The position numbers were made by a program, and so were the translations under genes. DNA of 64,000 bases from Thioalkalivibrio sp. AKL19 (GTDB taxonomy: Bacteria > Pseudomonadota > Gammaproteobacteria > Ectothiorhodospirales > Ectothiorhodospiraceae), in contig NZ_ATUK01000001.1 of assembly GCF_000420165.1 (NCBI RefSeq), positions 1-64,000 of the forward strand, read 5' to 3'. Under the pieces are notes generated by a model. It was given only the letters and a program-made list of their open reading frames with translations, was not told the DNA's origin and searched no databases. Each line of letters begins with the position of its first letter. Position 1 is the stretch's first letter. Positions 1-64,000 of this stretch are shown in pieces.

Positions 1-491
1 GCCCCGATGGAGTCCTTGGCGCGAACCCCGGTCACGCGGTGCCCCGGGTGACGGAAGCGCGCCAGTTTCTTGATGTCGAGGTGGAGCAGATCACCGGGGT
101 GTTCGTGCTCGTAGCGCCGGGGTGGCTCGACGGGCTCCAGCGCACTCAGGCGGTTCAGTCCCTCACGCCGCAGGATCCGGCTGACGCTGGCCCTCGAGAT
201 CCCCGTGAAGGCGGCGATCCGATCCATGGTCCAGCGCTGCCGGCGCAAGGCGACGACCTGCCGCTGGATCCGTCGAGGGGTTCGGCGGGTCTGCTTCCGG
301 GGCCGGGACGAGCGGTCCACAAGGCCCGCACGGCCCGCCTCCTGGAACCGCTGGACCCAGCGCTGCACGGTCTTCGGATCCACGCCAAACCCCCGGGCCG
401 TGGCCCGAAGGCTCAGTCCATGGTCGATCACCAAGCGGACCATCCGCTCTCGACCACGGGGTCCCATTAAGGCATTTTGATGAAGGTTCAC
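1..491 (-). CDS. IS481-family transposase, N-terminal part (partial)
   Basis: About 163 N-terminal residues are visible; the C-terminus lies outside the window. I chose the GTG at 491 rather than the ATG at 467 because AAGGAGGAC precedes it at good spacing and the resulting VNLHQNALMGPRGRE resembles the usual IS481 start (MNLHKNARLTPxGRE). Residues 26-50 form a helix-turn-helix (LRATARGFGVDPKTVQRWV) followed by an Arg-rich linker. The last visible part, GDLLHLDIKKL, is the start of the rve/DDE catalytic core with the first catalytic Asp. No frameshift is seen in the visible part, so the copy may be active. Confidence 0.9.
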   Translation of the reverse strand, partial: MNLHQNALMGPRGRERMVRLVIDHGLSLRATARGFGVDPKTVQRWVQRFQEAGRAGLVDRSSRPRKQTRRTPRRIQRQVVALRRQRWTMDRIAAFTGISRASVSRILRREGLNRLSALEPVEPPRRYEHEHPGDLLHLDIKKLARFRHPGHRVTGVRAKDSIG

Positions 492-574
492 GGGGCGTCC
501 TCCTTGGAATGGCTCAGTCGGCAAACTCAGCATCCTTCGGAATCGCCCCGTGGACAACCTATTGAGAGATCACA
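1..574 (-). mobile_element. IS481-family insertion sequence (one end; truncated by window)
   Basis: The element runs off the left edge of the window. Its visible terminus reads TGTGATCTCTCAATAGG on the minus strand and stops at about 574, directly against CCTAGT. That fits the NCTAGN target known for IS481. The CTAG target overlaps the TAG stop of the next gene. The transposase starts about 80 bases inside this end. Family assignment rests on the transposase start and helix-turn-helix; the other end is not visible. Confidence 0.85.
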
Positions 575-575
575 C

Positions 576-2861
576 CTAGTGGGCCCCGGTCTGCATCATT
601 ATCTGCCGTTGGCGGCGGTCGCTGACGGCGGCCACGCCGCCTGGTGACAGACGCTGGTCCACGTAGTCGGCGAGCATCCACATCATCCGTTCGACCCGGT
701 GGGTGCGTTGTAGCACCTGGTCCAGGGCGCCGCCGGGCGCTGGATCGGCCTTGAGATACCGGGCTCGGAGGTCGTCGAAACGTGCCCGTTGGTTGCGCGA
801 GAGTTCCTGCAACCATTCGAAGTCTTCCCGTTCGCCGCTTTCCACCGCCATGCTGACGGTGTCCAGCAGGCTGCGCAGGCCCTCGGATACTCGGGTCTCC
901 AGTTCGCCGGCCTCTTCCGCATCCGGTAGAGCGTCGGCGATCGGCATACGCAGGTGGTCATAGAGTTGCTGCTCCAGCGCGCGCAGTGTCTCGAACCGGG
1001 CGCGGAGGTTTTGAAAGCGCATGACCGTGGACTCGAACAGCGGTTCTCCGGCCAGAGCGGTGAACTCTGTCTGCCAGGGCTCCAGGGCATAGCCGAAGTC
1101 CTTGTGCAGGGATTCCAGGCGTCTCGGGTCGACACCGCGGGCACGGCCGGTCTCGCTTTCTTCCAGGTAGGTTGACAGGCGCTGCCACAGGGCAGGTTCC
1201 GCCGCTTCCAGGGCATCCAGACGACGTTCCGGCAGGGTATGCGGGTCGCCCATCTGTAATGGGTTTACCCAGCCGGACCACAACACCAGAAGCCGCGCCA
1301 GGAACAGGCTCACGATGACGCCGTTGGTGACCATCAGGATGTAGAACATCGAGAGTTCCACGGGCGGCCAGAGGAGCAGGAGCGAGTAAGCAATGCCGCC
1401 GACGATCGCGATCTCGGCGAAGGAGTCGCGCTTGAGCATGTCGATGTTGAAGTCCGAGCGAACCACGTCGCGCATGATCACGCCGAAGGATGCCGTGACC
1501 ACGGCCATCACCGGGCCCCAGAGCCATAGCGGGCTGGCGTGGGCTTCGACGGCCACGCCCACGCCGATCACGGTGAACGCGGCCACCGCCCAGGCATCCA
1601 GGCCGTGCTGCACATTGCCGACCATGCGCCCGCCGAGGCCCGCGCGCTGACGCGCCAACAGTCGCTGTGCGGGGGCGAGATGCACGAGCCAGTGGTCATG
1701 CAGCTTGTAGAGCGCGAAGCCGCCCAGCACCACCGCCAGTGGCAGTAACAGGAATTCGGGCGTTTCGAAGATGAATATCGGGTCGCGTCCCAGCAGCAGG
1801 TCACGAAGCACACCGCCGCCGATGGCTGGAAGCGTGGCCAGTATCAGGGCGCCGAACAGGTTGTAGCGCTCGCGGCGCGCCAGCATCACGCCGGAGGCGG
1901 AGAAGGCGAGGATGCCCATCAGCGTCAGTACGTTGAACCAGCCCTCGCTGGTGGTCATGGCCAGAAACGCGGGTAGCAGGTGTTCTACTTCGAGGTTGGC
2001 GATCCGGCGGCTGTCCCCCAGAGTCTGCAGCTCGGCATCGAAGGCCTCGACGAATTCGCGTGGAACGGTCGCGCGGCTGAACATGACCCGTACGCCTACC
2101 GAGCCGAGATCGAGGCGGGCGCGGCGGACCTCGTTGGTCTGTCCGCTTTGTGCCAGGAACAGGTCGAGGATCACCGGGTCGGCGATAAACCCGTCGATAC
2201 GGCCCTCCACCAGGGCGACTACGTTCGCCGCATCGCTGTCAGTCTCCAGGATTTGGGCTGCATCGCCTGGGTCCCGCACGAGGCGCGCGACCTCGGGGTC
2301 GGCGAAGGCGTAACCCCGTGTGATGCCCAGGCGAAACGCGCCGGCTTCCACCGCCTCCAGGAAGTCGTCGCGGCTGGCCAGGCGGATGTCGCCGTCATCG
2401 CGCAGGTAGAGCGCGTTGCGTTCCTCGCGATAGGGCCGCGAGTAGTGGACGTAACCCAGGCGCGCGGGTTCATAGTAAGTCCCGACGACCAGATCGAGGG
2501 CGCCTTGCTTCAGCCCCGCCAGTTGGTCGGACCAAGGCATGGGGCGAAAGTGTACGGTGTGGTCCGTGGCCTCGGCCGCCTCGCGGGCGACACGCAGATC
2601 CAGCCCCGTTGCGGCTCCGGATACGCCATCCGGATCGGCATATTGGTACGGCGGCCGCTCAAACCAGCCGGAACGCAGCGTCTCCGGCGGGCCCTCCGTT
2701 GCGACCGGAAGCGGCGCGGCGAGGGGGTCGATCGGGTTGGCAGCGGCCACGGGAACCGTTACCAGTCCGGCCCCGATCAACAACAAAACGACGAACAGAT
2801 CCTGCAGCCGTCCCCGGATGCGCGAGGCCGTCCTGACCGGTATGCTGTCCGTCGTTTTCAT
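576..2861 (-). CDS. Periplasmic solute-binding domain fused to TRIC-type channel domain
   Basis: A 761-residue protein with three parts. Residues 20-41 are a signal or anchor segment. Residues about 60-290 resemble a bacterial extracellular solute-binding family 3 domain (GLDLRVAREAAEA, PMPWSDQLAGLKQGALDLVVG). Residues about 310-530 form a multi-helix membrane domain of the TRIC/UPF0126 (YadS/YicG-like) family, with the repeated motif seen as GGVLRDLLLGRDP near 349 and GVIMRDVVRSDF later. The C-terminal 220 residues are charged, helical and probably cytoplasmic. GGAGGAAGG precedes the ATG. The start codon lies only 25 bases from the divergent start of the NMT1-like gene. The stop codon TAG is part of the CTAG target of the flanking IS481. 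Ligand and ion are unknown; ligand-gated conductance is inference from architecture. Confidence 0.85.
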   Translation of the reverse strand: MKTTDSIPVRTASRIRGRLQDLFVVLLLIGAGLVTVPVAAANPIDPLAAPLPVATEGPPETLRSGWFERPPYQYADPDGVSGAATGLDLRVAREAAEATDHTVHFRPMPWSDQLAGLKQGALDLVVGTYYEPARLGYVHYSRPYREERNALYLRDDGDIRLASRDDFLEAVEAGAFRLGITRGYAFADPEVARLVRDPGDAAQILETDSDAANVVALVEGRIDGFIADPVILDLFLAQSGQTNEVRRARLDLGSVGVRVMFSRATVPREFVEAFDAELQTLGDSRRIANLEVEHLLPAFLAMTTSEGWFNVLTLMGILAFSASGVMLARRERYNLFGALILATLPAIGGGVLRDLLLGRDPIFIFETPEFLLLPLAVVLGGFALYKLHDHWLVHLAPAQRLLARQRAGLGGRMVGNVQHGLDAWAVAAFTVIGVGVAVEAHASPLWLWGPVMAVVTASFGVIMRDVVRSDFNIDMLKRDSFAEIAIVGGIAYSLLLLWPPVELSMFYILMVTNGVIVSLFLARLLVLWSGWVNPLQMGDPHTLPERRLDALEAAEPALWQRLSTYLEESETGRARGVDPRRLESLHKDFGYALEPWQTEFTALAGEPLFESTVMRFQNLRARFETLRALEQQLYDHLRMPIADALPDAEEAGELETRVSEGLRSLLDTVSMAVESGEREDFEWLQELSRNQRARFDDLRARYLKADPAPGGALDQVLQRTHRVERMMWMLADYVDQRLSPGGVAAVSDRRQRQIMMQTGAH

Positions 2862-2886
2862 CCTTCCTCCCGGTGGTCTTCAGCCG

Positions 2887-3909
2887 ATGCCGAGTTCGTC
2901 CATGCGACTTCCACCACCGGGTCTTCCCTGGAACCCAACCCGGTGGGTCGGCCGGTTGCTGGCCCTGAGTCTGGTCCTGGCGGCGGGTTCGGCATTCGCG
3001 GAACCCTTGCGTGTACAGCCGCACTGGGTCCCGCAGTCGCAGTTTGCCGGTTTTTATGTCGCCGCCGACCAGGGCTGGTACCGCGATGCCGGCCTGGACG
3101 TGGACATCCTTCCGCACGGCCCGGACTATCCGGCATCCGAGGCGCTGGCTCGCGGCGAGGCCGATATCGCCTTGTTGTATCTGGTGCAGGCGCTGGAGCT
3201 TCGCGACGCCGGTGTGGAGGTCGTCAACGTAGCACAACTGTTGCACGACTCGTCGCTGGTGATCGTGTCCTTTGCTGATCGCGACATCCTCGCGCCCGAG
3301 GATCTCGATGGGCGCCGTGTGGCCCGCTGGCAGAGCTTTCGCATGCAACCCGAAGCGCTGTTTCTCGCCTACGGCGTGGAGCCGGAGATTATCGATCAGG
3401 GATCGGGTGTAACTGCCCTTCGCTCGGGTGCGGTCGATGCGGCCATGGCCACTCGGTTCAACGAAATGGTGGAGCTCTATCTTTCGGGATTCGAGCCGGA
3501 GGAGCTTTCCACGATCGGGCTGGAGGAACACGGCACTGGCCTGGCCGAGGACGGGATTTACGTTCTCGAATCCACGCTCGAGGAGCGCCCCGAAGCCGTG
3601 AAGGCCTTCGTGGCTGCGTCGCTACGCGGTTGGCAGCACGCCTTCGAGTATCCGGAGCAGGCGGTGGATGCGGTTATGCAGCGGGTCCAGCAGCACGGTG
3701 AGCCCACGAACCGCGCCCACCAGAGCTTAATGCTCAAGGTGCTTCGCTCGCTTTACTTCGACTCGGACGGCCGCCTGCCGGCCCCGGTACTCGACCCCAA
3801 TGACTATCTAATGGCCCACAACCTGATGAATAACCTGGTCGGTCTCGAGCGTGAACCTGCCGACTACGACACCTTCCACCGCCCGGTGCTTGATGCACGC
3901 CCCGAGTAA
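2887..3909 (+). CDS. NMT1/THI5-like ABC transporter substrate-binding protein
   Basis: A 340-residue exported protein. The segment RWVGRLLALSLVLAAGSAFA is a signal peptide ending near the AEPLR start of the mature protein. The body carries the NMT1/THI5 fold signature: WVPQSQFAGFYVAADQGWY near the mature N-terminus, then EADIALLYLVQALEL and later PEAVKAFVAASLRGW. Relatives bind pyrimidine thiamine precursors, taurine or other small nitrogen or sulfur compounds. No permease or ATPase gene is adjacent. Instead the stop overlaps the start of the Cache-SpoIIE phosphatase by 17 bases, so it may act as a sensor accessory. ATG at 2902 is an alternative start; neither has a strong ribosome-binding site. 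Confidence 0.85.
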   Translation: MPSSSMRLPPPGLPWNPTRWVGRLLALSLVLAAGSAFAEPLRVQPHWVPQSQFAGFYVAADQGWYRDAGLDVDILPHGPDYPASEALARGEADIALLYLVQALELRDAGVEVVNVAQLLHDSSLVIVSFADRDILAPEDLDGRRVARWQSFRMQPEALFLAYGVEPEIIDQGSGVTALRSGAVDAAMATRFNEMVELYLSGFEPEELSTIGLEEHGTGLAEDGIYVLESTLEERPEAVKAFVAASLRGWQHAFEYPEQAVDAVMQRVQQHGEPTNRAHQSLMLKVLRSLYFDSDGRLPAPVLDPNDYLMAHNLMNNLVGLEREPADYDTFHRPVLDARPE

Positions 3910-5854
3910 GAGCCTGGCGGTACGTCTGGCGCTGGTCACCGTGGTGACGGTGGCGACCATCTTCTTCACGACGTCGGGGCTGCTGTACTACATGGTCCGC
4001 GACATCATGCTGGACCATGCGGAGCACCAGGCCCGCGAGCTGACCCGCGCCACGGCCGGGCGAATCGAGGCCTCACTCAACGAAGTCGCGGGCTCGGGGC
4101 GGACCCTGGCCGCCTCGTTGACTCAGGGCGGGCATGACCCCGAGGCCATGCGGCCTCTATTGGAGTCGATCACGACCAATACGGCGGCCGCCCAGGGTGC
4201 CGCCATCACCTGGGAACCTGAAGCGGCAATCCCCGGACAGCGATACCACGGGCCCTTCGTTTATGAGGGACCCGATGGGGAACTGGAGTACATGAACCTC
4301 GGCGGGGACGACTTCGACTATTTCACCCGCGACTGGTATCAGATCCCCGCGCTCACCGGCGAAGCATTCTGGGCGGATCCGTTTGCATCGGCGGCCGATC
4401 CCGATCGCCTGATCACCACCTTCTCCACGCCCTTTTCGATGGCCAATGGCGAGGCGGACGGCACGGAGGAACTCGGTGGGGTCGTGACCCTCGACGTCGA
4501 GTTGCGACGTCTGACCGAGACCGTCGATGCGGTTGAGGTGCTGGACAGTGGCTTCGGCTTTTTATTGAGCGGGCAGACGCGCTTTATCTCCTGGCCGAAC
4601 AGCGACTGGATTATGCGCGAGAGCCTGTTCAGTCTGGCCGAGACGCTGGATGAACCGGAACTGCGCGAACTCGGGCGCATGCTGCAGCGTCAGGAGGAGG
4701 GGTTCAGCCGGTTGCCGAGGGCGCTGCTGGACGAACCTGCGCGGCTCTACCACGTCCGCCTTCCGGATCCTGACTGGGTGGTGGGGGTGGTCATCCCGGA
4801 GCGGGAACTGTTCGGCGATGTGCTGCGGGTGATGCACCTGGTGCTGATCATCGGAAGCGTCGGGTTCCTGATTCTTCTGGGGGCCATTATCGCGATCTCC
4901 CGGGGTATCACGCGCCCCCTGAAGGGGCTGGTTACCAGTGCCGGCGAGATCGCCCGGGGCAATCTCGATCAGCCTATGCCCCCCATTCGCTCTCGGGACG
5001 AGATCGGTGAATTGGCTCGATCCTTCAATGACATGCGCCTGTCCCTGAAGGACTACATCAACGACCTGACCGCAACCACAGCGGCCAAGGAGCGGATCGA
5101 GTCCGAACTGAAGATCGCCCGCAACATTCAGATGAGCTTTCTGCCGCGGCGGCTGGAGCTCTCTCGGATGCAGGCGGATGTCGATCTGCATGCGGATCTG
5201 CTCCCGGCACGCCAGGTTGGGGGCGATCTCTATGACTTCTTTACGATGCAGGACGACCGCCGCTTGTTCTTTGCCGTCGGTGACGTCTCCGATAAGGGCG
5301 TCCCGGCCGCACTGTTCATGGCCGTTACCAAGACCCTGGTCAAGGGCATTGCGGAACAGGAGCCCGATCCCGGGCGCATCCTCGAACGGGTCAACAACGA
5401 GCTGTGCCTGAATAACGACAGCGGGATGTTCGTGACCTATCTGTGCGGGATTCTCGACCTGGACAGCGGGGAGCTGGTGATGGCGAATGCGGGCCACAAC
5501 CCGCCGTTGATCCGGCGGGTGGATGGCACCGCAGAGTGGTTAAAGCTGGCACCTGGACTGGTGCTTGGGGCGATGGAAGATATGCCGTACGCGACGCAGC
5601 ATCTGCATCTGGCGCCGGGCGAAGAGCTGCTGCTGTACACCGACGGCGTGACCGAGGCGGCGAATCCAGCGCAGGACCTGTTCGGCGAGGACCGCCTGAT
5701 CCGCCTGTACGGCGAGCTCAAGGGCCGAGCGGTTGGGGAACAGACTGCGGCCGTCATGAAGGCGGTAGAGGAGTTTGCCGGCGAGGCCGATCAGGCGGAT
5801 GACGTCACCGTGCTGGCACTGCACTTTGTCGGGCCGGCGGGCGGACGCACCTGA
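3893..5854 (+). CDS. Membrane sensor: Cache-HAMP-SpoIIE (PP2C) serine phosphatase
   Basis: A 653-residue RsbU/SpoIIE-type phosphatase. One transmembrane helix near residues 9-32 and a second near 312-336 bracket a periplasmic region of about 280 residues with dCache features (YFTRDWYQIP, FWADPF, ITTFSTPF). A HAMP linker follows (SRGITRPLKGLV to DEIGELARSFNDM), then a PP2C-type SpoIIE domain: ARNIQMSFLPRRL, ARQVGGDLYDFF, VGDVSDKGVPAALFMA, NAGHNPPLI and YTDGVTEAANP, with metal-binding Asp residues present. It probably dephosphorylates the STAS protein encoded next door. The ATG used overlaps the end of the preceding gene; an upstream ATG at 3851 lies inside that gene and is less likely. Confidence 0.92.
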   Translation: MHAPSKSLAVRLALVTVVTVATIFFTTSGLLYYMVRDIMLDHAEHQARELTRATAGRIEASLNEVAGSGRTLAASLTQGGHDPEAMRPLLESITTNTAAAQGAAITWEPEAAIPGQRYHGPFVYEGPDGELEYMNLGGDDFDYFTRDWYQIPALTGEAFWADPFASAADPDRLITTFSTPFSMANGEADGTEELGGVVTLDVELRRLTETVDAVEVLDSGFGFLLSGQTRFISWPNSDWIMRESLFSLAETLDEPELRELGRMLQRQEEGFSRLPRALLDEPARLYHVRLPDPDWVVGVVIPERELFGDVLRVMHLVLIIGSVGFLILLGAIIAISRGITRPLKGLVTSAGEIARGNLDQPMPPIRSRDEIGELARSFNDMRLSLKDYINDLTATTAAKERIESELKIARNIQMSFLPRRLELSRMQADVDLHADLLPARQVGGDLYDFFTMQDDRRLFFAVGDVSDKGVPAALFMAVTKTLVKGIAEQEPDPGRILERVNNELCLNNDSGMFVTYLCGILDLDSGELVMANAGHNPPLIRRVDGTAEWLKLAPGLVLGAMEDMPYATQHLHLAPGEELLLYTDGVTEAANPAQDLFGEDRLIRLYGELKGRAVGEQTAAVMKAVEEFAGEADQADDVTVLALHFVGPAGGRT

Positions 5855-5855
5855 G

Positions 5856-5882
5856 GCCCGGACACTGTAATCAGTACCGGGC
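5856..5882. terminator. Hairpin between convergent genes
   Basis: GCCCGG and CACTG pair with CAGT and CCGGGC around a TAAT loop, in the 29-base gap between the convergent phosphatase and STAS genes. It could stop transcription from both sides. No long T run follows, so the call rests on position and stem. Confidence 0.5.
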
Positions 5883-5883
5883 T

Positions 5884-6225
5884 TCAGTCCTCGCCGCGGG
5901 CGCGTGCCACGGCCACCGCCCGATCATCGCAGACGTCCAGGATCGACAGGAAGCCGCTGATCTCGAAGACCTCCCGGATCGGCTCATGAATCTCGCACAG
6001 CACCAGCTGACCATTCAGCTGCCGAACCTTCTTCGCCGCCATGAGCATGACCCGCAGCCCGGCACTGGAGATGTATTCCAGGTCGGCAAACCGGATCACC
6101 AGGGTGGGCGAATCGTCCAGAAGGGCGAGCAGTTCCGCCTCGAAAGCCGGCGACGTATTACTGTCCAGGCGCCCCTCGGGGCTCACCACGCATACGCCGT
6201 CCACCGTCTCTTTATTCAATTCCAT
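5884..6225 (-). CDS. STAS-domain anti-anti-sigma factor
   Basis: A 113-residue SpoIIAA/RsbV-type STAS protein: VVSPEGRLDSNTSPAFEAEL at the N-terminus, then LVIRFADLEYISSAGLRVML. Ser53 or Ser54 in the YISSAGL motif is the expected phosphorylation site. Such proteins sequester an anti-sigma kinase when unphosphorylated. The gene follows the HATPase kinase gene on the same strand with a 32-base gap and faces the SpoIIE phosphatase, so all three parts of a partner-switching circuit are adjacent. No sigma factor or other output protein is encoded in the neighbourhood. Confidence 0.92.
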   Translation of the reverse strand: MELNKETVDGVCVVSPEGRLDSNTSPAFEAELLALLDDSPTLVIRFADLEYISSAGLRVMLMAAKKVRQLNGQLVLCEIHEPIREVFEISGFLSILDVCDDRAVAVARARGED

Positions 6226-6257
6226 TACGTAATCGGGCCTTGTTGTTCAGTTCGTTG

Positions 6258-6665
6258 TCACTTGCGCTTGAGACGTCGCAGTCGAAGGCGATTCACTCCG
6301 TCGGCACTGTCGTACTGAATGTCGTCCATCAGCGTTCGGATGAAATACAGCCCCAGGCCTCCGATCGCGCGGTCCTCGACGCCTCCCTCCAGGGAGACCT
6401 TCGGTGCGTCCTCTAGCGGATGAAAGGAGTGGCCATCATCGGTCACCACGACCGTCAGGCCTTCGGTGTCCGCCTCGAGTTCCACACCAATCCGGTGCTC
6501 GCCGCCGTCATCGAAGGCGTAGGACACGAGATTGGTAATCCATTCATCGAGCGCGAGATTCACGGTGTTGGCTTCCATGCCGGCGCGCTCGCAGAACGCC
6601 TCGACTTCACCAGCGAGTCGAGGGATCTCCGTCAGTTCGTTACCAATATCGAGACTGCACCGCAC
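6258..6665 (-). CDS. HATPase_c anti-sigma regulatory factor (RsbW/SpoIIAB-like kinase)
   Basis: A 135-residue GHKL-type protein. The N box appears as LALDEWITNLVSYAFDDG, the G1 box as VVTDDGHSFHPLED and a Gly-rich segment as GGLGLYFIRTLMDDIQYD. Proteins of this family phosphorylate their STAS partner and bind a target such as a sigma factor. It is probably transcribed first in a two-gene operon with the STAS gene downstream. The CGLSLDIG-type N-terminus is short and has no transmembrane segment, so the protein is cytoplasmic. Confidence 0.9.
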   Translation of the reverse strand: MRCSLDIGNELTEIPRLAGEVEAFCERAGMEANTVNLALDEWITNLVSYAFDDGGEHRIGVELEADTEGLTVVVTDDGHSFHPLEDAPKVSLEGGVEDRAIGGLGLYFIRTLMDDIQYDSADGVNRLRLRRLKRK

Positions 6666-7036
6666 GCCGTCACTGGCCTCCGCTTGCTCGCATTTGTACC
6701 CAAAAGATCGCCGGAGCCCGCGTAGCCTTCTCGGACGCGGCGCTTACCTTTACAGGCGCAGGGTATAACACTCGGGTCGCCGACACATGCGCATGGGCCG
6801 GTCGGGTGAAATCCGAACTCTGTGATGATGCCAATCTCTCCCACGCGCGACCGCCATATGCTTCGTTTTTCGCTGTTCCGAACGGACCCCTGATCCCGCC
6901 TGCTGGCCGTTTTCCGTTTTGCGAGGGCATCCTCCGTCTCGCCGATGCTCGACACCCCGGGCGCTGACAGGTTTCAAGCGGAACGTATGGCGCGCCCGCC
7001 TTCCCGAGATGTGCTCTTAAGAGCGCCGAAGTCCGC
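6666..7036. other. Intergenic region without recognised gene
   Basis: No frame here has a recognisable protein or plausible start. The HATPase promoter should lie near its left end. A perfect 12-bp palindrome GCTCTTAAGAGC sits at about 7013-7024, just before the IS5-like scar. I see no RNA gene. Confidence 0.5.
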
Positions 7037-7175
7037 AGAACCGAAAGTCGCCCCTGTAACCGCCAAAAACGGCGGTTACAGGGGGTAAAACACGCCCCTG
7101 TGGCCCCAATGTCCTTCCCAAAACGCGTCGGTGGGAGATGGAGCCGGATTCGGGCCCATTGATCAGTGTTTCCTT
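7037..7175 (-). mobile_element. Remnant of IS5-family element (3' end only)
   Basis: The reverse complement of this segment matches 20109-20250, the noncoding end of the IS5-type element further right. The match includes a perfect 14-bp-stem palindrome (7051-7084; stem CCCCTGTAACCGCC) and the terminal inverted repeat GGAAACACTGATCAATGG next to CTA. No transposase sequence remains. It is an old solo end or deletion scar. Confidence 0.75.
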
Positions 7176-7378
7176 AGCGGCCAGGCTCGCGCCTGATCCT
7201 CCGTCTCGGTGCGGGTGCTCGCCGGAAGCGTGAGTTTTCCGTTAGTCGCATTGGGGCGAAATCTGAACTGAATCACAGTTTGTGTTCTGATACCGCTCGA
7301 AAGGCGCCTGGTTGGACACGGGCGATCATGACGTCGGGGCGGTCGTTGCGCGGTTCCGATCGACACGAGAGGTGATGG

Positions 7379-7768
7379 ATGGGACGGTTGGTACGATGGG
7401 CGTTGGTGGCTGCGGTTGGGATAGCCACGATGTCGGCGGGGATGGCCACGGCCGGCGAGGTTTCCGAGCTGCGACTCGAGAACCGCTCCAGTGAGGCACT
7501 GCAGGGGACCATTACGGTCCTGCACGGATCGGCGGATTATGAACAACGGCAGTTCAGCCTTGCCCCGGGTGCAAGCGAAGAGTTCGTCTGGGATGGCTGG
7601 TATGGGAACTACGCGTACGAACTGGACGGAGGGCGACTCAATTCGGTGCTGATGTCATTGCCTGGATATGCCTCCTACTACTCCAGTGAAGTCGAGATCA
7701 CCTGGTACGACGATCAGGGCGAGCTGAGCCACCGGGTCGAGTGCTCCAAGTCTTGCCGGTGGCCATGA
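7379..7768 (+). CDS. Small secreted protein with C-terminal Cys pair
   Basis: A 129-residue protein that I do not recognise. Residues 1-25 are a signal peptide ending GMATA-GEV. The mature part is rich in Ser, Tyr, Trp and Glu and ends with ECSKSCRWP, a Cys-x3-Cys tail that could form a disulfide. GAGAGGTG precedes the ATG. It is the first of a run of small exported proteins that lead into the tolC-MFP-ABC operon, so it may be cargo or a periplasmic accessory of that exporter. Function is unknown. Confidence 0.7.
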   Translation: MGRLVRWALVAAVGIATMSAGMATAGEVSELRLENRSSEALQGTITVLHGSADYEQRQFSLAPGASEEFVWDGWYGNYAYELDGGRLNSVLMSLPGYASYYSSEVEITWYDDQGELSHRVECSKSCRWP

Positions 7769-7796
7769 TCGAGGCCGTTTCGCGGCTGTAGTATGC

Positions 7797-7841
7797 GTGC
7801 AGGCAAACGTCTGCACGATCGAATGATACGAAATGATACGA
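7797..7841 (+). promoter_or_regulatory. Hairpin plus perfect 10-bp tandem repeat upstream of the secreted peptide gene
   Basis: GTGCAG and CTGCAC (7797-7816) can form a hairpin, followed at 7822-7841 by two perfect tandem copies of AATGATACGA. The position, 80-120 bases before the 93-residue peptide gene, suggests a regulator site or promoter. The role is inferred from position only. Confidence 0.35.
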
Positions 7842-7921
7842 GTGTGTGGCCGGTGAAATCCTCGCCGATCAAGAAGAAAGGCGAGCGGCCGTCTGTTGGG
7901 TTCGACAACTAGGAGAAAAAG

Positions 7922-8203
7922 ATGAAAAAGCGTTTGGCTACGATGATGCTGTTGGGTGGGGTGATGTTCGGCGCGACCGCGAACGCTTCTACGATTTGTG
8001 TGTGCGTGGGTATAGGAAGTGCCGGAGGTAGTTGTGGCAGCAACGCAATCGGGGCGAACTTCGGGCAGTATTTTGCCAATGTGAGCAACTCGGATCTGGA
8101 GTCGTACGTGCGCAAGCATCATGCCGACCGGCTCAGCAGTGGTGCCAGCAGTAGTGAATATTCGTCCGAAACCGGTTGGCTGTGCACCCGGGAACGACGT
8201 TAG
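7922..8203 (+). CDS. Small secreted Gly/Cys-rich peptide (93 aa)
   Basis: AGGAGAAAAAG precedes the ATG. Residues 1-22 form a clean Sec signal peptide (MKKRLATMMLLGGVMFGATA, with cleavage before STICV). The mature 70 residues begin with TICVCVGIGSAGGSCGSNAIG and contain four Cys (three near the N-terminus, one near the C-terminus in WLCTRERR). The middle is Ser/Asn rich. The gene ends only 24 bases before tolC, so it is probably the first gene of that operon. It matches no family I know; a small exported effector or bacteriocin-like peptide is possible but unproven. Confidence 0.7.
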   Translation: MKKRLATMMLLGGVMFGATANASTICVCVGIGSAGGSCGSNAIGANFGQYFANVSNSDLESYVRKHHADRLSSGASSSEYSSETGWLCTRERR

Positions 8204-8227
8204 GCCTCGGATCCAAACGAACCGCAC

Positions 8228-9790
8228 GTGTTAGGTGACACGCGAGGCTGGCCAGCATGCTGGGTCACAGGTGTGCTGGCCAGCTTGGCGTTTGCAGTGT
8301 CCGCATGGGTTCTGATGCCCACGGCCGCTGCTTCTGCAAGTAGTTTCAATGTCCACGAATACGAGCCTACCCCGCTGTCGGGCAGCGAGGTGGAATTGGG
8401 GCTGGCCGAGGCCATTGCCCTGGCCCTGCGGCGGAATACCCAGCTGCAAAGCGCGTACCTCGATCGCGTAGTCGATCAGCTGAATCTGGCGGTGGCCGAG
8501 GCGCAGTTTCGGCCCCGGGGTACGATCGTGTTGGGTGCACAGCAGAACCGCGCGCCCGGGGATGATGCCGAGACGCAGCGGTCGAGCACCCTCTCGCCGT
8601 CTCTGGATACCGCACTTCCGACGGGTGGCCGAATCGGTTTCAGCTGGAATCTTGACCAGGACCATGGCCTGGATGAGCCCGCCATCCAAACCTCGCGCAG
8701 CTCCCAACTTTCGCTGGACCTGAATCAGCCGTTGCTGCGCGGCGGCGGCCTGGCAGTGGGTCGGGCACCCCTCGAGATTGCCCGCTTGCAGGAAACCGCG
8801 AGTGCCCTGGGGCTGGAAGAGACGGTGGTCGGGACCATCGATAGCGTGATTGCGGCGTATCGCACGCTGTTGCAGGGGCAGCAGCGCCTGGAGATTGCGA
8901 AGGGTTCCCTGGAGCGCACCGTTGAACAGCTGGAACGCAATCGTGCGCTGGTGGAGCGAGGGCGGATGGCATCCAACGAACTGGTGCAGACCGAGTCGCG
9001 CCTGGCCAATCAGCGCTTCAGTGTCAGCCAGGCCGAAGACGCCGTGGATCAGTCTCGGCTGGAGCTCCTGCGCCTGCTCAACCTGGGGCGTGACACGCGT
9101 CTTCGTCTGCGTGACACGGTCGAGCTGGAGGCGCTTGAGAGCCTTCGCGTTCGATCCCCCTCGCTGGAAGCGGCAACATCGATTGCGCGTGACAACCGTC
9201 CGGATTATTTACGCCTGCGGATCGCGCGCGAGATCGAATCGATCGGGCAGATGCTGGCCGAGAATGAACACCTCTGGAGACTCGATCTGAACGCCTCGCT
9301 GGATGCCGGCGCGACCGGGCGAAGCGCTCGGCAGGCCACCGGTTCGACGCTGGACGAACGTCCGGGATATGCATTGGGGCTGGAGCTGGAGATCCCGATC
9401 CTGGATCCGGAGCGGCCGGTTCGACTGCTTGAATCCCGCATCCGCCTGCGGCAATCGGAAATCCAGTTCTCCGAACGAGAAGTCGAGCTGGAGCTGGAAG
9501 TGGAACGTTCCCTGAATGATCTGAACAGTCGCTGGCAACAGTTGGGCTTGGCGCAGCGCTCGCTGGAATTGGCGCGCGAAAGCCTGGAGATCGAGCGTGA
9601 GCGGCTGGCGGTGGGCCGGACGACGTCGTTCCAGGTCAATGCAACCGAACAAAACCTCCAGCAGGCCGAGCAGAGCTTGTTGGACGCCGTGATTGCGTAT
9701 CTGAATGCGCAGACTGCGCTGGACCGGGCGCTGGGGACCACGCTGGATAGCTGGGGGCTGTCGCTCCCTGAAGCGGGAGTGATGCCATGA
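8228..9790 (+). CDS. TolC-family outer membrane efflux protein
   Basis: A 520-residue outer membrane channel of the OEP/TolC family. The N-terminal hydrophobic stretch WVTGVLASLAFAVSAWVLMP is a signal peptide. GLAEAIALALRRNTQLQSAYL, SLDLNQPLLRGGGLAVGRAPL and LAVGRTTSFQVNATEQNLQQAE are characteristic. Long helical repeats follow the usual duplicated OEP layout. GTG is used as start. The stop overlaps the start of the PAS-MFP gene (ATGA), so the two are co-translated. A paralogue lies on the opposite strand at 16052-17623. It should form the outer membrane exit duct for the adjoining MFP and MacB-type permease. Confidence 0.92.
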   Translation: MLGDTRGWPACWVTGVLASLAFAVSAWVLMPTAAASASSFNVHEYEPTPLSGSEVELGLAEAIALALRRNTQLQSAYLDRVVDQLNLAVAEAQFRPRGTIVLGAQQNRAPGDDAETQRSSTLSPSLDTALPTGGRIGFSWNLDQDHGLDEPAIQTSRSSQLSLDLNQPLLRGGGLAVGRAPLEIARLQETASALGLEETVVGTIDSVIAAYRTLLQGQQRLEIAKGSLERTVEQLERNRALVERGRMASNELVQTESRLANQRFSVSQAEDAVDQSRLELLRLLNLGRDTRLRLRDTVELEALESLRVRSPSLEAATSIARDNRPDYLRLRIAREIESIGQMLAENEHLWRLDLNASLDAGATGRSARQATGSTLDERPGYALGLELEIPILDPERPVRLLESRIRLRQSEIQFSEREVELELEVERSLNDLNSRWQQLGLAQRSLELARESLEIERERLAVGRTTSFQVNATEQNLQQAEQSLLDAVIAYLNAQTALDRALGTTLDSWGLSLPEAGVMP

Positions 9791-11553
9791 GCGACAGTCG
9801 AGTTGTGTTGAGTCAGCAGATCCTGGATTCGATGGCGGATGGGGTGCTGGTCGTCGACGCCTCTGGTGCAATCACGACCTTGAATCCCGCCGGGGCGGCG
9901 ATTCTCGGTTTGCGGGCCGATGAGGCAGAAGGACGCAGCCTGGCCGAGGTGTTTATCGGAGAAGAGGGCTACGCAGCCTTTGTCGATGCATTGTTCGAGG
10001 CGGTCTATTCCGGTGTGATGCAGCCCGACCAGATGGTGTCCATCAGCGTGGGCGGGCACGTGCGTTCGCTGAAGTTGACCACCTCCTATCTGGCGCCCCG
10101 GCAAGCCGGGGGCGAACGCGCCGTGCTGGCGGTGTTTACGGATGTGACCGACCTGGAGCAGGCACGCCAGGCCGAGCAAAGCCTTTCCGATGAGCTGCGC
10201 GGCAAACACAAGGAACTGCAGGACGCCTTCCTGGAAATCGAGGCGAACAGCGAGGCCTTGCAGCAGGCGTACCGCCGTTCCGGCCGCATGCGGCTGATGA
10301 TGACGGCCGCCGTTGTGGCCGTGTTTGCGGGTGCTGGGTACTGGGCGATCCCGAACGCCGCGATGCCCGAATTTGGTGCCAGCGATGCCCAGGTCGTCGA
10401 TGCCACTCAGCCCGGAGCGTTCGAGGTGCAATCGCGCGCGGTGGAAACCACCACGAGCTTTTCCGGGCGGTTTCGTCCGGGCGATGTCATTACGCTGGTC
10501 AGTCCTTTCGAGTCCACGGTGGTGGCCCGCCACGTTGAGTATGGCGAGCGGGTGGATGAGGGTGATCTTCTGCTGGAACTCGATTCGACCGAGATCGATA
10601 TCCGCTATCGGCGTGCACGCAGCGACCTGGCGGATGCCGAGTCGGAGCTTGAGGACCTGGAGGACTGGGAGCAGGGCCGCGAGATGGCCAGTTCACGCCG
10701 CAGTCTGAGGCAGGCCGAACGCAATTTGAGTAATGATCAGCGCGAACTGGACGATGTCGAGCATCTATTCGAACGTGGCATCGTTCCCGAGCGCGAGTTG
10801 CGGGCGGCCCGGGAGCGAGTGGAAGAATCCCGAGTGCGGGTCGAGGCAGCCCGAGAAGACCTTGCGGAGACCTCGCGTCAGGGCGGTGAACGGGCGATTG
10901 CGCGGGCTCGCGTCGAGGTAGAGAACGCGCGCGCGGAGTATGAGCAGGTACGACGCCAGCGTGAGGGGGCCCGCGTATACGCCCCGGTCGATGGCGTCGT
11001 CCTGGCGCCCCTCGGCGAGGACCGGGATGACGGCGAGCGGGTAGAGGCTGGGGGGCGTGTGTCCAGTGGTGCCGCCCTGCTGGCGGTGGGCGACCTGTCT
11101 TCCCTGGAGATCGAAGGCACCGTTGATGAGCTGGATATCCATGACGTCCAGGCGGGCCAGTCGGCCCGGGTGAACGTGGTGCGAGGCGGGGGTGACCCGA
11201 TGCCGGCCCGGGTGTCCTATGTGTCTTCGCAAGCGCAGGAGGGGAGCGGACGAGGTCTGCCATCGTTCCGCCTGATCGTGCGTATTGATGACCTCGACGC
11301 CCAGGACCTGGACCGGATTCGGGTGGGGATGTCCGCCTCCGTGGATGTGATCACGCAGCAGGATCCGGATGCGGTGGTCGTGCCCCATGCCTTTCTGGGC
11401 GGGAGCGGGTCGGAGCGTTGGGTCCTGCGGCAGACATCCAACGGCTCCGAGCGGGTCGCCGTGGAACTCGGCCGGTCCCGATACGATGGGGTTCAGGTGC
11501 AGAGCGGCCTGGAACCCGGAGACCGGCTGTTGCCACCCGGGGGTGAAGGTTGA
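9787..11553 (+). CDS. PAS domain fused to membrane fusion protein (HlyD/MacA-type adaptor)
   Basis: A 588-residue protein of unusual design. Residues about 8-122 form a cytoplasmic PAS domain (QILDSMADGVLVVDASGAIT, TDVTDLEQARQAEQ). A coiled coil spans 122-164 and one transmembrane helix spans about 169-187 (MMTAAVVAVFAGAGYWAIP). The rest is a periplasmic adaptor: a lipoyl half-motif (VEYGERVDEGDLLLELDST), a long alpha-helical hairpin, the second lipoyl half (RVYAPVDGVVLAPLGEDRD) and beta-barrel and membrane-proximal domains to the C-terminus. It overlaps tolC at its start and the ABC ATPase at its stop. Known MacA/HlyD adaptors have only a short cytoplasmic end, so the PAS module suggests sensing of redox, ligand or energy state. 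Confidence 0.9.
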   Translation: MSDSRVVLSQQILDSMADGVLVVDASGAITTLNPAGAAILGLRADEAEGRSLAEVFIGEEGYAAFVDALFEAVYSGVMQPDQMVSISVGGHVRSLKLTTSYLAPRQAGGERAVLAVFTDVTDLEQARQAEQSLSDELRGKHKELQDAFLEIEANSEALQQAYRRSGRMRLMMTAAVVAVFAGAGYWAIPNAAMPEFGASDAQVVDATQPGAFEVQSRAVETTTSFSGRFRPGDVITLVSPFESTVVARHVEYGERVDEGDLLLELDSTEIDIRYRRARSDLADAESELEDLEDWEQGREMASSRRSLRQAERNLSNDQRELDDVEHLFERGIVPERELRAARERVEESRVRVEAAREDLAETSRQGGERAIARARVEVENARAEYEQVRRQREGARVYAPVDGVVLAPLGEDRDDGERVEAGGRVSSGAALLAVGDLSSLEIEGTVDELDIHDVQAGQSARVNVVRGGGDPMPARVSYVSSQAQEGSGRGLPSFRLIVRIDDLDAQDLDRIRVGMSASVDVITQQDPDAVVVPHAFLGGSGSERWVLRQTSNGSERVAVELGRSRYDGVQVQSGLEPGDRLLPPGGEG

Positions 11554-12251
11554 TGTCCGCGGCGCAACCGCTGGTTAGCCTGCAAGACGTCCATCGCTCC
11601 TATCGAGTCGGACCTACCGATGTGCACGTCCTGCGCGGAGTTCAACTCGAGATCCACCGGGGTGAGCTGGCCTCGCTGATGGGGGCTTCCGGCTCCGGCA
11701 AGTCCACGCTGATGAACATCATCGGGATGCTTGAACGCCCGTCTTCGGGTGATTTCTTTTTCGAGGGTCAGGACGTGCTGCAACTCGCGCCCGATGCCCT
11801 GGCGCATTACCGCAATCAGCAGATCGGTTTCGTCTTCCAGACCTTTCACTTGCTGCCGCGACTGACGGCCCTGGATAACGTGGGGCTGCCGCTGCTGTAT
11901 CAGGACGTGAGCAAGCGGGAGATGCGTCGCCGTGCGCGCGAGATCCTGGGTCGAGTCGGCATGGGTGATCGGGTCGATCATCGACCCAACGAGCTCTCCG
12001 GCGGCCAGCGCCAGCGGGTCGCGATTGCGCGTGCACTGGTGGGTAACCCTTCCGTGGTGTTGGCGGATGAGCCCACCGGCGCGCTGGATTCGAGTGTGGG
12101 CCGCGAGATCATGGATCTGTTCCACGAGCTCAACGGCGAAGGCGTGACCGTGGTGATCATCACCCACGACCCGGCCATCGCACGGGAGTGTCCCCGGCAA
12201 CTGGTCATCCGGGACGGTGTGGTCGCCGGCCCGGAGCAGGTGCCGGCATGA
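11553..12251 (+). CDS. ABC transporter ATPase (MacB/LolD type)
   Basis: A 232-residue ATPase. Walker A is GASGSGKSTLMN, the Q loop lies in FVFQTFHLLPRLTALDNV, the signature is LSGGQRQRVAIARAL, Walker B is VVLADEPTGALD and the switch His is in VIITHD. The SALD and PTGALDS features match the MacB/LolD/FtsE class that powers mechanotransmission-type exporters. The ATG overlaps the MFP stop (TGATG); a TTG codon immediately before it is a less likely start. The stop overlaps the permease start (ATGA). It energises export through the neighbouring permease. Confidence 0.95.
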   Translation: MSAAQPLVSLQDVHRSYRVGPTDVHVLRGVQLEIHRGELASLMGASGSGKSTLMNIIGMLERPSSGDFFFEGQDVLQLAPDALAHYRNQQIGFVFQTFHLLPRLTALDNVGLPLLYQDVSKREMRRRAREILGRVGMGDRVDHRPNELSGGQRQRVAIARALVGNPSVVLADEPTGALDSSVGREIMDLFHELNGEGVTVVIITHDPAIARECPRQLVIRDGVVAGPEQVPA

Positions 12252-13444
12252 GGTTGCGGATGCTCCTGGGCGAGGCGAGCCGCAATATTGTGGCGACCAA
12301 GCAGCGCTCCCTGCTGGCGCTACTGGGGATCGTGATCGGCACGGCCTCGGTCATCGCGATGCTGAATGTCGGGTCTATCATGCACAACGCGGTGCTGGAG
12401 CAGTTTCGCGCGATGGGGACCAATGTCATCAATATCCGACAGCGCTACGCCACGGATGAGGACGGCCCCGCGCGTAATCAGCTGGACCTTGCGCTGGCTC
12501 GGGCGTTGGGGCCGGCCCTACCGCAATTGATTCAAGTCGCGCCATTTGATGGGGCGAGTTCGGAACTGCGAGCGGGCGCGGAGACCCAGAATGTCCGGCT
12601 GACGGGGGCGACCGAGGCGTTACAGGGGCTCTTGCGGGTACGCCTGGCCGCCGGGCGCTGGGTCTCCGAGCTGGATGGGGTGGAGCTCCAGGGTGTGGTC
12701 GGTTCCGAGGTGGCATCCAGCTATGCCGCGCAAACCAACCAGCCACTGGAAGTGGGTGGCCGAGTGGGGCTGGGCGGCTACACCATGACGGTGGCCGGAA
12801 TCCTGGAGCCGTATCCACGAGGCGGCGGGGTGAGTCCGATCTCCCCGAACCGGACGATCTTTCTACCGATCGAAGCCTTGCAGCGTTTCGATGCCGATGA
12901 CGAGCTGGAAGGCATCCTGGCGCGTGTGCATCCACAGGCGGACCATCAGGAACTGGCGCGAACCATCGAGACCTGGGTGGAGGCGCGCGCCCCGGGGTTG
13001 CCCGTGGAGGTGAATAGCGCCGAACAGTTGCTGGCCAACATGGAGCAGCAAAGCCGCATGTTCACGATCATGCTGGGCGCGATCGGCAGTATTGCGCTCA
13101 TCGTGGGGGGCGTAGGGATCATGAACATCATGCTGGTATCGGTCACCGAGCGACGCAAGGAGATCGGCATTCGGCTTGCCATCGGGGCCCGCAATGCCGA
13201 CATCCGTCGCCAATTCCTGGTCGAGGCGGTCATGCTGTGTCTGCTGGGCGGTGTCATTGGGGCCGCGTTGGGAACCGGGGTGGCCATCGCCTTTGCCCAT
13301 TTCACTGGGAACGCGTTCGTGGCGGCACCCATGGCGGTACTGCTGGGCGTTTCCGTCTCCACGCTGACAGGGATTGCCTTCGGGTATTACCCCGCCCTGC
13401 AGGCCTCGCGGCTGGATCCGATCATCGCACTGCGTAGCGAGTAG
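12248..13444 (+). CDS. MacB-type ABC transporter permease
   Basis: A 398-residue permease with the MacB/FtsX layout. The first transmembrane helix is within QRSLLALLGIVIGTASVIAM, followed by a periplasmic MacB_PCD domain of about 220 residues. Three C-terminal helices follow (MLGAIGSIALIVGGVGIMNIMLVSV, MLCLLGGVIGAALGTGVAI, LLGVSVSTLTGIAFGYYP). ERRKEIGIRLAIGA is a typical coupling motif. Unlike E. coli MacB, the ATPase is a separate gene. Its 3' end overlaps the convergent Lnt-type gene by 23 bases. Confidence 0.93.
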   Translation: MRLRMLLGEASRNIVATKQRSLLALLGIVIGTASVIAMLNVGSIMHNAVLEQFRAMGTNVINIRQRYATDEDGPARNQLDLALARALGPALPQLIQVAPFDGASSELRAGAETQNVRLTGATEALQGLLRVRLAAGRWVSELDGVELQGVVGSEVASSYAAQTNQPLEVGGRVGLGGYTMTVAGILEPYPRGGGVSPISPNRTIFLPIEALQRFDADDELEGILARVHPQADHQELARTIETWVEARAPGLPVEVNSAEQLLANMEQQSRMFTIMLGAIGSIALIVGGVGIMNIMLVSVTERRKEIGIRLAIGARNADIRRQFLVEAVMLCLLGGVIGAALGTGVAIAFAHFTGNAFVAAPMAVLLGVSVSTLTGIAFGYYPALQASRLDPIIALRSE

Positions 13445-15002
13445 AGCGTCCCAGCCGGCGCCAGCCACGATAGAGGCTGGCCAGCAGGACCAGCACGGCC
13501 AGGCCCTGAAGGAAGCGGTCGCCATGGCGTTGGTAGAAAGGGCGCTCCGCCACGGTGTGGACCACGAGGCTTTGGGTTGTGCTCCGCCACTGAGGCGTCT
13601 CGCTACCTGGCACCACTCGGCCCGTCGCGTCGAAGACAGCGCCGCCTCCGGTGTTGTGCAGCATGACCAACGGACTGCGGTTCTCCAGGCTGCGTGCGCG
13701 GGCGATGGCCCGGTGCGCATCAGCGGCGCGCGGCGAACCGAACCAGGCGTGATTGCTGATGTTCACGATGATCCCCGCTTGCTCCGACAGGTTCTCGCGC
13801 ACGAGGTTGGCGAACAGACTCTCGAAACAGATCGTCGGGGCCAGGTGCACCCCGTCGGGCCCGGTCAGGGACTGTTCCGCCTGTCCCGGGCTGAAGCGTG
13901 AGGCCTGTGGCAGGCGCTCGCGTAGCCAGGGTAGTTGCGCTTCGAACGGCAGGTATTCGCCGAATGGCACGAGCTTGCGTTTGCGGTAGGTCCCGGACAG
14001 GCCGGCCCCGGGCTCGAACAGTAGGGCGACGTTGTGAGTGCCATGGCCCGGGTCATCCCGGTGCTCGGTCCCGTTGACCAGGATGGGTACCCCGATCTCG
14101 TCGGCCAGGGCGGCAAGGGCGCGATGCCCCCAGGATTTCGGAGCCGCCTGAAGTGTCATGGCCGCCTCGGGCCAGATCACCAGATCCAGATCCGGGTCGA
14201 TCTTGTGCAAGTCTCGAGTCTGCGCAATGGCGGTATCGATGTCGTTGTTTCGATCGGCCATCGGCATGTCGTCGCGCCGCACATGTACCGGGATATTGGG
14301 CTGTACCAGGCCCAACCGGGTGCTGTGTTCCGGAGCTGCCCGTTCCAGTGTATCCAGGCGCAGGCTCCCGTAGGCCAGCAGGGTCACCACCAGCAAGCCG
14401 AGCAGTACTGGCGCTACTGGGGTGAGCGTGTGGCGACTCACCGCGATCAGCATACTGGCGGCGAGAAAGCCGATCGAGGTCGAGAAAAAGAGCAGCAGGG
14501 GCATGCCGCCGACATCGACGACTTGTGCCAGCAGGGGGTGTGCGAGCAGGGCGTAGGCAAAATGTCCGGGAACGACCTGCGGCGAGAAGGACAGGGCCAC
14601 CGTCAGCAGTCCCGCTGCGAGCAGGGCCTCAGCGGGACGTTCCAGGCGCAGCGCAAGTGCGGCGACTGCACCGGAGAACAGCGCGTAGGGTACTGCGTGC
14701 AGCACCGCCAGCCCCAGCACCATCAGGCTGCCAAGGGTCCATGGGAAGCCGAGCCAAGCTTCGGTGCCGGATACGACCCATCCGAGCGATGGCAGCCAGT
14801 AGCCCAGGCCCGCCAGAAGGCCGGCCGCAGCGGATGCGCCGATGGTCAGGCCCTGCAAGGCGAGCCCCAGAAGGGCAATGGATATCAGGACGAAGGCCCC
14901 GGGCAGGGGGGCCTCCGGGAAACTCAGGTGAAAGAGAACCGCGGAACCTGCCAGCAGGCCCGCACGCGCGAGTACGGACAGAGCGGACCGCTGGATCACC
15001 AA
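13422..15002 (-). CDS. lnt: Apolipoprotein N-acyltransferase-type membrane protein
   Basis: A 526-residue protein with an N-terminal block of about seven membrane helices and a nitrilase (CN_hydrolase) domain from about residue 228. The catalytic triad expected for Lnt is present: Glu279 in DLVIWPEAAM, Lys343 in YRKRKLVPFGEYL and Cys392 in APTICFESL. Lnt adds the third acyl chain to lipoproteins in the inner membrane. This copy is not in the usual corC/ybeX context but is last in an operon with tolC2 and two secreted proteins. It could be the cell's only Lnt or a specialised second copy. The secreted neighbours have no lipobox Cys. Confidence 0.85.
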   Translation of the reverse strand: MVIQRSALSVLARAGLLAGSAVLFHLSFPEAPLPGAFVLISIALLGLALQGLTIGASAAAGLLAGLGYWLPSLGWVVSGTEAWLGFPWTLGSLMVLGLAVLHAVPYALFSGAVAALALRLERPAEALLAAGLLTVALSFSPQVVPGHFAYALLAHPLLAQVVDVGGMPLLLFFSTSIGFLAASMLIAVSRHTLTPVAPVLLGLLVVTLLAYGSLRLDTLERAAPEHSTRLGLVQPNIPVHVRRDDMPMADRNNDIDTAIAQTRDLHKIDPDLDLVIWPEAAMTLQAAPKSWGHRALAALADEIGVPILVNGTEHRDDPGHGTHNVALLFEPGAGLSGTYRKRKLVPFGEYLPFEAQLPWLRERLPQASRFSPGQAEQSLTGPDGVHLAPTICFESLFANLVRENLSEQAGIIVNISNHAWFGSPRAADAHRAIARARSLENRSPLVMLHNTGGGAVFDATGRVVPGSETPQWRSTTQSLVVHTVAERPFYQRHGDRFLQGLAVLVLLASLYRGWRRLGRSTRYAVR

Positions 15003-15039
15003 TGCCGTAACGGTGGGTGTGCCGCAGCTGCTTGGTGGA

Positions 15040-15438
15040 TTAGCGGATGCCGAGGCGGTTCGGACAGCCGCCGCCGCTGTAGTTGATCTCGGTGATCTCG
15101 ACCTGACCGGAGACTACGTGAACCTCCGAACGGTGGCTGAAATCCAGCCGCTTGCTCTCGCCTTCGCGCCACTGTTCCCGGTCGCGGGCTTCGAGTGTGT
15201 GACTTTCGGTGTGCAAGTCCATTGCGTATCCCTGCAGGGTGCTGTCGGCAAGCCCGCGGAATCCGATGCACCCGGTGGCGAAGATTTGCGTGGCGAAGAG
15301 CTGTACGCTGTCGCCGCTGCGCAGGACGTCCCCTTCATCGGCGGAGCTGCCCCCACTTGAGGCTACCGCAGAGGAGAGGGTCACCGAGGCGAGCGAAAGC
15401 ACGACCGCAGTGGTGAGCAGGCGAGAAACTGGATTCAT
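15040..15438 (-). CDS. Secreted two-Cys protein, paralogue 1
   Basis: A 132-residue protein starting at the ATG of MNPVSRLLTTAVVLSLASVTL, with a Sec signal ending near SSAVAS. It is a clear paralogue of the next gene: both contain TGC(I/M)xxRGL(A/S)DSxxQGY, REQWREGESKR or the equivalent, SGxVEITEIN and a C-terminal SGGGCPxRLG. Two conserved Cys probably form a disulfide. I recognise no known family. It lies 38 bases before lnt and 50 bases after its paralogue, so it is part of the tolC2 operon. Confidence 0.75.
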   Translation of the reverse strand: MNPVSRLLTTAVVLSLASVTLSSAVASSGGSSADEGDVLRSGDSVQLFATQIFATGCIGFRGLADSTLQGYAMDLHTESHTLEARDREQWREGESKRLDFSHRSEVHVVSGQVEITEINYSGGGCPNRLGIR

Positions 15439-15487
15439 TGCGGATACCGGGTTGGGGTGGGGGTGCTGGTTTGCCCTGCCGTGGCCA

Positions 15488-15889
15488 TCAGCCGACGCGC
15501 AGTCCGAGACGATCGGGGCAGCCCCCGCCGCTACGATTGATCTCGGTGATCTCCACGGAGCCAGAGAGCACCATGATTGCCGAGTTACGGAAGTCGAACC
15601 GTTTCGTCTCGCCTTCGCGCCAGCGCTCCCGACCGCGTTCCTCGGTCGAATTGCCCCCACGGTAGGACTCGATGATCTGATATCCCTGCACTTCGCTGTC
15701 GCTCAGGCCCCGCAGTTCCATGCAGCCGGTGGAGCCGATCAAGGCCTGCATGCGGGTTTGGTCCCCCGCGCGCAGCTCGTCACCTACATTGGCGGTGCTG
15801 GTGCTCGAGGCCAGGCTGGATCCCGAGGTGGCCACCAGGGCCGATGTCACGCTCAGCAATAGGGCGCGTCGTATCGGTTGAGGAATCAT
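15488..15889 (-). CDS. Secreted two-Cys protein, paralogue 2
   Basis: A 133-residue protein with the signal peptide IRRALLLSVTSALVATSGSSLAS. It aligns with the preceding product over most of its length: GDELRAGDQT, STGCMELRGLSDSEVQGYQI, RERWREGETKRFDF, SGSVEITEINRSGGGCP. The strict conservation of both Cys, the REGE motif and the VEITEIN strand between divergent copies argues for a real folded domain. It lies 163 bases downstream of tolC2. Likely periplasmic or exported; function unknown. Confidence 0.75.
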   Translation of the reverse strand: MIPQPIRRALLLSVTSALVATSGSSLASSTSTANVGDELRAGDQTRMQALIGSTGCMELRGLSDSEVQGYQIIESYRGGNSTEERGRERWREGETKRFDFRNSAIMVLSGSVEITEINRSGGGCPDRLGLRVG

Positions 15890-16051
15890 TTGGACGTGGC
15901 CTCCGTGCTTGTTCGCCGTTGAATGCGCGCCAGCCTAGCACGGGCAGTGCCGACACCTTGATATAGCGTTAGTCCAGCGTAAGGTGAGGTGTTTTGGGCG
16001 GGAATGAAGCCTCCGTGTCTACGCCGTGATGACCGGGCCACGATGCGGACC

Positions 16052-17623
16052 TCAATCGATGTACGCGGAGGTGTCTGTTGTCCTTGATGGGATCGCCAGA
16101 TCCCAGCGTTCGAGCACGATGCCCATAGCGCGATCCAGGTCGGTCTGGGCGTTCTGGTAGTTGATGGCGGCATCCAGCAATGACTGCTCCGCCTCCCGGA
16201 GCTGGCGCTCCACGCTTTCGACCTCGAACCCAGAGGAACGCCCGACTGCGAGCTTTTCCTGCTCGATAGCCACAGCCTGTTGTGCCAGATCCAGCGCTTG
16301 TTCGGCCAGATGGAGTTGATCCCGCCGGCTCTCCAGCGCCCCAAGGGCGCGTTCGACCTCAATGCGGATGGATGTTCGGAGTTCCTGGGTCCGCAGGCGC
16401 GCCTGACGCTGCTCCACCCGTGCCGCGCCAAGGCGTTGTTGACGCGTGTGCCGATCTCCCCAGGGGATGCTGAGGCGCAGGCCCAGGGAGTGGCCAGGAG
16501 ACTCTTCGAAGCCGCGCTCGATGGCACGAGTGGTGGACGGACTATCGCCCCGCAGTTCGACCGAGGCGGTCACATCCAGTTGCCAACGGTTGGCGTCCTC
16601 GGCCAGCGTTCGATCGAGAGCGGTCAGCCGTTGCGTGACCAGAGATTGGCGAAATTCCGGACTCCGATCCAGTGCCGTATCCATCGCGCTTTCGAGGGGG
16701 GGTGTCTCGGCGAGGAGTCCGTCAATGTCGTGGACATCAATCGCGTCCCGCGGCTCGATCTCCACCCCGGGTTCCAGCCCAATCAGTCGAATCAGATCGA
16801 GCTCGGCCTGATCCCGGCGCTCCTGGGTCTGCGCCTGCTGTAGCTCTTGACGCGCAAGGCTCTCGCGCGCCGGGGCCAGATCCGCCGCCGCCAGCCGACC
16901 GCGTTCCACCAGCTCCGTCCGGTTTTCCAGCTCTTGGCGACTTCTTTCCAGTGCGAGCTCGGCGAGTTCGACCCGCTGGTTTTCCAGGATCAGGTTGCGG
17001 TAGGCCTGAATTACCTGGGCAAGGGTGCTGATGACCTGTGACTCCAGGGCCAGTACGTTCTGTTCCTCGTTCAGGTGCGCCCGTTCCACCGGCGCCCGGC
17101 CAATCTCCAGACCCCCACCGCGCAATAGCGGTTGCGTGATGTCCAGCGTGACTGCGGAGGCGCTGTCTGGCGTGGTGTCGGGCGCGTCGGATTGGAGTAC
17201 CCGTTCGATCCGCCAGTTCAGGCCCGCCTGCGCGCCGGTGGGAAGCGCGAGGCTGGCACTTGGGTTGACGCTTGCGGTGCGCGTCCGCACGCCGTTCGCG
17301 CCCGCTGTACGCTGCTCGCGAGCCTGAAGCGTCACGGCGCTCCGGGGGTTAAAGGCCTGATTGGCCAGATCCAGATTGGCCCGGTCGACCACACGGCCCA
17401 GGTACGCGCCGCGCAGCGACGGATTGCGGGCAAGCGCGACCTGCAAGGTCTCGCGCAACGTCAGGCGCAGGGGCGCGCTCCCGGCTCGCATGCGCGATTC
17501 AATTGCGGAGTCGGCCGCCGCGACCACGCGGTCCGGGTCGCCAGGGTTCCCCGGGTCAGCCGCAGCGGGCGTCACCAGGACCAGGAGGCAGCTGAAGAGG
17601 GCAGGATGTTTGAACAAACGCAT
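16052..17623 (-). CDS. TolC-family outer membrane efflux protein, second copy
   Basis: A 523-residue OEP/TolC protein starting at the ATG of MRLFKHPALFSCLLVLVTPAAAD, which gives a proper signal peptide; an upstream in-frame ATG gives an implausible extension. Family features are LRETLQVALARNPSLRGAYL, LDITQPLLRGGGLEIGRAPV and LAVGRSSGFEVESVERQLRE. It is clearly paralogous to the product at 8228-9790 and convergent to it, 6 kb away. It leads the operon tolC2, two secreted paralogues, lnt. It may be the alternative outer membrane duct for the same PAS-MFP/MacB pump. Confidence 0.92.
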   Translation of the reverse strand: MRLFKHPALFSCLLVLVTPAAADPGNPGDPDRVVAAADSAIESRMRAGSAPLRLTLRETLQVALARNPSLRGAYLGRVVDRANLDLANQAFNPRSAVTLQAREQRTAGANGVRTRTASVNPSASLALPTGAQAGLNWRIERVLQSDAPDTTPDSASAVTLDITQPLLRGGGLEIGRAPVERAHLNEEQNVLALESQVISTLAQVIQAYRNLILENQRVELAELALERSRQELENRTELVERGRLAAADLAPARESLARQELQQAQTQERRDQAELDLIRLIGLEPGVEIEPRDAIDVHDIDGLLAETPPLESAMDTALDRSPEFRQSLVTQRLTALDRTLAEDANRWQLDVTASVELRGDSPSTTRAIERGFEESPGHSLGLRLSIPWGDRHTRQQRLGAARVEQRQARLRTQELRTSIRIEVERALGALESRRDQLHLAEQALDLAQQAVAIEQEKLAVGRSSGFEVESVERQLREAEQSLLDAAINYQNAQTDLDRAMGIVLERWDLAIPSRTTDTSAYID

Positions 17624-18026
17624 GGCTGGCGGGAGGGGAGCGCAATCTCGATCAGCGGGTGAGTTTCCGGCGACCGCCCGCAAACCTGCGCGCCACCCCA
17701 TGCAGGCAGTATCCCAAGCCAACCCTTATGCAGTAAAGCTGAGGCTCGGCCGGCCGCAGGGGTGCCGGCGTTGACCATCATCGGGAATGGATCCCGATCC
17801 TCATCAGGAAACGGCGACACGAGTGGAGCTCCCGGCCGTAGATGCCCTCTGCACCTACTTCAATCGCCAGGTGGGTGATCTCTTTGAGCATTTACCTGAG
17901 GGTGGTGGAGTAGGGTGGGAATTTGGACACAGCGCCAGGAAGTCATCCCGTTGCCTCGTCCGAGGCACCATGGCGCGTAGCGGCACAGGTTGGTCACAGA
18001 ATTGGTCACAGGACTTCCGAAGCCAC
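17624..18026. other. Intergenic region before tolC2
   Basis: No gene is seen. It should hold the promoter of the tolC2 operon; see the candidate at 17708-17737. The right end borders the tRNA-Arg-derived direct repeat. Short tandem phrases (TTGGTCACAG, ATTGGTCACAGG) occur at about 17990-18012. Confidence 0.5.
17708..17737 (-). promoter_or_regulatory. Candidate promoter of tolC2 operon
   Basis: On the minus strand TTTACT is followed after 18 bases by GATACT, about 85 bases before the tolC2 start. The match to a sigma-70 promoter is partial and the call is tentative. Confidence 0.3.
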
Positions 18027-18307
18027 AAACGAAAAAGGGACCAGCGACTGTAAGTTACTGATCCCTTTCTCTGGAATATGGCGCGCCCGGAAGGATAGCG
18101 GCGACGCGGCGCGTCTTGCCCTTCCGGGTGTCGGCCTGGGGCCGACACGTACCTCGCTGCGCTCGGGATCGAACCGATTGTTGAACGGAGGTTCGAATCC
18201 TTTGTGCTAGCAGGAACGAGAGAGGGCACCCGGATGTGGATGCCCTCTCTCTGGAACATGGCGCGCCCGGAAGGATTCGAACCTCCGACCACCTGGTTCG
18301 AAGCCAG
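18027..18307. repeat. 281-bp direct repeat, left copy (tRNA-Arg derived)
   Basis: Nearly identical, without gaps, to 21434-21714. It contains a short tRNA acceptor-end fragment (GGCGCGCCCGGAAGGA, from 18080), a hairpin GTGTCGGCC/GGCCGACAC, a tRNA T-arm-like stretch in the opposite orientation near 18190, the hairpin AGAGAGGGCA/TGCCCTCTCT and the 3' 49 bases of a tRNA-Arg. The two copies bracket a 3.1-kb decayed island. Confidence 0.85.
18259..18307 (-). pseudogene. tRNA-Arg 3' fragment
   Basis: The 3' 49 bases including encoded CCA match the intact tRNA-Arg at 21666-21742, but the sequence diverges immediately 5' of the anticodon stem, so no 5' half exists. In the anticodon triplet the base corresponding to A34 is T, so this came from or drifted toward a UCG-reading tRNA. 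It cannot fold as a tRNA. Confidence 0.8.
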
Positions 18308-18671
18308 AAATAGCCATGCGTCAGGAAGCAGGCTAAAGCGATCTCAAGTGGGACTGCGGTACCCCGATAGTAACGTAACCGATGGAAAATTGGACCGCCC
18401 TTGTTTTTGAGGTGTGACAAATAAGAACGGAAGCCGCCGACTCCGGTGTCACGCGGCCGAAGCGAGGGCGGTGCGTCGTGGATACTGGTGTCACAGGGGG
18501 TTTCCCGCCCAAACGAGTATCTAGCGCCTGCCGGAGACGAACCGATCGAGCATGATGTGGAGCTGTCTGGACTGGAGGTGAGCCGACTGAGAGCATCCTA
18601 TCTGGTCGCTCCAAACTGCTTGTGGCTAGCAAGCCATCCATCGCCGAACCCAGGCCAAAAGGTAATAAGCC
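18308..18671. other. Noncoding stretch inside decayed island
   Basis: No supported gene, RNA or repeat is seen. It lies between the tRNA fragment and the broken PhyH gene. Confidence 0.4.
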
Positions 18672-19405
18672 GTGTCCTCAGTCAGCTGGGCCGTCAAGCG
18701 CGCGTTGGCCATGGGCCACGGGCTCCTCATGGCTCCGGTTTGGAGCCCTCGAGTAATCACTGGCGAGAAAACTCTCCGTACGAACAAGGTCCTCGGTAAC
18801 CGGTGGTTGAATGAACGCGGTCTGCACCGATGGCGCGTCCGGGTAGCCGATAGTCTTGCGCGTCAGCGTCACCGCGGACTTGGCCGAAAGGTCTCAGCGG
18901 ATCAGATCGAAGCGTTCGAGCGCGGCGGGTATATCCTGATTCACGATTTTCTGGCTCGCGAAGAGTATCGCTCATCGTGAACGAAATCATGAATCGTCCC
19001 CTGCCGTCGGCAGAGCGGCGTGAGGGTATGGCGGTCACTCGGCGATTGTCTCTCGAGCCGTCCGAGCTGACGGAACATCCGGGGCTCGTGCGCTCATTCG
19101 CGGTCGATCGCTTGTGTCCCCTCTACGATATGTCTCGTCTTTCGGGGGAGAGCCGTTGTTCCAGTTGCAGACCGTGTTTGTGCAGCCTGGAAGCTTACCG
19201 GCTCCAGACCCGCAAACCGACCTGCACAAGGATACGTTTCATGCGACCGCCAAGGCGTGGCTGTGTCTCACGCCGGTAAGTGAGGCGGACGGCCCGCTCC
19301 GCTATGTGCCCGGATCCCATCGGTTGACGCCGGAACGCAGTGTTGCGCTGTCCGAATCCGGGGGCAGGGGAGCCTTCCGGATTCGCGAGGACGAGCCGCC
19401 CGCTT
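18672..19405 (+). pseudogene. Phytanoyl-CoA dioxygenase (PhyH) family gene, frameshifted and truncated
   Basis: Parts of one PhyH-type Fe(II)/2-oxoglutarate oxygenase occur in three frames: LGRKVSADQIEAFERGGYILIHDFL to about 18970, then RLSLEPSELTEHPGLVRSF to about 19140, then FQLQTVFVQPGSLPAPDPQTDLHKDTFHATAKAWLCL and DGPLRYVPGSHRLTPE. The HKD portion would be the metal-binding motif. Two frameshifts and loss of the C-terminus, which runs into the convergent neighbour, make it inactive. Confidence 0.75.
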
Positions 19406-19416
19406 GCCTTAGTGTT

Positions 19417-19941
19417 TCAGGGCCACGGAAACATCCGCATCGGGCGAGACATCTCGCCGGTATCCCGAGTTATCCAGTAAACGGACTCGTTTATTCCGTG
19501 CATCTGGCCGTTCAGAATCTGCATGCGTTCGTCCATGGAAACCACGGCCTGGCTCATAACGTCCAAGCGCTGGCTCATCAGATCCAGCGTGGGGGGAATG
19601 GACGTCACGTCCTGCTGCATCGCAGTAATACTCGTGCTGATCGTGTCCATCTCGGACCGTATCACCGTTATGTCGTTTCCTACTGACGACATGACGGTGG
19701 CCATCTGTCCAGTATCGCTTTGCATTCCCTCTATGTGCTGAATCATCCCGGACAGGCCCTGTGCCAACATAATCATCAGGGTGGCATGGCCGGCAATTAG
19801 CAGGACTACGATGACCAGCGACCAACGCGCAAGCTGGGCCGTTCGATGTGTGACACGCTTCCCTTCCTGATATTGATACTCGGCGCCCTTACGGAATTCG
19901 CCGATTGCCTCTTCAAGCCGCCTTACAATATCGTCATTCAC
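19417..19941 (-). CDS. Membrane-anchored coiled-coil protein of unknown function
   Basis: A 174-residue protein. The GTG start is chosen because GGGAG precedes it by nine bases; a GTG five codons upstream is possible. The N-terminus is a short amphipathic helix (IVRRLEEAIGEFRKGAEYQYQEGKRV), followed by one transmembrane helix (SLVIVVLLIAGHATLMIMLAQGL) and a long heptad-like coiled coil full of Met and Ser (MSQRLDVMSQAVVSMDERMQ), ending with PMRMFPWP. It resembles conserved proteins of sulfur- and nitrogen-oxidising bacteria of unknown role that look like truncated chemoreceptors. It is the only apparently intact gene in the tRNA-Arg island. Confidence 0.7.
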   Translation of the reverse strand: MNDDIVRRLEEAIGEFRKGAEYQYQEGKRVTHRTAQLARWSLVIVVLLIAGHATLMIMLAQGLSGMIQHIEGMQSDTGQMATVMSSVGNDITVIRSEMDTISTSITAMQQDVTSIPPTLDLMSQRLDVMSQAVVSMDERMQILNGQMHGINESVYWITRDTGEMSRPMRMFPWP

Positions 19942-20201
19942 TGGGTGTACTCCCACCCGGGGGGCTCAATCCCGAGCAACTGATCATCCTTTCCAAATCC
20001 ACCGGCCTTCCAGTCATTCGATTAATCTCCATTGATCCGATCTGTGCGCTCTGCGGTTAGGCAGACGCTGACTTAATCGCGCGTTCGCGCTTGAGTCGAT
20101 TTTGCGTGCTAAGAAAACGCTGATCAATGGCCCTGCATCCGGCTCCATGTCCCGCCGAAGTGTTTTTGGAAGGACATCGGGGCCACGGTGGCCTGTTTTA
20201 C

Positions 20202-20235
20202 CCCCTGTAACCGCCGTTTTTGGCGGTTACAGGGG
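20202..20235 (-). terminator. Palindrome at the 3' end of the IS5 element
   Basis: Perfect 14-bp stem (CCCCTGTAACCGCC/GGCGGTTACAGGGG) with a six-base loop, 24 bases past the transposase stop. It could terminate transposase transcription or insulate the element. The same palindrome persists at 7051-7084 in the IS5 scar, in opposite orientation. Confidence 0.55.
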
Positions 20236-20258
20236 CGATTTCCGGTCCTGCGGGTACA

Positions 20259-21254
20259 CTACCCCTGCGGCAGGAGTCCCCATCGTCGCGCCCGGTACAG
20301 GTTCACCAGGGCGAACAGGCTGTGCAGCTGTGCGGTGTTCTTCTTGAGGGCCGGTAACACACCTTGCGATACCCGAACAGGTTCTTCATCACATGGAACG
20401 GATGCTCCACGATCGAACGCAACTGGGCCTTGTGCTGCTCAGCAGCGCGGACCTGATCGCGCTCCAGGCCTTCCGGCAGCGCGCGTACGGTGCCGCGCTT
20501 GCGCGCGATGTGCGTCTCCGGGCGATGCCCTTCACCCGCTTCTCCGTACCGATGTAGCCGGCATCGCCATGCAGGCTCGCTTCCTCGCCGTGGAGCAGTT
20601 CCGCACCTGTGAGACGTCCGAGGCATTCGCCGCGGTACCCTTCACCGTGTGGACGAAACCGCCGACGATATCGGCCCCGATACGCACCTTCATCCCGACG
20701 TACCACTGGTTGCCCTTCTTCGCCTGATGCATCTCCGGCTCGCGGGCCTTCTTCTCGTTCTTGGTCGACGGCGGGGCCCCAATCAGGGTGGTATTCACCA
20801 CCGTTCCTTCGCGCAGCAACAGGCCCCGCTGCTCCAGGTGGGTGTTGATTCGGTCGAAGATCACCTGGGTCAGGTTGTGCTGCTCCAGCAGCCGGCGGAA
20901 CTGCAGCAGGGTGGTGGCATCCGGGGCGTCTTCGCGACTCAGGCTGATCCCGACAAAGCGCCGGATCGCCTGTCTGTCATACACCGCATCCTCGACCCCT
21001 TCATCCGACAGGTTGAAACACTGCTGCGCCACGTACATCCGCCGCATGCGCTCCAGTCCGATCGGCGGACGGCCGCGCTTCCCCTCCGGGAAGTGCGGCT
21101 CGATCGCCTCCACCAGCGCCGCCCAGGGCGTGATCGCATCGATCTGCCCCAGAAAGCGGTCGCGCCGCGTCTGCTTGCGCTTGCGGAATACTCGAGATCG
21201 GAAAAGCTGCGCTGCGAGATCCGCTATCACCTCGGGCAGGAAACCTGCCGCCAT
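20259..21254 (-). pseudogene. IS5-family transposase, frameshifted
   Basis: The N-terminal part runs intact from 21254 to about 20600: RKQTRRDRFLGQIDAITPWAALVEAIEPHFP, GKRGRPPIGLERMRRMYVAQQCFNLSDEGVEDA, DATTLLQFRRLLEQHNL, REGTVVNTTLIGAPPSTKNEKKARDPEMHQ-type and KKGNQWYVGMKVRIGAD. The C-terminal part continues in another frame (YIGTEKRVKGIA-like, VEHPFHVMKNLFGYRKVCY), and a second shift is needed to reach KKNTAQLHSLFALVNLYRARR before the TAG at 20259. At least two frameshifts make it inactive. In the conserved TTLIGAPPSTKN motif the residue before TTLIG is Asn (VVNTT) where active relatives usually have Asp (VDATI), so a catalytic Asp is probably also lost. Confidence 0.85.
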
Positions 21255-21433
21255 TATTCCAAACCCGCTCGCCAGGCGGGAGCGGCAGTGGATTAAATCA
21301 GCGTCTTTCTAGCTGCGAGGTGCGGAACATGTCACGGAGCCAAGGGCTCATCAGGCGGCAATAAGCCAGTCATGGGACTTGGAGGGTGGTCACAGAAGTG
21401 GCACGAGAGTGTTACGGGGCGTGACCTGGGCCA

Positions 21434-21714
21434 AAACGAAAAAAGGACCAGCGACGGTAAGTCACTGATCCTTTTCTCTAGAAGATGGCGCGCCCGGAAG
21501 GATAGCGGCGACGCTGCGCGTCTTGCCCTTCCGGGTGTCGGCCAGGGGCCGACACGTACCTCGCTGCGCTCGGGATCGAACCGATTGTTGAACGGAGGTT
21601 CGAATCCTTTGTGCTAGCAGAAACGAAAGAGGGCACCCGGATGTGGATGCCCTCTCTCTGGAATATGGCGCGCCCGGAAGGATTCGAACCTCCGACCACC
21701 TGGTTCGTAGCCAG
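21434..21714. repeat. 281-bp direct repeat, right copy (tRNA-Arg derived)
   Basis: Matches 18027-18307 base for base at constant offset 3407 with only scattered substitutions. It contains the 3' part of the intact tRNA-Arg, its terminator hairpin, an inverted T-arm-like piece near 21600 and a second tRNA acceptor-end fragment near 21487 with its own hairpin (21441-21475). Confidence 0.85.
21621..21655 (-). terminator. Terminator of tRNA-Arg
   Basis: On the minus strand, 11 bases after the tRNA CCA, TGCCCTCT-type stem AGAGGGCA/TGCCCTCT is followed by TTCGTTT. A copy sits in the left repeat at about 18214-18248. Confidence 0.6.
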
Positions 21715-21742
21715 GTACTCTATCCAGCTGAGCTACGGGCGC
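21666..21742 (-). tRNA. tRNA-Arg (anticodon ACG)
   Basis: A 77-base cloverleaf: acceptor GCGCCCG/CGGGCGC, D arm GCTCAGCTGGATAGAGT, anticodon stem CCTGG/CCAGG with loop CTACGAA (anticodon ACG), T arm GGAGG-TTCGAAT-CCTTC, discriminator G and an encoded CCA. The ACG tRNA is normally deaminated to ICG. It sits at the right edge of the repeat-flanked island and is the likely source of the partial copies at 18259-18307. Confidence 0.97.
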
Positions 21743-21759
21743 ATCGACTGAAGGCGCGC

Positions 21760-21788
21760 ATTATCGCGATTGGTCCCGAGGGATGCAA
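21760..21788 (-). promoter_or_regulatory. Sigma-70 promoter of tRNA-Arg
   Basis: Minus strand TTGCAT, 17 bases, GATAAT, followed by a GC-rich discriminator (GCGCGCC) typical of stringently controlled tRNA promoters; the -10 lies about 18 bases before the tRNA 5' end. Confidence 0.75.
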
Positions 21789-22017
21789 GCCGTCGCTGGG
21801 TATTCTTTGCTTTCGGCTTGGTCTGCCTGGCTCTCCCAGCCGTGCTCAATCGGGCGATAGAGCGTACTTCGCACTCCGTCGCGTTCACGAATGCGGTCGT
21901 GGGCGAAATCCTGCACGCCGCCGAGGCGCACGGAGGCATGGCCGGCGCGCCCTTTGTTCCGGTGTGGATTTCACGATTCGAGCGTGCGCCTGGAAAGCCC
22001 CGGCCCCCGAAGGAGCA

Positions 22018-22569
22018 TCAGAAGTTGTAGCCAAGTCCGACAGTGTACGAAAAGTCCCCATCGAGGAACGCATTCTCTGCGTCGTTCGAGTGGTTGAAGA
22101 ACCACTGGTATTCAATGCGACCCAGGGCGTAGGTGTCCTCCAGGATGTAGTACTTCAAGCCGCCATCCAATCCGACGAACCCGCTGTCGTTGACCGCGTC
22201 GCCGTAGATCGCGCCCAGGCTCCCGCCAGCGAAGGGACGCAGCCGGCCGTCTGTGTTTTGAAGGTTGAGATAGCCTCGAGTGGCTCCGCTCCAGAAGTCA
22301 TTGGTCAGGAAGTCGCCCTCGAAGTCGGCGTATTGGATGCTATGGCGGACGCCGAGGACCAAGTGACCACGCAGATACCAGCCTATATCGCCCGTGATGC
22401 CGAGGTTTGTGTTGGCGAACCTCCGGTCACTGTTGCCACTTCCGGCAAGCGAGAATTCGCGGTCGCCTATGGAGGGCCCAAAGTTGGCGGCCGATCCTTG
22501 TTGAGCCTGGACGGAAAGGGCGAATGGTCCAGCCAGGCAGAGCATGACTGCGATCACCTTTTTCATCAT
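22018..22569 (-). CDS. Outer membrane beta-barrel protein, paralogue A
   Basis: A 183-residue protein with the signal peptide MMKKVIAVMLCLAGPFALSVQA-Q and alternating hydrophobic strands typical of an eight-stranded OMP barrel (GDIGWYLRGHLVLGVRHSIQYADFEG, GLKYYILEDTYALGRIEYQWFF). It ends in Tyr-Asn-Phe (VGLGYNF), the C-terminal aromatic signal for BAM assembly. It is a tandem paralogue of 23091-23642, about 75 percent similar by eye. A shared box lies about 123 bases before each start. Ligand or role unknown. Confidence 0.88.
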   Translation of the reverse strand: MMKKVIAVMLCLAGPFALSVQAQQGSAANFGPSIGDREFSLAGSGNSDRRFANTNLGITGDIGWYLRGHLVLGVRHSIQYADFEGDFLTNDFWSGATRGYLNLQNTDGRLRPFAGGSLGAIYGDAVNDSGFVGLDGGLKYYILEDTYALGRIEYQWFFNHSNDAENAFLDGDFSYTVGLGYNF

Positions 22570-23090
22570 TACGTGCCTCCTGAAACGTTACCCACCGCGT
22601 TGGCAAGGCACAGAGCCTTTGGAGTGCGACTGTGAGCGGGAAGGCCCGCTTTGCGTCGGAAACGGCAGATTGCGGTCGCAACCAAAGGGGCATCTGTACG
22701 TTGCCGCACATTCGCCACCGGGGGTGCTGGATTTCAGGTAACGGGAGCCAAAAGAAAGACAAAGAAACAATGGGTTCGCGATTCTTTCGATACTTTATAT
22801 GAGGTGCTCAAGGGGATCTTCAGCGAGACGCTGATTGAGGCGCGTTAGCGTGTTCTCGCGGTGTCGCCGCAGGTCGTCCGGGGCAAGGGCGCTGTGCATT
22901 GGGTCGTGAACGAAAGGGACCTGATGGTGGACGCACAGGAGTCTCTGTCCGCCTGCGCTTCGGCCCGTTATGAAGCGACCTTGTAGCCGGATTGGATGGT
23001 CGCGGGGGCGGTGGCTCCCCTGATGGTGGTGTGCCTCGGGGCAGGGCAGCAGGCGTCCTTTCGAATTGACCCTACCCCGGGCAAGATGCC
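22570..23090. other. Spacer between the OMP paralogues
   Basis: No protein gene is convincing here. The left third is the leader and promoter region of OMP A. A 65-codon frame at 22651-22848 has no family features and overlaps that leader. The rest shows no repeat or RNA. Confidence 0.5.
22692..22710 (-). promoter_or_regulatory. Conserved box upstream of OMP A
   Basis: Minus-strand TGTGCGGCAACGTACAGAT, 123 bases before the start; the same 19-base box with one mismatch precedes OMP B at nearly the same distance, although the rest of the leaders differ. Candidate operator or promoter element. Confidence 0.45.
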
Positions 23091-23642
23091 TCAGAAGTTG
23101 TAGCCAAGGCCTACGGTGTAGGCGAACGCGCCATCGCGAAAGGCATCCTCTGCATCACTGGAGCGACTGAAGAACCACTGGTATTCGATGCGGCCCAGGA
23201 CGTAGGTATTCTCCAGGACGTAATACTTCAGGCCGCCTTCCAGGCCGGCGAAGGCACTGTCCTTGACACCGTCGCCGTAGATGAAGCCCAGGCTGCCACC
23301 ACCAAAGGGACGTAGCAGGCCGTCCGTCGTCTGGAAGTTGAGGTAGCCGCGCGTGGCGCCGTTCCAGAAGTCATTGGTTATGTTCTCGCCCTCGATGTCG
23401 GCGTAGTTGATGCTCTGGCGGACCCCGAGGATCAAGTGATCGCGCAGGTACCAGCCGAGATCGCCGGAGATACCGAAGTTGGTGCTGTCGAGTTTGCGGT
23501 CACTGCTGCCGCTGCCGGAAAGCGAGAACTCGCGATCGCCCATGGAAGGTCCGTAGTTCGCCGTGGATCCGCTTTGCTGGGCCTGGACGGCGAGCGGGAG
23601 GGTCCCGGCCAGACAGAGTGTGAGCGCGATAAGTTTTTTCAT
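23091..23642 (-). CDS. Outer membrane beta-barrel protein, paralogue B
   Basis: A 183-residue protein, MKKLIALTLCLAGTLPLAVQA-QQ signal peptide, eight-stranded barrel pattern and C-terminal VGLGYNF. The ATG at 23642 is chosen because it gives the signal peptide and is preceded by GGAGAA (CCAGGAGAACGCACCA). Conserved blocks shared with paralogue A include GDREFSL, FGISGDLGWYLRDH and GRIEYQWFF. Duplication is old enough for the leaders to have diverged. Function unknown. Confidence 0.88.
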   Translation of the reverse strand: MKKLIALTLCLAGTLPLAVQAQQSGSTANYGPSMGDREFSLSGSGSSDRKLDSTNFGISGDLGWYLRDHLILGVRQSINYADIEGENITNDFWNGATRGYLNFQTTDGLLRPFGGGSLGFIYGDGVKDSAFAGLEGGLKYYVLENTYVLGRIEYQWFFSRSSDAEDAFRDGAFAYTVGLGYNF

Positions 23643-23766
23643 TGGTGCGTTCTCCTGGTTGTTTCCCGTCCGGCGCGGGATGCGACCGGTACTGCGGGGG
23701 CACGGGCACAGCCGGGATGCTCCCGGCCGATTCCGTGGCGCCACCCTACGATTCGGGGTCCTGGCT

Positions 23767-23785
23767 ATCTGTACGTTGGCGCACA
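23767..23785 (-). promoter_or_regulatory. Conserved box upstream of OMP B
   Basis: Minus-strand TGTGCGCCAACGTACAGAT, 125 bases before the start; partner of the box at 22692-22710. Confidence 0.45.
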
Positions 23786-23923
23786 AAAGGGCGCCTGATT
23801 AGGCACGAGGGTCCGCCAGGTTCAGGGGCCGTGCGGCCCCGGGGGTGTACAGCACCCGGGGCGGTCGAAGGTGGCCCTGGAGCGCAGCGGTACGCGCCCC
23901 GAGGCTCCACGCGCCTCCCGCTT

Positions 23924-24026
23924 CGTCATCCCGGAAACCGCGTAGCGGTTATCCGGGCGCCAGGCGGCCTGGGTTGCCCCGACGAGGAAGCTCCCGGCTC
24001 TTCGTTGCGCTCCGGCCGGGATGACG
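23924..24026. repeat. Imperfect palindromic intergenic repeat (CGTCATCCCGG ends)
   Basis: The 103-bp segment begins CGTCATCCCGG and ends CCGGGATGACG, with inner stems (CCCGGAAACCGC/GCGGTTATCCGGG). This layout is a known dispersed noncoding repeat of proteobacterial genomes. It lies in a 600-base region (23786-24391) with no gene; a further GTGTACAGCACCC hairpin-like stretch precedes it. Confidence 0.7.
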
Positions 24027-24391
24027 GTGCAGGGGCAAGGACCGGGGATGATGAGATTCCAGAGGGCCCCGGATTGGGGCGACCCGCGGCGGGCTATTGA
24101 TGTCCCGGATGATCCCCGTGACTGGCGGACTCTCGTTCCTGATCAGGAAGGGGCTTGGGTGCTCTGGTGCCCCCAACGGGAAACCTGGATCCGCCCGGAA
24201 TGCAGCCCGGGCGTAGGTTCAGACGGTGTGATCCAAGTCGGAAATTGCCAGCGATTGAGGCCGCGAAGGCGCGCGTTGGATGGGCGTAGCCGGTTGTTTT
24301 GTGTGGTCGCGCACAGACGGGCGGTGACGTGCTCAGCAGGGTAGCGAGTGGCTCGGCAATTTCGCCAGCCAGTCACTCGGAGGGTGGAGAA

Positions 24392-24604
24392 TTGAACTGG
24401 AGTGTTGCGAAGGGCCACTGGAAACATTTCAAGGGGAAGGTCAAGGCGCGTTGGGACAAGCTCACCGACGATGAACTGGAAACCGTGGCGGGCGAGCGCG
24501 ACCAGTTGGTGGGCTGCATCCAGGAACGCTATGGCGTGAGCCGGGACGCGGCCGAATGGCAGCTCGTGGAGTTCGAGCGGAAGCTGCGCCGGGTCCATTA
24601 CTGA
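24392..24604 (+). CDS. CsbD family stress protein
   Basis: A 70-residue protein in the CsbD family: NWSVAKGHWKHFKGKVKARWDKLTDDEL followed by AGERDQLVGCIQERYGVSRDAAEWQL. The start is TTG at 24392 because GGAGGGTGGAG precedes it and MNW is the normal family start; upstream frame does not align. CsbD proteins are stress-induced and structurally helical; exact role unknown. Confidence 0.9.
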   Translation: MNWSVAKGHWKHFKGKVKARWDKLTDDELETVAGERDQLVGCIQERYGVSRDAAEWQLVEFERKLRRVHY

Positions 24605-24814
24605 ACCGCCAGACGCGGACGACGCCTGGCCCGCGCGGGTTCGCGTCAGGGGGTGGTTGCTGGAGAGGGGCTACGAGGTAGCGGGGCGCATTGCCGGACA
24701 CTGGCGTGTCCGGCGCCGCTCCAATCCCGGGGCCTCGCTCCCCGGTTCATTCTGTATGGCCTGGCGGCATGCCCGAGGGATGGGACATCCCCCGGGGTGG
24801 GGACGATTAACGCG
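24605..24814. other. Convergent intergenic region with hairpins
   Basis: A perfect stem GCCGGACAC/GTGTCCGGC at 24693-24714 sits between the convergent CsbD and PRC-barrel genes and could act as a terminator, though no T run follows. Nothing else is seen. Confidence 0.4.
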
Positions 24815-25276
24815 TCAGTCGCGCACGTATTCCGGTGTTTCCTGCAGGGTGTCTTCATTCATGTTGATGTAGAGCTTGACCTCTCCGTCTTCGGTTGTCC
24901 GCTCGATACGGTCCCACGCGATCGCCACGTCCTTCCCGCCGAGGCCGAGAACGCCGCTGCCCGTGCTGATAACGACCGCGACAATACGGCCATCCCGATC
25001 GATGACCAGATCGTGGATCTCGCCGATCTCGTCGTGGCTCGCGCGGTCGTGGATCTTCTGATCCATCAGGTCCGAGACGTGCAGCCCCTGGTCCGGCATA
25101 CGCTGGAGATGGGGGGCCTCGTCGCGGGCGTCCGCGCGGCGTTCTTCCATGACCTCGTGGCCGTTCGCGCCCCTCTCGTATTCGCCGGCTATCGTGCCGT
25201 TCATTACGCCGGCCAGGCCAAAGACGAAGAGGGGGACGCTGGCGGCGACGAGTTTGGTTGAGGCGAGTTTTATCAT
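24815..25276 (-). CDS. Exported PRC-barrel domain protein
   Basis: A 153-residue protein beginning MIKLASTKLVAASVPLFVFG after CAGGAGCGTACCC; an upstream in-frame ATG lacks a site. The N-terminus is a signal peptide. A charged linker precedes a PRC-barrel-like domain: LHVSDLMDQKIHDRASHDEIGEIHDLVIDRDGRIVAVVI and LGGKDVAIAWDRIE. Exported PRC-barrel proteins are common near stress genes such as CsbD, and this one is convergent with CsbD. Role unknown, perhaps envelope stress or pH homeostasis. Confidence 0.85.
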   Translation of the reverse strand: MIKLASTKLVAASVPLFVFGLAGVMNGTIAGEYERGANGHEVMEERRADARDEAPHLQRMPDQGLHVSDLMDQKIHDRASHDEIGEIHDLVIDRDGRIVAVVISTGSGVLGLGGKDVAIAWDRIERTTEDGEVKLYINMNEDTLQETPEYVRD

Positions 25277-25549
25277 GGGTACGCTCCTGGAAGGGTGCGG
25301 CATTCAAGCCGCCAGTCGATGTCGCGTGCAGCGCACGGGCAGCTTGAGCCCACGCTGCGAACGCGCCATTGATCATGCGGAGCGACTCCACCGGGGTCTG
25401 TACGCTGAGGCACACACCCGGTGGGTGCCGGGAAGTCCGTCCAGCCGGGCCAGGGGTGGCCGTCGCATGGACGCGCGCTGGGACGCGACGGGCGCCGAGA
25501 AGGCCGGCAATCGGCGTGGATTCAGGCATTTCCAAACCCGTCCGCTACA

Positions 25550-26257
25550 TCACCTCCGGGGGATGGGGTGATAGGGGGTGCTGCGTACCCGGTCGTGCTC
25601 GACCATGCGGTAGTGGACGAAGTCGTCCTTGTCGTGGAAGTGCAGGAAGGGGTTGCCCGCGTCCTCCTCCTCCAGCGTCGATTCCGGCTTTTCCGCGTAG
25701 TTGTGGCCCGGGTGGATACAGGTATGGGCCGGAAGCCCCTCGCGCAGGCCGTTGAGGGTGTGGAACATCTGCTCGGGATCGCCGCCGGCCAGGTCGCAGC
25801 GGCCGCAGCCGGAGACGAACAGGGTGTCGCCGGTGATCAGGTCGTCGCCCGCCGGAATGTGGAAGCAGGCGGAGCCGGGGGTGTGGCCGGGTGTATGCAG
25901 GAAGCGGATCTCGGTGTCGCCCAGACGCATCTCGTCGCCACCGTGGTGTAGTTCCGGACGTTCCAGCTCCTTGCCCCAGAACTCGGCCTCGGGCTTGAGC
26001 AGGTGCAGTCGCGCATTTGGATACTGTTCAAGGATTGCCTCGACCCCGTTGATGTGGTCGTGGTGGCTGTGCGTCAGCAGGATGTCGGAGATGTCGACTT
26101 CGTTTTCGTGGGCCTGACGGATGATCGCCTCCGGATCCCAGGCTGGATCGACCACGGCGCCACGATGACTGGCGCGATCCTCGATGAGGTAGACGAAGTT
26201 CTCCATCGGTCCGAGTTCCTGGCGGTGGATGCGATAGGGCAGGGCGTTGCGGTCCAT
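25550..26257 (-). CDS. Metallo-beta-lactamase fold hydrolase (glyoxalase II-like)
   Basis: A 235-residue MBL-fold hydrolase related to hydroxyacylglutathione hydrolases. Metal ligands are in THSHHDHINGVEA, the later HTPGHTPGSACF, GDTLFVSGCGRCDL and the C-terminal HPGHNYAEKP. The ATG at 26257 has GGAG nine bases upstream and aligns with the family start. The short divergent spacer (74 bases) suggests a shared control region with the TPMT-like methyltransferase. Substrate is probably a glutathione or other thioester; persulfide dioxygenase is less likely from these motifs. Confidence 0.88.
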   Translation of the reverse strand: MDRNALPYRIHRQELGPMENFVYLIEDRASHRGAVVDPAWDPEAIIRQAHENEVDISDILLTHSHHDHINGVEAILEQYPNARLHLLKPEAEFWGKELERPELHHGGDEMRLGDTEIRFLHTPGHTPGSACFHIPAGDDLITGDTLFVSGCGRCDLAGGDPEQMFHTLNGLREGLPAHTCIHPGHNYAEKPESTLEEEDAGNPFLHFHDKDDFVHYRMVEHDRVRSTPYHPIPRR

Positions 26258-26331
26258 CGGCGCGTCTCCGTGAAAAGTTGGGGGTTTGGTATGGTCCATG
26301 TGCTGACCATCCTGTGCCGAGAAGGAGCCCG

Positions 26332-26952
26332 ATGCCAAATTCCGAGAACGTTCCCGTTGCCTCCGAAACCTTCGACGCGGAGGCCGACTGGGAGGCCCGT
26401 TACCAGGCGGGCTCGACCCGCTGGGATCGTGGCCAGCCCAGTCCCTCGCTGGAGCGCTGGCTGGGGCTCACCGCGCTGTCGCCGGGGGCACATATCGTGG
26501 TGCCCGGTTGTGGGTTTGGCCACGAGGTGCCGGCCCTGGCGGCCCGGGGTTTCCGCGTGACGGGCCTGGATGTGGCGCCGACCCCGGTCTTGCGGCTGCG
26601 CCACCGGCTGGAACAGGCCGGTCTCCAGGCGGACGTGGCGCAGGCCGACATGCTCGCCTGGCAACCGAATGTCCCGGTAGACGGGATCTACGAACAGACC
26701 TCGCTCTGCGCCCTGCCGCCCGGTCAGTGGCTCGCCTACGAGCGCCAGTTGCATGTCTGGTTGCGGCCGGGCGGGGAATTGTTCGCGTGTTTCATGCAGA
26801 CCGGTCGCGAGGGCGGGCCTCCGTTCCATTGCGCGGTGCCGGACATGCGTGAGCTTTTTCCTGCAGACCGCTGGGAGTGGAGCGACGACGTGGGGCGGAC
26901 CGATCACACCAACGGCAAGTACGAGGTGCTGTACCTTCTGATCCGGCGGTAA
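26332..26952 (+). CDS. TPMT-family SAM-dependent methyltransferase
   Basis: A 206-residue class I methyltransferase of the thiopurine S-methyltransferase family. GAAGGAG precedes the ATG. Motifs are TRWDRGQPSPSLERWL, the SAM-binding GAHIVVPGCGFGHEVPALA, VTGLDVAPTPVLRLR and GIYEQTSLCALPPGQW. Bacterial relatives methylate selenite, tellurite or thiols to volatile products. A role in sulfur or metalloid detoxification is inferred from the family and from the divergent glyoxalase II-like gene. Confidence 0.87.
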   Translation: MPNSENVPVASETFDAEADWEARYQAGSTRWDRGQPSPSLERWLGLTALSPGAHIVVPGCGFGHEVPALAARGFRVTGLDVAPTPVLRLRHRLEQAGLQADVAQADMLAWQPNVPVDGIYEQTSLCALPPGQWLAYERQLHVWLRPGGELFACFMQTGREGGPPFHCAVPDMRELFPADRWEWSDDVGRTDHTNGKYEVLYLLIRR

Positions 26953-27123
26953 GCGGCGCGTAACGGTGTGTTTTCGGGACGGATGTCCCTGTTTGCGCAC
27001 GGCCTACCCTGTCGGTACCCGGGGGATGCGGTGAAGTGCAGGTACATGATCTAGATTCGTTGAGGGGAAGCCAGTCGGCCGAGTGGGCCAGGGTTCCTCG
27101 TTCATCCCAAACAGGAGCGTGCG

Positions 27124-27642
27124 ATGAAAGTCTGGATACTGGCCTTGCTGTTGGTGCTGATGCCGTTTCCCCTGACGGCCTCGGACGCCGAAGACGTGGA
27201 GGAGCTCGATCGCGAGACCCTGCAGCAGATGGTCCGTCACAGTGTGGAGCTGGTCCGCATCGAGGATGGCGTAAGTATCGATGACGCCATCGAGTCGATG
27301 AAGCTGCGCGCGAATCTGCGCAATTTCCAGGAAGTGGCCGATCTGCCGCTGTCGGATCAGGTGACCGCCATGGGCGGCGAAGGCAATTACATGCGCATCC
27401 TCGCGTTCTGCGATGCGTTGATCGCCAACCAGATGGTGCAGCACGACATCATCTTCGCGAGCTTCCTGCCATGCCGCATCGCGGTGGTGGAAGACGACGA
27501 GGGGCAGGGCTGGATCGTGACCACCAACATGGACATGATGCTGCACGCGACGGATCTCCCCGAGGATCTCGAGGCGACCGCGCGCGAAGTGCGTGACACG
27601 ATCTACAGCATCGTCGAGGCCGGGCGCACCGGAGATTTCTGA
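27124..27642 (+). CDS. Exported DUF302-domain protein
   Basis: A 172-residue protein with signal peptide MKVWILALLLVLMPFPLTASD and a DUF302-type body (MRILAFCDALIANQMVQHDIIFASFLPCRIAVVEDDEGQGWIVTTNMD), the family's usual region of Cys-containing strands. CAGGAGCGTGCG precedes the ATG. A second, divergent DUF302 protein is encoded at 54408-54926. DUF302 proteins occur in many sulfur oxidisers; function is unknown. Confidence 0.82.
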   Translation: MKVWILALLLVLMPFPLTASDAEDVEELDRETLQQMVRHSVELVRIEDGVSIDDAIESMKLRANLRNFQEVADLPLSDQVTAMGGEGNYMRILAFCDALIANQMVQHDIIFASFLPCRIAVVEDDEGQGWIVTTNMDMMLHATDLPEDLEATAREVRDTIYSIVEAGRTGDF

Positions 27643-27654
27643 ACGTCCATATGA

Positions 27655-27689
27655 AACGCCCGCGGCTCCTTCCGGAGGACGCGGGCGTT
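27655..27689. terminator. Bidirectional terminator
   Basis: Stem AACGCCCGCG/CGCGGGCGTT between the convergent DUF302 and deaD genes, followed by TTG on the plus strand and by a weak T stretch on the minus strand. Confidence 0.65.
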
Positions 27690-27718
27690 GTCTGGTACGC
27701 GCCTTTGAGTTGCCGCGC

Positions 27719-29671
27719 TTAGCCGTTGGCGGCCTTGCGCTTGATCATCAGCGTACCGTCGGCACGCGAAGCGGCCGTCTTCTGGCCCCCGGGGGCCTTG
27801 CCGGCGGGGCGTTTGCCGGTGGCGGCATAGGCCGGACGCTTGCGGTTGGCCGGCGCCGGGCCGCGCTTGTTACCGCCCGGCTTGCTGAAGGATTTCGGCT
27901 TGCCGCCGGGCGCGGGCTTTTCGCTGCGCGTACCGGCCGGCTTGCGCGGCGTCGGTTGGGGGGTGTCTTCCTGGCTGGCCGCCTGGCCCGGGCGGGGCGC
28001 CTGGCGGGTCAGTTCCAGCTTGCGATTGGCCACGTGGATGTTGCCCAGGCGGCGAATCGAGGCTTCGTCCAGGGAAGCCGGAAGATCCACGTGGCTGTGA
28101 TCGTCGCGCAGGCCGATGCGTCCAATATCGCGACCGTTCAGGCCACCCTCGTTCGCCAGGGCGCCGACGATGGCGCCCGGAGCCACACCGTTATTGCGCC
28201 CCACGGGCATGTAGTAGCGCACCATGTCGGCTTCCGGCTCGCGATCCTTCCCACGTGACGGACGTTCGCCGCGCGGTTTCGCGTCGCGGCGGTTGTTGCC
28301 GCGTTCCGGATAGGGTGCACGGGCGGCGGCCAGCAGTGGATCGTTGCCCTTGTGTGCGTTTGCGTCCAGCGGGCTGCCGGCTGTCGCCAGGGCGATCAGG
28401 GCGGTGGCGAGCTCGCGTTCGGATACGTCGCTGTCCGCCAGCAGGCGCTCGACCAGGGCCTCGTGCGTGCTGGCCTGGTCGCTGCCCAGCAGGGCCTGTA
28501 CGCGCTCCGCGAAGCGGCCCTCGCGACGGGCCTGGACGGCCTGGCGGTCCGGCAGCGGCTGTTCGCGCACCGGCTTGCCGGTGAGGCGTTCGATGTCCTT
28601 CAGCATGCGGCGCTTGCGCGGCTCCAGGAACAGGATGGCGCGGCCCTTGCGACCGGCGCGGCCGGTACGGCCGATGCGGTGCACGTAGACCTCGGCATCG
28701 CCCGGGGCATCGAAGTTGAATACGTGGCTGATGCGCGGAACATCGATCCCGCGGGCGGCGACGTCCGTCGCCACGATCACGTCCAGGCGACCGTCGCGCA
28801 GATCACTCACGACGCGCTCGCGCTCGCCCTGTTCCATGTCGCCATTCAGGGCGGAGGCGGCAATGCCGGCCTGGCTCAGGGCATCGGCAATCTCGACCGT
28901 GGAGGCCTTGGTACGGGCAAAGACCACCGCGCCGTCCAGGCCGTCCTCGGTCTCCATCAGACGGGTCAGGGCCTCCAGCTTGTGCCGGGCGTCGACCAGG
29001 CAGTAGCTCTGGTCGATATCGGTGCCCGCCTCGTTTCCGGCGCCAATCTTGATCTCTTTCGGCTCGCGCATGTGGCGGTGCGCGATGCGGCGGATGGGCG
29101 CGGGCATGGTGGCCGAGAACAGGGTGGTCTGGCGACTCTCGGGGGTCTGTTCCAGGATCCACTCGATCTCTTCGACAAAGCCCATGCGCAGCATTTCGTC
29201 GGCTTCGTCCAGCACCACGACGCGCAGGGCGTCCAGGTTCAGGGTGCCGCGCTTGATGTGGTCCACCACGCGGCCGGGCGTGCCGACGACGATCTGCGGG
29301 CCCTTGCGCAGGGCGCGCAGCTGTTCGCCCATCGGCTGGCCGCCGTAGACGGGCAGCACATCGATGCCAGCGAAACCGGCGGCGAATTCGGTCAGCGCGC
29401 CGGCCACCTGGTTGGCCAGCTCGCGGGTCGGGGCCAGGACCAGCGCCTGGGGCACTCGCTGGGCCGCGTCGATCAGGTCGATCAGCGGCAGGCCAAAGGC
29501 GCCGGTCTTGCCGGTGCCGGTCTGGGCCTCGCCCAGGACGTCACGGCCTTCCAGCAGTGCGGGAATGCAGGCGGCCTGGACAGGGGTCGGGGCAGAGAAG
29601 CCCATGTTCGACAGGGCACGGACCAGCGACTCGGAAAGCCCGAGCTGGGAGAAGGAGGGGGAATCAGACAT
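27719..29671 (-). CDS. deaD: DEAD-box RNA helicase DeaD/CsdA
   Basis: A 650-residue helicase. Motifs in order: Q motif GFSAPTPVQ, Walker A AQTGTGKTGAF, PTRELANQV, TPGRVVDH, VLDEADEML, SATMP, VIVATDVAARGIDV and HRIGRTGRAGR. After the helicase core comes a DbpA-like RNA-binding domain (YYMPVGRNNGVAPGAIVGALANEGGLNGRDIG) and a Lys/Gly/Pro-rich basic tail of about 130 residues. It remodels structured RNA in ribosome assembly and cold adaptation. No operon partner. Confidence 0.95.
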   Translation of the reverse strand: MSDSPSFSQLGLSESLVRALSNMGFSAPTPVQAACIPALLEGRDVLGEAQTGTGKTGAFGLPLIDLIDAAQRVPQALVLAPTRELANQVAGALTEFAAGFAGIDVLPVYGGQPMGEQLRALRKGPQIVVGTPGRVVDHIKRGTLNLDALRVVVLDEADEMLRMGFVEEIEWILEQTPESRQTTLFSATMPAPIRRIAHRHMREPKEIKIGAGNEAGTDIDQSYCLVDARHKLEALTRLMETEDGLDGAVVFARTKASTVEIADALSQAGIAASALNGDMEQGERERVVSDLRDGRLDVIVATDVAARGIDVPRISHVFNFDAPGDAEVYVHRIGRTGRAGRKGRAILFLEPRKRRMLKDIERLTGKPVREQPLPDRQAVQARREGRFAERVQALLGSDQASTHEALVERLLADSDVSERELATALIALATAGSPLDANAHKGNDPLLAAARAPYPERGNNRRDAKPRGERPSRGKDREPEADMVRYYMPVGRNNGVAPGAIVGALANEGGLNGRDIGRIGLRDDHSHVDLPASLDEASIRRLGNIHVANRKLELTRQAPRPGQAASQEDTPQPTPRKPAGTRSEKPAPGGKPKSFSKPGGNKRGPAPANRKRPAYAATGKRPAGKAPGGQKTAASRADGTLMIKRKAANG

Positions 29672-30023
29672 TGGGGGTACTCACACAGGCCGGAAACGAA
29701 GGCCCGGCGAAAATCGGATGGCAACTGCCAACCCGGCATCATACACGAATCGAGCACGCAAGAAGCGAAAACTTCGAGAAATGCTCGCGGTTCCGGGGGT
29801 GGTCGGGGGCACCCAGACATCGGGATGGGGAGTGCCGGGTCGGCCGTGCGTCCATACCGGATGCTACCGGATCGGCTGCAAACATCCTGCGATTTGAGGC
29901 GCTGGAATGATCGCGCCCGGATGATCCGTCTCTTCGCGATATGGGCGCGCGGGCACCTTCTTCGCATTGTCCCACCTGAGCTGTCGGGATATAGTTGGTC
30001 AATGGACGTTTCCTGGATGCGTT

Positions 30024-30386
30024 ATGTCGCTTAATCCCTCGGACCTGTTTAACCTGCTGGCCGACGAGACGCGGTTGCGGTCGCTATTGCTGATGCAGGC
30101 GGAAGGGGAGTTGTGCGTTTGCGAGCTGACGCACGCGCTCGAGATGTCCCAGCCGAAGGTGTCGCGGCACCTGGCGGCGCTTCGGCAATACCAGGTGGTC
30201 AGTACCCGGCGTGCGAGCAACTGGATCTATTACCAGCTCTCGCCGGAGCTCCCGGTGTGGGCCTCGGAGGTCCTTCAGACTGCCGATCGCGCCGTATCCA
30301 GGACCGAGCCGTACCGGACCGACCGCGAGCGGCTTAGTACTGCGCCCAGCCGCGCGGAGTGCGTGGACTCGGCGGACTCTGCCTGA
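30024..30386 (+). CDS. arsR: ArsR-family metalloregulator
   Basis: A 120-residue winged-helix repressor. The DNA-binding region contains the ELCVCELTHALEMSQPKVSRHLAAL motif; ELCVCE holds the Cys pair that binds As(III) in ArsR. GTG-free ATG start is chosen at 30024 because the family start aligns (SLNPSDLFNLLADETRLR); an upstream in-frame ATG gives an unrelated extension. No ars efflux or reductase gene is adjacent, so its target is elsewhere or itself. The gene is convergent to lplA with a strong hairpin between. Confidence 0.88.
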   Translation: MSLNPSDLFNLLADETRLRSLLLMQAEGELCVCELTHALEMSQPKVSRHLAALRQYQVVSTRRASNWIYYQLSPELPVWASEVLQTADRAVSRTEPYRTDRERLSTAPSRAECVDSADSA

Positions 30387-30419
30387 CGCCGCCGGGCCCT
30401 GAAACGCCGCCGTAAAAGC

Positions 30420-30455
30420 GACGGCCGGATCGCCGGGAAAGGCGGTCCGGCCGTC
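30420..30455. terminator. Bidirectional rho-independent terminator
   Basis: Long stem GACGGCCGGATCGCC/GGCGGTCCGGCCGTC followed by GTCTTTT on the plus strand and by CTTTTA on the minus strand, between arsR and lplA. Confidence 0.85.
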
Positions 30456-30480
30456 GTCTTTTGGGCGGCCGGTTGACAGA

Positions 30481-31560
30481 TCAATGAGGCTCTCGGTGCA
30501 CGCAGGCGAGGATCGCGGTGGCGATGTCGGCGGGTTCGATTCCGGGGGCATCCAGGCCGATCTCCTGCATGCAGGTGGCCGCGGCGCTTCGCAGGGCTTC
30601 TTCTTCCAGTGGCTGGCCGTGCAGGGCGTCGGCGATGCGGTCCATGCCGTCTTCCGGGAAGACCGTGAAATCGCCGGACAGCAGGAGATCCGCGATGTGG
30701 TCGTCCTTCTCCATCAGCTGGGCGCGGATGAGGCCGCCGGCGGCCTTGTGGGCACCTTCGGTCAGGTGGGTTCCGGCGGCGATCTTGACGCCCATCTCGA
30801 CGAATTTGCGGCCCTTGCGGTAGGTCCATTCGGGGTCGGTCAGCTCGGCCATCTGCTCCTCGATGGCGGCGGTTTCCTCGGCCGTGGGTTCGCTCATCGC
30901 GACCTCGACGGCGAGGTCGCTGGCTACGCGCTTCAGGAAGGCGTCGCGCACGGTCTCGCGGGCGGGCATCTCGCCGAGTTCGCGTGACAGCGTGGTGATG
31001 TAGTCCTCCATGCCGGCGCGCAGCTTGTCGCGGAACTTCTCCGACGGGACCTTGAGGCAGCGCGCCATGGTGGCGGTGTCGAAGTCGAACATGAAGCTGC
31101 CGACCATCACGGTGGCGTTGCCAATGCTGGCGGCACCCGTGCCCCCGATCTTGCGTCCGTCCACGTGGATGTCGTTCACCGGGCGGAAGGTCGCGTTCAC
31201 GCCCAGGTCCTGGTAGGTGTTGATCACCGGGTCGATGAACTTCTTGTAGATGTCGGAGACGATCCGCGGGGCCTTGGACGACGGATAGATGAAGTGGAAG
31301 AACATCTGGTTGTGGTCCAGATACACCGCACCGCCACCGACGTGGCGGCGGATGATCGGCAGGTTCTGTTCCTTGCAGAAGTCTTCGTCGGCCTCCAGGG
31401 CGATCTCCTGATGCAACCCGACGCAGACATACGGGTCGTCGGGGTTGACCAGGGTGAGCACCGGGTCGTCGTCCTTGCCCATGGCTTCGGCGATGCCGTG
31501 GTAGACCGCCTGGGAACGCACGGCGGGCTGCTGGCCGAAATCGATTACACGTAAACGCAT
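30481..31560 (-). CDS. lplA: Lipoate-protein ligase A family protein
   Basis: A 359-residue ligase. The signature RRHVGGGAVYLDHNQMFFHF carries the family's RRxxGGGxV(F/Y)HD-like site, KIGGTGAASIGNATVMVGSFMFDFD supports the lipoate/AMP pocket, and the C-terminal third matches the accessory LplB-like domain (KGRKFVEMGVKIAAGTHL). It joins lipoate to lipoyl domains. In many sulfur oxidisers a related ligase serves the lipoate-binding proteins of the sHdr pathway, but no hdr, lbpA or lipS gene lies here, so the partner cannot be told from this window. Confidence 0.9.
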   Translation of the reverse strand: MRLRVIDFGQQPAVRSQAVYHGIAEAMGKDDDPVLTLVNPDDPYVCVGLHQEIALEADEDFCKEQNLPIIRRHVGGGAVYLDHNQMFFHFIYPSSKAPRIVSDIYKKFIDPVINTYQDLGVNATFRPVNDIHVDGRKIGGTGAASIGNATVMVGSFMFDFDTATMARCLKVPSEKFRDKLRAGMEDYITTLSRELGEMPARETVRDAFLKRVASDLAVEVAMSEPTAEETAAIEEQMAELTDPEWTYRKGRKFVEMGVKIAAGTHLTEGAHKAAGGLIRAQLMEKDDHIADLLLSGDFTVFPEDGMDRIADALHGQPLEEEALRSAAATCMQEIGLDAPGIEPADIATAILACVHREPH

Positions 31561-31604
31561 GGTGTTGTCCTTGTCTTGTCTTGGGGGCGATGTCTGCGGC
31601 CGGT

Positions 31605-33743
31605 CTAGAACTCGGCGTTCCAGGTGAGCCCGAAGCTGCGGCCGGGGGCCCAGATATCCTGTACGCCATTGGCCGGGTCCAGGCGTGCCTCGGTCATTTC
31701 GTTGACGTGCTCGCGGTAGGTCTTGTTAGCGATGTTGGTCACGCTAAAGGTGATCTCGTTGGAACGAAAGCCGGCGCTGGGCCCGAAGCGGTAGCCGACG
31801 GCGAGGTCGGCGGTGGCGAATCCGGAGGTGTTGCGTTCGCTGTTCTCCGTGAAGGTGTCGGCCGTCCGGCTCTGGCTCGCCACGGCCCGGATGCGGGCAT
31901 CCCACTGCCAGCCTTGGGCCACCGAATGGTTGAGCCCAACACTGGCTTCAGGCGGCGGCATCTGGGTCAGCGGCTCGCTAAAGCGGCTGTCGCGGTTCTC
32001 GCCACGGATCCAGGTGCCAGTGGCGTAGCCGGTGATGGCGTCGGTGAAGGCATGTTCCACCAAGGCCTCAAGACCGTGGATGCGAGCTTCGTCGAGGTTG
32101 ATTGTCTCCTTGGTGGGCCTTGGTGCACCTTCCACCACCCGTCCTCCGATGTAGTCGCGGATGCGGCTCTCGTAGGCCGAGACGGTGTACGAGGTCGCGC
32201 CGATCCGGCCGCGGGCGCCCACCTCGAAGGTGCGGTTGCGTTCCGGATCCAGCTGCGGGTTGCTCTGCCAGGTGAAACCGTCGCTGTAGGGGTAGGTCAG
32301 GTAGCGTTCCAGCAGGCTGGCGGAGCGGTAGCCCTCTGACAGGCTGAAGTAGGGGTTGAAGGCCTCGTCCAGGTGCCAGGTGAGCCCGGCCGACCAGCTC
32401 AGGTTGCGGTCGGTCTTGTCTAGAGGGCCACTTACACGCAGAGCGTCGTCCGCGCTTCCCCGCACCTCGTCGTAGCGGGCTCCGACGTTCACGGTGGCCC
32501 AGTCAAGGTAGGTCTCGTGCTGGGCAAAAACGCCGACCGATTCGATCCGACCATTGGTGATCAGTGGGTTCGGTGCGGCTTCACTCGGTCGAAAATCGTT
32601 GTCCACCGAACCAAAATTCGATACCGGGCTGGCACGCAGGCGCCAGGCCTCGGCGCCTACGAGGAGGATCTGGTCATCGGTGGGAACCAGCTCGGTCTGT
32701 ACCTGCAGGCCATCGGTGGTGAAGTCGGTATCAGAGGTCCGATAGTCTCGGCCGAGTTCCGCGTTCCAGTCGTAGTTTCCGCGGGAGAGTTCCTGCCGAT
32801 AAATTGAGGCCTCCACTCGCGGTGCCCAGGCACCGTTCAACTCACCTTCGTAGCTTAATTCGACAAGGTCGCGGGTCTGACGCGGAGTGTAGTGGGTGTT
32901 CAGGCCCTGTGGAGGGGCCATTTGCCTCTCCTCCCCCTGGAGTGTGTCCGGATCAATCGGGTTGAAGTTGCGCGAGGCGAGGTACCAGACGTCCTTGCGC
33001 TCGTCGCGCTGGGCGCGGAACTGGACCTCGTGGCCTGGTGCGAGCTTGCCGCGGTAGCGCAGGTGATAGGCGTTCTGTTCGGTGCCGGAGTCGCGCAGAC
33101 GATCGCCGTCGCCGTTCTTGTAGTCGTCGGTGTTCAGGTATGCGGTGGAGAGGTCCAGCACGTTGCGGTCGTTGGAGACGGTGACGCCGACCGCGCCGCG
33201 GATGCCTTCGTCGACCGAGGTGACGCCCAGGCGGGAGAAGCCGCGGGTCTCGGGTTCTTCAGTGAAATCGCCGCCGCGGGTGATGATGTTGATCACGCCG
33301 CCCATGGCACCGGCGCCGTAGAGCACGGAGCCCGGGCCGCGCACGATCTCGATGCGTTCGATGAGGTCGACGTTGACATAGGAAGCCAGCGAGCCGCGGG
33401 CCGGCGGCTGCATCGCGTTGATGCGCACGCCGTCCACGAGAACCAGCACCTGGTCGCGCTTCAGGCCGCGGATGATCGGATCGGAGCCCACCGATCCGTC
33501 CACGGCCGTGGCGACACCCGGCTGGCCGCGCAGCAGGTCGCCGAGGGTGCGGGCCTCGCGGTTGCGGATTTCGCTGGCCTCGATCACGGTGACGGAGGAC
33601 GGCGTCTCGTCGATCAGGGTCTCGTATCCGGTGGCCGTAACCGATACGGTTCCCAGCGTCTGCGAGGCCTCCTGGCCATGGGCGAGGGCGGGTGATACAA
33701 GCAGACTGGCCAGCGTCAGGTGACCGACAACACGACGTTTCAT
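31605..33743 (-). CDS. TonB-dependent outer membrane receptor
   Basis: A 712-residue receptor starting MKRRVVGHLTLASLLVSPALA with a signal peptide. The TonB box and plug follow (TLGTVSVTATGYETLIDETPSSVTVIEASEIRNREARTLGDLLRGQPGVATAVDG, GPGSVLYGAGAMGGVINIITRGG), then a 22-stranded barrel ending GRSFGLTWNAEF with a terminal Phe. The closest style is colicin I/siderophore or cobalamin receptors. Neighbouring genes do not fix the substrate; an iron chelate is the default inference. Confidence 0.93.
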   Translation of the reverse strand: MKRRVVGHLTLASLLVSPALAHGQEASQTLGTVSVTATGYETLIDETPSSVTVIEASEIRNREARTLGDLLRGQPGVATAVDGSVGSDPIIRGLKRDQVLVLVDGVRINAMQPPARGSLASYVNVDLIERIEIVRGPGSVLYGAGAMGGVINIITRGGDFTEEPETRGFSRLGVTSVDEGIRGAVGVTVSNDRNVLDLSTAYLNTDDYKNGDGDRLRDSGTEQNAYHLRYRGKLAPGHEVQFRAQRDERKDVWYLASRNFNPIDPDTLQGEERQMAPPQGLNTHYTPRQTRDLVELSYEGELNGAWAPRVEASIYRQELSRGNYDWNAELGRDYRTSDTDFTTDGLQVQTELVPTDDQILLVGAEAWRLRASPVSNFGSVDNDFRPSEAAPNPLITNGRIESVGVFAQHETYLDWATVNVGARYDEVRGSADDALRVSGPLDKTDRNLSWSAGLTWHLDEAFNPYFSLSEGYRSASLLERYLTYPYSDGFTWQSNPQLDPERNRTFEVGARGRIGATSYTVSAYESRIRDYIGGRVVEGAPRPTKETINLDEARIHGLEALVEHAFTDAITGYATGTWIRGENRDSRFSEPLTQMPPPEASVGLNHSVAQGWQWDARIRAVASQSRTADTFTENSERNTSGFATADLAVGYRFGPSAGFRSNEITFSVTNIANKTYREHVNEMTEARLDPANGVQDIWAPGRSFGLTWNAEF

Positions 33744-33887
33744 GGCTGGATGGCTCCCCAATAAGCATTCAAGAACGCGCTAAAGTAGGTTCGTCGATCA
33801 CGAAGGGCAACTTAAACCCCGGATGGCCAGGCCCATTCTGGGCATGTCATGGCCGTTGGCGAACATGGGCCAGAGGAGGGATCCGCC

Positions 33888-34520
33888 ATGCTGGAACTGG
33901 GAATCGTCGCGCTGACCACGTTTTTCGTGACCATCGGTCCAGTGGACGTGGCGGTGGTGTTCGGTGTGCTCAGTCAGGGTATTGATCCCGCGCGGCGCCG
34001 TGCCATGGCGATCCGGGGAGCCGTGGTCGCGGGCATCATTTTGTTGCTGTTCGCGCTGGCGGGGGAGGCGCTGCTCTCGCTTTTGGGGATTTCGCTGGCC
34101 GCCCTGTACACCGCCGGCGGGATCCTGCTGCTGCTGATCGGGATCGACATGGTGTTTGCGCGCAGCTCTGGGGGTGTGTCGGCGACGGCGGCGGAGACCC
34201 AGGAGGCCCGCACCCGCAAGGACCTGTCCATCTTTCCGCTGGCGACCCCGTTGCTGGCCGGGCCCGGTGCGATGGGTGCTGCGATCCTGATGATGAGCCG
34301 GGCCGAGGGCGACCCGGTGGGTCAGGCCGTGGTGCTGGGGGCGCTGGTCGCGGTGATGGTGCTCGCGTTGGTGTGCCTGCTGGTCGCGTCGCGCCTGCAG
34401 CACTGGCTGGGTGTGACCGGGGCGCATGTGCTCACGCGTATCCTGGGCGTGCTGCTGAGCGCCCTTGCCATGCAGTTTATCTTTGACGGGCTACAGCGTA
34501 GCGGGCTGCTTGGCGCCTGA
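33888..34520 (+). CDS. MarC-family membrane protein
   Basis: A 210-residue protein of six predicted membrane helices. AGAGGAGGG precedes the ATG. MarC signatures include FVTIGPVDVAVVFGVLSQG, RRRAMAIRGAVVAGIILLLFALAGEALLSLLGISLAALYTAGGILLL and the second repeat PLATPLLAGPGAMGAAILMM. The family was once linked to multiple antibiotic resistance but its transported substrate is not settled. Convergent to the HbpS-like gene, with a terminator between. Confidence 0.9.
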   Translation: MLELGIVALTTFFVTIGPVDVAVVFGVLSQGIDPARRRAMAIRGAVVAGIILLLFALAGEALLSLLGISLAALYTAGGILLLLIGIDMVFARSSGGVSATAAETQEARTRKDLSIFPLATPLLAGPGAMGAAILMMSRAEGDPVGQAVVLGALVAVMVLALVCLLVASRLQHWLGVTGAHVLTRILGVLLSALAMQFIFDGLQRSGLLGA

Positions 34521-34547
34521 GACGGCTTGGGCCGGGATTGGGGGGCA

Positions 34548-34574
34548 GGGGCTCTCCGCCGCGCGGAAAGCCCC
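34548..34574. terminator. Hairpin between convergent genes
   Basis: Stem GGGGCTCTCCGC/GCGGAAAGCCCC with one mismatch; outer bases also pair (GGGCC... CTGGCCC). Bidirectional terminator between marC and the HbpS-like gene; no long T run. Confidence 0.5.
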
Positions 34575-34589
34575 CTGGCCCAGCGAGTG

Positions 34590-35090
34590 TCAGAGCAGAT
34601 CCTCGGCGATCGCGTCGATTCCGACGGCCGCGCATTCATCGTCAATCTGGCCACTGGGTGCACCGGAGATGCCGATGCCGCCGACAATGCGTCCGCCGGC
34701 CGTGATCTGCTTGCCGCCGCCCAGGATGGTGACCCGGGGGAGGTGCTGGATGCCGTAGCCGGCCGCGCTGGGGTCGGTCATTTCGCGCAGTTCCAGGGTG
34801 TCGGTGCGGAAGCTGACCGCGGTCCAGGCCTTGCTGATGGCGGTGTCCACGGTGTGCGGGCCGGCGAAGCGGTCGCGCTTGAGCGCCTGGGGCGTGCCAT
34901 GGCGGTCGACCACTGCCGCGGTGACCTGGGTGTCGCGCTCGCGACAGGCCTCCACCGCCGCGTCGGCGGCCTTCACCGCCAGTTCGGGGAGCAGGGTCGG
35001 GGTGTCGAAGGTGCCCTCGCTGGCCTGCAATGGCGCAATGGCAAAGGCGAGGGCGATCGGGGCAGCAAGACAGCAACGCAGGGTGTTCAT
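34590..35090 (-). CDS. Exported HbpS/GlcG-family heme-binding-like protein
   Basis: A 166-residue protein starting MNTLRCCLAAPIALAFAIAPLQA with a signal peptide. The mature part matches the HbpS/GlcG (DUF336) fold: AVEACRERDTQVTAAVVDRHGTPQALKRDRFAGPHTVDTAISKAWTAVSFR and LPRVTILGGGKQITAGGRIVGGIGISGAPSGQIDDECAAVGIDAI. Members bind heme or degraded tetrapyrroles and protect against oxidative stress. Neighbours do not narrow its role. Confidence 0.88.
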   Translation of the reverse strand: MNTLRCCLAAPIALAFAIAPLQASEGTFDTPTLLPELAVKAADAAVEACRERDTQVTAAVVDRHGTPQALKRDRFAGPHTVDTAISKAWTAVSFRTDTLELREMTDPSAAGYGIQHLPRVTILGGGKQITAGGRIVGGIGISGAPSGQIDDECAAVGIDAIAEDLL

Positions 35091-35288
35091 CACGGATCTC
35101 CACAGATCAGGGTTTGCAGTCCTTTCACTAGATGTCCGATCCGCGCCCTTCAAATTTTTCGACTCATGCGCCGAAGGGGGTTCCCGGTGCCTCGTCCAGA
35201 CACTTCAGTGTGGCCCGTACGTTACTGTGCCTTTTTTATAAAACGGATCACATAACGCTGCTCGCGCACCTTCGTGCCGAGGGGTGTT

Positions 35289-36059
35289 TCAGGCGGCACC
35301 GCTGGCTGTTTCCCGCTCGCGGCGGGCCAGATCACGCAGGGCGTGGCGCAGAGCGGGCCGTAGTGGCGTATTCAGGTGGGCCCTGGCCCGGCTCGGCGGG
35401 ATGCCCTGACGGCGGCAGAACAGCCCGAGGGCGTAAGCCAGGTCATCGCGGGACAGGGCGGCGTCCCGCTCCGCGGCCGGGCCCTTGCAGGCACCGCACT
35501 GGTTCACCCGGACCTGGAAGGCGGTATTGGCCAGCATGACGCCGAAGCCCATCCGAGTGGCCAGCAGCTCGGCGATGTGGGCCTCGTTGCCCTCGAGTGC
35601 CGGCGGGGCCTGGCGAGTGGTGACCAGCAGACGCAGCGCGATCTCGCGCGCGAAGTGGGCGATCAGCGCCTGGGAATGGGCCACCAGTTCGGGGTCGTAG
35701 GGGATGCCCACGCCCCCCGATCCGGTAGTCGTGGCGTTCTGGGTGGCCCGGGCCGTGTTCATCGCGTCCCACGGGATCGGGGCGTCCATCAGGGTGCCCG
35801 GGTGCGAGAGCCGGAATGGGCTGTCCGCAAGCCCCGCATGCTCCAGCACGCGGTCGAATACCAGCTGGGCCATGGCCTGGCGGTTGTCGGCCTGTCCGGG
35901 GAAGTGTTCGGCCGTGGGCAGCACCAGATGCGCATTGCGCAGCATGCCCCCCAGATGGGGCTCGTCATCGGCCCAGTCGAAGATGGCATGGATCCAGGCG
36001 CGACTTTCCGGATCGAGGGCCGGGGCGCGCTGGAACAGGCGGGGGATGAGCGAGATCAC
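35289..36059 (-). CDS. Conserved hypothetical protein (256 aa)
   Basis: I do not recognise the family. The GTG start at 36059 follows CGAGGATCG. The protein is soluble, with no signal. It contains an N-terminal ISLIPRLFQRAPALDPESRAWIHAIFDW segment, a Cys motif NQCGACKG and an Arg-rich C-terminus. It may bind metal or redox partner through CGACK. It is encoded alone, divergent from the alcohol dehydrogenase gene by 170 bases. Codon usage is like its neighbours, so it looks native. Confidence 0.6.
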   Translation of the reverse strand: MISLIPRLFQRAPALDPESRAWIHAIFDWADDEPHLGGMLRNAHLVLPTAEHFPGQADNRQAMAQLVFDRVLEHAGLADSPFRLSHPGTLMDAPIPWDAMNTARATQNATTTGSGGVGIPYDPELVAHSQALIAHFAREIALRLLVTTRQAPPALEGNEAHIAELLATRMGFGVMLANTAFQVRVNQCGACKGPAAERDAALSRDDLAYALGLFCRRQGIPPSRARAHLNTPLRPALRHALRDLARRERETASGAA

Positions 36060-36228
36060 ATGCGATCCTCGGCGATGGGTGTAGCGTCCATTGTATGGGA
36101 GGCCGGCGACCTGTCGCGATCGTATGCAGGGACGACGGCCGAACCGGGCCGTGGGCCTGCTATGTTTGGGGAACGGGCGAACATGACGGGATGTGCCCAC
36201 CAGTGGGCTGGAATGCGAGGAGGCAAGC

Positions 36229-37284
36229 ATGAGCACGATGAAGGCGGCCGTTTTCGTTGAACCGGGCCGGATCGAGATCCAGGAGCGGCCGATCCCGGAG
36301 ATTGGCCCGACGGATGCCCTTTTGCGGGTCACGACCACGACCATCTGCGGGACCGATATCCATATCCTCAAGGGCGAATATCCCGTGGAGGCGGGCCGCA
36401 TCGTCGGACACGAACCAGTGGGCGTGATCGAAAAGCTGGGAGCTGCGGTGACCGGCTACGCGATTGGCCAGCGCGTCATCGCGGGCGCGATCACGCCCTG
36501 TGGCCAGTGCCATTCCTGCCAGGAGGGGATCTCCAGTCAATGCGGTGGCAAGGCGATGGGCGGCTGGCAGCTGGGCAACACGATCGATGGCTGCCAGGCG
36601 GAGTACGTGCGCATCCCCAACGCGCAGGCCAACCTGACTCCGGTGCCGGACGGGCTGAGTGACGAGCAGGTGCTGATGTGTCCCGACATCATGAGCACCG
36701 GGTTTGGCGGTGCGGAAAGCGGGCACATCCATATCGGCGATACGGTAGCGGTGTTCGCCCAGGGTCCGATCGGCCTTTGTGCCACGGCGGGCGCGAAGCT
36801 CATGGGGGCGACGCGGATCATTGTGGTGGATGGGGTTCCGGAACGCCTGGAGACCGCGCGCAAGCTGGGTGCGGACGACGCCATCAACTTCCACGAGCAG
36901 GATCCGGTCGGGACGATCATGGAACTGACGGGCGGCCGCGGGGTGGACGTGTCCATCGAGGCCCTCGGGCAGCAGCAGACCTTCGAGGCCTGTCTGCGTG
37001 TCCTGAAACCGGGCGGCACGTTGTCCAGTCTCGGCGTTTATTCCGGCAAGGTCTCCATGCCGCTGGATGCCATCGCGGCCGGCCTGGGGGACCACACCAT
37101 CGTGACGACCCTGTGCCCCGGCGGGAAGGAACGCATGAGGCGGTTGATGGAGGTGGTCGCCTCGGGGCGCGTGGATCTGACGCCGATGGTGACGCATCGC
37201 TACAAGCTCGATGACATCGAGGCCGCCTACGACCTGTTCTCGCATCAGCGTGATGGCGTGCTGAAGGTGGCGATTACACCATAG
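36229..37284 (+). CDS. Zinc-dependent alcohol dehydrogenase
   Basis: A 351-residue MDR-family enzyme. AGGAGGC precedes the ATG. Catalytic zinc site: ICGTDIHIL and GHEPVGVI. Structural zinc loop: CGQCHSCQEGISSQC. Rossmann motif is in VAVFAQGPIGLCATAGAKLMGATRIIVVDG, and GADDAINFHEQDPVG fits NAD-linked members. Sequence style is near isopropanol/2,3-butanediol-type dehydrogenases, but the substrate cannot be set from sequence alone. Its end overlaps the convergent hydrolase gene by 11 bases. Confidence 0.9.
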   Translation: MSTMKAAVFVEPGRIEIQERPIPEIGPTDALLRVTTTTICGTDIHILKGEYPVEAGRIVGHEPVGVIEKLGAAVTGYAIGQRVIAGAITPCGQCHSCQEGISSQCGGKAMGGWQLGNTIDGCQAEYVRIPNAQANLTPVPDGLSDEQVLMCPDIMSTGFGGAESGHIHIGDTVAVFAQGPIGLCATAGAKLMGATRIIVVDGVPERLETARKLGADDAINFHEQDPVGTIMELTGGRGVDVSIEALGQQQTFEACLRVLKPGGTLSSLGVYSGKVSMPLDAIAAGLGDHTIVTTLCPGGKERMRRLMEVVASGRVDLTPMVTHRYKLDDIEAAYDLFSHQRDGVLKVAITP

Positions 37285-37930
37285 ATGCGCCGCGAAACCA
37301 TTTGCCGAACCAGGCGGTCGCGAGTTCGGCCGCTCGTTCCAGCGTGCCTGGTTCCTCGAACAGGTGGTCGGCACCCGGAATGATCTCGAGTTCGCAGCGT
37401 GCGTGCATGAGCGCCTGTGCCTGCCGATTCAGCTGGATCACGGTGGTGTCGTCGCCGCCGACGATCAGCAGGGTGGGGCTTTGCACCCGTTCCAGGGCCT
37501 CGCCCGCAAGGTCCGGGCGCCCCCCGCGCGAGACGACCGCGCGGATCGTCTGGGGGGCGTCCGCGGCGGCCTGCAATGCGGCGGCCGCGCCGGTGCTGGC
37601 GCCAAAAAGGCCCAGCGGCAGGGGCGCCAGTGATGGCTGCGTGGTCGCCCAGTGGCAGGCCTGCACCAGTCGCCGGCCGAGCAGGTCGATGTCGAAGCGG
37701 TTGGCTTGGGTCCGGTCCTCGTCTTCGGTCAGGAGATCGAACATCAGGGTGGCGATTCCGCTGTCCTGCAGGGTGCCGGCGACTTGCCGATTTCGGGGGC
37801 TCAGGCGGCTGCTGCCGCTGCCATGCGCGAAGATGACCAGGCCGGTGGGGGTTTCGGGCAGGCCGAGAATGCCCTGATGGGTCTGCCCGTCCAGGACCAG
37901 GGAGACTGGCTGTGCCTCAGCGCGAGACAT
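37274..37930 (-). CDS. Dienelactone hydrolase-like alpha/beta hydrolase
   Basis: A 218-residue alpha/beta hydrolase. The nucleophile elbow is GLFGASTGAAAALQAA (Ser in GAST-G), the oxyanion-side GSGSS follows the first strand, and the C-terminal LLIVGGDDTTV and GADHLFEEPG supply Asp and His. Members often act on esters or lactones. It shares an operon with the preceding phosphoribosyltransferase gene, whose stop overlaps its start; this pairing is common in bacteria, and the biological link is not clear. Confidence 0.88.
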   Translation of the reverse strand: MSRAEAQPVSLVLDGQTHQGILGLPETPTGLVIFAHGSGSSRLSPRNRQVAGTLQDSGIATLMFDLLTEDEDRTQANRFDIDLLGRRLVQACHWATTQPSLAPLPLGLFGASTGAAAALQAAADAPQTIRAVVSRGGRPDLAGEALERVQSPTLLIVGGDDTTVIQLNRQAQALMHARCELEIIPGADHLFEEPGTLERAAELATAWFGKWFRGASMV

Positions 37931-38570
37931 CGGGTCTTTGTGACTGATGGACCGACGCGAGCAGACTGATGACCTCGTCGTCGGATGTCTGTTCGAAATC
38001 CTCGTAATACGCGCCCACGGAGCCGCGGTAGTACTCGGGGATGTCCAGGGTGACGAGTTCGTCCACCTCGGTTTCCAGTACGGCAGCGGTGTCCGCCGGC
38101 GCGACGGGGATTGCTACGACCAGGTGGCGGGGTTTGCGCTGGCGGGCATCGCGGATGGCGGCGCGCATGGTCAGTCCAGTGGCGATCCCGTCATCGATGA
38201 TGATGGCGAGTTTGCCGTTCACATCCGGGGCCGGGGTGGTGCAGTAGAGCTGACGCCGCCGCCGGGCCTCGGCACGTTCGTGTGCCTCCGCCCGCTCAAG
38301 CCAGTCCGGATCCACGCGCTCCGCCTCCCGCGGATTGCAGACCCGATCGCCCCGTTCGGGGACGGCGCAAATGGCGTACTCGGGGTGGAACGGGTGGCCG
38401 ATCTTGCGCGGGATCAGGAGGTCCAGGGGCATGCCCAGGTGGCGCGCGACCGCGACCCCCAGGGGGACGCCGCCGCGCGGTAACGCGTACACGACGCCAG
38501 GCTGGCCACGGTATCGCTCCAGGGCCTGTGCAAGTTGTTCACCGGCTTCGTTGCGATCACGAAAACGCAT
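37917..38570 (-). CDS. Phosphoribosyltransferase
   Basis: A 217-residue type I phosphoribosyltransferase. Start MRFRDRNEAGEQLAQAL aligns with the family; YALPRGGVPLGVAVARHLGMPLDLLIPRKIGHP opens the fold and the PRPP motif is LAIIIDDGIATGLTMRAAI. Such proteins often pair with dienelactone-type hydrolases, as here. They may salvage bases or act as PRPP-sensing regulators; specific substrate unknown. The stop overlaps the next gene's ATG by 14 bases, showing translational coupling. Confidence 0.9.
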   Translation of the reverse strand: MRFRDRNEAGEQLAQALERYRGQPGVVYALPRGGVPLGVAVARHLGMPLDLLIPRKIGHPFHPEYAICAVPERGDRVCNPREAERVDPDWLERAEAHERAEARRRRQLYCTTPAPDVNGKLAIIIDDGIATGLTMRAAIRDARQRKPRHLVVAIPVAPADTAAVLETEVDELVTLDIPEYYRGSVGAYYEDFEQTSDDEVISLLASVHQSQRPDVSR

Positions 38571-38642
38571 GGGTATCGCTCCGGTTGGGCGGCATAACCT
38601 GAAGTGTAGGACAGGGCGATATGAACCGGAGCGCCAGAAAGA

Positions 38643-38676
38643 AAAAGGCCCGGGACCAGCGGTACCCGGGCCTTTT
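38643..38676. terminator. Terminator downstream of DUF2892 gene
   Basis: Stem AAAGGCCCGGG/CCCGGGCCTTTT with the loop ACCAGCGGTA; T run on the plus strand and A run before the stem, so it works for the minus-strand gene as well. Confidence 0.85.
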
Positions 38677-38692
38677 CTCGCGTTCTTTCGAT

Positions 38693-38896
38693 TTAGTTGA
38701 AGGCTTCTCCGGGCTTCACGCCCATGGCCTTCAGGATCATTGCCAGCGGGCAGAAGCCGGTGAAGGCCGACTGCAGCAGGTTGACACCGACGAAGAGGGT
38801 CAGGATCAGCCACATCGGGGTGAACACCCACGCAAGGATGGCGCTGATGATCACGACGGTGCCAGCGAAGGCAAGGACGATTCGGTCAATGCTCAT
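38693..38896 (-). CDS. DUF2892 small membrane protein, paralogue 1
   Basis: A 67-residue protein with two helices and the DUF2892 signature (SIDRIVLAFAGTVVIISAIL, then LLQSAFTGFCPLAMILKAMGVKPGE). This is the membrane part that follows rhodanese domains in YgaP-type sulfurtransferases, here as a free unit. GGAGACATG-like spacing supports the ATG. Its paralogue is next on the same strand. Role in sulfur chemistry is inferred from YgaP only. Confidence 0.85.
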   Translation of the reverse strand: MSIDRIVLAFAGTVVIISAILAWVFTPMWLILTLFVGVNLLQSAFTGFCPLAMILKAMGVKPGEAFN

Positions 38897-39009
38897 GGAT
38901 CATGTCTCCTGGTTAAGTATTAGCAAGAGCTAATATGAAGCCTGCCACCCGGGAAAACAAGGGGTGCCCGGGCGTGCGGCCTTCTGGAATTCGAAGCGGG
39001 TACCGGGGT

Positions 39010-39213
39010 TCAGGGGAAGATCTCGCCCGGCTTGAGACCCATGGATTTCAGGATCATGACCAGGGGGCAGAAGCCGGTGAAAGAGGCCTGAATCAGGTGA
39101 ATGCCGATAAAGGCCGCGAGGAGCAGCCACCAAGCGCTGACGAGCCAGGTGAGCAATGCGCTGACCAGTACGACGATTCCGGCGAACAACATGAAGAAGC
39201 GGTCGGTTGACAT
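39010..39213 (-). CDS. DUF2892 small membrane protein, paralogue 2
   Basis: Also 67 residues: STDRFFMLFAGIVVLVSALL and LIQASFTGFCPLVMILKSMGLKPGE. GAGGGAGTCGCC precedes the ATG; upstream frame is not homologous. The conserved TGFCP motif holds one Cys that could carry persulfide. The two paralogues probably arose by tandem duplication, separated by 113 bases. Confidence 0.85.
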   Translation of the reverse strand: MSTDRFFMLFAGIVVLVSALLTWLVSAWWLLLAAFIGIHLIQASFTGFCPLVMILKSMGLKPGEIFP

Positions 39214-39298
39214 GGCGACTCCCTCCTGTGCGTGTGGAGCCCAAGCGGTCCTGTCCACGGGGTGTTGCCCCTGGGGGGGCCGAAGTCCATGGACCCGG

Positions 39299-39348
39299 CA
39301 TCCCTCGGGGTGGGGCCCCCTGAACAACCTTCTAATGAGAGATTACAC
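39299..39348 (-). mobile_element. IS481-type end remnant
   Basis: Reverse complement reads TGTAATCTCTCATTAGAAGG and continues with similarity to 529-574, including the ATCCxTCGG block. It matches the terminus of the IS481 element at the window start without any transposase, so it is a solo end or an excision scar. It lies just outside attL. Confidence 0.65.
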
Positions 39349-39424
39349 CGCGTACTACGCCCGTCAAGGTGGCGACGCGTGGACGGCAGTGATTGGCTCC
39401 GGAGCGGAGCGAGCGGGCGGAAAA

Positions 39425-39472
39425 ATGGAGCCGGTGACAGGAGTCGAACCTGCGACCCTCTGATTACAAATC
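39425..39472 (-). repeat. attL: duplicated tRNA-Thr 3' end
   Basis: 48 bases identical to 48513-48560 except one base in the acceptor stem. It covers CCA, acceptor, T arm, variable region and anticodon stem-loop of tRNA-Thr but no 5' half. Confidence 0.93.
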
Positions 39473-39576
39473 GGCGCCGACCCCTGCTCATGGCTGTTCA
39501 AGTCAGTGCGTTGGCAGTCCTTAACCCCTTGTTCGAGCTTTATTCCTGTGTGACTATGCTGTTCACTATTGTTCAG

Positions 39577-39642
39577 CGTGGTGCACGGCTTGTCGGTTCC
39601 TGTGTGCACCACAATGTGCACCACGTGCGCCATGTGCACCAC
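39577..39642. promoter_or_regulatory. Probable integrase arm-type sites near attL
   Basis: TGTGCACCAC occurs at 39603-39612, 39615-39624 and 39633-39642; GTGGTGCAC at 39578-39586 is an inverted copy, and CGTGCGCCAT at 39624 is an imperfect one. The sites end 11 bases before the integrase ATG, so they could also serve autoregulation. Confidence 0.7.
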
Positions 39643-39653
39643 GGGAGACGGCC

Positions 39654-41108
39654 ATGCTCACCACGAAGCAACTCAACAACCTGAAGGGCAAAAAGTCCGC
39701 GTATCGCGCCTGGGATGGCGACGGCTCCGGTTTCGGCGTGCGCGTCACGCCTGCCGGTGGCGTGTCGTTTTTCCAGTTCTACTACGGCCAGGGCGGCAAG
39801 CGCCGGTTCTACGGGCTAGGGCGGTACGTGCCAGATGCCCCGGAGATCACAGACGCGGGTATAGCGGCCACCGATACGGTGGAGTTCTACCGCCAGGCGC
39901 ACGCGCCGAAAGGGTTAAAGAGCGCACGCCGGGTCGCGCAGCGTGTGCGTGGGCTGGTGGACCAGGGGCTAGACCCTGCGGGACAGGAACAGGAGATCGA
40001 ACAGCGAGCCGATGCTGAGCGGGCGGCTACCGTGCGTGCACAACAGGAAGCCGACCAGCGCGGGACCGTGGAGCAGCTATTGCGCTTTCACGTTGAGGCC
40101 ATGCGCCGGAAGGGTCGCACCGAAAAGCATATAGCGGACTTTGAGGGCACGGTGCGCCGCTACCTGCCCGAAGCCCTGCTATCGGCCAAGGTGGCAGACG
40201 TGAAGCCGCTAGACCTGGCCCACCGGATTGCGGTCCCGATCAAGGCCGGGCATGTGGTGATGGCCAACCGGCTGCGCACGTATCTGCACGCGCTGTTCAA
40301 GACGGCCCTGCTGCACGATCACGACCCGGCGAACCTGGCCGCCGATGTGAAGTTCGGCCTGTACGAGAACCCGATAAACGCGATCCCGAAACAGGAGACG
40401 CAGGAGAACGCGCGGGAACGCGATCTAGAGTTCTGGGAACTTGCGCGGGCATGGGAAGGGCTGACAGACCCGACCGCGCCCGGCTCGCCTGTCACGCGCG
40501 CTCAAATCCGGCTGCAATTCCTACTCGCTGGGATGCACTTTACCGAAGTCGGCTATGCCCGCTGGGATGAAATCGACTTTATGCGGCGCATCTGGGATAT
40601 ACCCGCGCGCCGTGGTGGGGGCAGGGCCGGGACGAAGAACGCGCGCCCGCATGTGGTGCCGCTGTCTGAAGCCGCCCTGACGGAGCTTCAACAACTCTAC
40701 CGCCTGACAGGGCACGCGGAATGGCTTTTCCCTCACCACCAGGACGAGAGCAAGCCTATGGCGCAGACTTCGCCCGCGCAGTACGTGCGCAAGTCCCTGC
40801 GCCCGTGGATCGAGCGAAAGGACAAAGAGCAGGGCCGGGAGCCGATGACCCCGTGGTCGCCTGCCAACATCCGCAGCACGGTTAAAACCCGTCTCGGTGA
40901 ACTCGGGTTCAACAACGAACAGCGCAACCGCCTACAGAACCACGCGCAAACCGGCGTGGACGTGAAGCACTACGACCGCTGGGACTTTGTAGATGAAAAG
41001 CGCGAAATGGTGGACGCCTTCGCGCTGGCACTTCGCTATGCAATCAACGGGGAGCCTGTGAACAAGGATCGCATTCGCGCGGCGGTGGCAAAGGAGGCGG
41101 CGGCATGA
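39654..41108 (+). CDS. int: Tyrosine recombinase integrase (P4-type, DUF4102)
   Basis: A 484-residue integrase. The N-terminus MLTTKQLNNLKGKKSAYRAWDGDGSGFGVRVTPAGG is the DUF4102 arm-binding domain. The catalytic domain has ARPHVVPLSEAALT, RSTV with Arg407, LQNH with His430 and VDVKHYDR with the nucleophile Tyr440. By eye, His295 (LAGMHFTE) takes the place of the first catalytic Arg and Ala404 (WSPANIRS) that of the usual His in HxxR. GGGAGACGGCC precedes the ATG. It should catalyse integration at tRNA-Thr. Confidence 0.9.
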   Translation: MLTTKQLNNLKGKKSAYRAWDGDGSGFGVRVTPAGGVSFFQFYYGQGGKRRFYGLGRYVPDAPEITDAGIAATDTVEFYRQAHAPKGLKSARRVAQRVRGLVDQGLDPAGQEQEIEQRADAERAATVRAQQEADQRGTVEQLLRFHVEAMRRKGRTEKHIADFEGTVRRYLPEALLSAKVADVKPLDLAHRIAVPIKAGHVVMANRLRTYLHALFKTALLHDHDPANLAADVKFGLYENPINAIPKQETQENARERDLEFWELARAWEGLTDPTAPGSPVTRAQIRLQFLLAGMHFTEVGYARWDEIDFMRRIWDIPARRGGGRAGTKNARPHVVPLSEAALTELQQLYRLTGHAEWLFPHHQDESKPMAQTSPAQYVRKSLRPWIERKDKEQGREPMTPWSPANIRSTVKTRLGELGFNNEQRNRLQNHAQTGVDVKHYDRWDFVDEKREMVDAFALALRYAINGEPVNKDRIRAAVAKEAAA

Positions 41109-41494
41109 CGGACGGGGATATCAAGCGCGCAATGCGTGATGCCGTGGCGAAGGCGGCACGCGAACGCGGCCTGACGGTGGAAGAGTTCGAGCGCCAGATC
41201 GAGCGCCTTGCGGTAGCCGACGAAGTTCTATTTGAAACTACAGGGCTTCGTTACTGGCAGACACGCTATGCGGCATCGCATGGGCAGGCCGCGCAATCGG
41301 GGCGCATGCAGGGAGGAGAGGTAACCGCGAAAGAACGGAAGCAGGAAGCGGAAGAAACCCGGCGCAATATTGTGGAGCTTTGGCACTCCCTTAATACGAT
41401 GCCAGAACGTAATCGGGCGTCCGTTATTGCCGAGCGCGTCGGGCTTACCGCCCGTCAGGTTCGCGAGCATTTGAAAAAAGCGGAAGTACGCTAA
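41105..41494 (+). CDS. Small HTH-like accessory protein
   Basis: A 129-residue soluble protein whose ATG overlaps the integrase stop by four bases, so it is co-expressed. The N-terminus is a charged helix; the C-terminus (NRASVIAERVGLTARQVREHLKKAE) looks like a helix-turn-helix. It could be an excision or regulatory factor. No family recognised. Confidence 0.65.
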   Translation: MTDGDIKRAMRDAVAKAARERGLTVEEFERQIERLAVADEVLFETTGLRYWQTRYAASHGQAAQSGRMQGGEVTAKERKQEAEETRRNIVELWHSLNTMPERNRASVIAERVGLTARQVREHLKKAEVR

Positions 41495-41556
41495 GCGCCC
41501 CCGTCATACCGCCCCGTGTACTGCACCTGAACCAACACGGTTAAAGGTGCAACAAG

Positions 41557-41775
41557 ATGACAAACCAAACGCAGGCCGACCGCCTGATCCGCTTTCCCGA
41601 TGTTCGCAAGATGTCGGGGTTTTCCCGCTCCACGATCTACCGCCGCGAAAAAGAGGGCCGATTCCCCAAGCGTGTGCAACTCGGCGGGGGCGCTGTTGCG
41701 TGGCGTGAATCTGAAGTCACGCAATGGATGGCCGATCCCGAACGTTATACACGGGAGGGTCGCGCCAATGCTTAA
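41557..41775 (+). CDS. AlpA-family transcriptional regulator
   Basis: A 72-residue MerR-like winged helix of the AlpA/phage CP4-57 type: DRLIRFPDVRKMSGFSRSTIYRREKEGRFPKRVQLGGGAVAWRESEV. In P4-like satellites AlpA activates integrase or excision. CAACAAG precedes the ATG at moderate spacing. It is the only classical regulator in the element. Confidence 0.9.
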   Translation: MTNQTQADRLIRFPDVRKMSGFSRSTIYRREKEGRFPKRVQLGGGAVAWRESEVTQWMADPERYTREGRANA

Positions 41776-42061
41776 CTCCGATCCCAACTTTCACGAAATC
41801 GGCTTTCGCGCCCACGCAAACCGCGAGCTTATGCGCGAGGCCCCGGCGGCAATCAGCACAGCCGCTAAGATGCTCCGCCGCGATTTGGTGGAGGAAACCT
41901 TCGAGGACGGGCGATACCTCAGTTCCGGCGAGCGCGATGCCGTGCTGGCCCTGATCGAAATGGCCGCCGGCAACTTGTACGACTGTTCTGCCCGTGTGGT
42001 CGGTGAGGATGACCACGACCTATCGAAGCTGCACCAGAAGCGAGAAGGGGGCACCGAATGA
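41768..42061 (+). CDS. Small element protein of unknown function
   Basis: A 97-residue soluble protein (LNSDPNFHEIGFRAHANRELM, YDCSARVVGEDDHDL). The ATG overlaps alpA by eight bases and its stop overlaps the CHC2 gene start. Tight packing supports a real gene. Function unknown. Confidence 0.6.
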   Translation: MLNSDPNFHEIGFRAHANRELMREAPAAISTAAKMLRRDLVEETFEDGRYLSSGERDAVLALIEMAAGNLYDCSARVVGEDDHDLSKLHQKREGGTE

Positions 42062-42582
42062 TGCCCGCAAAAGAAAACCCCGCCCCGGAGGCAACCGGGA
42101 ACGGGGCAGAAAACAAGCGCCGCCAGGCACTCGCCCATAATTATAGCACCGAAGCACCCGTTGATCGCCTGCTGGGTCGCCTCGATAAAGTGAAGTCCAC
42201 CGGCCAGGGCAAGTGGCAAGCTCTGTGCTCTGCACATGGCGATCGCAACCGAAGTCTGAGCGTTCGGGAGACGGACGACGGAACGGTCTTGGTCCATTGC
42301 TTCGCGGGTTGCGCCGTAACTGACGTGCTGGCCGCCGTGGGTCTCGAGATGCGCGACCTGTTCCCGCCGCAGCAACCCGACGCACGCAGTCCACTGCGGC
42401 CGGGGCAGCGTTGGGTTCCGCGTGATGCCCTCGAAGCCGTGGCGCATGAAGCCCTGCTGGTCGTGGTCGTCGCGGACGATGTACACCAGGGGCGCAAGCC
42501 GACCGATGCTGATATGCAGCGTCTCGCGCAGGCCGCTGGACGGATTCGCGCTGCGGCGCGGGAGGTGGGCGCCAATGTCTGA
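42058..42582 (+). CDS. CHC2 zinc-finger primase-like protein
   Basis: A 174-residue protein with the primase-type zinc motif: LCSAHGDRNRSLSVRE followed by VLVHCFAGCAVTDVLAAVGL (Cys-x2-His...Cys-x2-Cys). Such domains start DNA primases in P4-like elements. Here the rest of the primase is missing and DUF3987 follows, so the two together may prime element replication. Start ATG or the next ATG; both follow the preceding gene directly. Confidence 0.85.
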   Translation: MMPAKENPAPEATGNGAENKRRQALAHNYSTEAPVDRLLGRLDKVKSTGQGKWQALCSAHGDRNRSLSVRETDDGTVLVHCFAGCAVTDVLAAVGLEMRDLFPPQQPDARSPLRPGQRWVPRDALEAVAHEALLVVVVADDVHQGRKPTDADMQRLAQAAGRIRAAAREVGANV

Positions 42583-44122
42583 TCGTGGACTCGCATACCT
42601 GGACGCGCGGGCGGCTGAGATGCAGCCCGCACCCACACACACGTGGCCCGACGCCGAACCGTTACCCCCGCCGATGCCACCGGCGCCGGAGTTCTCACCC
42701 GATCTTCTACCGGGAGCGATGCGGCCCTGGATTAAGGATATTGCCGAGCGGGTCCAGTGCCCGATGGACTATCCCGCTGTAGTCGCCATGACCGCGCTTG
42801 GCTCGGTGATCGGCCGGCAAGTCGGCATCCACCCGAAGCGCCATGATGACTGGCTAGTGGTTGCGAACGTCTGGGGCGCGATCATCGGGCGGCCTGGCGT
42901 GATGAAGTCCCCCGCCATGACCGAGGCCCTACGCCCGCTGCATCGACTGGAGACCGAGGCCCGCGAATCCTACGAGCGTGCGTCGCAAGAACACCAGGCG
43001 GATCAACTGCTAGCCGAGGCTGCGAGCAAAGCCGCGAAGAAGCACATTGAGGCCGCCACCAAGAAAGGCGACACCGACGCTGCCCGTATGCATGCGCTGG
43101 CCGCCATTGAGGAACCCGAGGCACCGGCCCGCAGGCGCTACACGACACAAGACGCGACCGTCGAAAAGCTGGGTGAGCTACTGCGGGACAACCCGCGCGG
43201 CGTCCTGGTGGCACGGGACGAGCTGGTCGGCTGGCTACGCGGCCTCGATAAAGAGGGGCATGAAGGCGCTCGCGCGTTCTACCTAGAGTCCTGGAGCGGC
43301 ACGGGCCGCTACACCTACGACCGCATCGGGCGCGGCACCATTGAGATCGAAGCCGCGACGGTCTCACTGATCGGAGGCATTCAACCGGGGCCGCTCGAAG
43401 ACTACCTGCGGGCAACCTTGCGCGGTGGCGTTGGCGATGACGGCCTGATGCAGCGCATCCAGCTATGCGTGTGGCCGGACATGGGCCGCGACTGGAAGAA
43501 CGTGGACCGCTACCCCGACCGTGAGGCCAAGGAAGCCGCATTCGACCTGTTCGCCCGCCTGGACGATATCGACGTAGAGGCTCTGGGTGCCGACACCGAA
43601 TCGGATATCCCGGCCCTTCGGTTCGACGCCGATGCTCAGGAGATTTTCGACGATTGGCGCGGGGCCCTGGAGCGACGTCTGCGTGATCCCGATTCCAGCG
43701 AGCCCGATGCATTCATATCCCACCTGGCGAAGTTCCGCAGTCTGGTGCCGAGCCTGGCGCTCCTGTACCACCTGGCAAGCAACGGCACGGGCCCGGTAGG
43801 CGCAGAAGCCGTAACCGCCGCGATCGCCTGGTGCGACTACCTCGAGGAACACGCCCGTCGCGTCTACGGCGCCGCACGCACACCTGAACTGCGGGCGGCC
43901 TATGAGCTGGAACGCCGACTACGGCGGGGTGATCTGCAAACGGGGTTCACGGCCCATGACGTCTATCGCAAGGGCTGGCGCGCCCTGGATCGTGAGAGCG
44001 TAACCCGCGCGCTCGAGTACCTCGAGGATCTGGGTCGTGTGCGCTCCGAGCCGGTGGAGACAGGAGGCCGGAGAAAGACCGCCTGGCACGTCCATCCAGC
44101 AGTGATGGAGGGCGGGCAATGA
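42575..44122 (+). CDS. DUF3987 replication protein
   Basis: A 515-residue protein of the DUF3987 family found in phage and island replication modules. Conserved blocks include LLPGAMRPWIKDIAERVQCPMDYPAVVAMTALGSVIGRQVGIHPKRHDDWLVVANVWGAIIGRPGVMKSP (ATP-binding-like GRPGVMKSP), GVLVARDELVGWLRGLD and SLIGGIQPGPLEDYL, where members have a P-loop helicase core. The ATG at 42575 overlaps the CHC2 stop. With CHC2 it should form the replication unit. Confidence 0.85.
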   Translation: MSDRGLAYLDARAAEMQPAPTHTWPDAEPLPPPMPPAPEFSPDLLPGAMRPWIKDIAERVQCPMDYPAVVAMTALGSVIGRQVGIHPKRHDDWLVVANVWGAIIGRPGVMKSPAMTEALRPLHRLETEARESYERASQEHQADQLLAEAASKAAKKHIEAATKKGDTDAARMHALAAIEEPEAPARRRYTTQDATVEKLGELLRDNPRGVLVARDELVGWLRGLDKEGHEGARAFYLESWSGTGRYTYDRIGRGTIEIEAATVSLIGGIQPGPLEDYLRATLRGGVGDDGLMQRIQLCVWPDMGRDWKNVDRYPDREAKEAAFDLFARLDDIDVEALGADTESDIPALRFDADAQEIFDDWRGALERRLRDPDSSEPDAFISHLAKFRSLVPSLALLYHLASNGTGPVGAEAVTAAIAWCDYLEEHARRVYGAARTPELRAAYELERRLRRGDLQTGFTAHDVYRKGWRALDRESVTRALEYLEDLGRVRSEPVETGGRRKTAWHVHPAVMEGGQ

Positions 44123-44679
44123 GCTACCACGACCGCCTCGCCAGTCTGCGAAAAATCCAGAAACGCGCAGGTACGGTACTGACAGAAGGGTCAAAAGGGG
44201 CTTCTGGCAGTTCTGACAGTGCCCAACCGGGGCGTTTCCAGAAAAATCAGCCCGCACATGCCTGCCTTGTCGAAGCCGCCCGTGCTGCGGATCTGCACCC
44301 CGACACCCTGGCGGCCCTGCTGAGTGACGAGGATCGCGCGGACCTGGACGCCGGTGCGCTGTCCCGTGCCGAACTGGTCGCGTTCGCCCGATCCGTGGCC
44401 GCCCGATGGGCACGCGGGTACGTGCTGCCGGATGAAGTCGAGCTGGTGACTACCGAGCGGGTACGGCGCAACCCGCTGGACGGGCTACCCCTGATGTTCG
44501 AGGACCGTGCATTCATTGAGCGGTGCGTGGTGGGTCGAGGCGACCGTCACGACCTTCTGGTTGAGTACCGCGCCCGCTGGTTGGCTGCATCCAGCACCGA
44601 GCCCAACGAGATCAAGCGCGAGAACGTCGCCCGGCGAACAGCGAATGCCTGGCTGCGCGACACGACCAGGAGGGGGTGA
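44119..44679 (+). CDS. Element protein of unknown function (186 aa)
   Basis: Its ATG overlaps the DUF3987 stop (ATGA). The protein is helical, with a Ser/Gly-rich N-terminus and conserved-looking VARRTANAWLRDTTRRG tail. I recognise no family. About 230 bases follow with no gene, then the packaging genes, so this may end the replication operon. Confidence 0.6.
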   Translation: MSYHDRLASLRKIQKRAGTVLTEGSKGASGSSDSAQPGRFQKNQPAHACLVEAARAADLHPDTLAALLSDEDRADLDAGALSRAELVAFARSVAARWARGYVLPDEVELVTTERVRRNPLDGLPLMFEDRAFIERCVVGRGDRHDLLVEYRARWLAASSTEPNEIKRENVARRTANAWLRDTTRRG

Positions 44680-44906
44680 GCCGATGCTGATGATGCACAT
44701 GGTGCATCCACTGATCCGTGAGGGCGCGAGATAAATGCCGAGCCTGATGCTGTGGGATCGGTGGTGGGACCAGTCTTTTGCAAACGGCAAATAGAAATTT
44801 GAGATGGGACCGCAGAAAAGCTCAGGGTCGAGCCCAAAGATCCGTGTCTAGTTCCACAATCTTAACGCCCCTCGCCCCGGTTCAATTAAAATTTTGAGGT
44901 ATCGAA
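44680..44906. other. Gap between replication and packaging modules
   Basis: No convincing gene. A 16-codon ATG frame (44684-44734) is too short to support. The promoter of the packaging genes probably lies here. Confidence 0.4.
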
Positions 44907-45242
44907 ATGAGTGAAACCAAGATGAGCCCGCCCGATCACCTGGAGGTCGCAACGCGCGAATGGTGGCAGTCCGTGGTCGATGATTATGAACTCGAAGAGC
45001 ACCACGTCCGGCTCCTTACGTTGGCCGCCGAAGCCTGGGACCGAGGCCAGTCCGCGCGCGATGCGCTGGTGGTCCATGGCATGGTCTACGACGACCGTTT
45101 CGGCCAGCCTCGCCAGCGTCCCGAGGTGGCCATTGAGCGGGACGCACGCGTGCAGTTTGCTCGCCTGGTGCGGGAACTGGACCTGGATCATGTAGCCGCA
45201 CCGGATGCCCGCCCGCCGGGCCTCCAGTCGAATAGGAGGTAA
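44907..45242 (+). CDS. P27-family terminase small subunit-like protein
   Basis: A 111-residue protein with the P27 terminase pattern: HLEVATREWWQSVVDDYELEEHHVRLLTLAAEAWDRGQSARDAL, then RPEVAIERDARVQFARLVRELDLD. GAGGT precedes the ATG. It would bind the packaging site of satellite DNA. No large terminase is encoded in the element, so it would have to redirect the helper's motor. Confidence 0.82.
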   Translation: MSETKMSPPDHLEVATREWWQSVVDDYELEEHHVRLLTLAAEAWDRGQSARDALVVHGMVYDDRFGQPRQRPEVAIERDARVQFARLVRELDLDHVAAPDARPPGLQSNRR

Positions 45243-45246
45243 CGAG

Positions 45247-45624
45247 ATGCCCGTTAAAAAACGAACAGACAAGGCACGTCGCCTGGACCCCTGGAAGGAA
45301 CAAGAGCTGCGCCATGGCCCGTGCCTACTGTCCGGGCTGGGGTATTGGCCCGAATGTGATTATGGCGAACCGCCGGGGGCGATGGTTGATGACTGGTCGC
45401 GGCATGGGGCGGCGATCACGGCGGCGTGGATTGCAGAGCGCCCCGGAACACGCCCCTGGGCCTGGTGGTGGTGTGAGCATCCCGACCTGGCCGCCCGTGG
45501 GCCTGCTGGGGGCGCGTTGTACGCGGAGCTGACCCAAGACCCCAGCGCCGACCTGAAGGCGGCCAGAGACGCCGAGCAGGCCTTTCTCGAACATCACAAC
45601 TATCTGAACGAAGCCGGAGCGTAA
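45247..45624 (+). CDS. Element protein of unknown function (125 aa)
   Basis: Acidic, Trp-rich soluble protein with an N-terminal basic stretch (PVKKRTDKARRLDPWKEQELRHG). AGGAGGTAACGAG precedes the ATG, four bases after the small terminase. No known family; perhaps a packaging or capsid accessory. Confidence 0.6.
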   Translation: MPVKKRTDKARRLDPWKEQELRHGPCLLSGLGYWPECDYGEPPGAMVDDWSRHGAAITAAWIAERPGTRPWAWWWCEHPDLAARGPAGGALYAELTQDPSADLKAARDAEQAFLEHHNYLNEAGA

Positions 45625-45628
45625 AACG

Positions 45629-45865
45629 ATGAACAACGAACATAAGACCCGAAGCGTGAATGCTGATGTAGCCGATGCGCTGAATGCGCAGGCCGGTCAA
45701 TTCATCGAAAGCGGCGCTGATGTGACAGAGACGGTAGAGGCGACATTCTTTGCGGCGGTGTGGTTGGCCCGCAATTACATGACACCAGAAGATGTGGCTA
45801 GGTATATGCGTACGCTCGCGGATGAAATCGAATGGAGCGCGGCGAATATACAAAAAGGGCACTAG
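45629..45865 (+). CDS. Element protein of unknown function (78 aa)
   Basis: A 78-residue helical protein (ADVADALNAQAGQFIESGADVTETVEATFF) in the same operon, five bases after the previous gene. No family or motif recognised. Followed by the hairpin-bearing leader of the capsid gene. Confidence 0.6.
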   Translation: MNNEHKTRSVNADVADALNAQAGQFIESGADVTETVEATFFAAVWLARNYMTPEDVARYMRTLADEIEWSAANIQKGH

Positions 45866-45956
45866 ACATGTTGAGTTTTTCTTTTACTTTGGTATCATAA
45901 AAGCAGATCCGAATCCCGAGGGGAGACGGACGACAAAACGAACCGCCGATTCGAGG

Positions 45957-46025
45957 AAAAGGCGCGACGTGCTGAGTCCTACAACCCTTTAACTTGGGGT
46001 TTGGAGTTTTGCAGTCGCGCCTTTT
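45957..46025 (+). terminator. Long-loop hairpin with T run upstream of capsid gene
   Basis: AAAAGGCGCGAC pairs with GTCGCGCCTTTT across a 45-base loop that holds an inner AACCC/GGGGTT stem, followed by a T6 run, 37 bases before the capsid ATG. It may be an attenuator controlling capsid expression or just a terminator. Confidence 0.65.
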
Positions 46026-46062
46026 TTGCGCCTGCACTTCAAGCCCCCAGGAGGCAACAATA

Positions 46063-47463
46063 ATGCAAATGCAGGAAATCAACGTTGAAGAGCGTCTGGC
46101 GGCCCTGAAGATGGGCGAGCAGCTCGGTATCGAAGTGCCTGACTCAAACGGCGTGCCGTCCGCCATGCAGTGGGGCGACCTCCACAATGATGTGAAGGCG
46201 TGCAATCGCGGCCTGGAGGCGGTGCTTGATAGCGCAATCAAAGATGGTCGGGATCTGAACGAGCAGGAGGCCAACGCATACTCCTACTTGGTGAAGATCA
46301 AGGGCAACAACGAAAACGAGCTGGACAAGCGCGGCAAAAGCGGCTCGAAGGAACCGCGCGCGCTTTGGAAAGAGCCCCTCGGTAGCCCCGCTGGAGCACT
46401 TTCGACCGGGCGGCAGAACAGGGGCAGCGGGGCTGCTAGCCTGATGAGTCCCGAGACTGGGAAGCGAATCCCGGCCTTCGCCGGAACCGAGGCGATGTTC
46501 GATGGAGACGCGGGAGAAAACACGGTCGGCCAGATCGGCGCGGCTGTGGCCCTGGGTGACTTTTCCAACCTCTCCCCAGCCCTGAAGGCCGCCGTGACCG
46601 GTGGTGGCGAAGGTGGCGGTAGCTACATGCTGCAACCCGAGGTTTCGGGCCGCGTGATCGACCTGGCCCGCTCCGCCTCCGTGGTGGCCCGAGCCGGTGC
46701 GCAGAGTATCCCGATGAACACCAGCGAGATGAGCCTGCTGCGCGTGTTGTCTGACCCGACCGTGAGCGCGCGCCGGGAGATGCAGGCGGTGGAAGCGACG
46801 AAGCCTACGTTCGGCAGCTTCACCCTCCAGGCCCGGATGTATTCGGCCATTGTGCCCATCACGATCGAGCAGCTCGAAGATGCCGCCAACGCGCCGGCAG
46901 TGATCGAGCAGACGCTGCGCGCCGCGCTGGGCCAGGCGATGGACCGGGCGGTACTGACGGGTGCGGGCGGTGCTGAAGTCCTGGGTATCACCAATGCCGG
47001 CGGCACCAACGAGCGCGCCACCGTGGGGACTCCGGCTAACTTCGCGGACGTCTCGCAGGCCGTGGGCGACATCATGGGTGCCAACTACGACGGCGACCCG
47101 GCCAACCTGGCGTGGATCATGAACCCCCGTGACGGCGGGACGTACGACCGTTTGCAGGCAAGCGACAACCAGCCGCTTCGCCCGACGCCGTGGGCCGGCG
47201 CGCTGCGCCAGTTCCCGACTACCTCCCTGGATGTGGACGGCGGCGAAACGGACATGATCGTGGGTGCATTCGATCAAGTTTTGATCGGGCTTCGGACCGG
47301 CGGCGTGGTATTCGACGTCGTGGACTCCGGCTCCATCACCGCCGATGGAGAAACGATCAACGCGGCTTCGCAGTTTGTTCGTTTCCTCCGGGCGCGTATC
47401 CGGTTCGATTCGGTGCTGATGCGCCCCGACTGGTTCACCGTCCTTCGCGGCGTCACCAACTAA
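46063..47463 (+). CDS. HK97-type major capsid protein
   Basis: A 466-residue HK97-fold capsid protein. AGGAGGCAACAATA precedes the ATG. The first 160 residues are a charged, flexible scaffold/delta region (MQMQEINVEERLAALKMGEQ). The fold itself runs from about 185: SNLSPALKAAVTGGGEGGGSYMLQPEVSGRVIDLARSASVVARAGAQSIPMNTSEMSLLR, IVPITIEQLEDAANAPAVIEQTLRAALGQAMDRAVLTGAG, NLAWIMNPR and MIVGAFDQVLIGLR. No protease or portal is present in the element, so maturation would need a helper. Confidence 0.92.
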   Translation: MQMQEINVEERLAALKMGEQLGIEVPDSNGVPSAMQWGDLHNDVKACNRGLEAVLDSAIKDGRDLNEQEANAYSYLVKIKGNNENELDKRGKSGSKEPRALWKEPLGSPAGALSTGRQNRGSGAASLMSPETGKRIPAFAGTEAMFDGDAGENTVGQIGAAVALGDFSNLSPALKAAVTGGGEGGGSYMLQPEVSGRVIDLARSASVVARAGAQSIPMNTSEMSLLRVLSDPTVSARREMQAVEATKPTFGSFTLQARMYSAIVPITIEQLEDAANAPAVIEQTLRAALGQAMDRAVLTGAGGAEVLGITNAGGTNERATVGTPANFADVSQAVGDIMGANYDGDPANLAWIMNPRDGGTYDRLQASDNQPLRPTPWAGALRQFPTTSLDVDGGETDMIVGAFDQVLIGLRTGGVVFDVVDSGSITADGETINAASQFVRFLRARIRFDSVLMRPDWFTVLRGVTN

Positions 47464-47475
47464 GGAGCTGAAGAC

Positions 47476-47898
47476 ATGTTGCTTTCCAAAGACGTAAAGA
47501 CGGCCCGCGTGGTGGACTCCATCGTCGCTGGGCAAACCGATGTGGAATCCTCCGCAGTGGATGCGCGCGACTACGACACCGTGGCGTTCCATGCCCTGCT
47601 GGGCACCATCACGGCGGGCGGCTCCGGCGCCCTCAAGGCGCAGCACAGCGACGAACCGGCCTCCGGCTTTGTCGATGTGGGGGCTGATGTGGGTTACACC
47701 GATGCCGATTCCGACAAGGTGTTGGTGCTCGAGGTGAGCAAGCCGGTCAAGCGGTACGTCCGGGCCGTGGTGGTCCGTAATGCCGAGAATGCACAGGTCG
47801 ACGGCGTGCTCGCATTGCAGGCTCGCGCGGCGGCGCTACCGGTGGAGCACGATGCATCGGTTGCAGGCGTCACCCTGGCGCTCGCACCAACTAGTTAA
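47476..47898 (+). CDS. Probable small head or decoration protein
   Basis: A 140-residue beta-rich protein (VVDSIVAGQTDVESSAVDARDYDTVAFHALLGTIT; VLVLEVSKPVKRYVRAVVVRN) 12 bases after the capsid gene. AGGAGCTGAAGAC precedes the ATG. Position matches head-accessory or stabiliser genes of HK97-type phages. The family assignment is inference from position and beta pattern. Confidence 0.65.
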   Translation: MLLSKDVKTARVVDSIVAGQTDVESSAVDARDYDTVAFHALLGTITAGGSGALKAQHSDEPASGFVDVGADVGYTDADSDKVLVLEVSKPVKRYVRAVVVRNAENAQVDGVLALQARAAALPVEHDASVAGVTLALAPTS

Positions 47899-47980
47899 GG
47901 CCGCGCTCTAGCGGTTCTTGGCGCCCTTCGGGGCGGGTGGTGTAGTCGGGCTAGTGCCACCGTTCAAAAAACCCCGACAC

Positions 47981-48016
47981 GCCCCCTGGCAGCTAGCGGT
48001 GCCGGGGGGCTTTTTT
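47981..48016 (+). terminator. Terminator of the capsid operon
   Basis: Stem GCCCCCTGGCA/TGCCGGGGGGC followed by TTTTTT. Ends the plus-strand transcript of the element. Confidence 0.9.
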
Positions 48017-48181
48017 GTGTGTGGCCATAGGCGTTATCTATCGAACGGCGCGGGCGGATTGATAACCGAAGCAAGAAGCCTGCTGGCGGGCGCGAAGGGC
48101 GCGAGCTTTCGGGGGGGCAAACTGATCCGCCCAAAAGCACCGCTGAAGCCCTCGCCGGCAAGCACGGCGTGTCCGCGCCGA

Positions 48182-48358
48182 CTATTCGTCGGGAGCGTCC
48201 GGCAGATCGTCTGCGAGTTCGTCGCGCAGGATCTGCACGTCGCTCGGCGCTTCAATGCCGAGCTTCACCTGGCCGGCTGACTCCACGCCGAGGACCACGA
48301 CGCGCACGTCCTGGCCAATCCATACGGATTCGTTGGCCTCGCGAGTGAGTACAAGCAT
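48182..48358 (-). CDS. csrA: CsrA-family RNA-binding regulator on the element
   Basis: A 58-residue CsrA: MLVLTREANESVWIG, RVVVLGVESAGQVKLGIEAPSDVQILRDEL. Both RNA-contact Arg residues are kept (Arg6 in LTRE and the Arg of LRDEL). CACGGAGGTGCGACC precedes the ATG. It is in the element, between the capsid terminator and attR, on the opposite strand, and has the acidic tail DDLPDAPDE. It may alter host mRNA or the element's own cycle. Confidence 0.93.
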   Translation of the reverse strand: MLVLTREANESVWIGQDVRVVVLGVESAGQVKLGIEAPSDVQILRDELADDLPDAPDE

Positions 48359-48436
48359 GGTCGCACCTCCGTGTGCTGTTGATCTGGTGGGGATCGTAGC
48401 GCGGAAGTGAGGCAAAAAAAATCTACCCGCCGACTA

Positions 48437-48458
48437 TGTGCGCCACGATGTGCGCCAC
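48437..48458. promoter_or_regulatory. Probable integrase arm-type sites near attR
   Basis: TGTGCGCCAC at 48437-48446 and 48449-48458, with the same 12-base spacing as at the left end. They lie about 55 bases inside attR and are the mirror set to those at 39577-39642. Confidence 0.7.
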
Positions 48459-48512
48459 GAAGGGCGGGCGGGGAGATTGGCGGTAGCCGATGGGCTGTAA
48501 CCGCTTGATTTA

Positions 48513-48560
48513 ATGGAGCCGGCGACAGGAGTCGAACCTGCGACCCTCTGATTACAAATC
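48513..48560 (-). repeat. attR within tRNA-Thr 3' half
   Basis: 48-bp partner of attL. The crossover point lies within these 48 bases; restored tRNA-Thr is intact here. Confidence 0.93.
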
Positions 48561-48589
48561 AGATGCTCTACCAGCTGAGCTACACCGGC
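48514..48589 (-). tRNA. tRNA-Thr (anticodon TGT)
   Basis: A 76-base cloverleaf with acceptor GCCGGTG/CGCCGGC, discriminator T, CCA encoded, D arm GCTCAGCTGGTAGAGC, anticodon loop TTTGTAA (TGT) and T loop TTCGACT. Integration of the element kept it whole. Confidence 0.97.
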
Positions 48590-48649
48590 TCGGTGTCGGG
48601 AAAATCGTTTCCCCGGGCTGGGCCTGGCGGAGGGCCCGATAATAAAGGA

Positions 48650-48736
48650 TGGTGCCGGGAGCGAGAATCGAACTCGCACTCTGTTGCCAGAACCGGATTT
48701 TGAGTCCGGCGCGTCTACCAGTTCCGCCATCCCGGC
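48650..48736 (-). tRNA. tRNA-Leu (anticodon CAA)
   Basis: An 87-base class II tRNA with acceptor GCCGGGA/TCCCGGC, anticodon loop CTCAAAA (CAA), an extended variable arm (TTCTGGCAACAGAG region) and encoded CCA. Same strand as tRNA-Thr, 60 bases upstream of it, so they are probably co-transcribed. Confidence 0.97.
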
Positions 48737-48748
48737 TTGTGGGGCGCT

Positions 48749-48776
48749 AGTGTAGCGCAGGTTCCCCCCTACACAA
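48749..48776 (-). promoter_or_regulatory. Promoter of the tRNA-Leu/tRNA-Thr transcript
   Basis: Minus strand TTGTGT, 16 bases, TACACT; -10 is about 13 bases from the tRNA-Leu 5' end. Located in the divergent spacer with queA. Confidence 0.65.
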
Positions 48777-48839
48777 ACGGGGCGGGTATCGCGGATGCGG
48801 AGAACCGGGTTCGCCTGGCGCGTGGTAGGATCGCGCGCC

Positions 48840-51021
<2,182 letters not shown>

Positions 51022-51105
51022 TCCGCGCGTTATTTTTTGCGCCGGCGGGCGGCCAGCACGTGTCCGGCCGGCGCACGCACCTGAACCGAGAGACGGAGTG
51101 TTTCG

Positions 51106-51435
51106 ATGGACTTTCTGATTTCTGCAGCGCATGCCCAGGAAGGTGGAGCCGCCGGCGGCGGCATGATCGAGTTCCTGATCATGATCATCATCTTCTTCGC
51201 GATCATGTACTTCCTGATTATTCGTCCGCAGAGCAAGCGCGCGAAGGAACATCGCAACATGGTCGAGGCCCTGTCCAAGGGCGACGAGATCGTCACTAAT
51301 GGCGGCGTGGCCGGCAAGATCACCGAGGTCAGCGACGACTTCATCAAGGTCGACATTGCCGACGGTGTGAACGTGGCCGTACAGAAGCAGTCGGTTGCCT
51401 CCGTCATGCCCAAAGGCACGCTCAAAGACCTTTAA
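51106..51435 (+). CDS. yajC: Preprotein translocase subunit YajC
   Basis: A 109-residue membrane protein with one transmembrane helix (MIEFLIMIIIFFAIMYFLII) and the YajC core RPQSKRAKEHRNMVEALSKGDEIVTNGGVAGKITEVSDDFIKVDIADGV. GACGGAGTG precedes the ATG. It joins SecDF to the translocon. It sits directly before secD. Confidence 0.96.
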   Translation: MDFLISAAHAQEGGAAGGGMIEFLIMIIIFFAIMYFLIIRPQSKRAKEHRNMVEALSKGDEIVTNGGVAGKITEVSDDFIKVDIADGVNVAVQKQSVASVMPKGTLKDL

Positions 51436-51456
51436 AAGGTCTCCAGGGTTCTCGAT

Positions 51457-53325
51457 ATGCGCAATTCCTATCCGGCGTGGCTGTACGCCCTGATCGTCGT
51501 GGTCGTCCTGGGCGCGGGGCTGTACGCCGCGCCCAACCTGTTCCCGGAGGATCCGTCGGTCCAGATCGGCAATCCCGTGACCGGCGAGATCGACGAGAAC
51601 ATCCGTGACCTGATGGGCACGATCCTGGGCGCCCAGGGCGTGACGCCGAATCAGGTCGAGGAGCAGGACGACGGCCAGCTCCTGCTGCGTTTCGAGACCA
51701 CGGACGAGCAGGCGCGGGCCGCGGAAATCCTGCGCAACGCGCTGGATGACAACCACACGGTCGCGCTGAACCTGGCGCCGGCCACGCCGAACTGGCTGCG
51801 TGCCATCAACGGCCAGCCGATGGCTCTGGGCCTGGATCTTCGTGGCGGGGTGCACTTCCTGATGGAAGTGGATTTGGAGGCGGTGATCGGTACCGCCATG
51901 GAACGCTACGCCAACGAGCTGCGCGGGCGCATGCGTGACGAGCGTTTGACGTTCGACACCATCGAGCGCAGTTCCAGCGACCTGACCGTGATGTTCGCGA
52001 ATGAAGAGAACCGCGAAGCCGCGGAGAGCTGGCTGACCCGGGAGTACCGCGGCGAGCTGGAATGGGAAATGCGCGGCTCGGGCGACACCAGCCGGATGGT
52101 CGCCACCCTGGATGCCGACCACCTGACCGAACTGCGGCGTCAGGCCCTGCAGCAGAACATCTCCACCCTGCGTTCGCGCGTGGACGAGCTGGGCGTGGCC
52201 GAGCCAATCATTGCGCAGCAGGGCGAGAACCGCATCGTGGTGCAGCTTCCGGGCGTGCAGGACACCGCCCGGGCGAAGGAAGTGCTGGGTGCGACCGCGA
52301 CGCTGGAGTTCCGGCTGGTGTCCGAGGCCGGCGACCCGATGGAGGCCGACCAGACCGGTCGTGCGCCTTCCGGCACCCGCCTGTACCACGAGCGGGACGG
52401 AACGCCGGTCCTGCTGCAGCGCCAGGTCATGCTGACCGGCGACTACATCACCGATGCATCCTCGGGGATTGCCCAGGACACCGGGGGGCCGGCGGTGTTC
52501 ATCAACCTCGACGGGCAGGGTGCCCGGATCTTCTCGCGCGTGACCTCGGATAACGTGGGGCGTCTGATGGCCTCGGTGTTCATCGAGACGACCACCGAGA
52601 CGGTGGAAGAAGACGGCGAACAGGTCCTGCGCACCTCGCGCAGCGAGGAGGTCATCAACGTCGCGCGCATCAATGAGCCACTGGGCCGGCGTTTCCAGAT
52701 CTCCGGGCTGGACAGTACCCGCGAGGCGCGCAACCTGGCACTGCTGCTGCGCGCCGGTGCGCTGGCGGCGCCGATGTCCATCGTGGAAGAGCGCACGGTG
52801 GGGCCGAGCCTGGGGCAGGAGAACATCGATCGCGGCATGCAGTCGGTGGTCATCGGGTTCATCGCGGTGATGATCTTCATGATCCTGTACTACCGCGTCT
52901 TCGGCCTGATCGCGAACGTGGCGCTGGCGCTTAACCTGATCTTCATCGTATCGGTGTTGTCGATGCTGCAGGCAACACTGACCTTGCCGGGCATTGCCGG
53001 GATTGTGCTCACGGTTGGCATGGCGGTGGATGCGAACGTGCTGATCTTCGAGCGCATACGCGAGGAGATACGCAACGGACTGTCACCCCAGGCGGCCATC
53101 TCGTCGGGCTATGACCGGGCATTCACCACCATCGCGGACGCCAACGTGACCACCCTGATTGCGGCACTGGTGCTGTTCCTGTTCGGCACCGGTCCGATCA
53201 AGGGCTTCGCCATCACGCTGTCGATCGGCATCATCGCGTCGATGTTCACCGCGATCATCGTGACCCGCGCAATCGTCAATCTGACCTACGGGCGCCAGCG
53301 TCGGCTGACGCGCCTGGCCATCTGA
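51457..53325 (+). CDS. secD: Protein translocase subunit SecD
   Basis: A 622-residue protein with N-terminal helix (LYALIVVVVLGAGLYAAPN), first periplasmic domain with GLDLRGGVHFLMEVD, P1 head region, and six-helix membrane domain (VIGFIAVMIFMILYYRVFGL, GIVLTVGMAVDANVLIFERIREE, GTGPIKGFAITLSIGI). The VDANVLIFERI motif carries the D (proton path). It uses the proton gradient to pull preproteins through SecYEG. Confidence 0.97.
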   Translation: MRNSYPAWLYALIVVVVLGAGLYAAPNLFPEDPSVQIGNPVTGEIDENIRDLMGTILGAQGVTPNQVEEQDDGQLLLRFETTDEQARAAEILRNALDDNHTVALNLAPATPNWLRAINGQPMALGLDLRGGVHFLMEVDLEAVIGTAMERYANELRGRMRDERLTFDTIERSSSDLTVMFANEENREAAESWLTREYRGELEWEMRGSGDTSRMVATLDADHLTELRRQALQQNISTLRSRVDELGVAEPIIAQQGENRIVVQLPGVQDTARAKEVLGATATLEFRLVSEAGDPMEADQTGRAPSGTRLYHERDGTPVLLQRQVMLTGDYITDASSGIAQDTGGPAVFINLDGQGARIFSRVTSDNVGRLMASVFIETTTETVEEDGEQVLRTSRSEEVINVARINEPLGRRFQISGLDSTREARNLALLLRAGALAAPMSIVEERTVGPSLGQENIDRGMQSVVIGFIAVMIFMILYYRVFGLIANVALALNLIFIVSVLSMLQATLTLPGIAGIVLTVGMAVDANVLIFERIREEIRNGLSPQAAISSGYDRAFTTIADANVTTLIAALVLFLFGTGPIKGFAITLSIGIIASMFTAIIVTRAIVNLTYGRQRRLTRLAI

Positions 53326-53340
53326 GCGCGGAGATAAAAC

Positions 53341-54288
53341 ATGCTTCCGCATCTGAATTTCGCAGAATCGAACATCGATTTTTTGGGCAAGCGCAAGATC
53401 ACGATCGCGATCTCGCTGGTCCTGATCCTCGTTTCGGTGGCGCTGCTCGCGACCCGCGGGCTGAATTTCGGGATCGACTTCACCGGGGGTACCCTCGTGG
53501 AAGTTGGCTACCCCGAAGCGGTCGAGCTGGACCCGATCCGCGAGACGCTGTCGGCCGGTGGCTTCACGGGAGCGCAGGTGCAGACCTTCGGGACCTCGCG
53601 CGATGTGCTGATCCGGCTGCCGCCCAGCGAGGACGACGATGACCCGGCCATGCTCTCGAACCGGGTGCTGAACGCCCTGCAGGATGGGGGCCCGGACGAC
53701 CCGGACCTGCGCCGGGTGGAATTCGTCGGCCCCGCGGTGGGCGAGGAACTGCGCGAACAGGGTGGCCTGGCGATGATCTATGCGCTCGCGGGGATCCTGA
53801 TCTACGTGGCGGTGCGCTTCGAGTGGCGCTTCTCCATCGGGTCCGTGCTGGCCCTGGTGCATGATGTGCTGATTACCCTGGGGATCTTCTCGCTGTTGCA
53901 GCTTGAGTTCGACCTGGGTGTGCTCGCGGCGGTGCTGGCCGTGATCGGCTATTCGCTGAACGACACCATCGTGGTGTATGACCGAATACGCGAAAACTTC
54001 CGAATCCTGCGCAAACAGGGTACGGAACAGGTGATGAACAACGCGGTAAACAAGACGCTGGCGCGGACCATCGTCACCAGTGCGACGACCCTCCTGGTGC
54101 TGTTCTCGCTCGCGTTCCTCGGGGGCGCCGCGCTGCAGAACTTCTCGATCGCCCTGATTATTGGCGTCATCGTCGGGACGTACTCGTCGATCTTCATCGC
54201 GGCGACGGCCGCCCTGATGCTGGGCGTCGACCGTCAGGTCCTCCTGCCGGTGAAGAAGGAAGGGGCCGAGGAAGACCAGACGCCCTGA
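53341..54288 (+). CDS. secF: Protein translocase subunit SecF
   Basis: A 315-residue partner of SecD, 15 bases after it. Key parts: IDFLGKRKITIAISLVLI, LNFGIDFTGGTLVEV, GEELREQGGLAMIYALAGILIYVAVRFEWRFSIGSVLALVHDVLITLGIFS, GYSLNDTIVVYDRIREN and MNNAVNKTLARTIVTS. Full length and intact. Confidence 0.97.
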   Translation: MLPHLNFAESNIDFLGKRKITIAISLVLILVSVALLATRGLNFGIDFTGGTLVEVGYPEAVELDPIRETLSAGGFTGAQVQTFGTSRDVLIRLPPSEDDDDPAMLSNRVLNALQDGGPDDPDLRRVEFVGPAVGEELREQGGLAMIYALAGILIYVAVRFEWRFSIGSVLALVHDVLITLGIFSLLQLEFDLGVLAAVLAVIGYSLNDTIVVYDRIRENFRILRKQGTEQVMNNAVNKTLARTIVTSATTLLVLFSLAFLGGAALQNFSIALIIGVIVGTYSSIFIAATAALMLGVDRQVLLPVKKEGAEEDQTP

Positions 54289-54346
54289 CCTCGGTCAAGG
54301 ATCACGCTCGAGGGTGATCCGATCCATCCCCTCGATGGGGGCATGA

Positions 54347-54381
54347 AAAACGCCCGGGGCCGCGAGGCCGCCGGGCGTTTT
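54347..54381. terminator. Terminator of the queA-secF operon
   Basis: Stem AAACGCCCGG/CCGGGCGTTTT. Also serves the convergent DUF302 gene. A second palindrome GGATCACGCTCGAGGGTGATCC lies at 54299-54320. Confidence 0.85.
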
Positions 54382-54407
54382 CGTGTGCATGATGGGACGC
54401 TGCGGCG

Positions 54408-54926
54408 TCAGAAGGCGAGGGCCTCCTTGATGATTCGCTCGACCAGGGCATTCACGTCCCGCAGGCTTTCCTTAGATGCCTTGTCGCCAACCTCGGGAAC
54501 CGGCGTGTACCCCATGTAGACGGTGCCGGGCTCGTCGGTAAGTTCGTAGACCGTGATGATGTAGGGGCAGAACAGCATGTTGTGCGGGTCGGCCTCCATG
54601 GTGGCGCGCGAGTAGGTCGCGCTGCAGAAATCGACCGACTGCCCGTTAAGGTAGATACCCTCCCCACTTTCCTGCCCAGCGGTACGGTCCAGCATGTTGG
54701 CGATGTAGCCGACATTGTTGATTACCAGCCCTTCGGCGGCGATGGCTTCCTCGACCATTTCGAAGTAGAAGTCGTATTCGCCCTCGGTCTTGAAGATGAC
54801 GCGTTCGTCCGTCTCCATGAACGTCTCGTAGGCACTGGCCGTGCCCGCGGCGGCGAGACCGAGGCCAAGCCCGATCGCCAGGGCCGAGTGGCGGAGGGTG
54901 CGCGAAATACCGGTGAGTGTCTTCAT
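54408..54926 (-). CDS. Exported DUF302-domain protein, second copy
   Basis: A 172-residue protein with signal peptide GISRTLRHSALAIGLGLGLAAAGTASA and DUF302 body (TEGEYDFYFEMVEEAIAAEGLVINNVGYIANML, FCPYIITVYELTDEPGTVYMGYTPVP). It has the two conserved Cys of the family (FCSATYS, LFCPYI). ATG follows AGAGGAAGGAACC. Divergent in sequence from the copy at 27124-27642. Role unknown; often in sulfur oxidisers. Confidence 0.85.
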   Translation of the reverse strand: MKTLTGISRTLRHSALAIGLGLGLAAAGTASAYETFMETDERVIFKTEGEYDFYFEMVEEAIAAEGLVINNVGYIANMLDRTAGQESGEGIYLNGQSVDFCSATYSRATMEADPHNMLFCPYIITVYELTDEPGTVYMGYTPVPEVGDKASKESLRDVNALVERIIKEALAF

Positions 54927-55022
54927 GGTTCCTTCCTCTGTAAGGGTTGCAGTGCTGGCAGTTGAGTGGAGCAGCGCGCCGGTGCCCGATACGGGGGCTC
55001 AGCGCGCGGGAAGCCGTTGCGG

Positions 55023-55577
55023 TCAGTCGAAGAAATGGCCGGCAAAGCGGGTTCGGGGTGCCCAGTACGGGTTGTCCAGTTGCTCGATGCGAACCTGTCC
55101 CCGTGAACTGGGCGCATGCACGAATCGGCCGTCTCCCACGTAGACCCCCACGTGATCGATTTGATTCCCGTTGATGGCGAAGAAGACCACGTCGCCCGGG
55201 GTGGGCGAGCCGTTGCGCCGCGTGGCCGCCCGTGCCTGATCGCGGGTGGTGCGGGGAACGTCGTGGCCTGCTTCGCGGTAGGCCCGCTGAACCAGGGCCG
55301 AACAGTCCAGGCCGGAGGCGTCGGTGCCACCGTAGCGGTAGGGGCTGTCGAGATGCCCGAGGGCGGTGAGCACGACCTCGGAGCGCTCCAGCCCGGCCTC
55401 GGGGGCGGCGCTCATCGGGCCTTCGGGATGCGATTGGGATTCCGCCACCGCTGGAACGGTTTCGCCGCTGCGGGGCTCGGGACCCGTACTGCAGGCGGCG
55501 AGGAACAGCAGACCGGAGCCAGCCAGGGCCAGCGCCAGGCGTGGTCGCGCGGCGTCAGAACAGGTCGCGTTCGGCAT
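55023..55577 (-). CDS. NlpC/P60-family lipoprotein (peptidoglycan endopeptidase)
   Basis: A 184-residue lipoprotein. The lipobox is LFLAACS after a hydrophobic stretch. The NlpC/P60 catalytic Cys is in SGLDCSALVQRAYREAG, His in NQIDHVGVYVGDGRFVHAP. It probably trims peptide crosslinks of peptidoglycan. ATG overlaps the end of the preceding gene by 23 bases. E. coli relatives are Spr/MepS and NlpC. Confidence 0.9.
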   Translation of the reverse strand: MPNATCSDAARPRLALALAGSGLLFLAACSTGPEPRSGETVPAVAESQSHPEGPMSAAPEAGLERSEVVLTALGHLDSPYRYGGTDASGLDCSALVQRAYREAGHDVPRTTRDQARAATRRNGSPTPGDVVFFAINGNQIDHVGVYVGDGRFVHAPSSRGQVRIEQLDNPYWAPRTRFAGHFFD

Positions 55578-56355
55578 AGCTGTCGGGGACGGTGAAGAGT
55601 TCGGGGCTCAGGTCGTCGGTGGAGATTCCGGCAAGACGGGTGGTCACGCCATCCTGTTCGCTGACCTCCAGGGGGATGCCGTCGACGCGTGGCAGTAACG
55701 AGGCGCCCATTTGCGACGCCATGGGCCCCCCGGCCTCCAGGGCGCTGAGGGACAGCTCGTACAGCCGGTCCATCAGGTTGCCAAGGGTGGCGAAGTCGTC
55801 ATCCTGAAGCCCCAGGGCATCGGGCTGTGCCACGCAGACGGTGCTTTGCACGTTCCCGTCAATCAGGACCTCGTGATCGTCACAGACGAAGTCCCCGATT
55901 TCGCGTTGCTCGCCGGTAGCACGGGTGGCGATATCGGCTTCGAAGCCCTCGGCCCCGATGCCCAGTTGTTCCTCGAGTTGCTGGCGCACCTCGGGCGGGA
56001 GTTGTTCCATCTGGCGACGCAGGTCGCTGACCATGTCGGTCATGGCGCGCATCTGCTGGTCCATCACCTCGCGGGTCAGCGGGGTGTAGGTCTGCTCCGT
56101 GTCGTCCACGACCGTCAGCTGCTCGGTTGCGGCGTCGAAGAGCATGTAGCCGGAGGTGCCGCTGATGGATTCGTTGAGCTCCATGCGCACGATGTCGCCG
56201 CGCACCAGGATCTGGCTCTCCAGACCCTCGTCGTCGACATAGTGCAGGAGGGCATCGGCCTGGGCCCCGGCCCCGATCGTTAGCAGCCCGCATGCGACCA
56301 CGGGCATGAGGGTCTTGCGGATACGGGTGAGCGGACCGGTGCGACGATGGTGCAT
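55555..56355 (-). CDS. Exported protein, DUF4412-like
   Basis: A 266-residue protein with signal peptide KTLMPVVACGLLTIGAGAQA. The first part (HYVDDEGLESQILVRGDIVRMEL, YMLFDAATEQLTVVDDTEQTYTPL) looks like DUF4412 lipid-binding-like barrel; then a helical region rich in Gln and Met and two Cys (DFVCDDHEV, STVCVAQ). CAGGAGTTCCC precedes the ATG at 56355; upstream frame is unrelated. Co-transcribed with the NlpC gene. Function unknown. Confidence 0.7.
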   Translation of the reverse strand: MHHRRTGPLTRIRKTLMPVVACGLLTIGAGAQADALLHYVDDEGLESQILVRGDIVRMELNESISGTSGYMLFDAATEQLTVVDDTEQTYTPLTREVMDQQMRAMTDMVSDLRRQMEQLPPEVRQQLEEQLGIGAEGFEADIATRATGEQREIGDFVCDDHEVLIDGNVQSTVCVAQPDALGLQDDDFATLGNLMDRLYELSLSALEAGGPMASQMGASLLPRVDGIPLEVSEQDGVTTRLAGISTDDLSPELFTVPDSYAERDLF

Positions 56356-56495
56356 GGGAACTCCTGCGGTTGTGGGGCGGCGGCGAGAGCGGGATGACCG
56401 CGACCGGCGGGGTGGCCGGCAACGGGTTCTCGCCTGCATCCACTCATGTTGCGGGCCTTGCCGGCGACTGTCCATGTTCGATTGTACCCGGTCGC

Positions 56496-58058
56496 TCAGG
56501 ATGCGAGGGGGCGCAGCAACTGGCGCGCAAGGGCATCGGAATCCAGTGGGCGCTCCGGGGCGACCTCGATACAGCCTTCCTCCGGGGCCGGCCATTCCTG
56601 ATGGGGCTGTTGCTGCTCCATCACCTCGATGCCCGCATCCGATGCATCGGTGCCGGCACGGGCCCGCTGCTCCAGCCGCTCGCGCAGGACGTTCTCGTTC
56701 GCGCGGCAGGCCACGACCGCGAAGCCGGCTGCGTGACGGTGCGCGAGATCCCGGAATGGCGCCCGCTGCGCGCGGGAAAGAAAGGTCGCGTCCACCACCA
56801 CGGTGAGGCCCAGCGACAGCAGTTGGTTGGCGCGCTGGTGCAGGTGGTCGTAGATGCGCGCGCGACCGGATTCGCTGTAGTCGACCGGTTCGGACATGCG
56901 CTTGCGTTCGATGTCGGAGCGCAGGCGGACGGCCCCCAGGCCTTCCACTACCTGAGTACTGATCACGGTCTTGCCGCTGCCGGAGACGCCATGCATGAGG
57001 ATCAGCCGGGGCGATCCGCGCTCCGTCAGGCGATCGGCCAGGGCGAGGTAGCGCCCCATCTCGGCCTTGTGAGCCGCCTGCTCGTCGGAGGGGAGCTGGG
57101 CCTCGGCGCTGTGGATGCCCTGGACCTTGGCGCGGATCAGTGCACGGTAGACCTGGTAGAGCGGCAGCAGGGCAAGACCGTCGAAGTCCTCGCGGCCGTC
57201 GAGATAGGCGTTCAGCAGGCGCCAGGCGTGGGCCCGCGACTGGCGGGCCAGCAAATCCATGGTGGTGAACGCGATCTCCGAGATCACGTCGATCCAGCGC
57301 AGGGCGGGATCGAACTCGATGGCATCGAAGGCAACCGGGACTTCCTGCCCGCCTTCGTCATTGATGTACACCAGGTTTCCCAAGTGCAGGTCGCCATGAC
57401 CATGGCGCACGAACCCCTGGTCATGTCGTTGCTGAAGGATTGCCCGCAAGCGATCGATTTCCGAACGTGTCCAGGCCTCCAGGCGTTCGAGCCGTGCGCG
57501 GTCGGCCGCACCGGTCACCGCCTTCGCCAGGGCGGGGAAATTGTCCAGCATGGGCTGGGTGGCGGCCTCCACGGTGCCGTATTCGGACTGTACATCCGTG
57601 CGCTCGGTCCGTTCGTGGAAGGCGGCGATGTAATGGCCCAGGGCCTCCATGGCGGAAGGCGGCAGCTGGTCGTTCTCCAGCAGCCGGTCGAGCTGGCGGG
57701 CGCGGTCGAATCGGCGCATGTGCACGGCATAGTCGAGCAACGGGCCCGGCCCGTTGATCACCGGGTGGGCGTCGTCCCCATTGAGGGTGACGACCTCGAG
57801 GTAGATCTGCGGCGCCAGGCGGCGATTGATCTCCAGCTCGGTCTCGCAGTACTGGCGACGGGCCTCCAGGGTGGAGAAGTCGAGAAAGCCCAGGTTCAGC
57901 GGCTTCTTGAACTTGTAGGCGTCTTCGCCGGCCAGGATCACGGTGGAGATATGCGTCTCGATGCTGCGCACGGTCTTCGCCTCCGGTACGGGCTCGGGAA
58001 ACCCGAGGCCCTCGACCAGGTGGCGCAGGCGATCGTGGTGCTGTTCCAGTTCGGTCAT
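56496..58058 (-). CDS. APH-like kinase fused to P-loop (AAA_33) kinase
   Basis: A 520-residue protein. Residues 1-330 are an aminoglycoside phosphotransferase-like fold: STVILAGEDAYKFKKPLNLGFLDFSTLEARRQYCETEL, then FVRHGHGDLHLGNLVYI with the catalytic His-Gly-Asp and IEFDPALRWIDV. Residues about 335-520 form a P-loop nucleotide kinase (LILMHGVSGSGKTVISTQVV; VVVDATFLSRAQRAPFRDLA). The fusion is known in proteobacteria but its substrate is unknown. ATG aligns with MTELEQHHDRL. Not part of an aminoglycoside resistance cluster. Confidence 0.88.
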   Translation of the reverse strand: MTELEQHHDRLRHLVEGLGFPEPVPEAKTVRSIETHISTVILAGEDAYKFKKPLNLGFLDFSTLEARRQYCETELEINRRLAPQIYLEVVTLNGDDAHPVINGPGPLLDYAVHMRRFDRARQLDRLLENDQLPPSAMEALGHYIAAFHERTERTDVQSEYGTVEAATQPMLDNFPALAKAVTGAADRARLERLEAWTRSEIDRLRAILQQRHDQGFVRHGHGDLHLGNLVYINDEGGQEVPVAFDAIEFDPALRWIDVISEIAFTTMDLLARQSRAHAWRLLNAYLDGREDFDGLALLPLYQVYRALIRAKVQGIHSAEAQLPSDEQAAHKAEMGRYLALADRLTERGSPRLILMHGVSGSGKTVISTQVVEGLGAVRLRSDIERKRMSEPVDYSESGRARIYDHLHQRANQLLSLGLTVVVDATFLSRAQRAPFRDLAHRHAAGFAVVACRANENVLRERLEQRARAGTDASDAGIEVMEQQQPHQEWPAPEEGCIEVAPERPLDSDALARQLLRPLAS

Positions 58059-58197
58059 CGGGACTCCGTGGTGAGGCGTGGGGTCTGGTGCATCGAGGGG
58101 AACATGTTTTTGCCGGAATCGCCGGGTATGCACCCGTTTTCCCCTGTGTGTCAGGTTACCATTGCAGCCGTTCTGGTCACCCCGTCCCGTACCCGCC

Positions 58198-60552
58198 ATG
58201 CCGCGAAAGCCCTCTCGACGACCACGCAAGCAAAGCGCGCCCCGCAGGGGGCGGCTCCGGCGCCTGTTGGGTGCCGGCGGCTGGACGCTGGCCGGTCTGC
58301 TGCTTGCGGCCGTGGCGGTGGGGGGCGTCTACGTCCATCAACTGGACCGCGAGATCCGCGAACGGTTCGAGGGCCAGCGCTGGGCGTTGCCCGCCCGGGT
58401 GTACGCGCGACCGCTGGAGCTGTATGCCGGGCGACCGTTGACGGCGGACGCGCTGGAGACCGAGCTGCGGGCCCTGAATTATCGCGAGACGCCGGACGGG
58501 GCGGGGCCGGGGGAGTTTCACATCCGCGGGGACGACGTCCGGCTGACCACGCGTCCGTTCACGTTCGGGGACGGGCCGGAACCGGCGCACTCGGTTCGGG
58601 TGCGGCTGTCCAACGGGCGCGTACAGTCGGTTGCCGAGCAGTCCAGTGGGCGCAATGTGGACCTGATGCGCGTGGAGCCGCTGCTGATCGGCAGCATCTA
58701 CCCGACCCATGGCGAGGACCGCATCCTGGTCGACCTCGACGAGGTGCCGCGCGAGCTGATCGGCGCCTTGCTGGCCATCGAGGACCGCCGCTTCATGTCG
58801 CACCGGGGGATCGATCCCGTGGGCATCGGGCGCGCGGCGCTCGCCAACCTGCGTGCCGGCCGCACGGTGCAGGGGGGCAGCACGCTCACCCAGCAACTGG
58901 TCAAGAACTTTTACCTGACCCGCGACCAGACGCTGACCCGCAAGCTCAACGAGGCGGTGATGGCGCTGTTGCTCGAGCACCGCTACGACAAGCGCGAGAT
59001 CCTCGAGGCCTACCTGAACGAGGTCTTCCTGGGCCAGACCGGGGAGCGCGCGATTCACGGGTTCGGGCAGGCGGCCCGGTTCTACTATCAACGGCCGCTC
59101 AACGAGCTGCGCCTGGATCAGCTGGCGCTGCTGGTGGGCCTGGCGCGAGGGGCCAGTTACTACGACCCCCGGCGGTTCCCGGAGCGCGCGATGCAGCGGC
59201 GAGACCGGGTGCTCGAGGCGATGGCCGATACCGGTCTGGCCGATCGCGAGCGGGTGAACCGGGCGCTGGAGACCGCGCTGGACGTGTCCCCGGTGATGCC
59301 CGAGGGACGCAGCCGCTTCCCGGCGTTCCTCGACCTGGTGCGCCGGGAGCTGCGCGCGGATTACGCGGACGAGGATCTGCGCAGCGAGGGCCTGCGGATC
59401 TTCACCACCATGGATCCCGTGGTGCAGCTGCGTCTTGAGGAGCGGCTCGTCCGGGGCGTCGATGACCTGGTGCGGCGTCGCGGCGGGGGCACGGACCTCG
59501 ACGGCCTGCAGGCGGCCGCCGTGGTGACCGACCCGCAGGCCGGCGAGGTCCTGGGCGTGGTCGGGGACCGCAATCCGCGTTACCCCGGGTACAACCGCGC
59601 GGTCGAGGCCCAGCGCCAGGTGGGGTCCGTGATCAAGCCGTTCGTGTACCTCGCGGCCCTGACCAACCCGGAGCGATACACCCTGGCCACGCTCCTGGAC
59701 GACAGCCCGCTCACCCTGCAACTGCCGCACGGCGAGCCGTGGACGCCGCGCAACTTCGACCGCGAGCACCGCGGACCGGTCACGGCGTGGGAAGCGCTGG
59801 TGCAGTCCTACAACGTCGCCACCGTGCGCCTGGCGGAGGATATTGGCATCACACAGGTGATCAGCCTGATGCAGACGCTGGGGCTGCAGCGTACGCCGGC
59901 CCCGCTGCCCTCGCTGGCCCTGGGGGCCATCGAGTTGTCGCCCCTGGAGGTGGCCGGGCTCTATCAGGCGCTGGCGAACGGGGGGTATGCGACGGGTACC
60001 CGGGTGATCCGGGACGTGCTGGACCAGGACGACGAGGTGCTGTCGCACTACGGGCTGTCGTTGCAGGGGGCGGTATCCGATGGATCGGTCCGCCTGCTGT
60101 CACACGCCCTTCACGATGTCACGCGCGAGGGGACCGGGCGCCGGATCGATGCCCGCCTGAATGGCCAGGTAGTGGCCGGGAAAACCGGCACCACCAACAA
60201 CTTTCGGGACAGCTGGTTCGCCGGCTTCGACGATCGGCATGTCGCGGTGGTGTGGCTGGGCATGGACGACAACCGCCCGACCGGGTTGACGGGCGGGGTC
60301 TCCGCCGCGCCCGTGTGGGCGGAGATCATGGAAGGGATTGGCGTGCAGTCCCTGCACCTCGAGGGCCATCCAGGCATTGATTACCAGGGAATCGACCTCG
60401 CCTCCGGATTGCGGGTGGACGGCGACGATCACGCCTGTGAGTCGGTGAAGACGCTGCCGTTCTGGCAGAATTCGGGCCCTGAAACGCGCGCCGAGTGTGA
60501 TCTGGGCGGTGATTCCGGCCGGCAGGGCTGGTTCGAGAGGCTATTCCGTTGA
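58198..60552 (+). CDS. mrcB: Bifunctional penicillin-binding protein 1B
   Basis: A 784-residue class A PBP. TM helix about 24-46, UB2H region, then GT51: LLAIEDRRFMSHRGIDP, GGSTLTQQLVKNFYLTRDQTLTRKLNEAVMALLLE, EILEAYLNEVFLGQ. The transpeptidase has SVIKPFVYL (Ser-x-x-Lys), SYNVATV and GKTGTTNNFRDSW. Full length with all active sites. ATG chosen for MPRKPSRRPRK. It makes peptidoglycan and is coupled to the TPR lipoprotein gene (LpoB-like position). Confidence 0.96.
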   Translation: MPRKPSRRPRKQSAPRRGRLRRLLGAGGWTLAGLLLAAVAVGGVYVHQLDREIRERFEGQRWALPARVYARPLELYAGRPLTADALETELRALNYRETPDGAGPGEFHIRGDDVRLTTRPFTFGDGPEPAHSVRVRLSNGRVQSVAEQSSGRNVDLMRVEPLLIGSIYPTHGEDRILVDLDEVPRELIGALLAIEDRRFMSHRGIDPVGIGRAALANLRAGRTVQGGSTLTQQLVKNFYLTRDQTLTRKLNEAVMALLLEHRYDKREILEAYLNEVFLGQTGERAIHGFGQAARFYYQRPLNELRLDQLALLVGLARGASYYDPRRFPERAMQRRDRVLEAMADTGLADRERVNRALETALDVSPVMPEGRSRFPAFLDLVRRELRADYADEDLRSEGLRIFTTMDPVVQLRLEERLVRGVDDLVRRRGGGTDLDGLQAAAVVTDPQAGEVLGVVGDRNPRYPGYNRAVEAQRQVGSVIKPFVYLAALTNPERYTLATLLDDSPLTLQLPHGEPWTPRNFDREHRGPVTAWEALVQSYNVATVRLAEDIGITQVISLMQTLGLQRTPAPLPSLALGAIELSPLEVAGLYQALANGGYATGTRVIRDVLDQDDEVLSHYGLSLQGAVSDGSVRLLSHALHDVTREGTGRRIDARLNGQVVAGKTGTTNNFRDSWFAGFDDRHVAVVWLGMDDNRPTGLTGGVSAAPVWAEIMEGIGVQSLHLEGHPGIDYQGIDLASGLRVDGDDHACESVKTLPFWQNSGPETRAECDLGGDSGRQGWFERLFR

Positions 60553-61121
60553 AGAAAGTTTGTACTGCAACGACCGGTTTTTTCAAAGGAATATGCGCCG
60601 GTTGGGCGCGACGGGTCGCGCCGGTGGCGCTGGCGGTCGCGCTCGCCTTGCTGCTGGCCGCGTGCGCCACACCCGCGCCCCGGGATGCCGGCACCCAGGC
60701 CCCGGATGACGCCGAACGGGCCGGTGAGGACGCGCCGGCGCCGGAACCGGACACTCGGGAGCCCGAACGGGAACGCGAACCGACCCCCTCCGCGGCGCTG
60801 AACCTCGCCCAGCAAGCGGAGTCCGCCCGCCAGGCCGGGGATACGGCGCGGGCGGAACAGCGCCTGGAGCGCGCGCTGCGCATCGCGCCGCGGGATGCCG
60901 GTTTGTGGCACCAGATGGCCGCGCTGCGCCTGGAGCAGCAGCATTACGAGCAGGCCGAGCGGCTGGCCGGGCGTTCCCTGCAGATGGCCGGTGGCCGCGA
61001 CCGCGAGCTGGCGCTGAAGAACTGGCGCCTGATCCTGCGAGCCCGCGAGGCACAGGGAGACGCGGCGGGCGCCGCCGAGGCCCGCGAGGCGATTCGCCGC
61101 CTGGAAGCCGACGTTGTCTGA
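60549..61121 (+). CDS. TPR-repeat lipoprotein following mrcB
   Basis: A 190-residue lipoprotein. The start is TTG, which overlaps the mrcB stop (TTGA) with GAGAGG upstream. Lipobox LLLAACA. A Pro/Glu/Arg-rich linker follows, then tetratricopeptide repeats (LNLAQQAESARQAGDTARAEQRLERALRIAPRDAGLW; YEQAERLAGRSLQMAG). Position and topology suggest an outer-membrane activator of PBP1b, as LpoA/LpoB are in enterics, but sequence homology is not claimed. Confidence 0.82.
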   Translation: MKKVCTATTGFFKGICAGWARRVAPVALAVALALLLAACATPAPRDAGTQAPDDAERAGEDAPAPEPDTREPEREREPTPSAALNLAQQAESARQAGDTARAEQRLERALRIAPRDAGLWHQMAALRLEQQHYEQAERLAGRSLQMAGGRDRELALKNWRLILRAREAQGDAAGAAEAREAIRRLEADVV

Positions 61122-63081
61122 CGCATTCGGCACCGTTTCGGCGGAGTCGGCGGCCGTACGGGCATTGAGCCCGGGCGGTGATCTCGCGACTGCGGTCGAG
61201 GGGTTTCGCCCGCGCGAACCCCAGCAGCGCATGGCGGTGGCCGTGGAGGATGCGCTGGCGACCGCGCCCACCGCGCTGCTGGTCGAAGCGGCGACCGGGG
61301 TGGGCAAGACCTTCGCCTACTTGGTGCCAATCCTGCAGTCACGGCGCCGCGCCCTGATCTCCACCGGGACCAAGACCCTGCAGGACCAGCTGTTCGAGCG
61401 TGACCTGCCGGTGGTCTGCGAGGCCCTGGGGTATCGTCCGCGAGCGGCGCTGCTGAAGGGGCGTGCCAATTACCTTTGCCACTACCGCCTGGAACTGGCG
61501 GCCGCCGAGGCCGGGGGCGCGACGGGGGGAGGCGTGCGCCGCGAACAGTTACCGGTCATCGAGGCGCTGCAACGATTTGCCCGCGCCAGCGATACCGGCG
61601 ACCTCGGGCATGCCGGGATCCTCGCGGAGGATTCGATGCTGTGGCCACAGGTGACCTCCACGGTGGACAATTGTCTGGGCGGGGAATGCCCCAGCTACAA
61701 CGACTGCTTCGTGGTGCAGGCGCGCAAGCGGGCGCAGGAGGCCGATGTGGTGGTGGTTAATCACCACCTGCTCCTCGCGGACATGGCGCTGAAGGAAGAG
61801 GGCTTCGGCGAACTCCTGCCGGAGGTGGATGCGGTAATCGTGGACGAGGCGCATCAGCTGCCCGATATCGCCGGGTCGTTCTTCGGTATTGCGGTGGGCA
61901 CGCGCGCGCTCCGGGAATTGGCGCGGGATACCCGGCGCGAGCAGGAACAACATGCCCCGGAGATGCTGGACATCCGCCAGCGGGTCGCGGAACTGGAGGC
62001 CAGCGTGGCTGAACTGCTGGAGGCCTCCCGGACCTGGGAGGGACGCTCCAGCTGGGACACGGTCAACCCGGATGGTGCGCTGGACCCGTTGCTGGACCGG
62101 CTGGACGCGAATCTCGGCTTTGTCGGGGATGCCCTGGAGGCCGCCGCGGCCCGGGCACCGGGGCTGGAGCAGCTGCGCGGGCGCAGTGCCCTGCTGCTCG
62201 AACGCCTGCGCACGTGGCGCGAGGAGACACCCGATACCGTCGCCTGGGCGGAGCGCTTCAGCCAGAGCGTGACCCTGCACCGGACCCCGCTGGACGCGGC
62301 GCGCCCGCTGGCGCAGCGCCGGGCCGCGCGTCCGGCGGCCTGGATCTTCACCTCGGCCACCCTGGCTGTCGGCGAGGACTTCGGCCACGCGGCGCGGCGC
62401 CTCGGGCTCCCGGCGGACGTGGCCAGCGAGCGGCTGGACAGTCCCTTCGACTTTCCCCGCCAGGCCTGTCTCGTCCATCCGCAGCCGCCGCTGCCCAATC
62501 CCAATGACCCGGGGTATACGCGAGCCTGTATTGCCTGGGCATGGCCATTGCTGCGTGACAATCCGGGTGGCGGGTTCTTCCTGTTTACCAGTCATCGTGC
62601 CCTGCAGGAGGCGGCGGCGATCCTGCGCGCCGAGCTTCCGGGCGATCGCGAGCTCCTGGTGCAGGGGGAACAGCCGCGCGGTGATCTGCTGGCGCGCTTC
62701 CGCGAGTCCGGCAAGGCGTGGTTGCTGGGGGCGCACAGTTTCTGGGAAGGAGTGGACATTCGCGGCGAGGCGCTGTCCGTCGTGATCATTGACCGGTTGC
62801 CGTTTGCCGCGCCCAATGACCCGGTGCTGCAGGCCCGGGCATCCGCGCTGGAGGCCGAGGGCCGCTCGCCGTTCATGGAGTTCACCCTGCCGCAGGCCGT
62901 GCTCGCCCTGAAACAGGGGGCGGGTCGCCTGATCCGCGATGCCAATGACGCCGGTATTCTCGCACTGTGCGATCCGCGTCTGACCGGCAAGTCCTACGGC
63001 CGGCGGTTTCTCGCCAGCCTTCCGCCGTTCCACCGTACCCGGGAGCCGGCCGCTGCGCTGCGTTTCCTAGGGAAACACTGA
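61114..63081 (+). CDS. DinG/YoaA-type Fe-S helicase
   Basis: A 655-residue XPD-like 5'-3' DNA helicase. Walker A EAATGVGKTFAY, Fe-S cysteines in NYLCHYR and CLGGECPSYNDCF, VDEAHQLPD box, SATLA and C-terminal GAHSFWEGVDIRGEALSVVIIDRLPF and KQGAGRLIRDANDAG. Closest to YoaA. Start is TTG at 61114, in the TPR gene's tail. The last three residues and the stop codon come from the inserted MITE, so the native end was slightly different. Role in fork and DNA damage tolerance by homology. Confidence 0.92.
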   Translation: MSDAFGTVSAESAAVRALSPGGDLATAVEGFRPREPQQRMAVAVEDALATAPTALLVEAATGVGKTFAYLVPILQSRRRALISTGTKTLQDQLFERDLPVVCEALGYRPRAALLKGRANYLCHYRLELAAAEAGGATGGGVRREQLPVIEALQRFARASDTGDLGHAGILAEDSMLWPQVTSTVDNCLGGECPSYNDCFVVQARKRAQEADVVVVNHHLLLADMALKEEGFGELLPEVDAVIVDEAHQLPDIAGSFFGIAVGTRALRELARDTRREQEQHAPEMLDIRQRVAELEASVAELLEASRTWEGRSSWDTVNPDGALDPLLDRLDANLGFVGDALEAAAARAPGLEQLRGRSALLLERLRTWREETPDTVAWAERFSQSVTLHRTPLDAARPLAQRRAARPAAWIFTSATLAVGEDFGHAARRLGLPADVASERLDSPFDFPRQACLVHPQPPLPNPNDPGYTRACIAWAWPLLRDNPGGGFFLFTSHRALQEAAAILRAELPGDRELLVQGEQPRGDLLARFRESGKAWLLGAHSFWEGVDIRGEALSVVIIDRLPFAAPNDPVLQARASALEAEGRSPFMEFTLPQAVLALKQGAGRLIRDANDAGILALCDPRLTGKSYGRRFLASLPPFHRTREPAAALRFLGKH

Positions 63082-63339
63082 TCCATGTACACGCTCGCGT
63101 TAGCACCCCAGGTTTTCCGAGACCAGGCGCGGTGCGCAGTCGGTAGTGGTTCTACCGGCAAGGGCCGCAACGCAGGATCGGGGAACCTGGGGTGCCAACC
63201 CCGAAGGGGCTCGGCCTCTTTTGCGCGCGCACGGCGTTGCGATTCCCTTGTGCAGAATGACTGCACGGCCGTCACCGCGCCTTGTTCGCACGCAAAAGCG
63301 ACTCGAGCGCGAGCGTGTACATGGATCAGTGTTTCCCTA
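63067..63339. mobile_element. MITE with 32-bp inverted ends, IS5-related
   Basis: Left end TAGGGAAACACTGATCCATG... (63068-63099) and right end (63308-63339) are perfect inverted repeats of 32 bp, flanked by CTA. No coding capacity; interior has a CACCCCAGGTT/AACCTGGGGTG stem and GTGCAGAATGACTGCAC. Ends resemble the IS5 scar and element ends (GAAAACGCTGATC), so that transposase or a relative probably moved it. Confidence 0.85.
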
Positions 63340-63362
63340 CAACAGGCCCGAGAGGCTGACAC

Positions 63363-64000
63363 ATGCGTCTGATCGCACTGGAAACCGCGACCGAGCAGTG
63401 TTCGGCCGCCCTGTATCTCGATGGCGAGATTCACTCGGTTCGGGTGCGCGCCGCACGCCGGCATGGCGAACTGATCCTGGGCCAGGTCGAACAGCTGCTG
63501 CGCGAGGCGGATATCCCGCGCGGCAGTCTGGATGGCGTGGCCGTGGGCCGGGGGCCGGGCGCATTCACGGGCGTGCGCCTTGGCCTGGGCGTGGCACAGG
63601 GGATGGCCTTCGCGCTGGACCGCCCCGTGGTCCCGATCTCCACGCTGCAGGCATTGGCCCAGCAGGCCCTTCAGGGTGGTGGCCGTCGACCCACGGCGGT
63701 TCTGGCGGCGCTGGACGCACGCATGGGCGAGATCTACTGGAGCCTGTGTCCGGTGCGCGGCGAGCGGGCCGGTCCTGCGGCGGAACAGGTCGGTGCACCG
63801 GCCGCGCTTGAGGTGGCATGGCCGGAGGGGCAGCGGTATGCCCTGGGCTCCGCCTTCGCGGCGTTCCCCGACCTGGCCATGGCGCAGGGTCTGGAGCTGT
63901 CGGCGGTGGACGCGGATGCGCTCCCGGATGCCCGCGAGGTGGCACTGCTGGCAGTGGACGCCTGGGAGCGGGGCGAGGCGGTGGCCCCGGAGGACGCGCA
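63363..64000 (+). CDS. tsaB: tRNA threonylcarbamoyladenosine protein TsaB (partial)
   Basis: 212 residues are visible; the C-terminus is beyond the window. MRLIALETATEQCSAALYLDGE starts the actin-like fold; AVGRGPGAFTGVRLGLGVAQGMAFALDRPVVPISTLQALA is the characteristic block; LAALDARMGEIYW supports it. GAGAGGCTGACAC precedes the ATG. TsaB works with TsaD and TsaE to make t6A37 in tRNA. It lies 23 bases after the MITE, which could have disturbed co-transcription with the helicase gene. Confidence 0.95.
   Translation, partial: MRLIALETATEQCSAALYLDGEIHSVRVRAARRHGELILGQVEQLLREADIPRGSLDGVAVGRGPGAFTGVRLGLGVAQGMAFALDRPVVPISTLQALAQQALQGGGRRPTAVLAALDARMGEIYWSLCPVRGERAGPAAEQVGAPAALEVAWPEGQRYALGSAFAAFPDLAMAQGLELSAVDADALPDAREVALLAVDAWERGEAVAPEDA

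What the first reader, a model, noticed from the sequence alone, without database searches (positions are those of the whole stretch)
7379..17623. Candidate undescribed export system: two convergent operons with two TolCs, PAS-adaptor, MacB pump, Lnt and small Cys-containing secreted proteins
The plus operon (small secreted peptides, TolC, PAS-MFP, ABC ATPase, permease) has 4-base overlaps between its pump genes. The minus operon (TolC2, two paralogous secreted proteins, Lnt-type enzyme) faces it and overlaps by 23 bases. Four small proteins with signal peptides and paired Cys are encoded with the machinery. I know of no described system with this set. A possible reading: periplasmic small proteins are modified or folded and then pumped out through TolC by a MacB-type mechanotransmitter under PAS control.
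Basis: partly seen in the sequence, partly recalled or inferred. Interest (0 to 1): 0.75.

Follow-up and report, generated by a model that had tools for sequence, protein, structure and literature searches.

The report
Aat-like acylate-and-export cassette in Thioalkalivibrio
A ten-gene cassette in a soda-lake-type sulfur bacterium carries a MacB-type export pump, a spare lipoprotein-acylating enzyme and small secreted cysteine-bearing proteins, and it most resembles the Aat system that fatty-acylates a small protein and then pumps it to the cell surface.

Summary
In detail: two convergent gene sets (window 7379-17623) encode four small secreted proteins, two TolCs, a PAS-fused adaptor, a MacB/LolD-type ATPase, a MacB-type permease and an Lnt paralogue. 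All ten recur in G024 (95% DNA), and nine of ten (not P0002) in G025 (38-80% protein identity), in the same order and with the same 23-base permease/Lnt overlap. The three copies lie at different genomic places, so this is a coherent, mobile unit.

"No described system with this set" is not right. The Aat system (AatPABCD + Aap/CexE; eLife 2021) has the same core parts and a tested mechanism: Sec export, N-terminal acylation by an Lnt homologue, then MacB-type export through a TolC-like duct. My best reading is an Aat-like system outside the enteric pathogens.

It differs in having PAS on the adaptor, a second TolC, candidate substrates with no detected sequence relatives, and predicted Ser rather than invariant Gly at the mature +1 of S1/S2. 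Orthology to Aat genes was not shown. Seventeen exporter relatives opened elsewhere lack Lnt and the second TolC; nine of them have a small secreted multi-Cys protein nearby, a borderline enrichment. One has GAF in place of PAS.

The parts
7379..7768 (+). P0001, small Sec-type secreted protein (129 aa), C-terminal Cys pair; candidate substrate
   Evidence: three orthologues, both Cys and the terminal WP invariant; dN/dS 0.18 (G024) and 0.48 (G025); no family hit above cut-off (15, 16)
7922..8203 (+). P0002, small Sec-type secreted protein (93 aa), four mature Cys; optional member
   Evidence: 87% in G024, not found in G025
8228..9790 (+). TolC1, outer-membrane duct; the TolC closer to those of the wider exporter family
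   Evidence: Pfam OEP 2.7e-35; outscores TolC2 at 17 of 17 related loci
9787..11553 (+). PAS-MFP: N-terminal PAS (10-119), linker, one hydrophobic segment (about 169-190, by eye), HlyD/MacA-type adaptor
11550..12251 (+). ABC ATPase, MacB/LolD type (start TTG 11550 or ATG 11553)
12248..13444 (+). MacB-type permease (MacB_PCD + FtsX), 4-base overlap with the ATPase
13422..15002 (-). Lnt2, Lnt-type N-acyltransferase; E279, K341, E349 and C392 kept in three of three copies
   Evidence: a second Lnt at G000:C10
15040..15438 (-). S1, secreted two-Cys beta protein; predicted mature start Ser, Ser or Gly, Gly, Gly, Ser; candidate acylated substrate
15488..15889 (-). S2, paralogue of S1; predicted mature start Ser
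16052..17623 (-). TolC2, second outer-membrane duct, 39-40% identical to TolC1 (ORF open to 17722; likely start ATG 17623)
7184..17802 (.). Extent of the cassette shared with G024 at 95% DNA identity; flanks differ

Best explanation
An Aat-like acylate-and-export system. Small proteins (S1, S2, probably P0001 and P0002) are exported by Sec, cut by signal peptidase I, and fold as disulfide-bearing proteins in the periplasm. Lnt2 attaches an acyl chain to the new N-terminal amine of S1 and/or S2 (predicted +1 Ser, or Gly if the cut lies one or two residues later in S1). The MacB-type permease and ATPase then lift the acylated protein from the outer face of the inner membrane and drive it by mechanotransmission through the adaptor and a TolC to the cell surface or medium. 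The cytoplasmic PAS domain of the adaptor gates or tunes the pump. Shown here: the gene content, conservation, likely secretion signals, intact catalytic residues and changed genomic places. Inferred: acylation, disulfides, the identity of the substrates, surface display and PAS gating.
For: - The core parts match AatP/AatA/AatB/AatC/AatD plus Aap/CexE (component roles from PMC7943197).
- Lnt2 keeps the four residues that the paper reports as needed in AatD and Lnt.
- Lnt2 is a second Lnt in its genome, 33% identical to the other over the matched part.
- No ORF of 40 aa or more in 7101-17802 has a lipobox-type signal by my scan, so no classical lipoprotein client lies in the cassette; CexE also lacks a lipobox.
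- S1's predicted first five residues are a Ser/Gly mix in three of three copies, the feature the paper reports for Aap/CexE.
- The block is kept in three genomes at three places.
- Two-step export of a Sec-exported, disulfide-bonded small protein by MacAB-TolC is established (passages of PMC5985334).
- Nine of 17 related exporter loci outside Thioalkalivibrio have a small secreted multi-Cys protein nearby.
Against: - The invariant N-terminal Gly of Aap/CexE is not met: the best predicted +1 residue is Ser in S1 and S2 (6 of 6), and G, D or A in P0001.
- The small proteins show no detected sequence link to a known family.
- 17 of 17 related exporters outside Thioalkalivibrio have no Lnt in the stretches fetched.
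- Neighbour enrichment over controls is borderline: p from 0.01 to 0.13 by how loci are labelled.
- Lnt2 passes the canonical Lnt cut-off, so it could be an ordinary Lnt.
- AatD sequences were not fetched, so no tree places Lnt2 with AatD.
Confidence: 0.55

Rival explanations
1. A MacAB/STII-type two-step exporter of unmodified disulfide-bonded small proteins. Lnt2 is an extra Lnt that serves ordinary lipoproteins (for example under alkaline stress) or other clients, and only happens to travel with it.
For: Nine of 17 exporter loci without any Lnt in the fetched stretch carry small secreted 2-6-Cys proteins. One such neighbour (L096, 91 aa) matches the LCI fold in Pfam at 2.5e-9. Lnt2 passes the canonical Lnt cut-off. 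Extra lnt genes travel on plasmids elsewhere.
Against: In three of three copies Lnt2 sits directly downstream of S1 and S2, overlaps the permease by the same 23 bases, and a second Lnt exists in the window's genome.
Confidence: 0.25
2. An efflux or envelope-lipid pump (MacAB- or DevBCA-like) for small molecules. The small secreted proteins are periplasmic helpers or sensors and not cargo.
For: MacB-family pumps also move antibiotics, siderophores and glycolipids (passages of PMC5985334). Four relatives from one unnamed genus (L093, L094, L115, L116) carry the four pump genes with no small secreted multi-Cys neighbour after two antisense ORFs are set aside.
Against: Three or four small secreted proteins per cassette and their retention with the pump in three genomes.
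Confidence: 0.15
3. A bacteriocin-like system: the small proteins are antagonistic toxins released by the pump, and one of the paired paralogues or Lnt2 gives self-protection.
For: Patchy distribution at changed places (3 of 30 genus genomes); LCI-fold neighbour in a relative (that the LCI founder is an antimicrobial peptide is recalled).
Against: No sequence link of S1, S2, P0001 or P0002 to a bacteriocin family; no immunity gene recognised.
Confidence: 0.05

Closest known systems
Aat secretion system / 'lipoprotein secretion system' (AatPABCD with Aap or CexE, Enterobacterales)
   Same: Sec-exported small protein, Lnt-homologue acyltransferase with the same four active-site residues, LolD/MacB-related ATPase and permease as separate genes, adaptor, TolC-type duct, on plasmids or islands (PMC7943197)
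   Different: Convergent two-operon layout, PAS-fused adaptor, second TolC, up to four candidate substrates with no detected sequence link, +1 Ser in S1/S2 and not invariant Gly, not an enteric host. None of the 26 plasmid records matched by the adaptor is from Escherichia, Shigella, Salmonella, Yersinia or Providencia
MacAB-TolC exporting enterotoxin STII
   Same: MacB-type permease, adaptor and TolC; periplasmic disulfide-bonded protein as cargo (PMC5985334 passages)
   Different: ATPase and permease are separate genes here; dedicated small-protein and Lnt genes; PAS on the adaptor
LitOPAI of Legionella pneumophila
   Same: MacAB-like four-gene exporter with separate ATPase and permease, gene order duct, adaptor, ATPase, permease as in the plus set (passages of PMC11559062)
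   Different: Substrate unknown; neighbours are predicted nucleotide-modifying enzymes; no Lnt or small secreted protein in the passages seen
Unnamed plasmid and chromosomal ABC-permease-TolC-HlyD clusters (L093-L100, L108-L116)
   Same: The same four pump genes (31-38% permease identity in the eight aligned); nine of 17 with small secreted multi-Cys neighbours
   Different: No Lnt, one TolC each and no match to the PAS part in 17 of 17; L095 has a GAF domain in place of PAS; L112 has broken pump genes
Apolipoprotein N-acyltransferase Lnt with Lol trafficking
   Same: Lnt2 family and active site; LolD-like ATPase
   Different: No lipobox protein in the cassette by my scan; the permease is MacB-type and encoded with an adaptor and TolCs

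Membership tests
Aat / lipoprotein secretion system | MacB/Lol-type ATPase and permease, adaptor and TolC-type duct encoded together | tested here: met
Aat / lipoprotein secretion system | Lnt-homologue acyltransferase with intact E-K-E-C residues beside the exporter | tested here: met
Aat / lipoprotein secretion system | Acyltransferase falls in the AatD clade, not the Lnt clade | not tested
   AatD sequences were not fetched; Lnt2 passes the canonical Lnt cut-off
Aat / lipoprotein secretion system | Small Sec-exported substrate without a lipobox | tested here: met
   (heuristic signal-peptide and lipobox scans; that these proteins are substrates is not shown)
Aat / lipoprotein secretion system | Invariant N-terminal Gly after signal-peptide cleavage | tested here: not met
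   best predicted +1 is Ser in S1 and S2, 6 of 6; G, D or A in P0001; a cut one or two residues later would give Gly in S1 only
Aat / lipoprotein secretion system | First five mature residues a Gly/Ser mix | tested here: inconclusive
   met for S1 in 3 of 3; S2 has Ser plus Thr, Asn, Gly or Val; P0001 no
Aat / lipoprotein secretion system | Substrate homologous to Aap/CexE | tested here: inconclusive
   no Pfam, NCBIfam or PDB sequence hit that would link them; Aap and CexE themselves share only 18%
Aat / lipoprotein secretion system | Substrate is acylated and secreted | not testable with these tools
   needs mass spectrometry and secretome
MacAB-TolC tripartite pump | Permease with MacB periplasmic core and FtsX-type C-terminus, HlyD/MacA adaptor, TolC duct | tested here: met
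MacAB-TolC tripartite pump | ATPase fused to permease as in MacB | tested here: not met
   separate genes 11550-12251 and 12248-13444
Canonical lipoprotein pathway | Lipobox protein as client in the locus | tested here: not met
   (heuristic scan of 7101-17802)
Lpt (LptA-like) proteins for S1/S2 | Sequence-profile similarity to LptA | tested here: inconclusive
   two hits at E about 0.007 per genome among 369 genomes, both lptA of one genus; hhalign probability 1%, score 12.0, above 37 of 37 column shuffles (best 11.1) and a reversed control (1.0)

The most novel reading that the evidence does not exclude
Acyl-dependent secretion is not confined to enteric pathogens. Thioalkalivibrio carries an independently assembled version in which an Lnt paralogue acylates small secreted proteins on an N-terminal serine (or Ser/Gly) rather than glycine, and the export pump is gated from the cytoplasm by a PAS domain built into the adaptor. 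PAS in this cassette and GAF in a relative would make a wider class of sensor-gated tripartite exporters.
Probability: 0.3. Interest if true: 0.75.

Novelty: new variant of a known kind. Interest (0 to 1): 0.57.

Why it matters
AatD-type acyltransferases have been described as restricted to pathogens of the Enterobacterales (passages of PMC7478709). A sulfur bacterium with the same logic would suggest that acylating a small protein before MacB-type export is a general strategy, and would free its study from virulence biology. It would also test whether Lnt-type enzymes can acylate residues other than Cys and Gly. The sensory domain fused to the adaptor (PAS here, GAF in L095) would give a handle on how tripartite pumps are switched.

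Tried and rejected
S1/S2 as LptA-like proteins. The class-wide profile search gave two weak hits that were lptA genes. Profile-profile comparison with 20 LptA-type rows (L076 left out) gave probability 1% and score 12.0; this is just above the best of 37 scored column shuffles of 40 (11.1) and well above a reversed control (1.0). No LptA chain is among the fold rows shown, which proves nothing. Set aside as unsupported, not excluded.

Terminal repeats. No inverted repeat of 11 bases or more and no direct repeat of 10 or more between 200-base stretches at the cassette ends; the transfer mechanism is unknown.

Enrichment of small secreted multi-Cys neighbours. By the script alone 14 of 19 family loci and 3 of 12 controls have one within about 3 kb (two of 14 controls dropped because no exporter gene was found) (p 0.011). 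By hand I removed two antisense ORFs (L094, L116) and one membrane protein (L099), kept L114, whose protein lies about 2.8 kb away behind three tandem genes, and first counted 2 of 12 controls, leaving out a 226-aa neighbour of L119: 11 of 19 versus 2 of 12, p 0.027; one per lineage 8 of 12, p 0.018. Counting L119 gives p 0.077 and 0.050; dropping L114 too gives 0.126 and 0.107. Without the two Thioalkalivibrio loci: 9 of 17, p 0.053 or 0.131; one per lineage 7 of 11, p 0.029 or 0.074. Only two controls (L117, L118) match all pump genes, and L097 and L100 are cut short by a contig or record end. Suggestive only.

Plasmid Lnt genes. Tblastn of Lnt2 matched 288 plasmid records, none with one place covering 80% of the query; 40 best and 60 spread rows were seen. 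Of five loci opened, four have lnt beside lspA and metal genes, one (L131) has lnt beside metal genes with no lspA annotated: another context.

Other searches. Relatives of S1/S2 in viral contigs: none. Plasmids: none for S2 or P0001. Rfam: none at gathering score in 6500-20500.

AatD was not fetched for a tree, because the copies described lie on virulence plasmids or islands of enteric pathogens; the AatD-clade test is left open.
Full report
WHAT IS THERE. The window comes from a genome of the same held genus as G024. The contig of G024 that holds the cassette has the same length (118,084) as a contig of Thioalkalivibrio sp. ALJ7 returned by the genome scan, so the genus is taken to be Thioalkalivibrio. 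The plus set is P0001, P0002, TolC1, PAS-MFP, ABC ATPase and MacB-type permease. The minus set is TolC2, S2, S1 and Lnt2. Domain assignments rest on Pfam and NCBIfam. The pump genes overlap by 4 bases at two junctions; the third is 1 or 4 depending on the start codon. Permease and Lnt2 overlap tail to tail by 23 bases in three of three copies.

IT IS A UNIT. Of 58 genomes searched (own included), 50 have some match to the PAS-MFP, since PAS and adaptor domains are common, but only 3 match along its length: the window's genome, G024 and G025. S1/S2 occur in the same 3 of 30 genus genomes, and the permease at E<=1e-60 in the same 3 of 47 order genomes. In an even draw of 369 class genomes the PAS-MFP at E<=1e-45 and Lnt2 at E<=1e-75 were found in 1 each, the window's own; G024 and G025 would have matched and were evidently not drawn. 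The genome-contig scan with S1/S2 returned one locus, ALJ7.

In G024 the block is 95% identical in DNA over 7184-17802, while the window's left flank (5700-6841) lies on another G024 contig; an RpoD-type sigma gene and a tRNA-Met lie near its copy. In G025 the block, without P0002, lies between a ribonucleotide-reductase gene and an ADI/DDAH-type gene. Substitution patterns show constraint: dN/dS 0.03 to 0.48 over 19 comparisons.

THE SMALL PROTEINS. All four have Sec-type signals by a simple scan, and no ORF in the cassette has a lipobox by another. S1 and S2 have two invariant Cys in six of six sequences. Their mature part is predicted, mostly with good confidence, as a beta jelly roll. The most likely cleavage leaves Ser at +1 in S1 and S2, six of six; S1 then reads Ser, Ser or Gly, Gly, Gly, Ser.

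LNT2. It is an Lnt-type enzyme with E279, K341, E349 and C392 kept in three of three copies (matching to the E. coli numbering is by the alignment and the spacing given). Its genome has a second Lnt, 33% identical over the matched part, beside a gene that I read by eye as CorC-like and so take as the housekeeping copy.

CLOSEST KNOWN SYSTEM. In PMC7943197 (sections read) the Lnt homologue AatD acylates the N-terminal Gly of the Sec-exported CexE, and AatPABC, related to LolCDE, MacB, MacA and TolC, exports it. The four active-site residues found here are the ones shown to be needed there. Passages of PMC7478709 call AatD restricted to Enterobacterales pathogens. Passages of PMC5985334 describe two-step export of disulfide-bonded STII by MacAB-TolC, list AatP as a MacB-family exporter, and report that the N-terminus of the DevB adaptor is needed for export. 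Passages of PMC11559062 describe LitOPAI, a MacAB-like exporter with the same duct-adaptor-ATPase-permease order and an unknown substrate. The window's set therefore works, most likely, like Aat. It is not shown to be an Aat member: the invariant Gly is not met, no sequence link to Aap/CexE was found, and the AatD clade was not tested.

WIDER EXPORTER FAMILY. The adaptor profile found 7 further genomes of 337 searched, the same seven of 339 with a family profile, and tblastn found 26 plasmid records, many with a part of the adaptor only. I opened all 7 genomes and 10 of the 26 plasmid records; with the window and G025 that makes 19 loci. The 17 outside Thioalkalivibrio have no Lnt, S1/S2 or P0001/P0002 relative in the stretch fetched, one TolC each, and no match to the PAS part. 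TolC1 outscores TolC2 at 17 of 17, so TolC2 looks like the addition. Nine of the 17 have a small secreted multi-Cys protein close by, mostly unrelated to each other in sequence. One in L096 matches the LCI fold. The enrichment over 12 controls is borderline. L095 has the order secreted protein (339 aa), TolC, GAF-adaptor, ATPase, permease, so at least two kinds of sensory domain occur on such adaptors.

VERDICT. The proposed mechanism is plausible and already has a precedent. The new points are the host, the PAS-fused adaptor, the second TolC, candidate substrates without known relatives and a possible change of the acylated residue. Searches of the held library showed no report of this cassette (listings only); subscription papers are mostly not covered.

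Noticed in passing
window 18022-18307 and 21430-21714: A direct repeat of about 286 bases (95%) whose second copy overlaps tRNA-Arg (21666-21742, minus strand); matches to its 49-50-base end are listed in at least a dozen genus genomes (capped list). Looks like an integration-site duplication around 18.3-21.7 kb.
   Followed up: partly
window 7033-7178 and 20108-21254: A repeat fragment just left of the cassette matches 20108-20253 and copies elsewhere in the genus; a DDE-type transposase gene lies at 20532-21254.
   Followed up: partly
window 3851-6665: Sensor-HAMP-SpoIIE phosphatase, STAS and RsbW-like kinase genes: a partner-switch module that is beside the cassette in this genome but not in G024 or G025.
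   Followed up: no
L096 13353-13628: A 91-aa secreted two-Cys protein matching the Pfam LCI fold (2.5e-9), divergent from a related ABC-permease-TolC-adaptor set.
   Followed up: partly
L095 9011-10921 and 12930-14855: Adaptor protein with an N-terminal GAF domain, same gene order as the window's pump genes, followed by a GAF-GGDEF protein.
   Followed up: partly
L114 1511-3945: Three tandem 252-aa paralogues (76-79% identical) without a clear signal peptide upstream of TolC in an Azospirillum plasmid; possible cargo.
   Followed up: no
L132, L133, L134, L135: Plasmid-borne lspA and lnt side by side near metal-transport genes in Halomonas, Vibrio, Pseudomonas and Pseudosulfitobacter; why such plasmids carry lipoprotein enzymes is unclear.
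   Followed up: no
L118 4060-4470 and 10545-11496: A control locus also has three small secreted proteins around a full pump set, two of them looking like paralogues, with 0-1 Cys.
   Followed up: no
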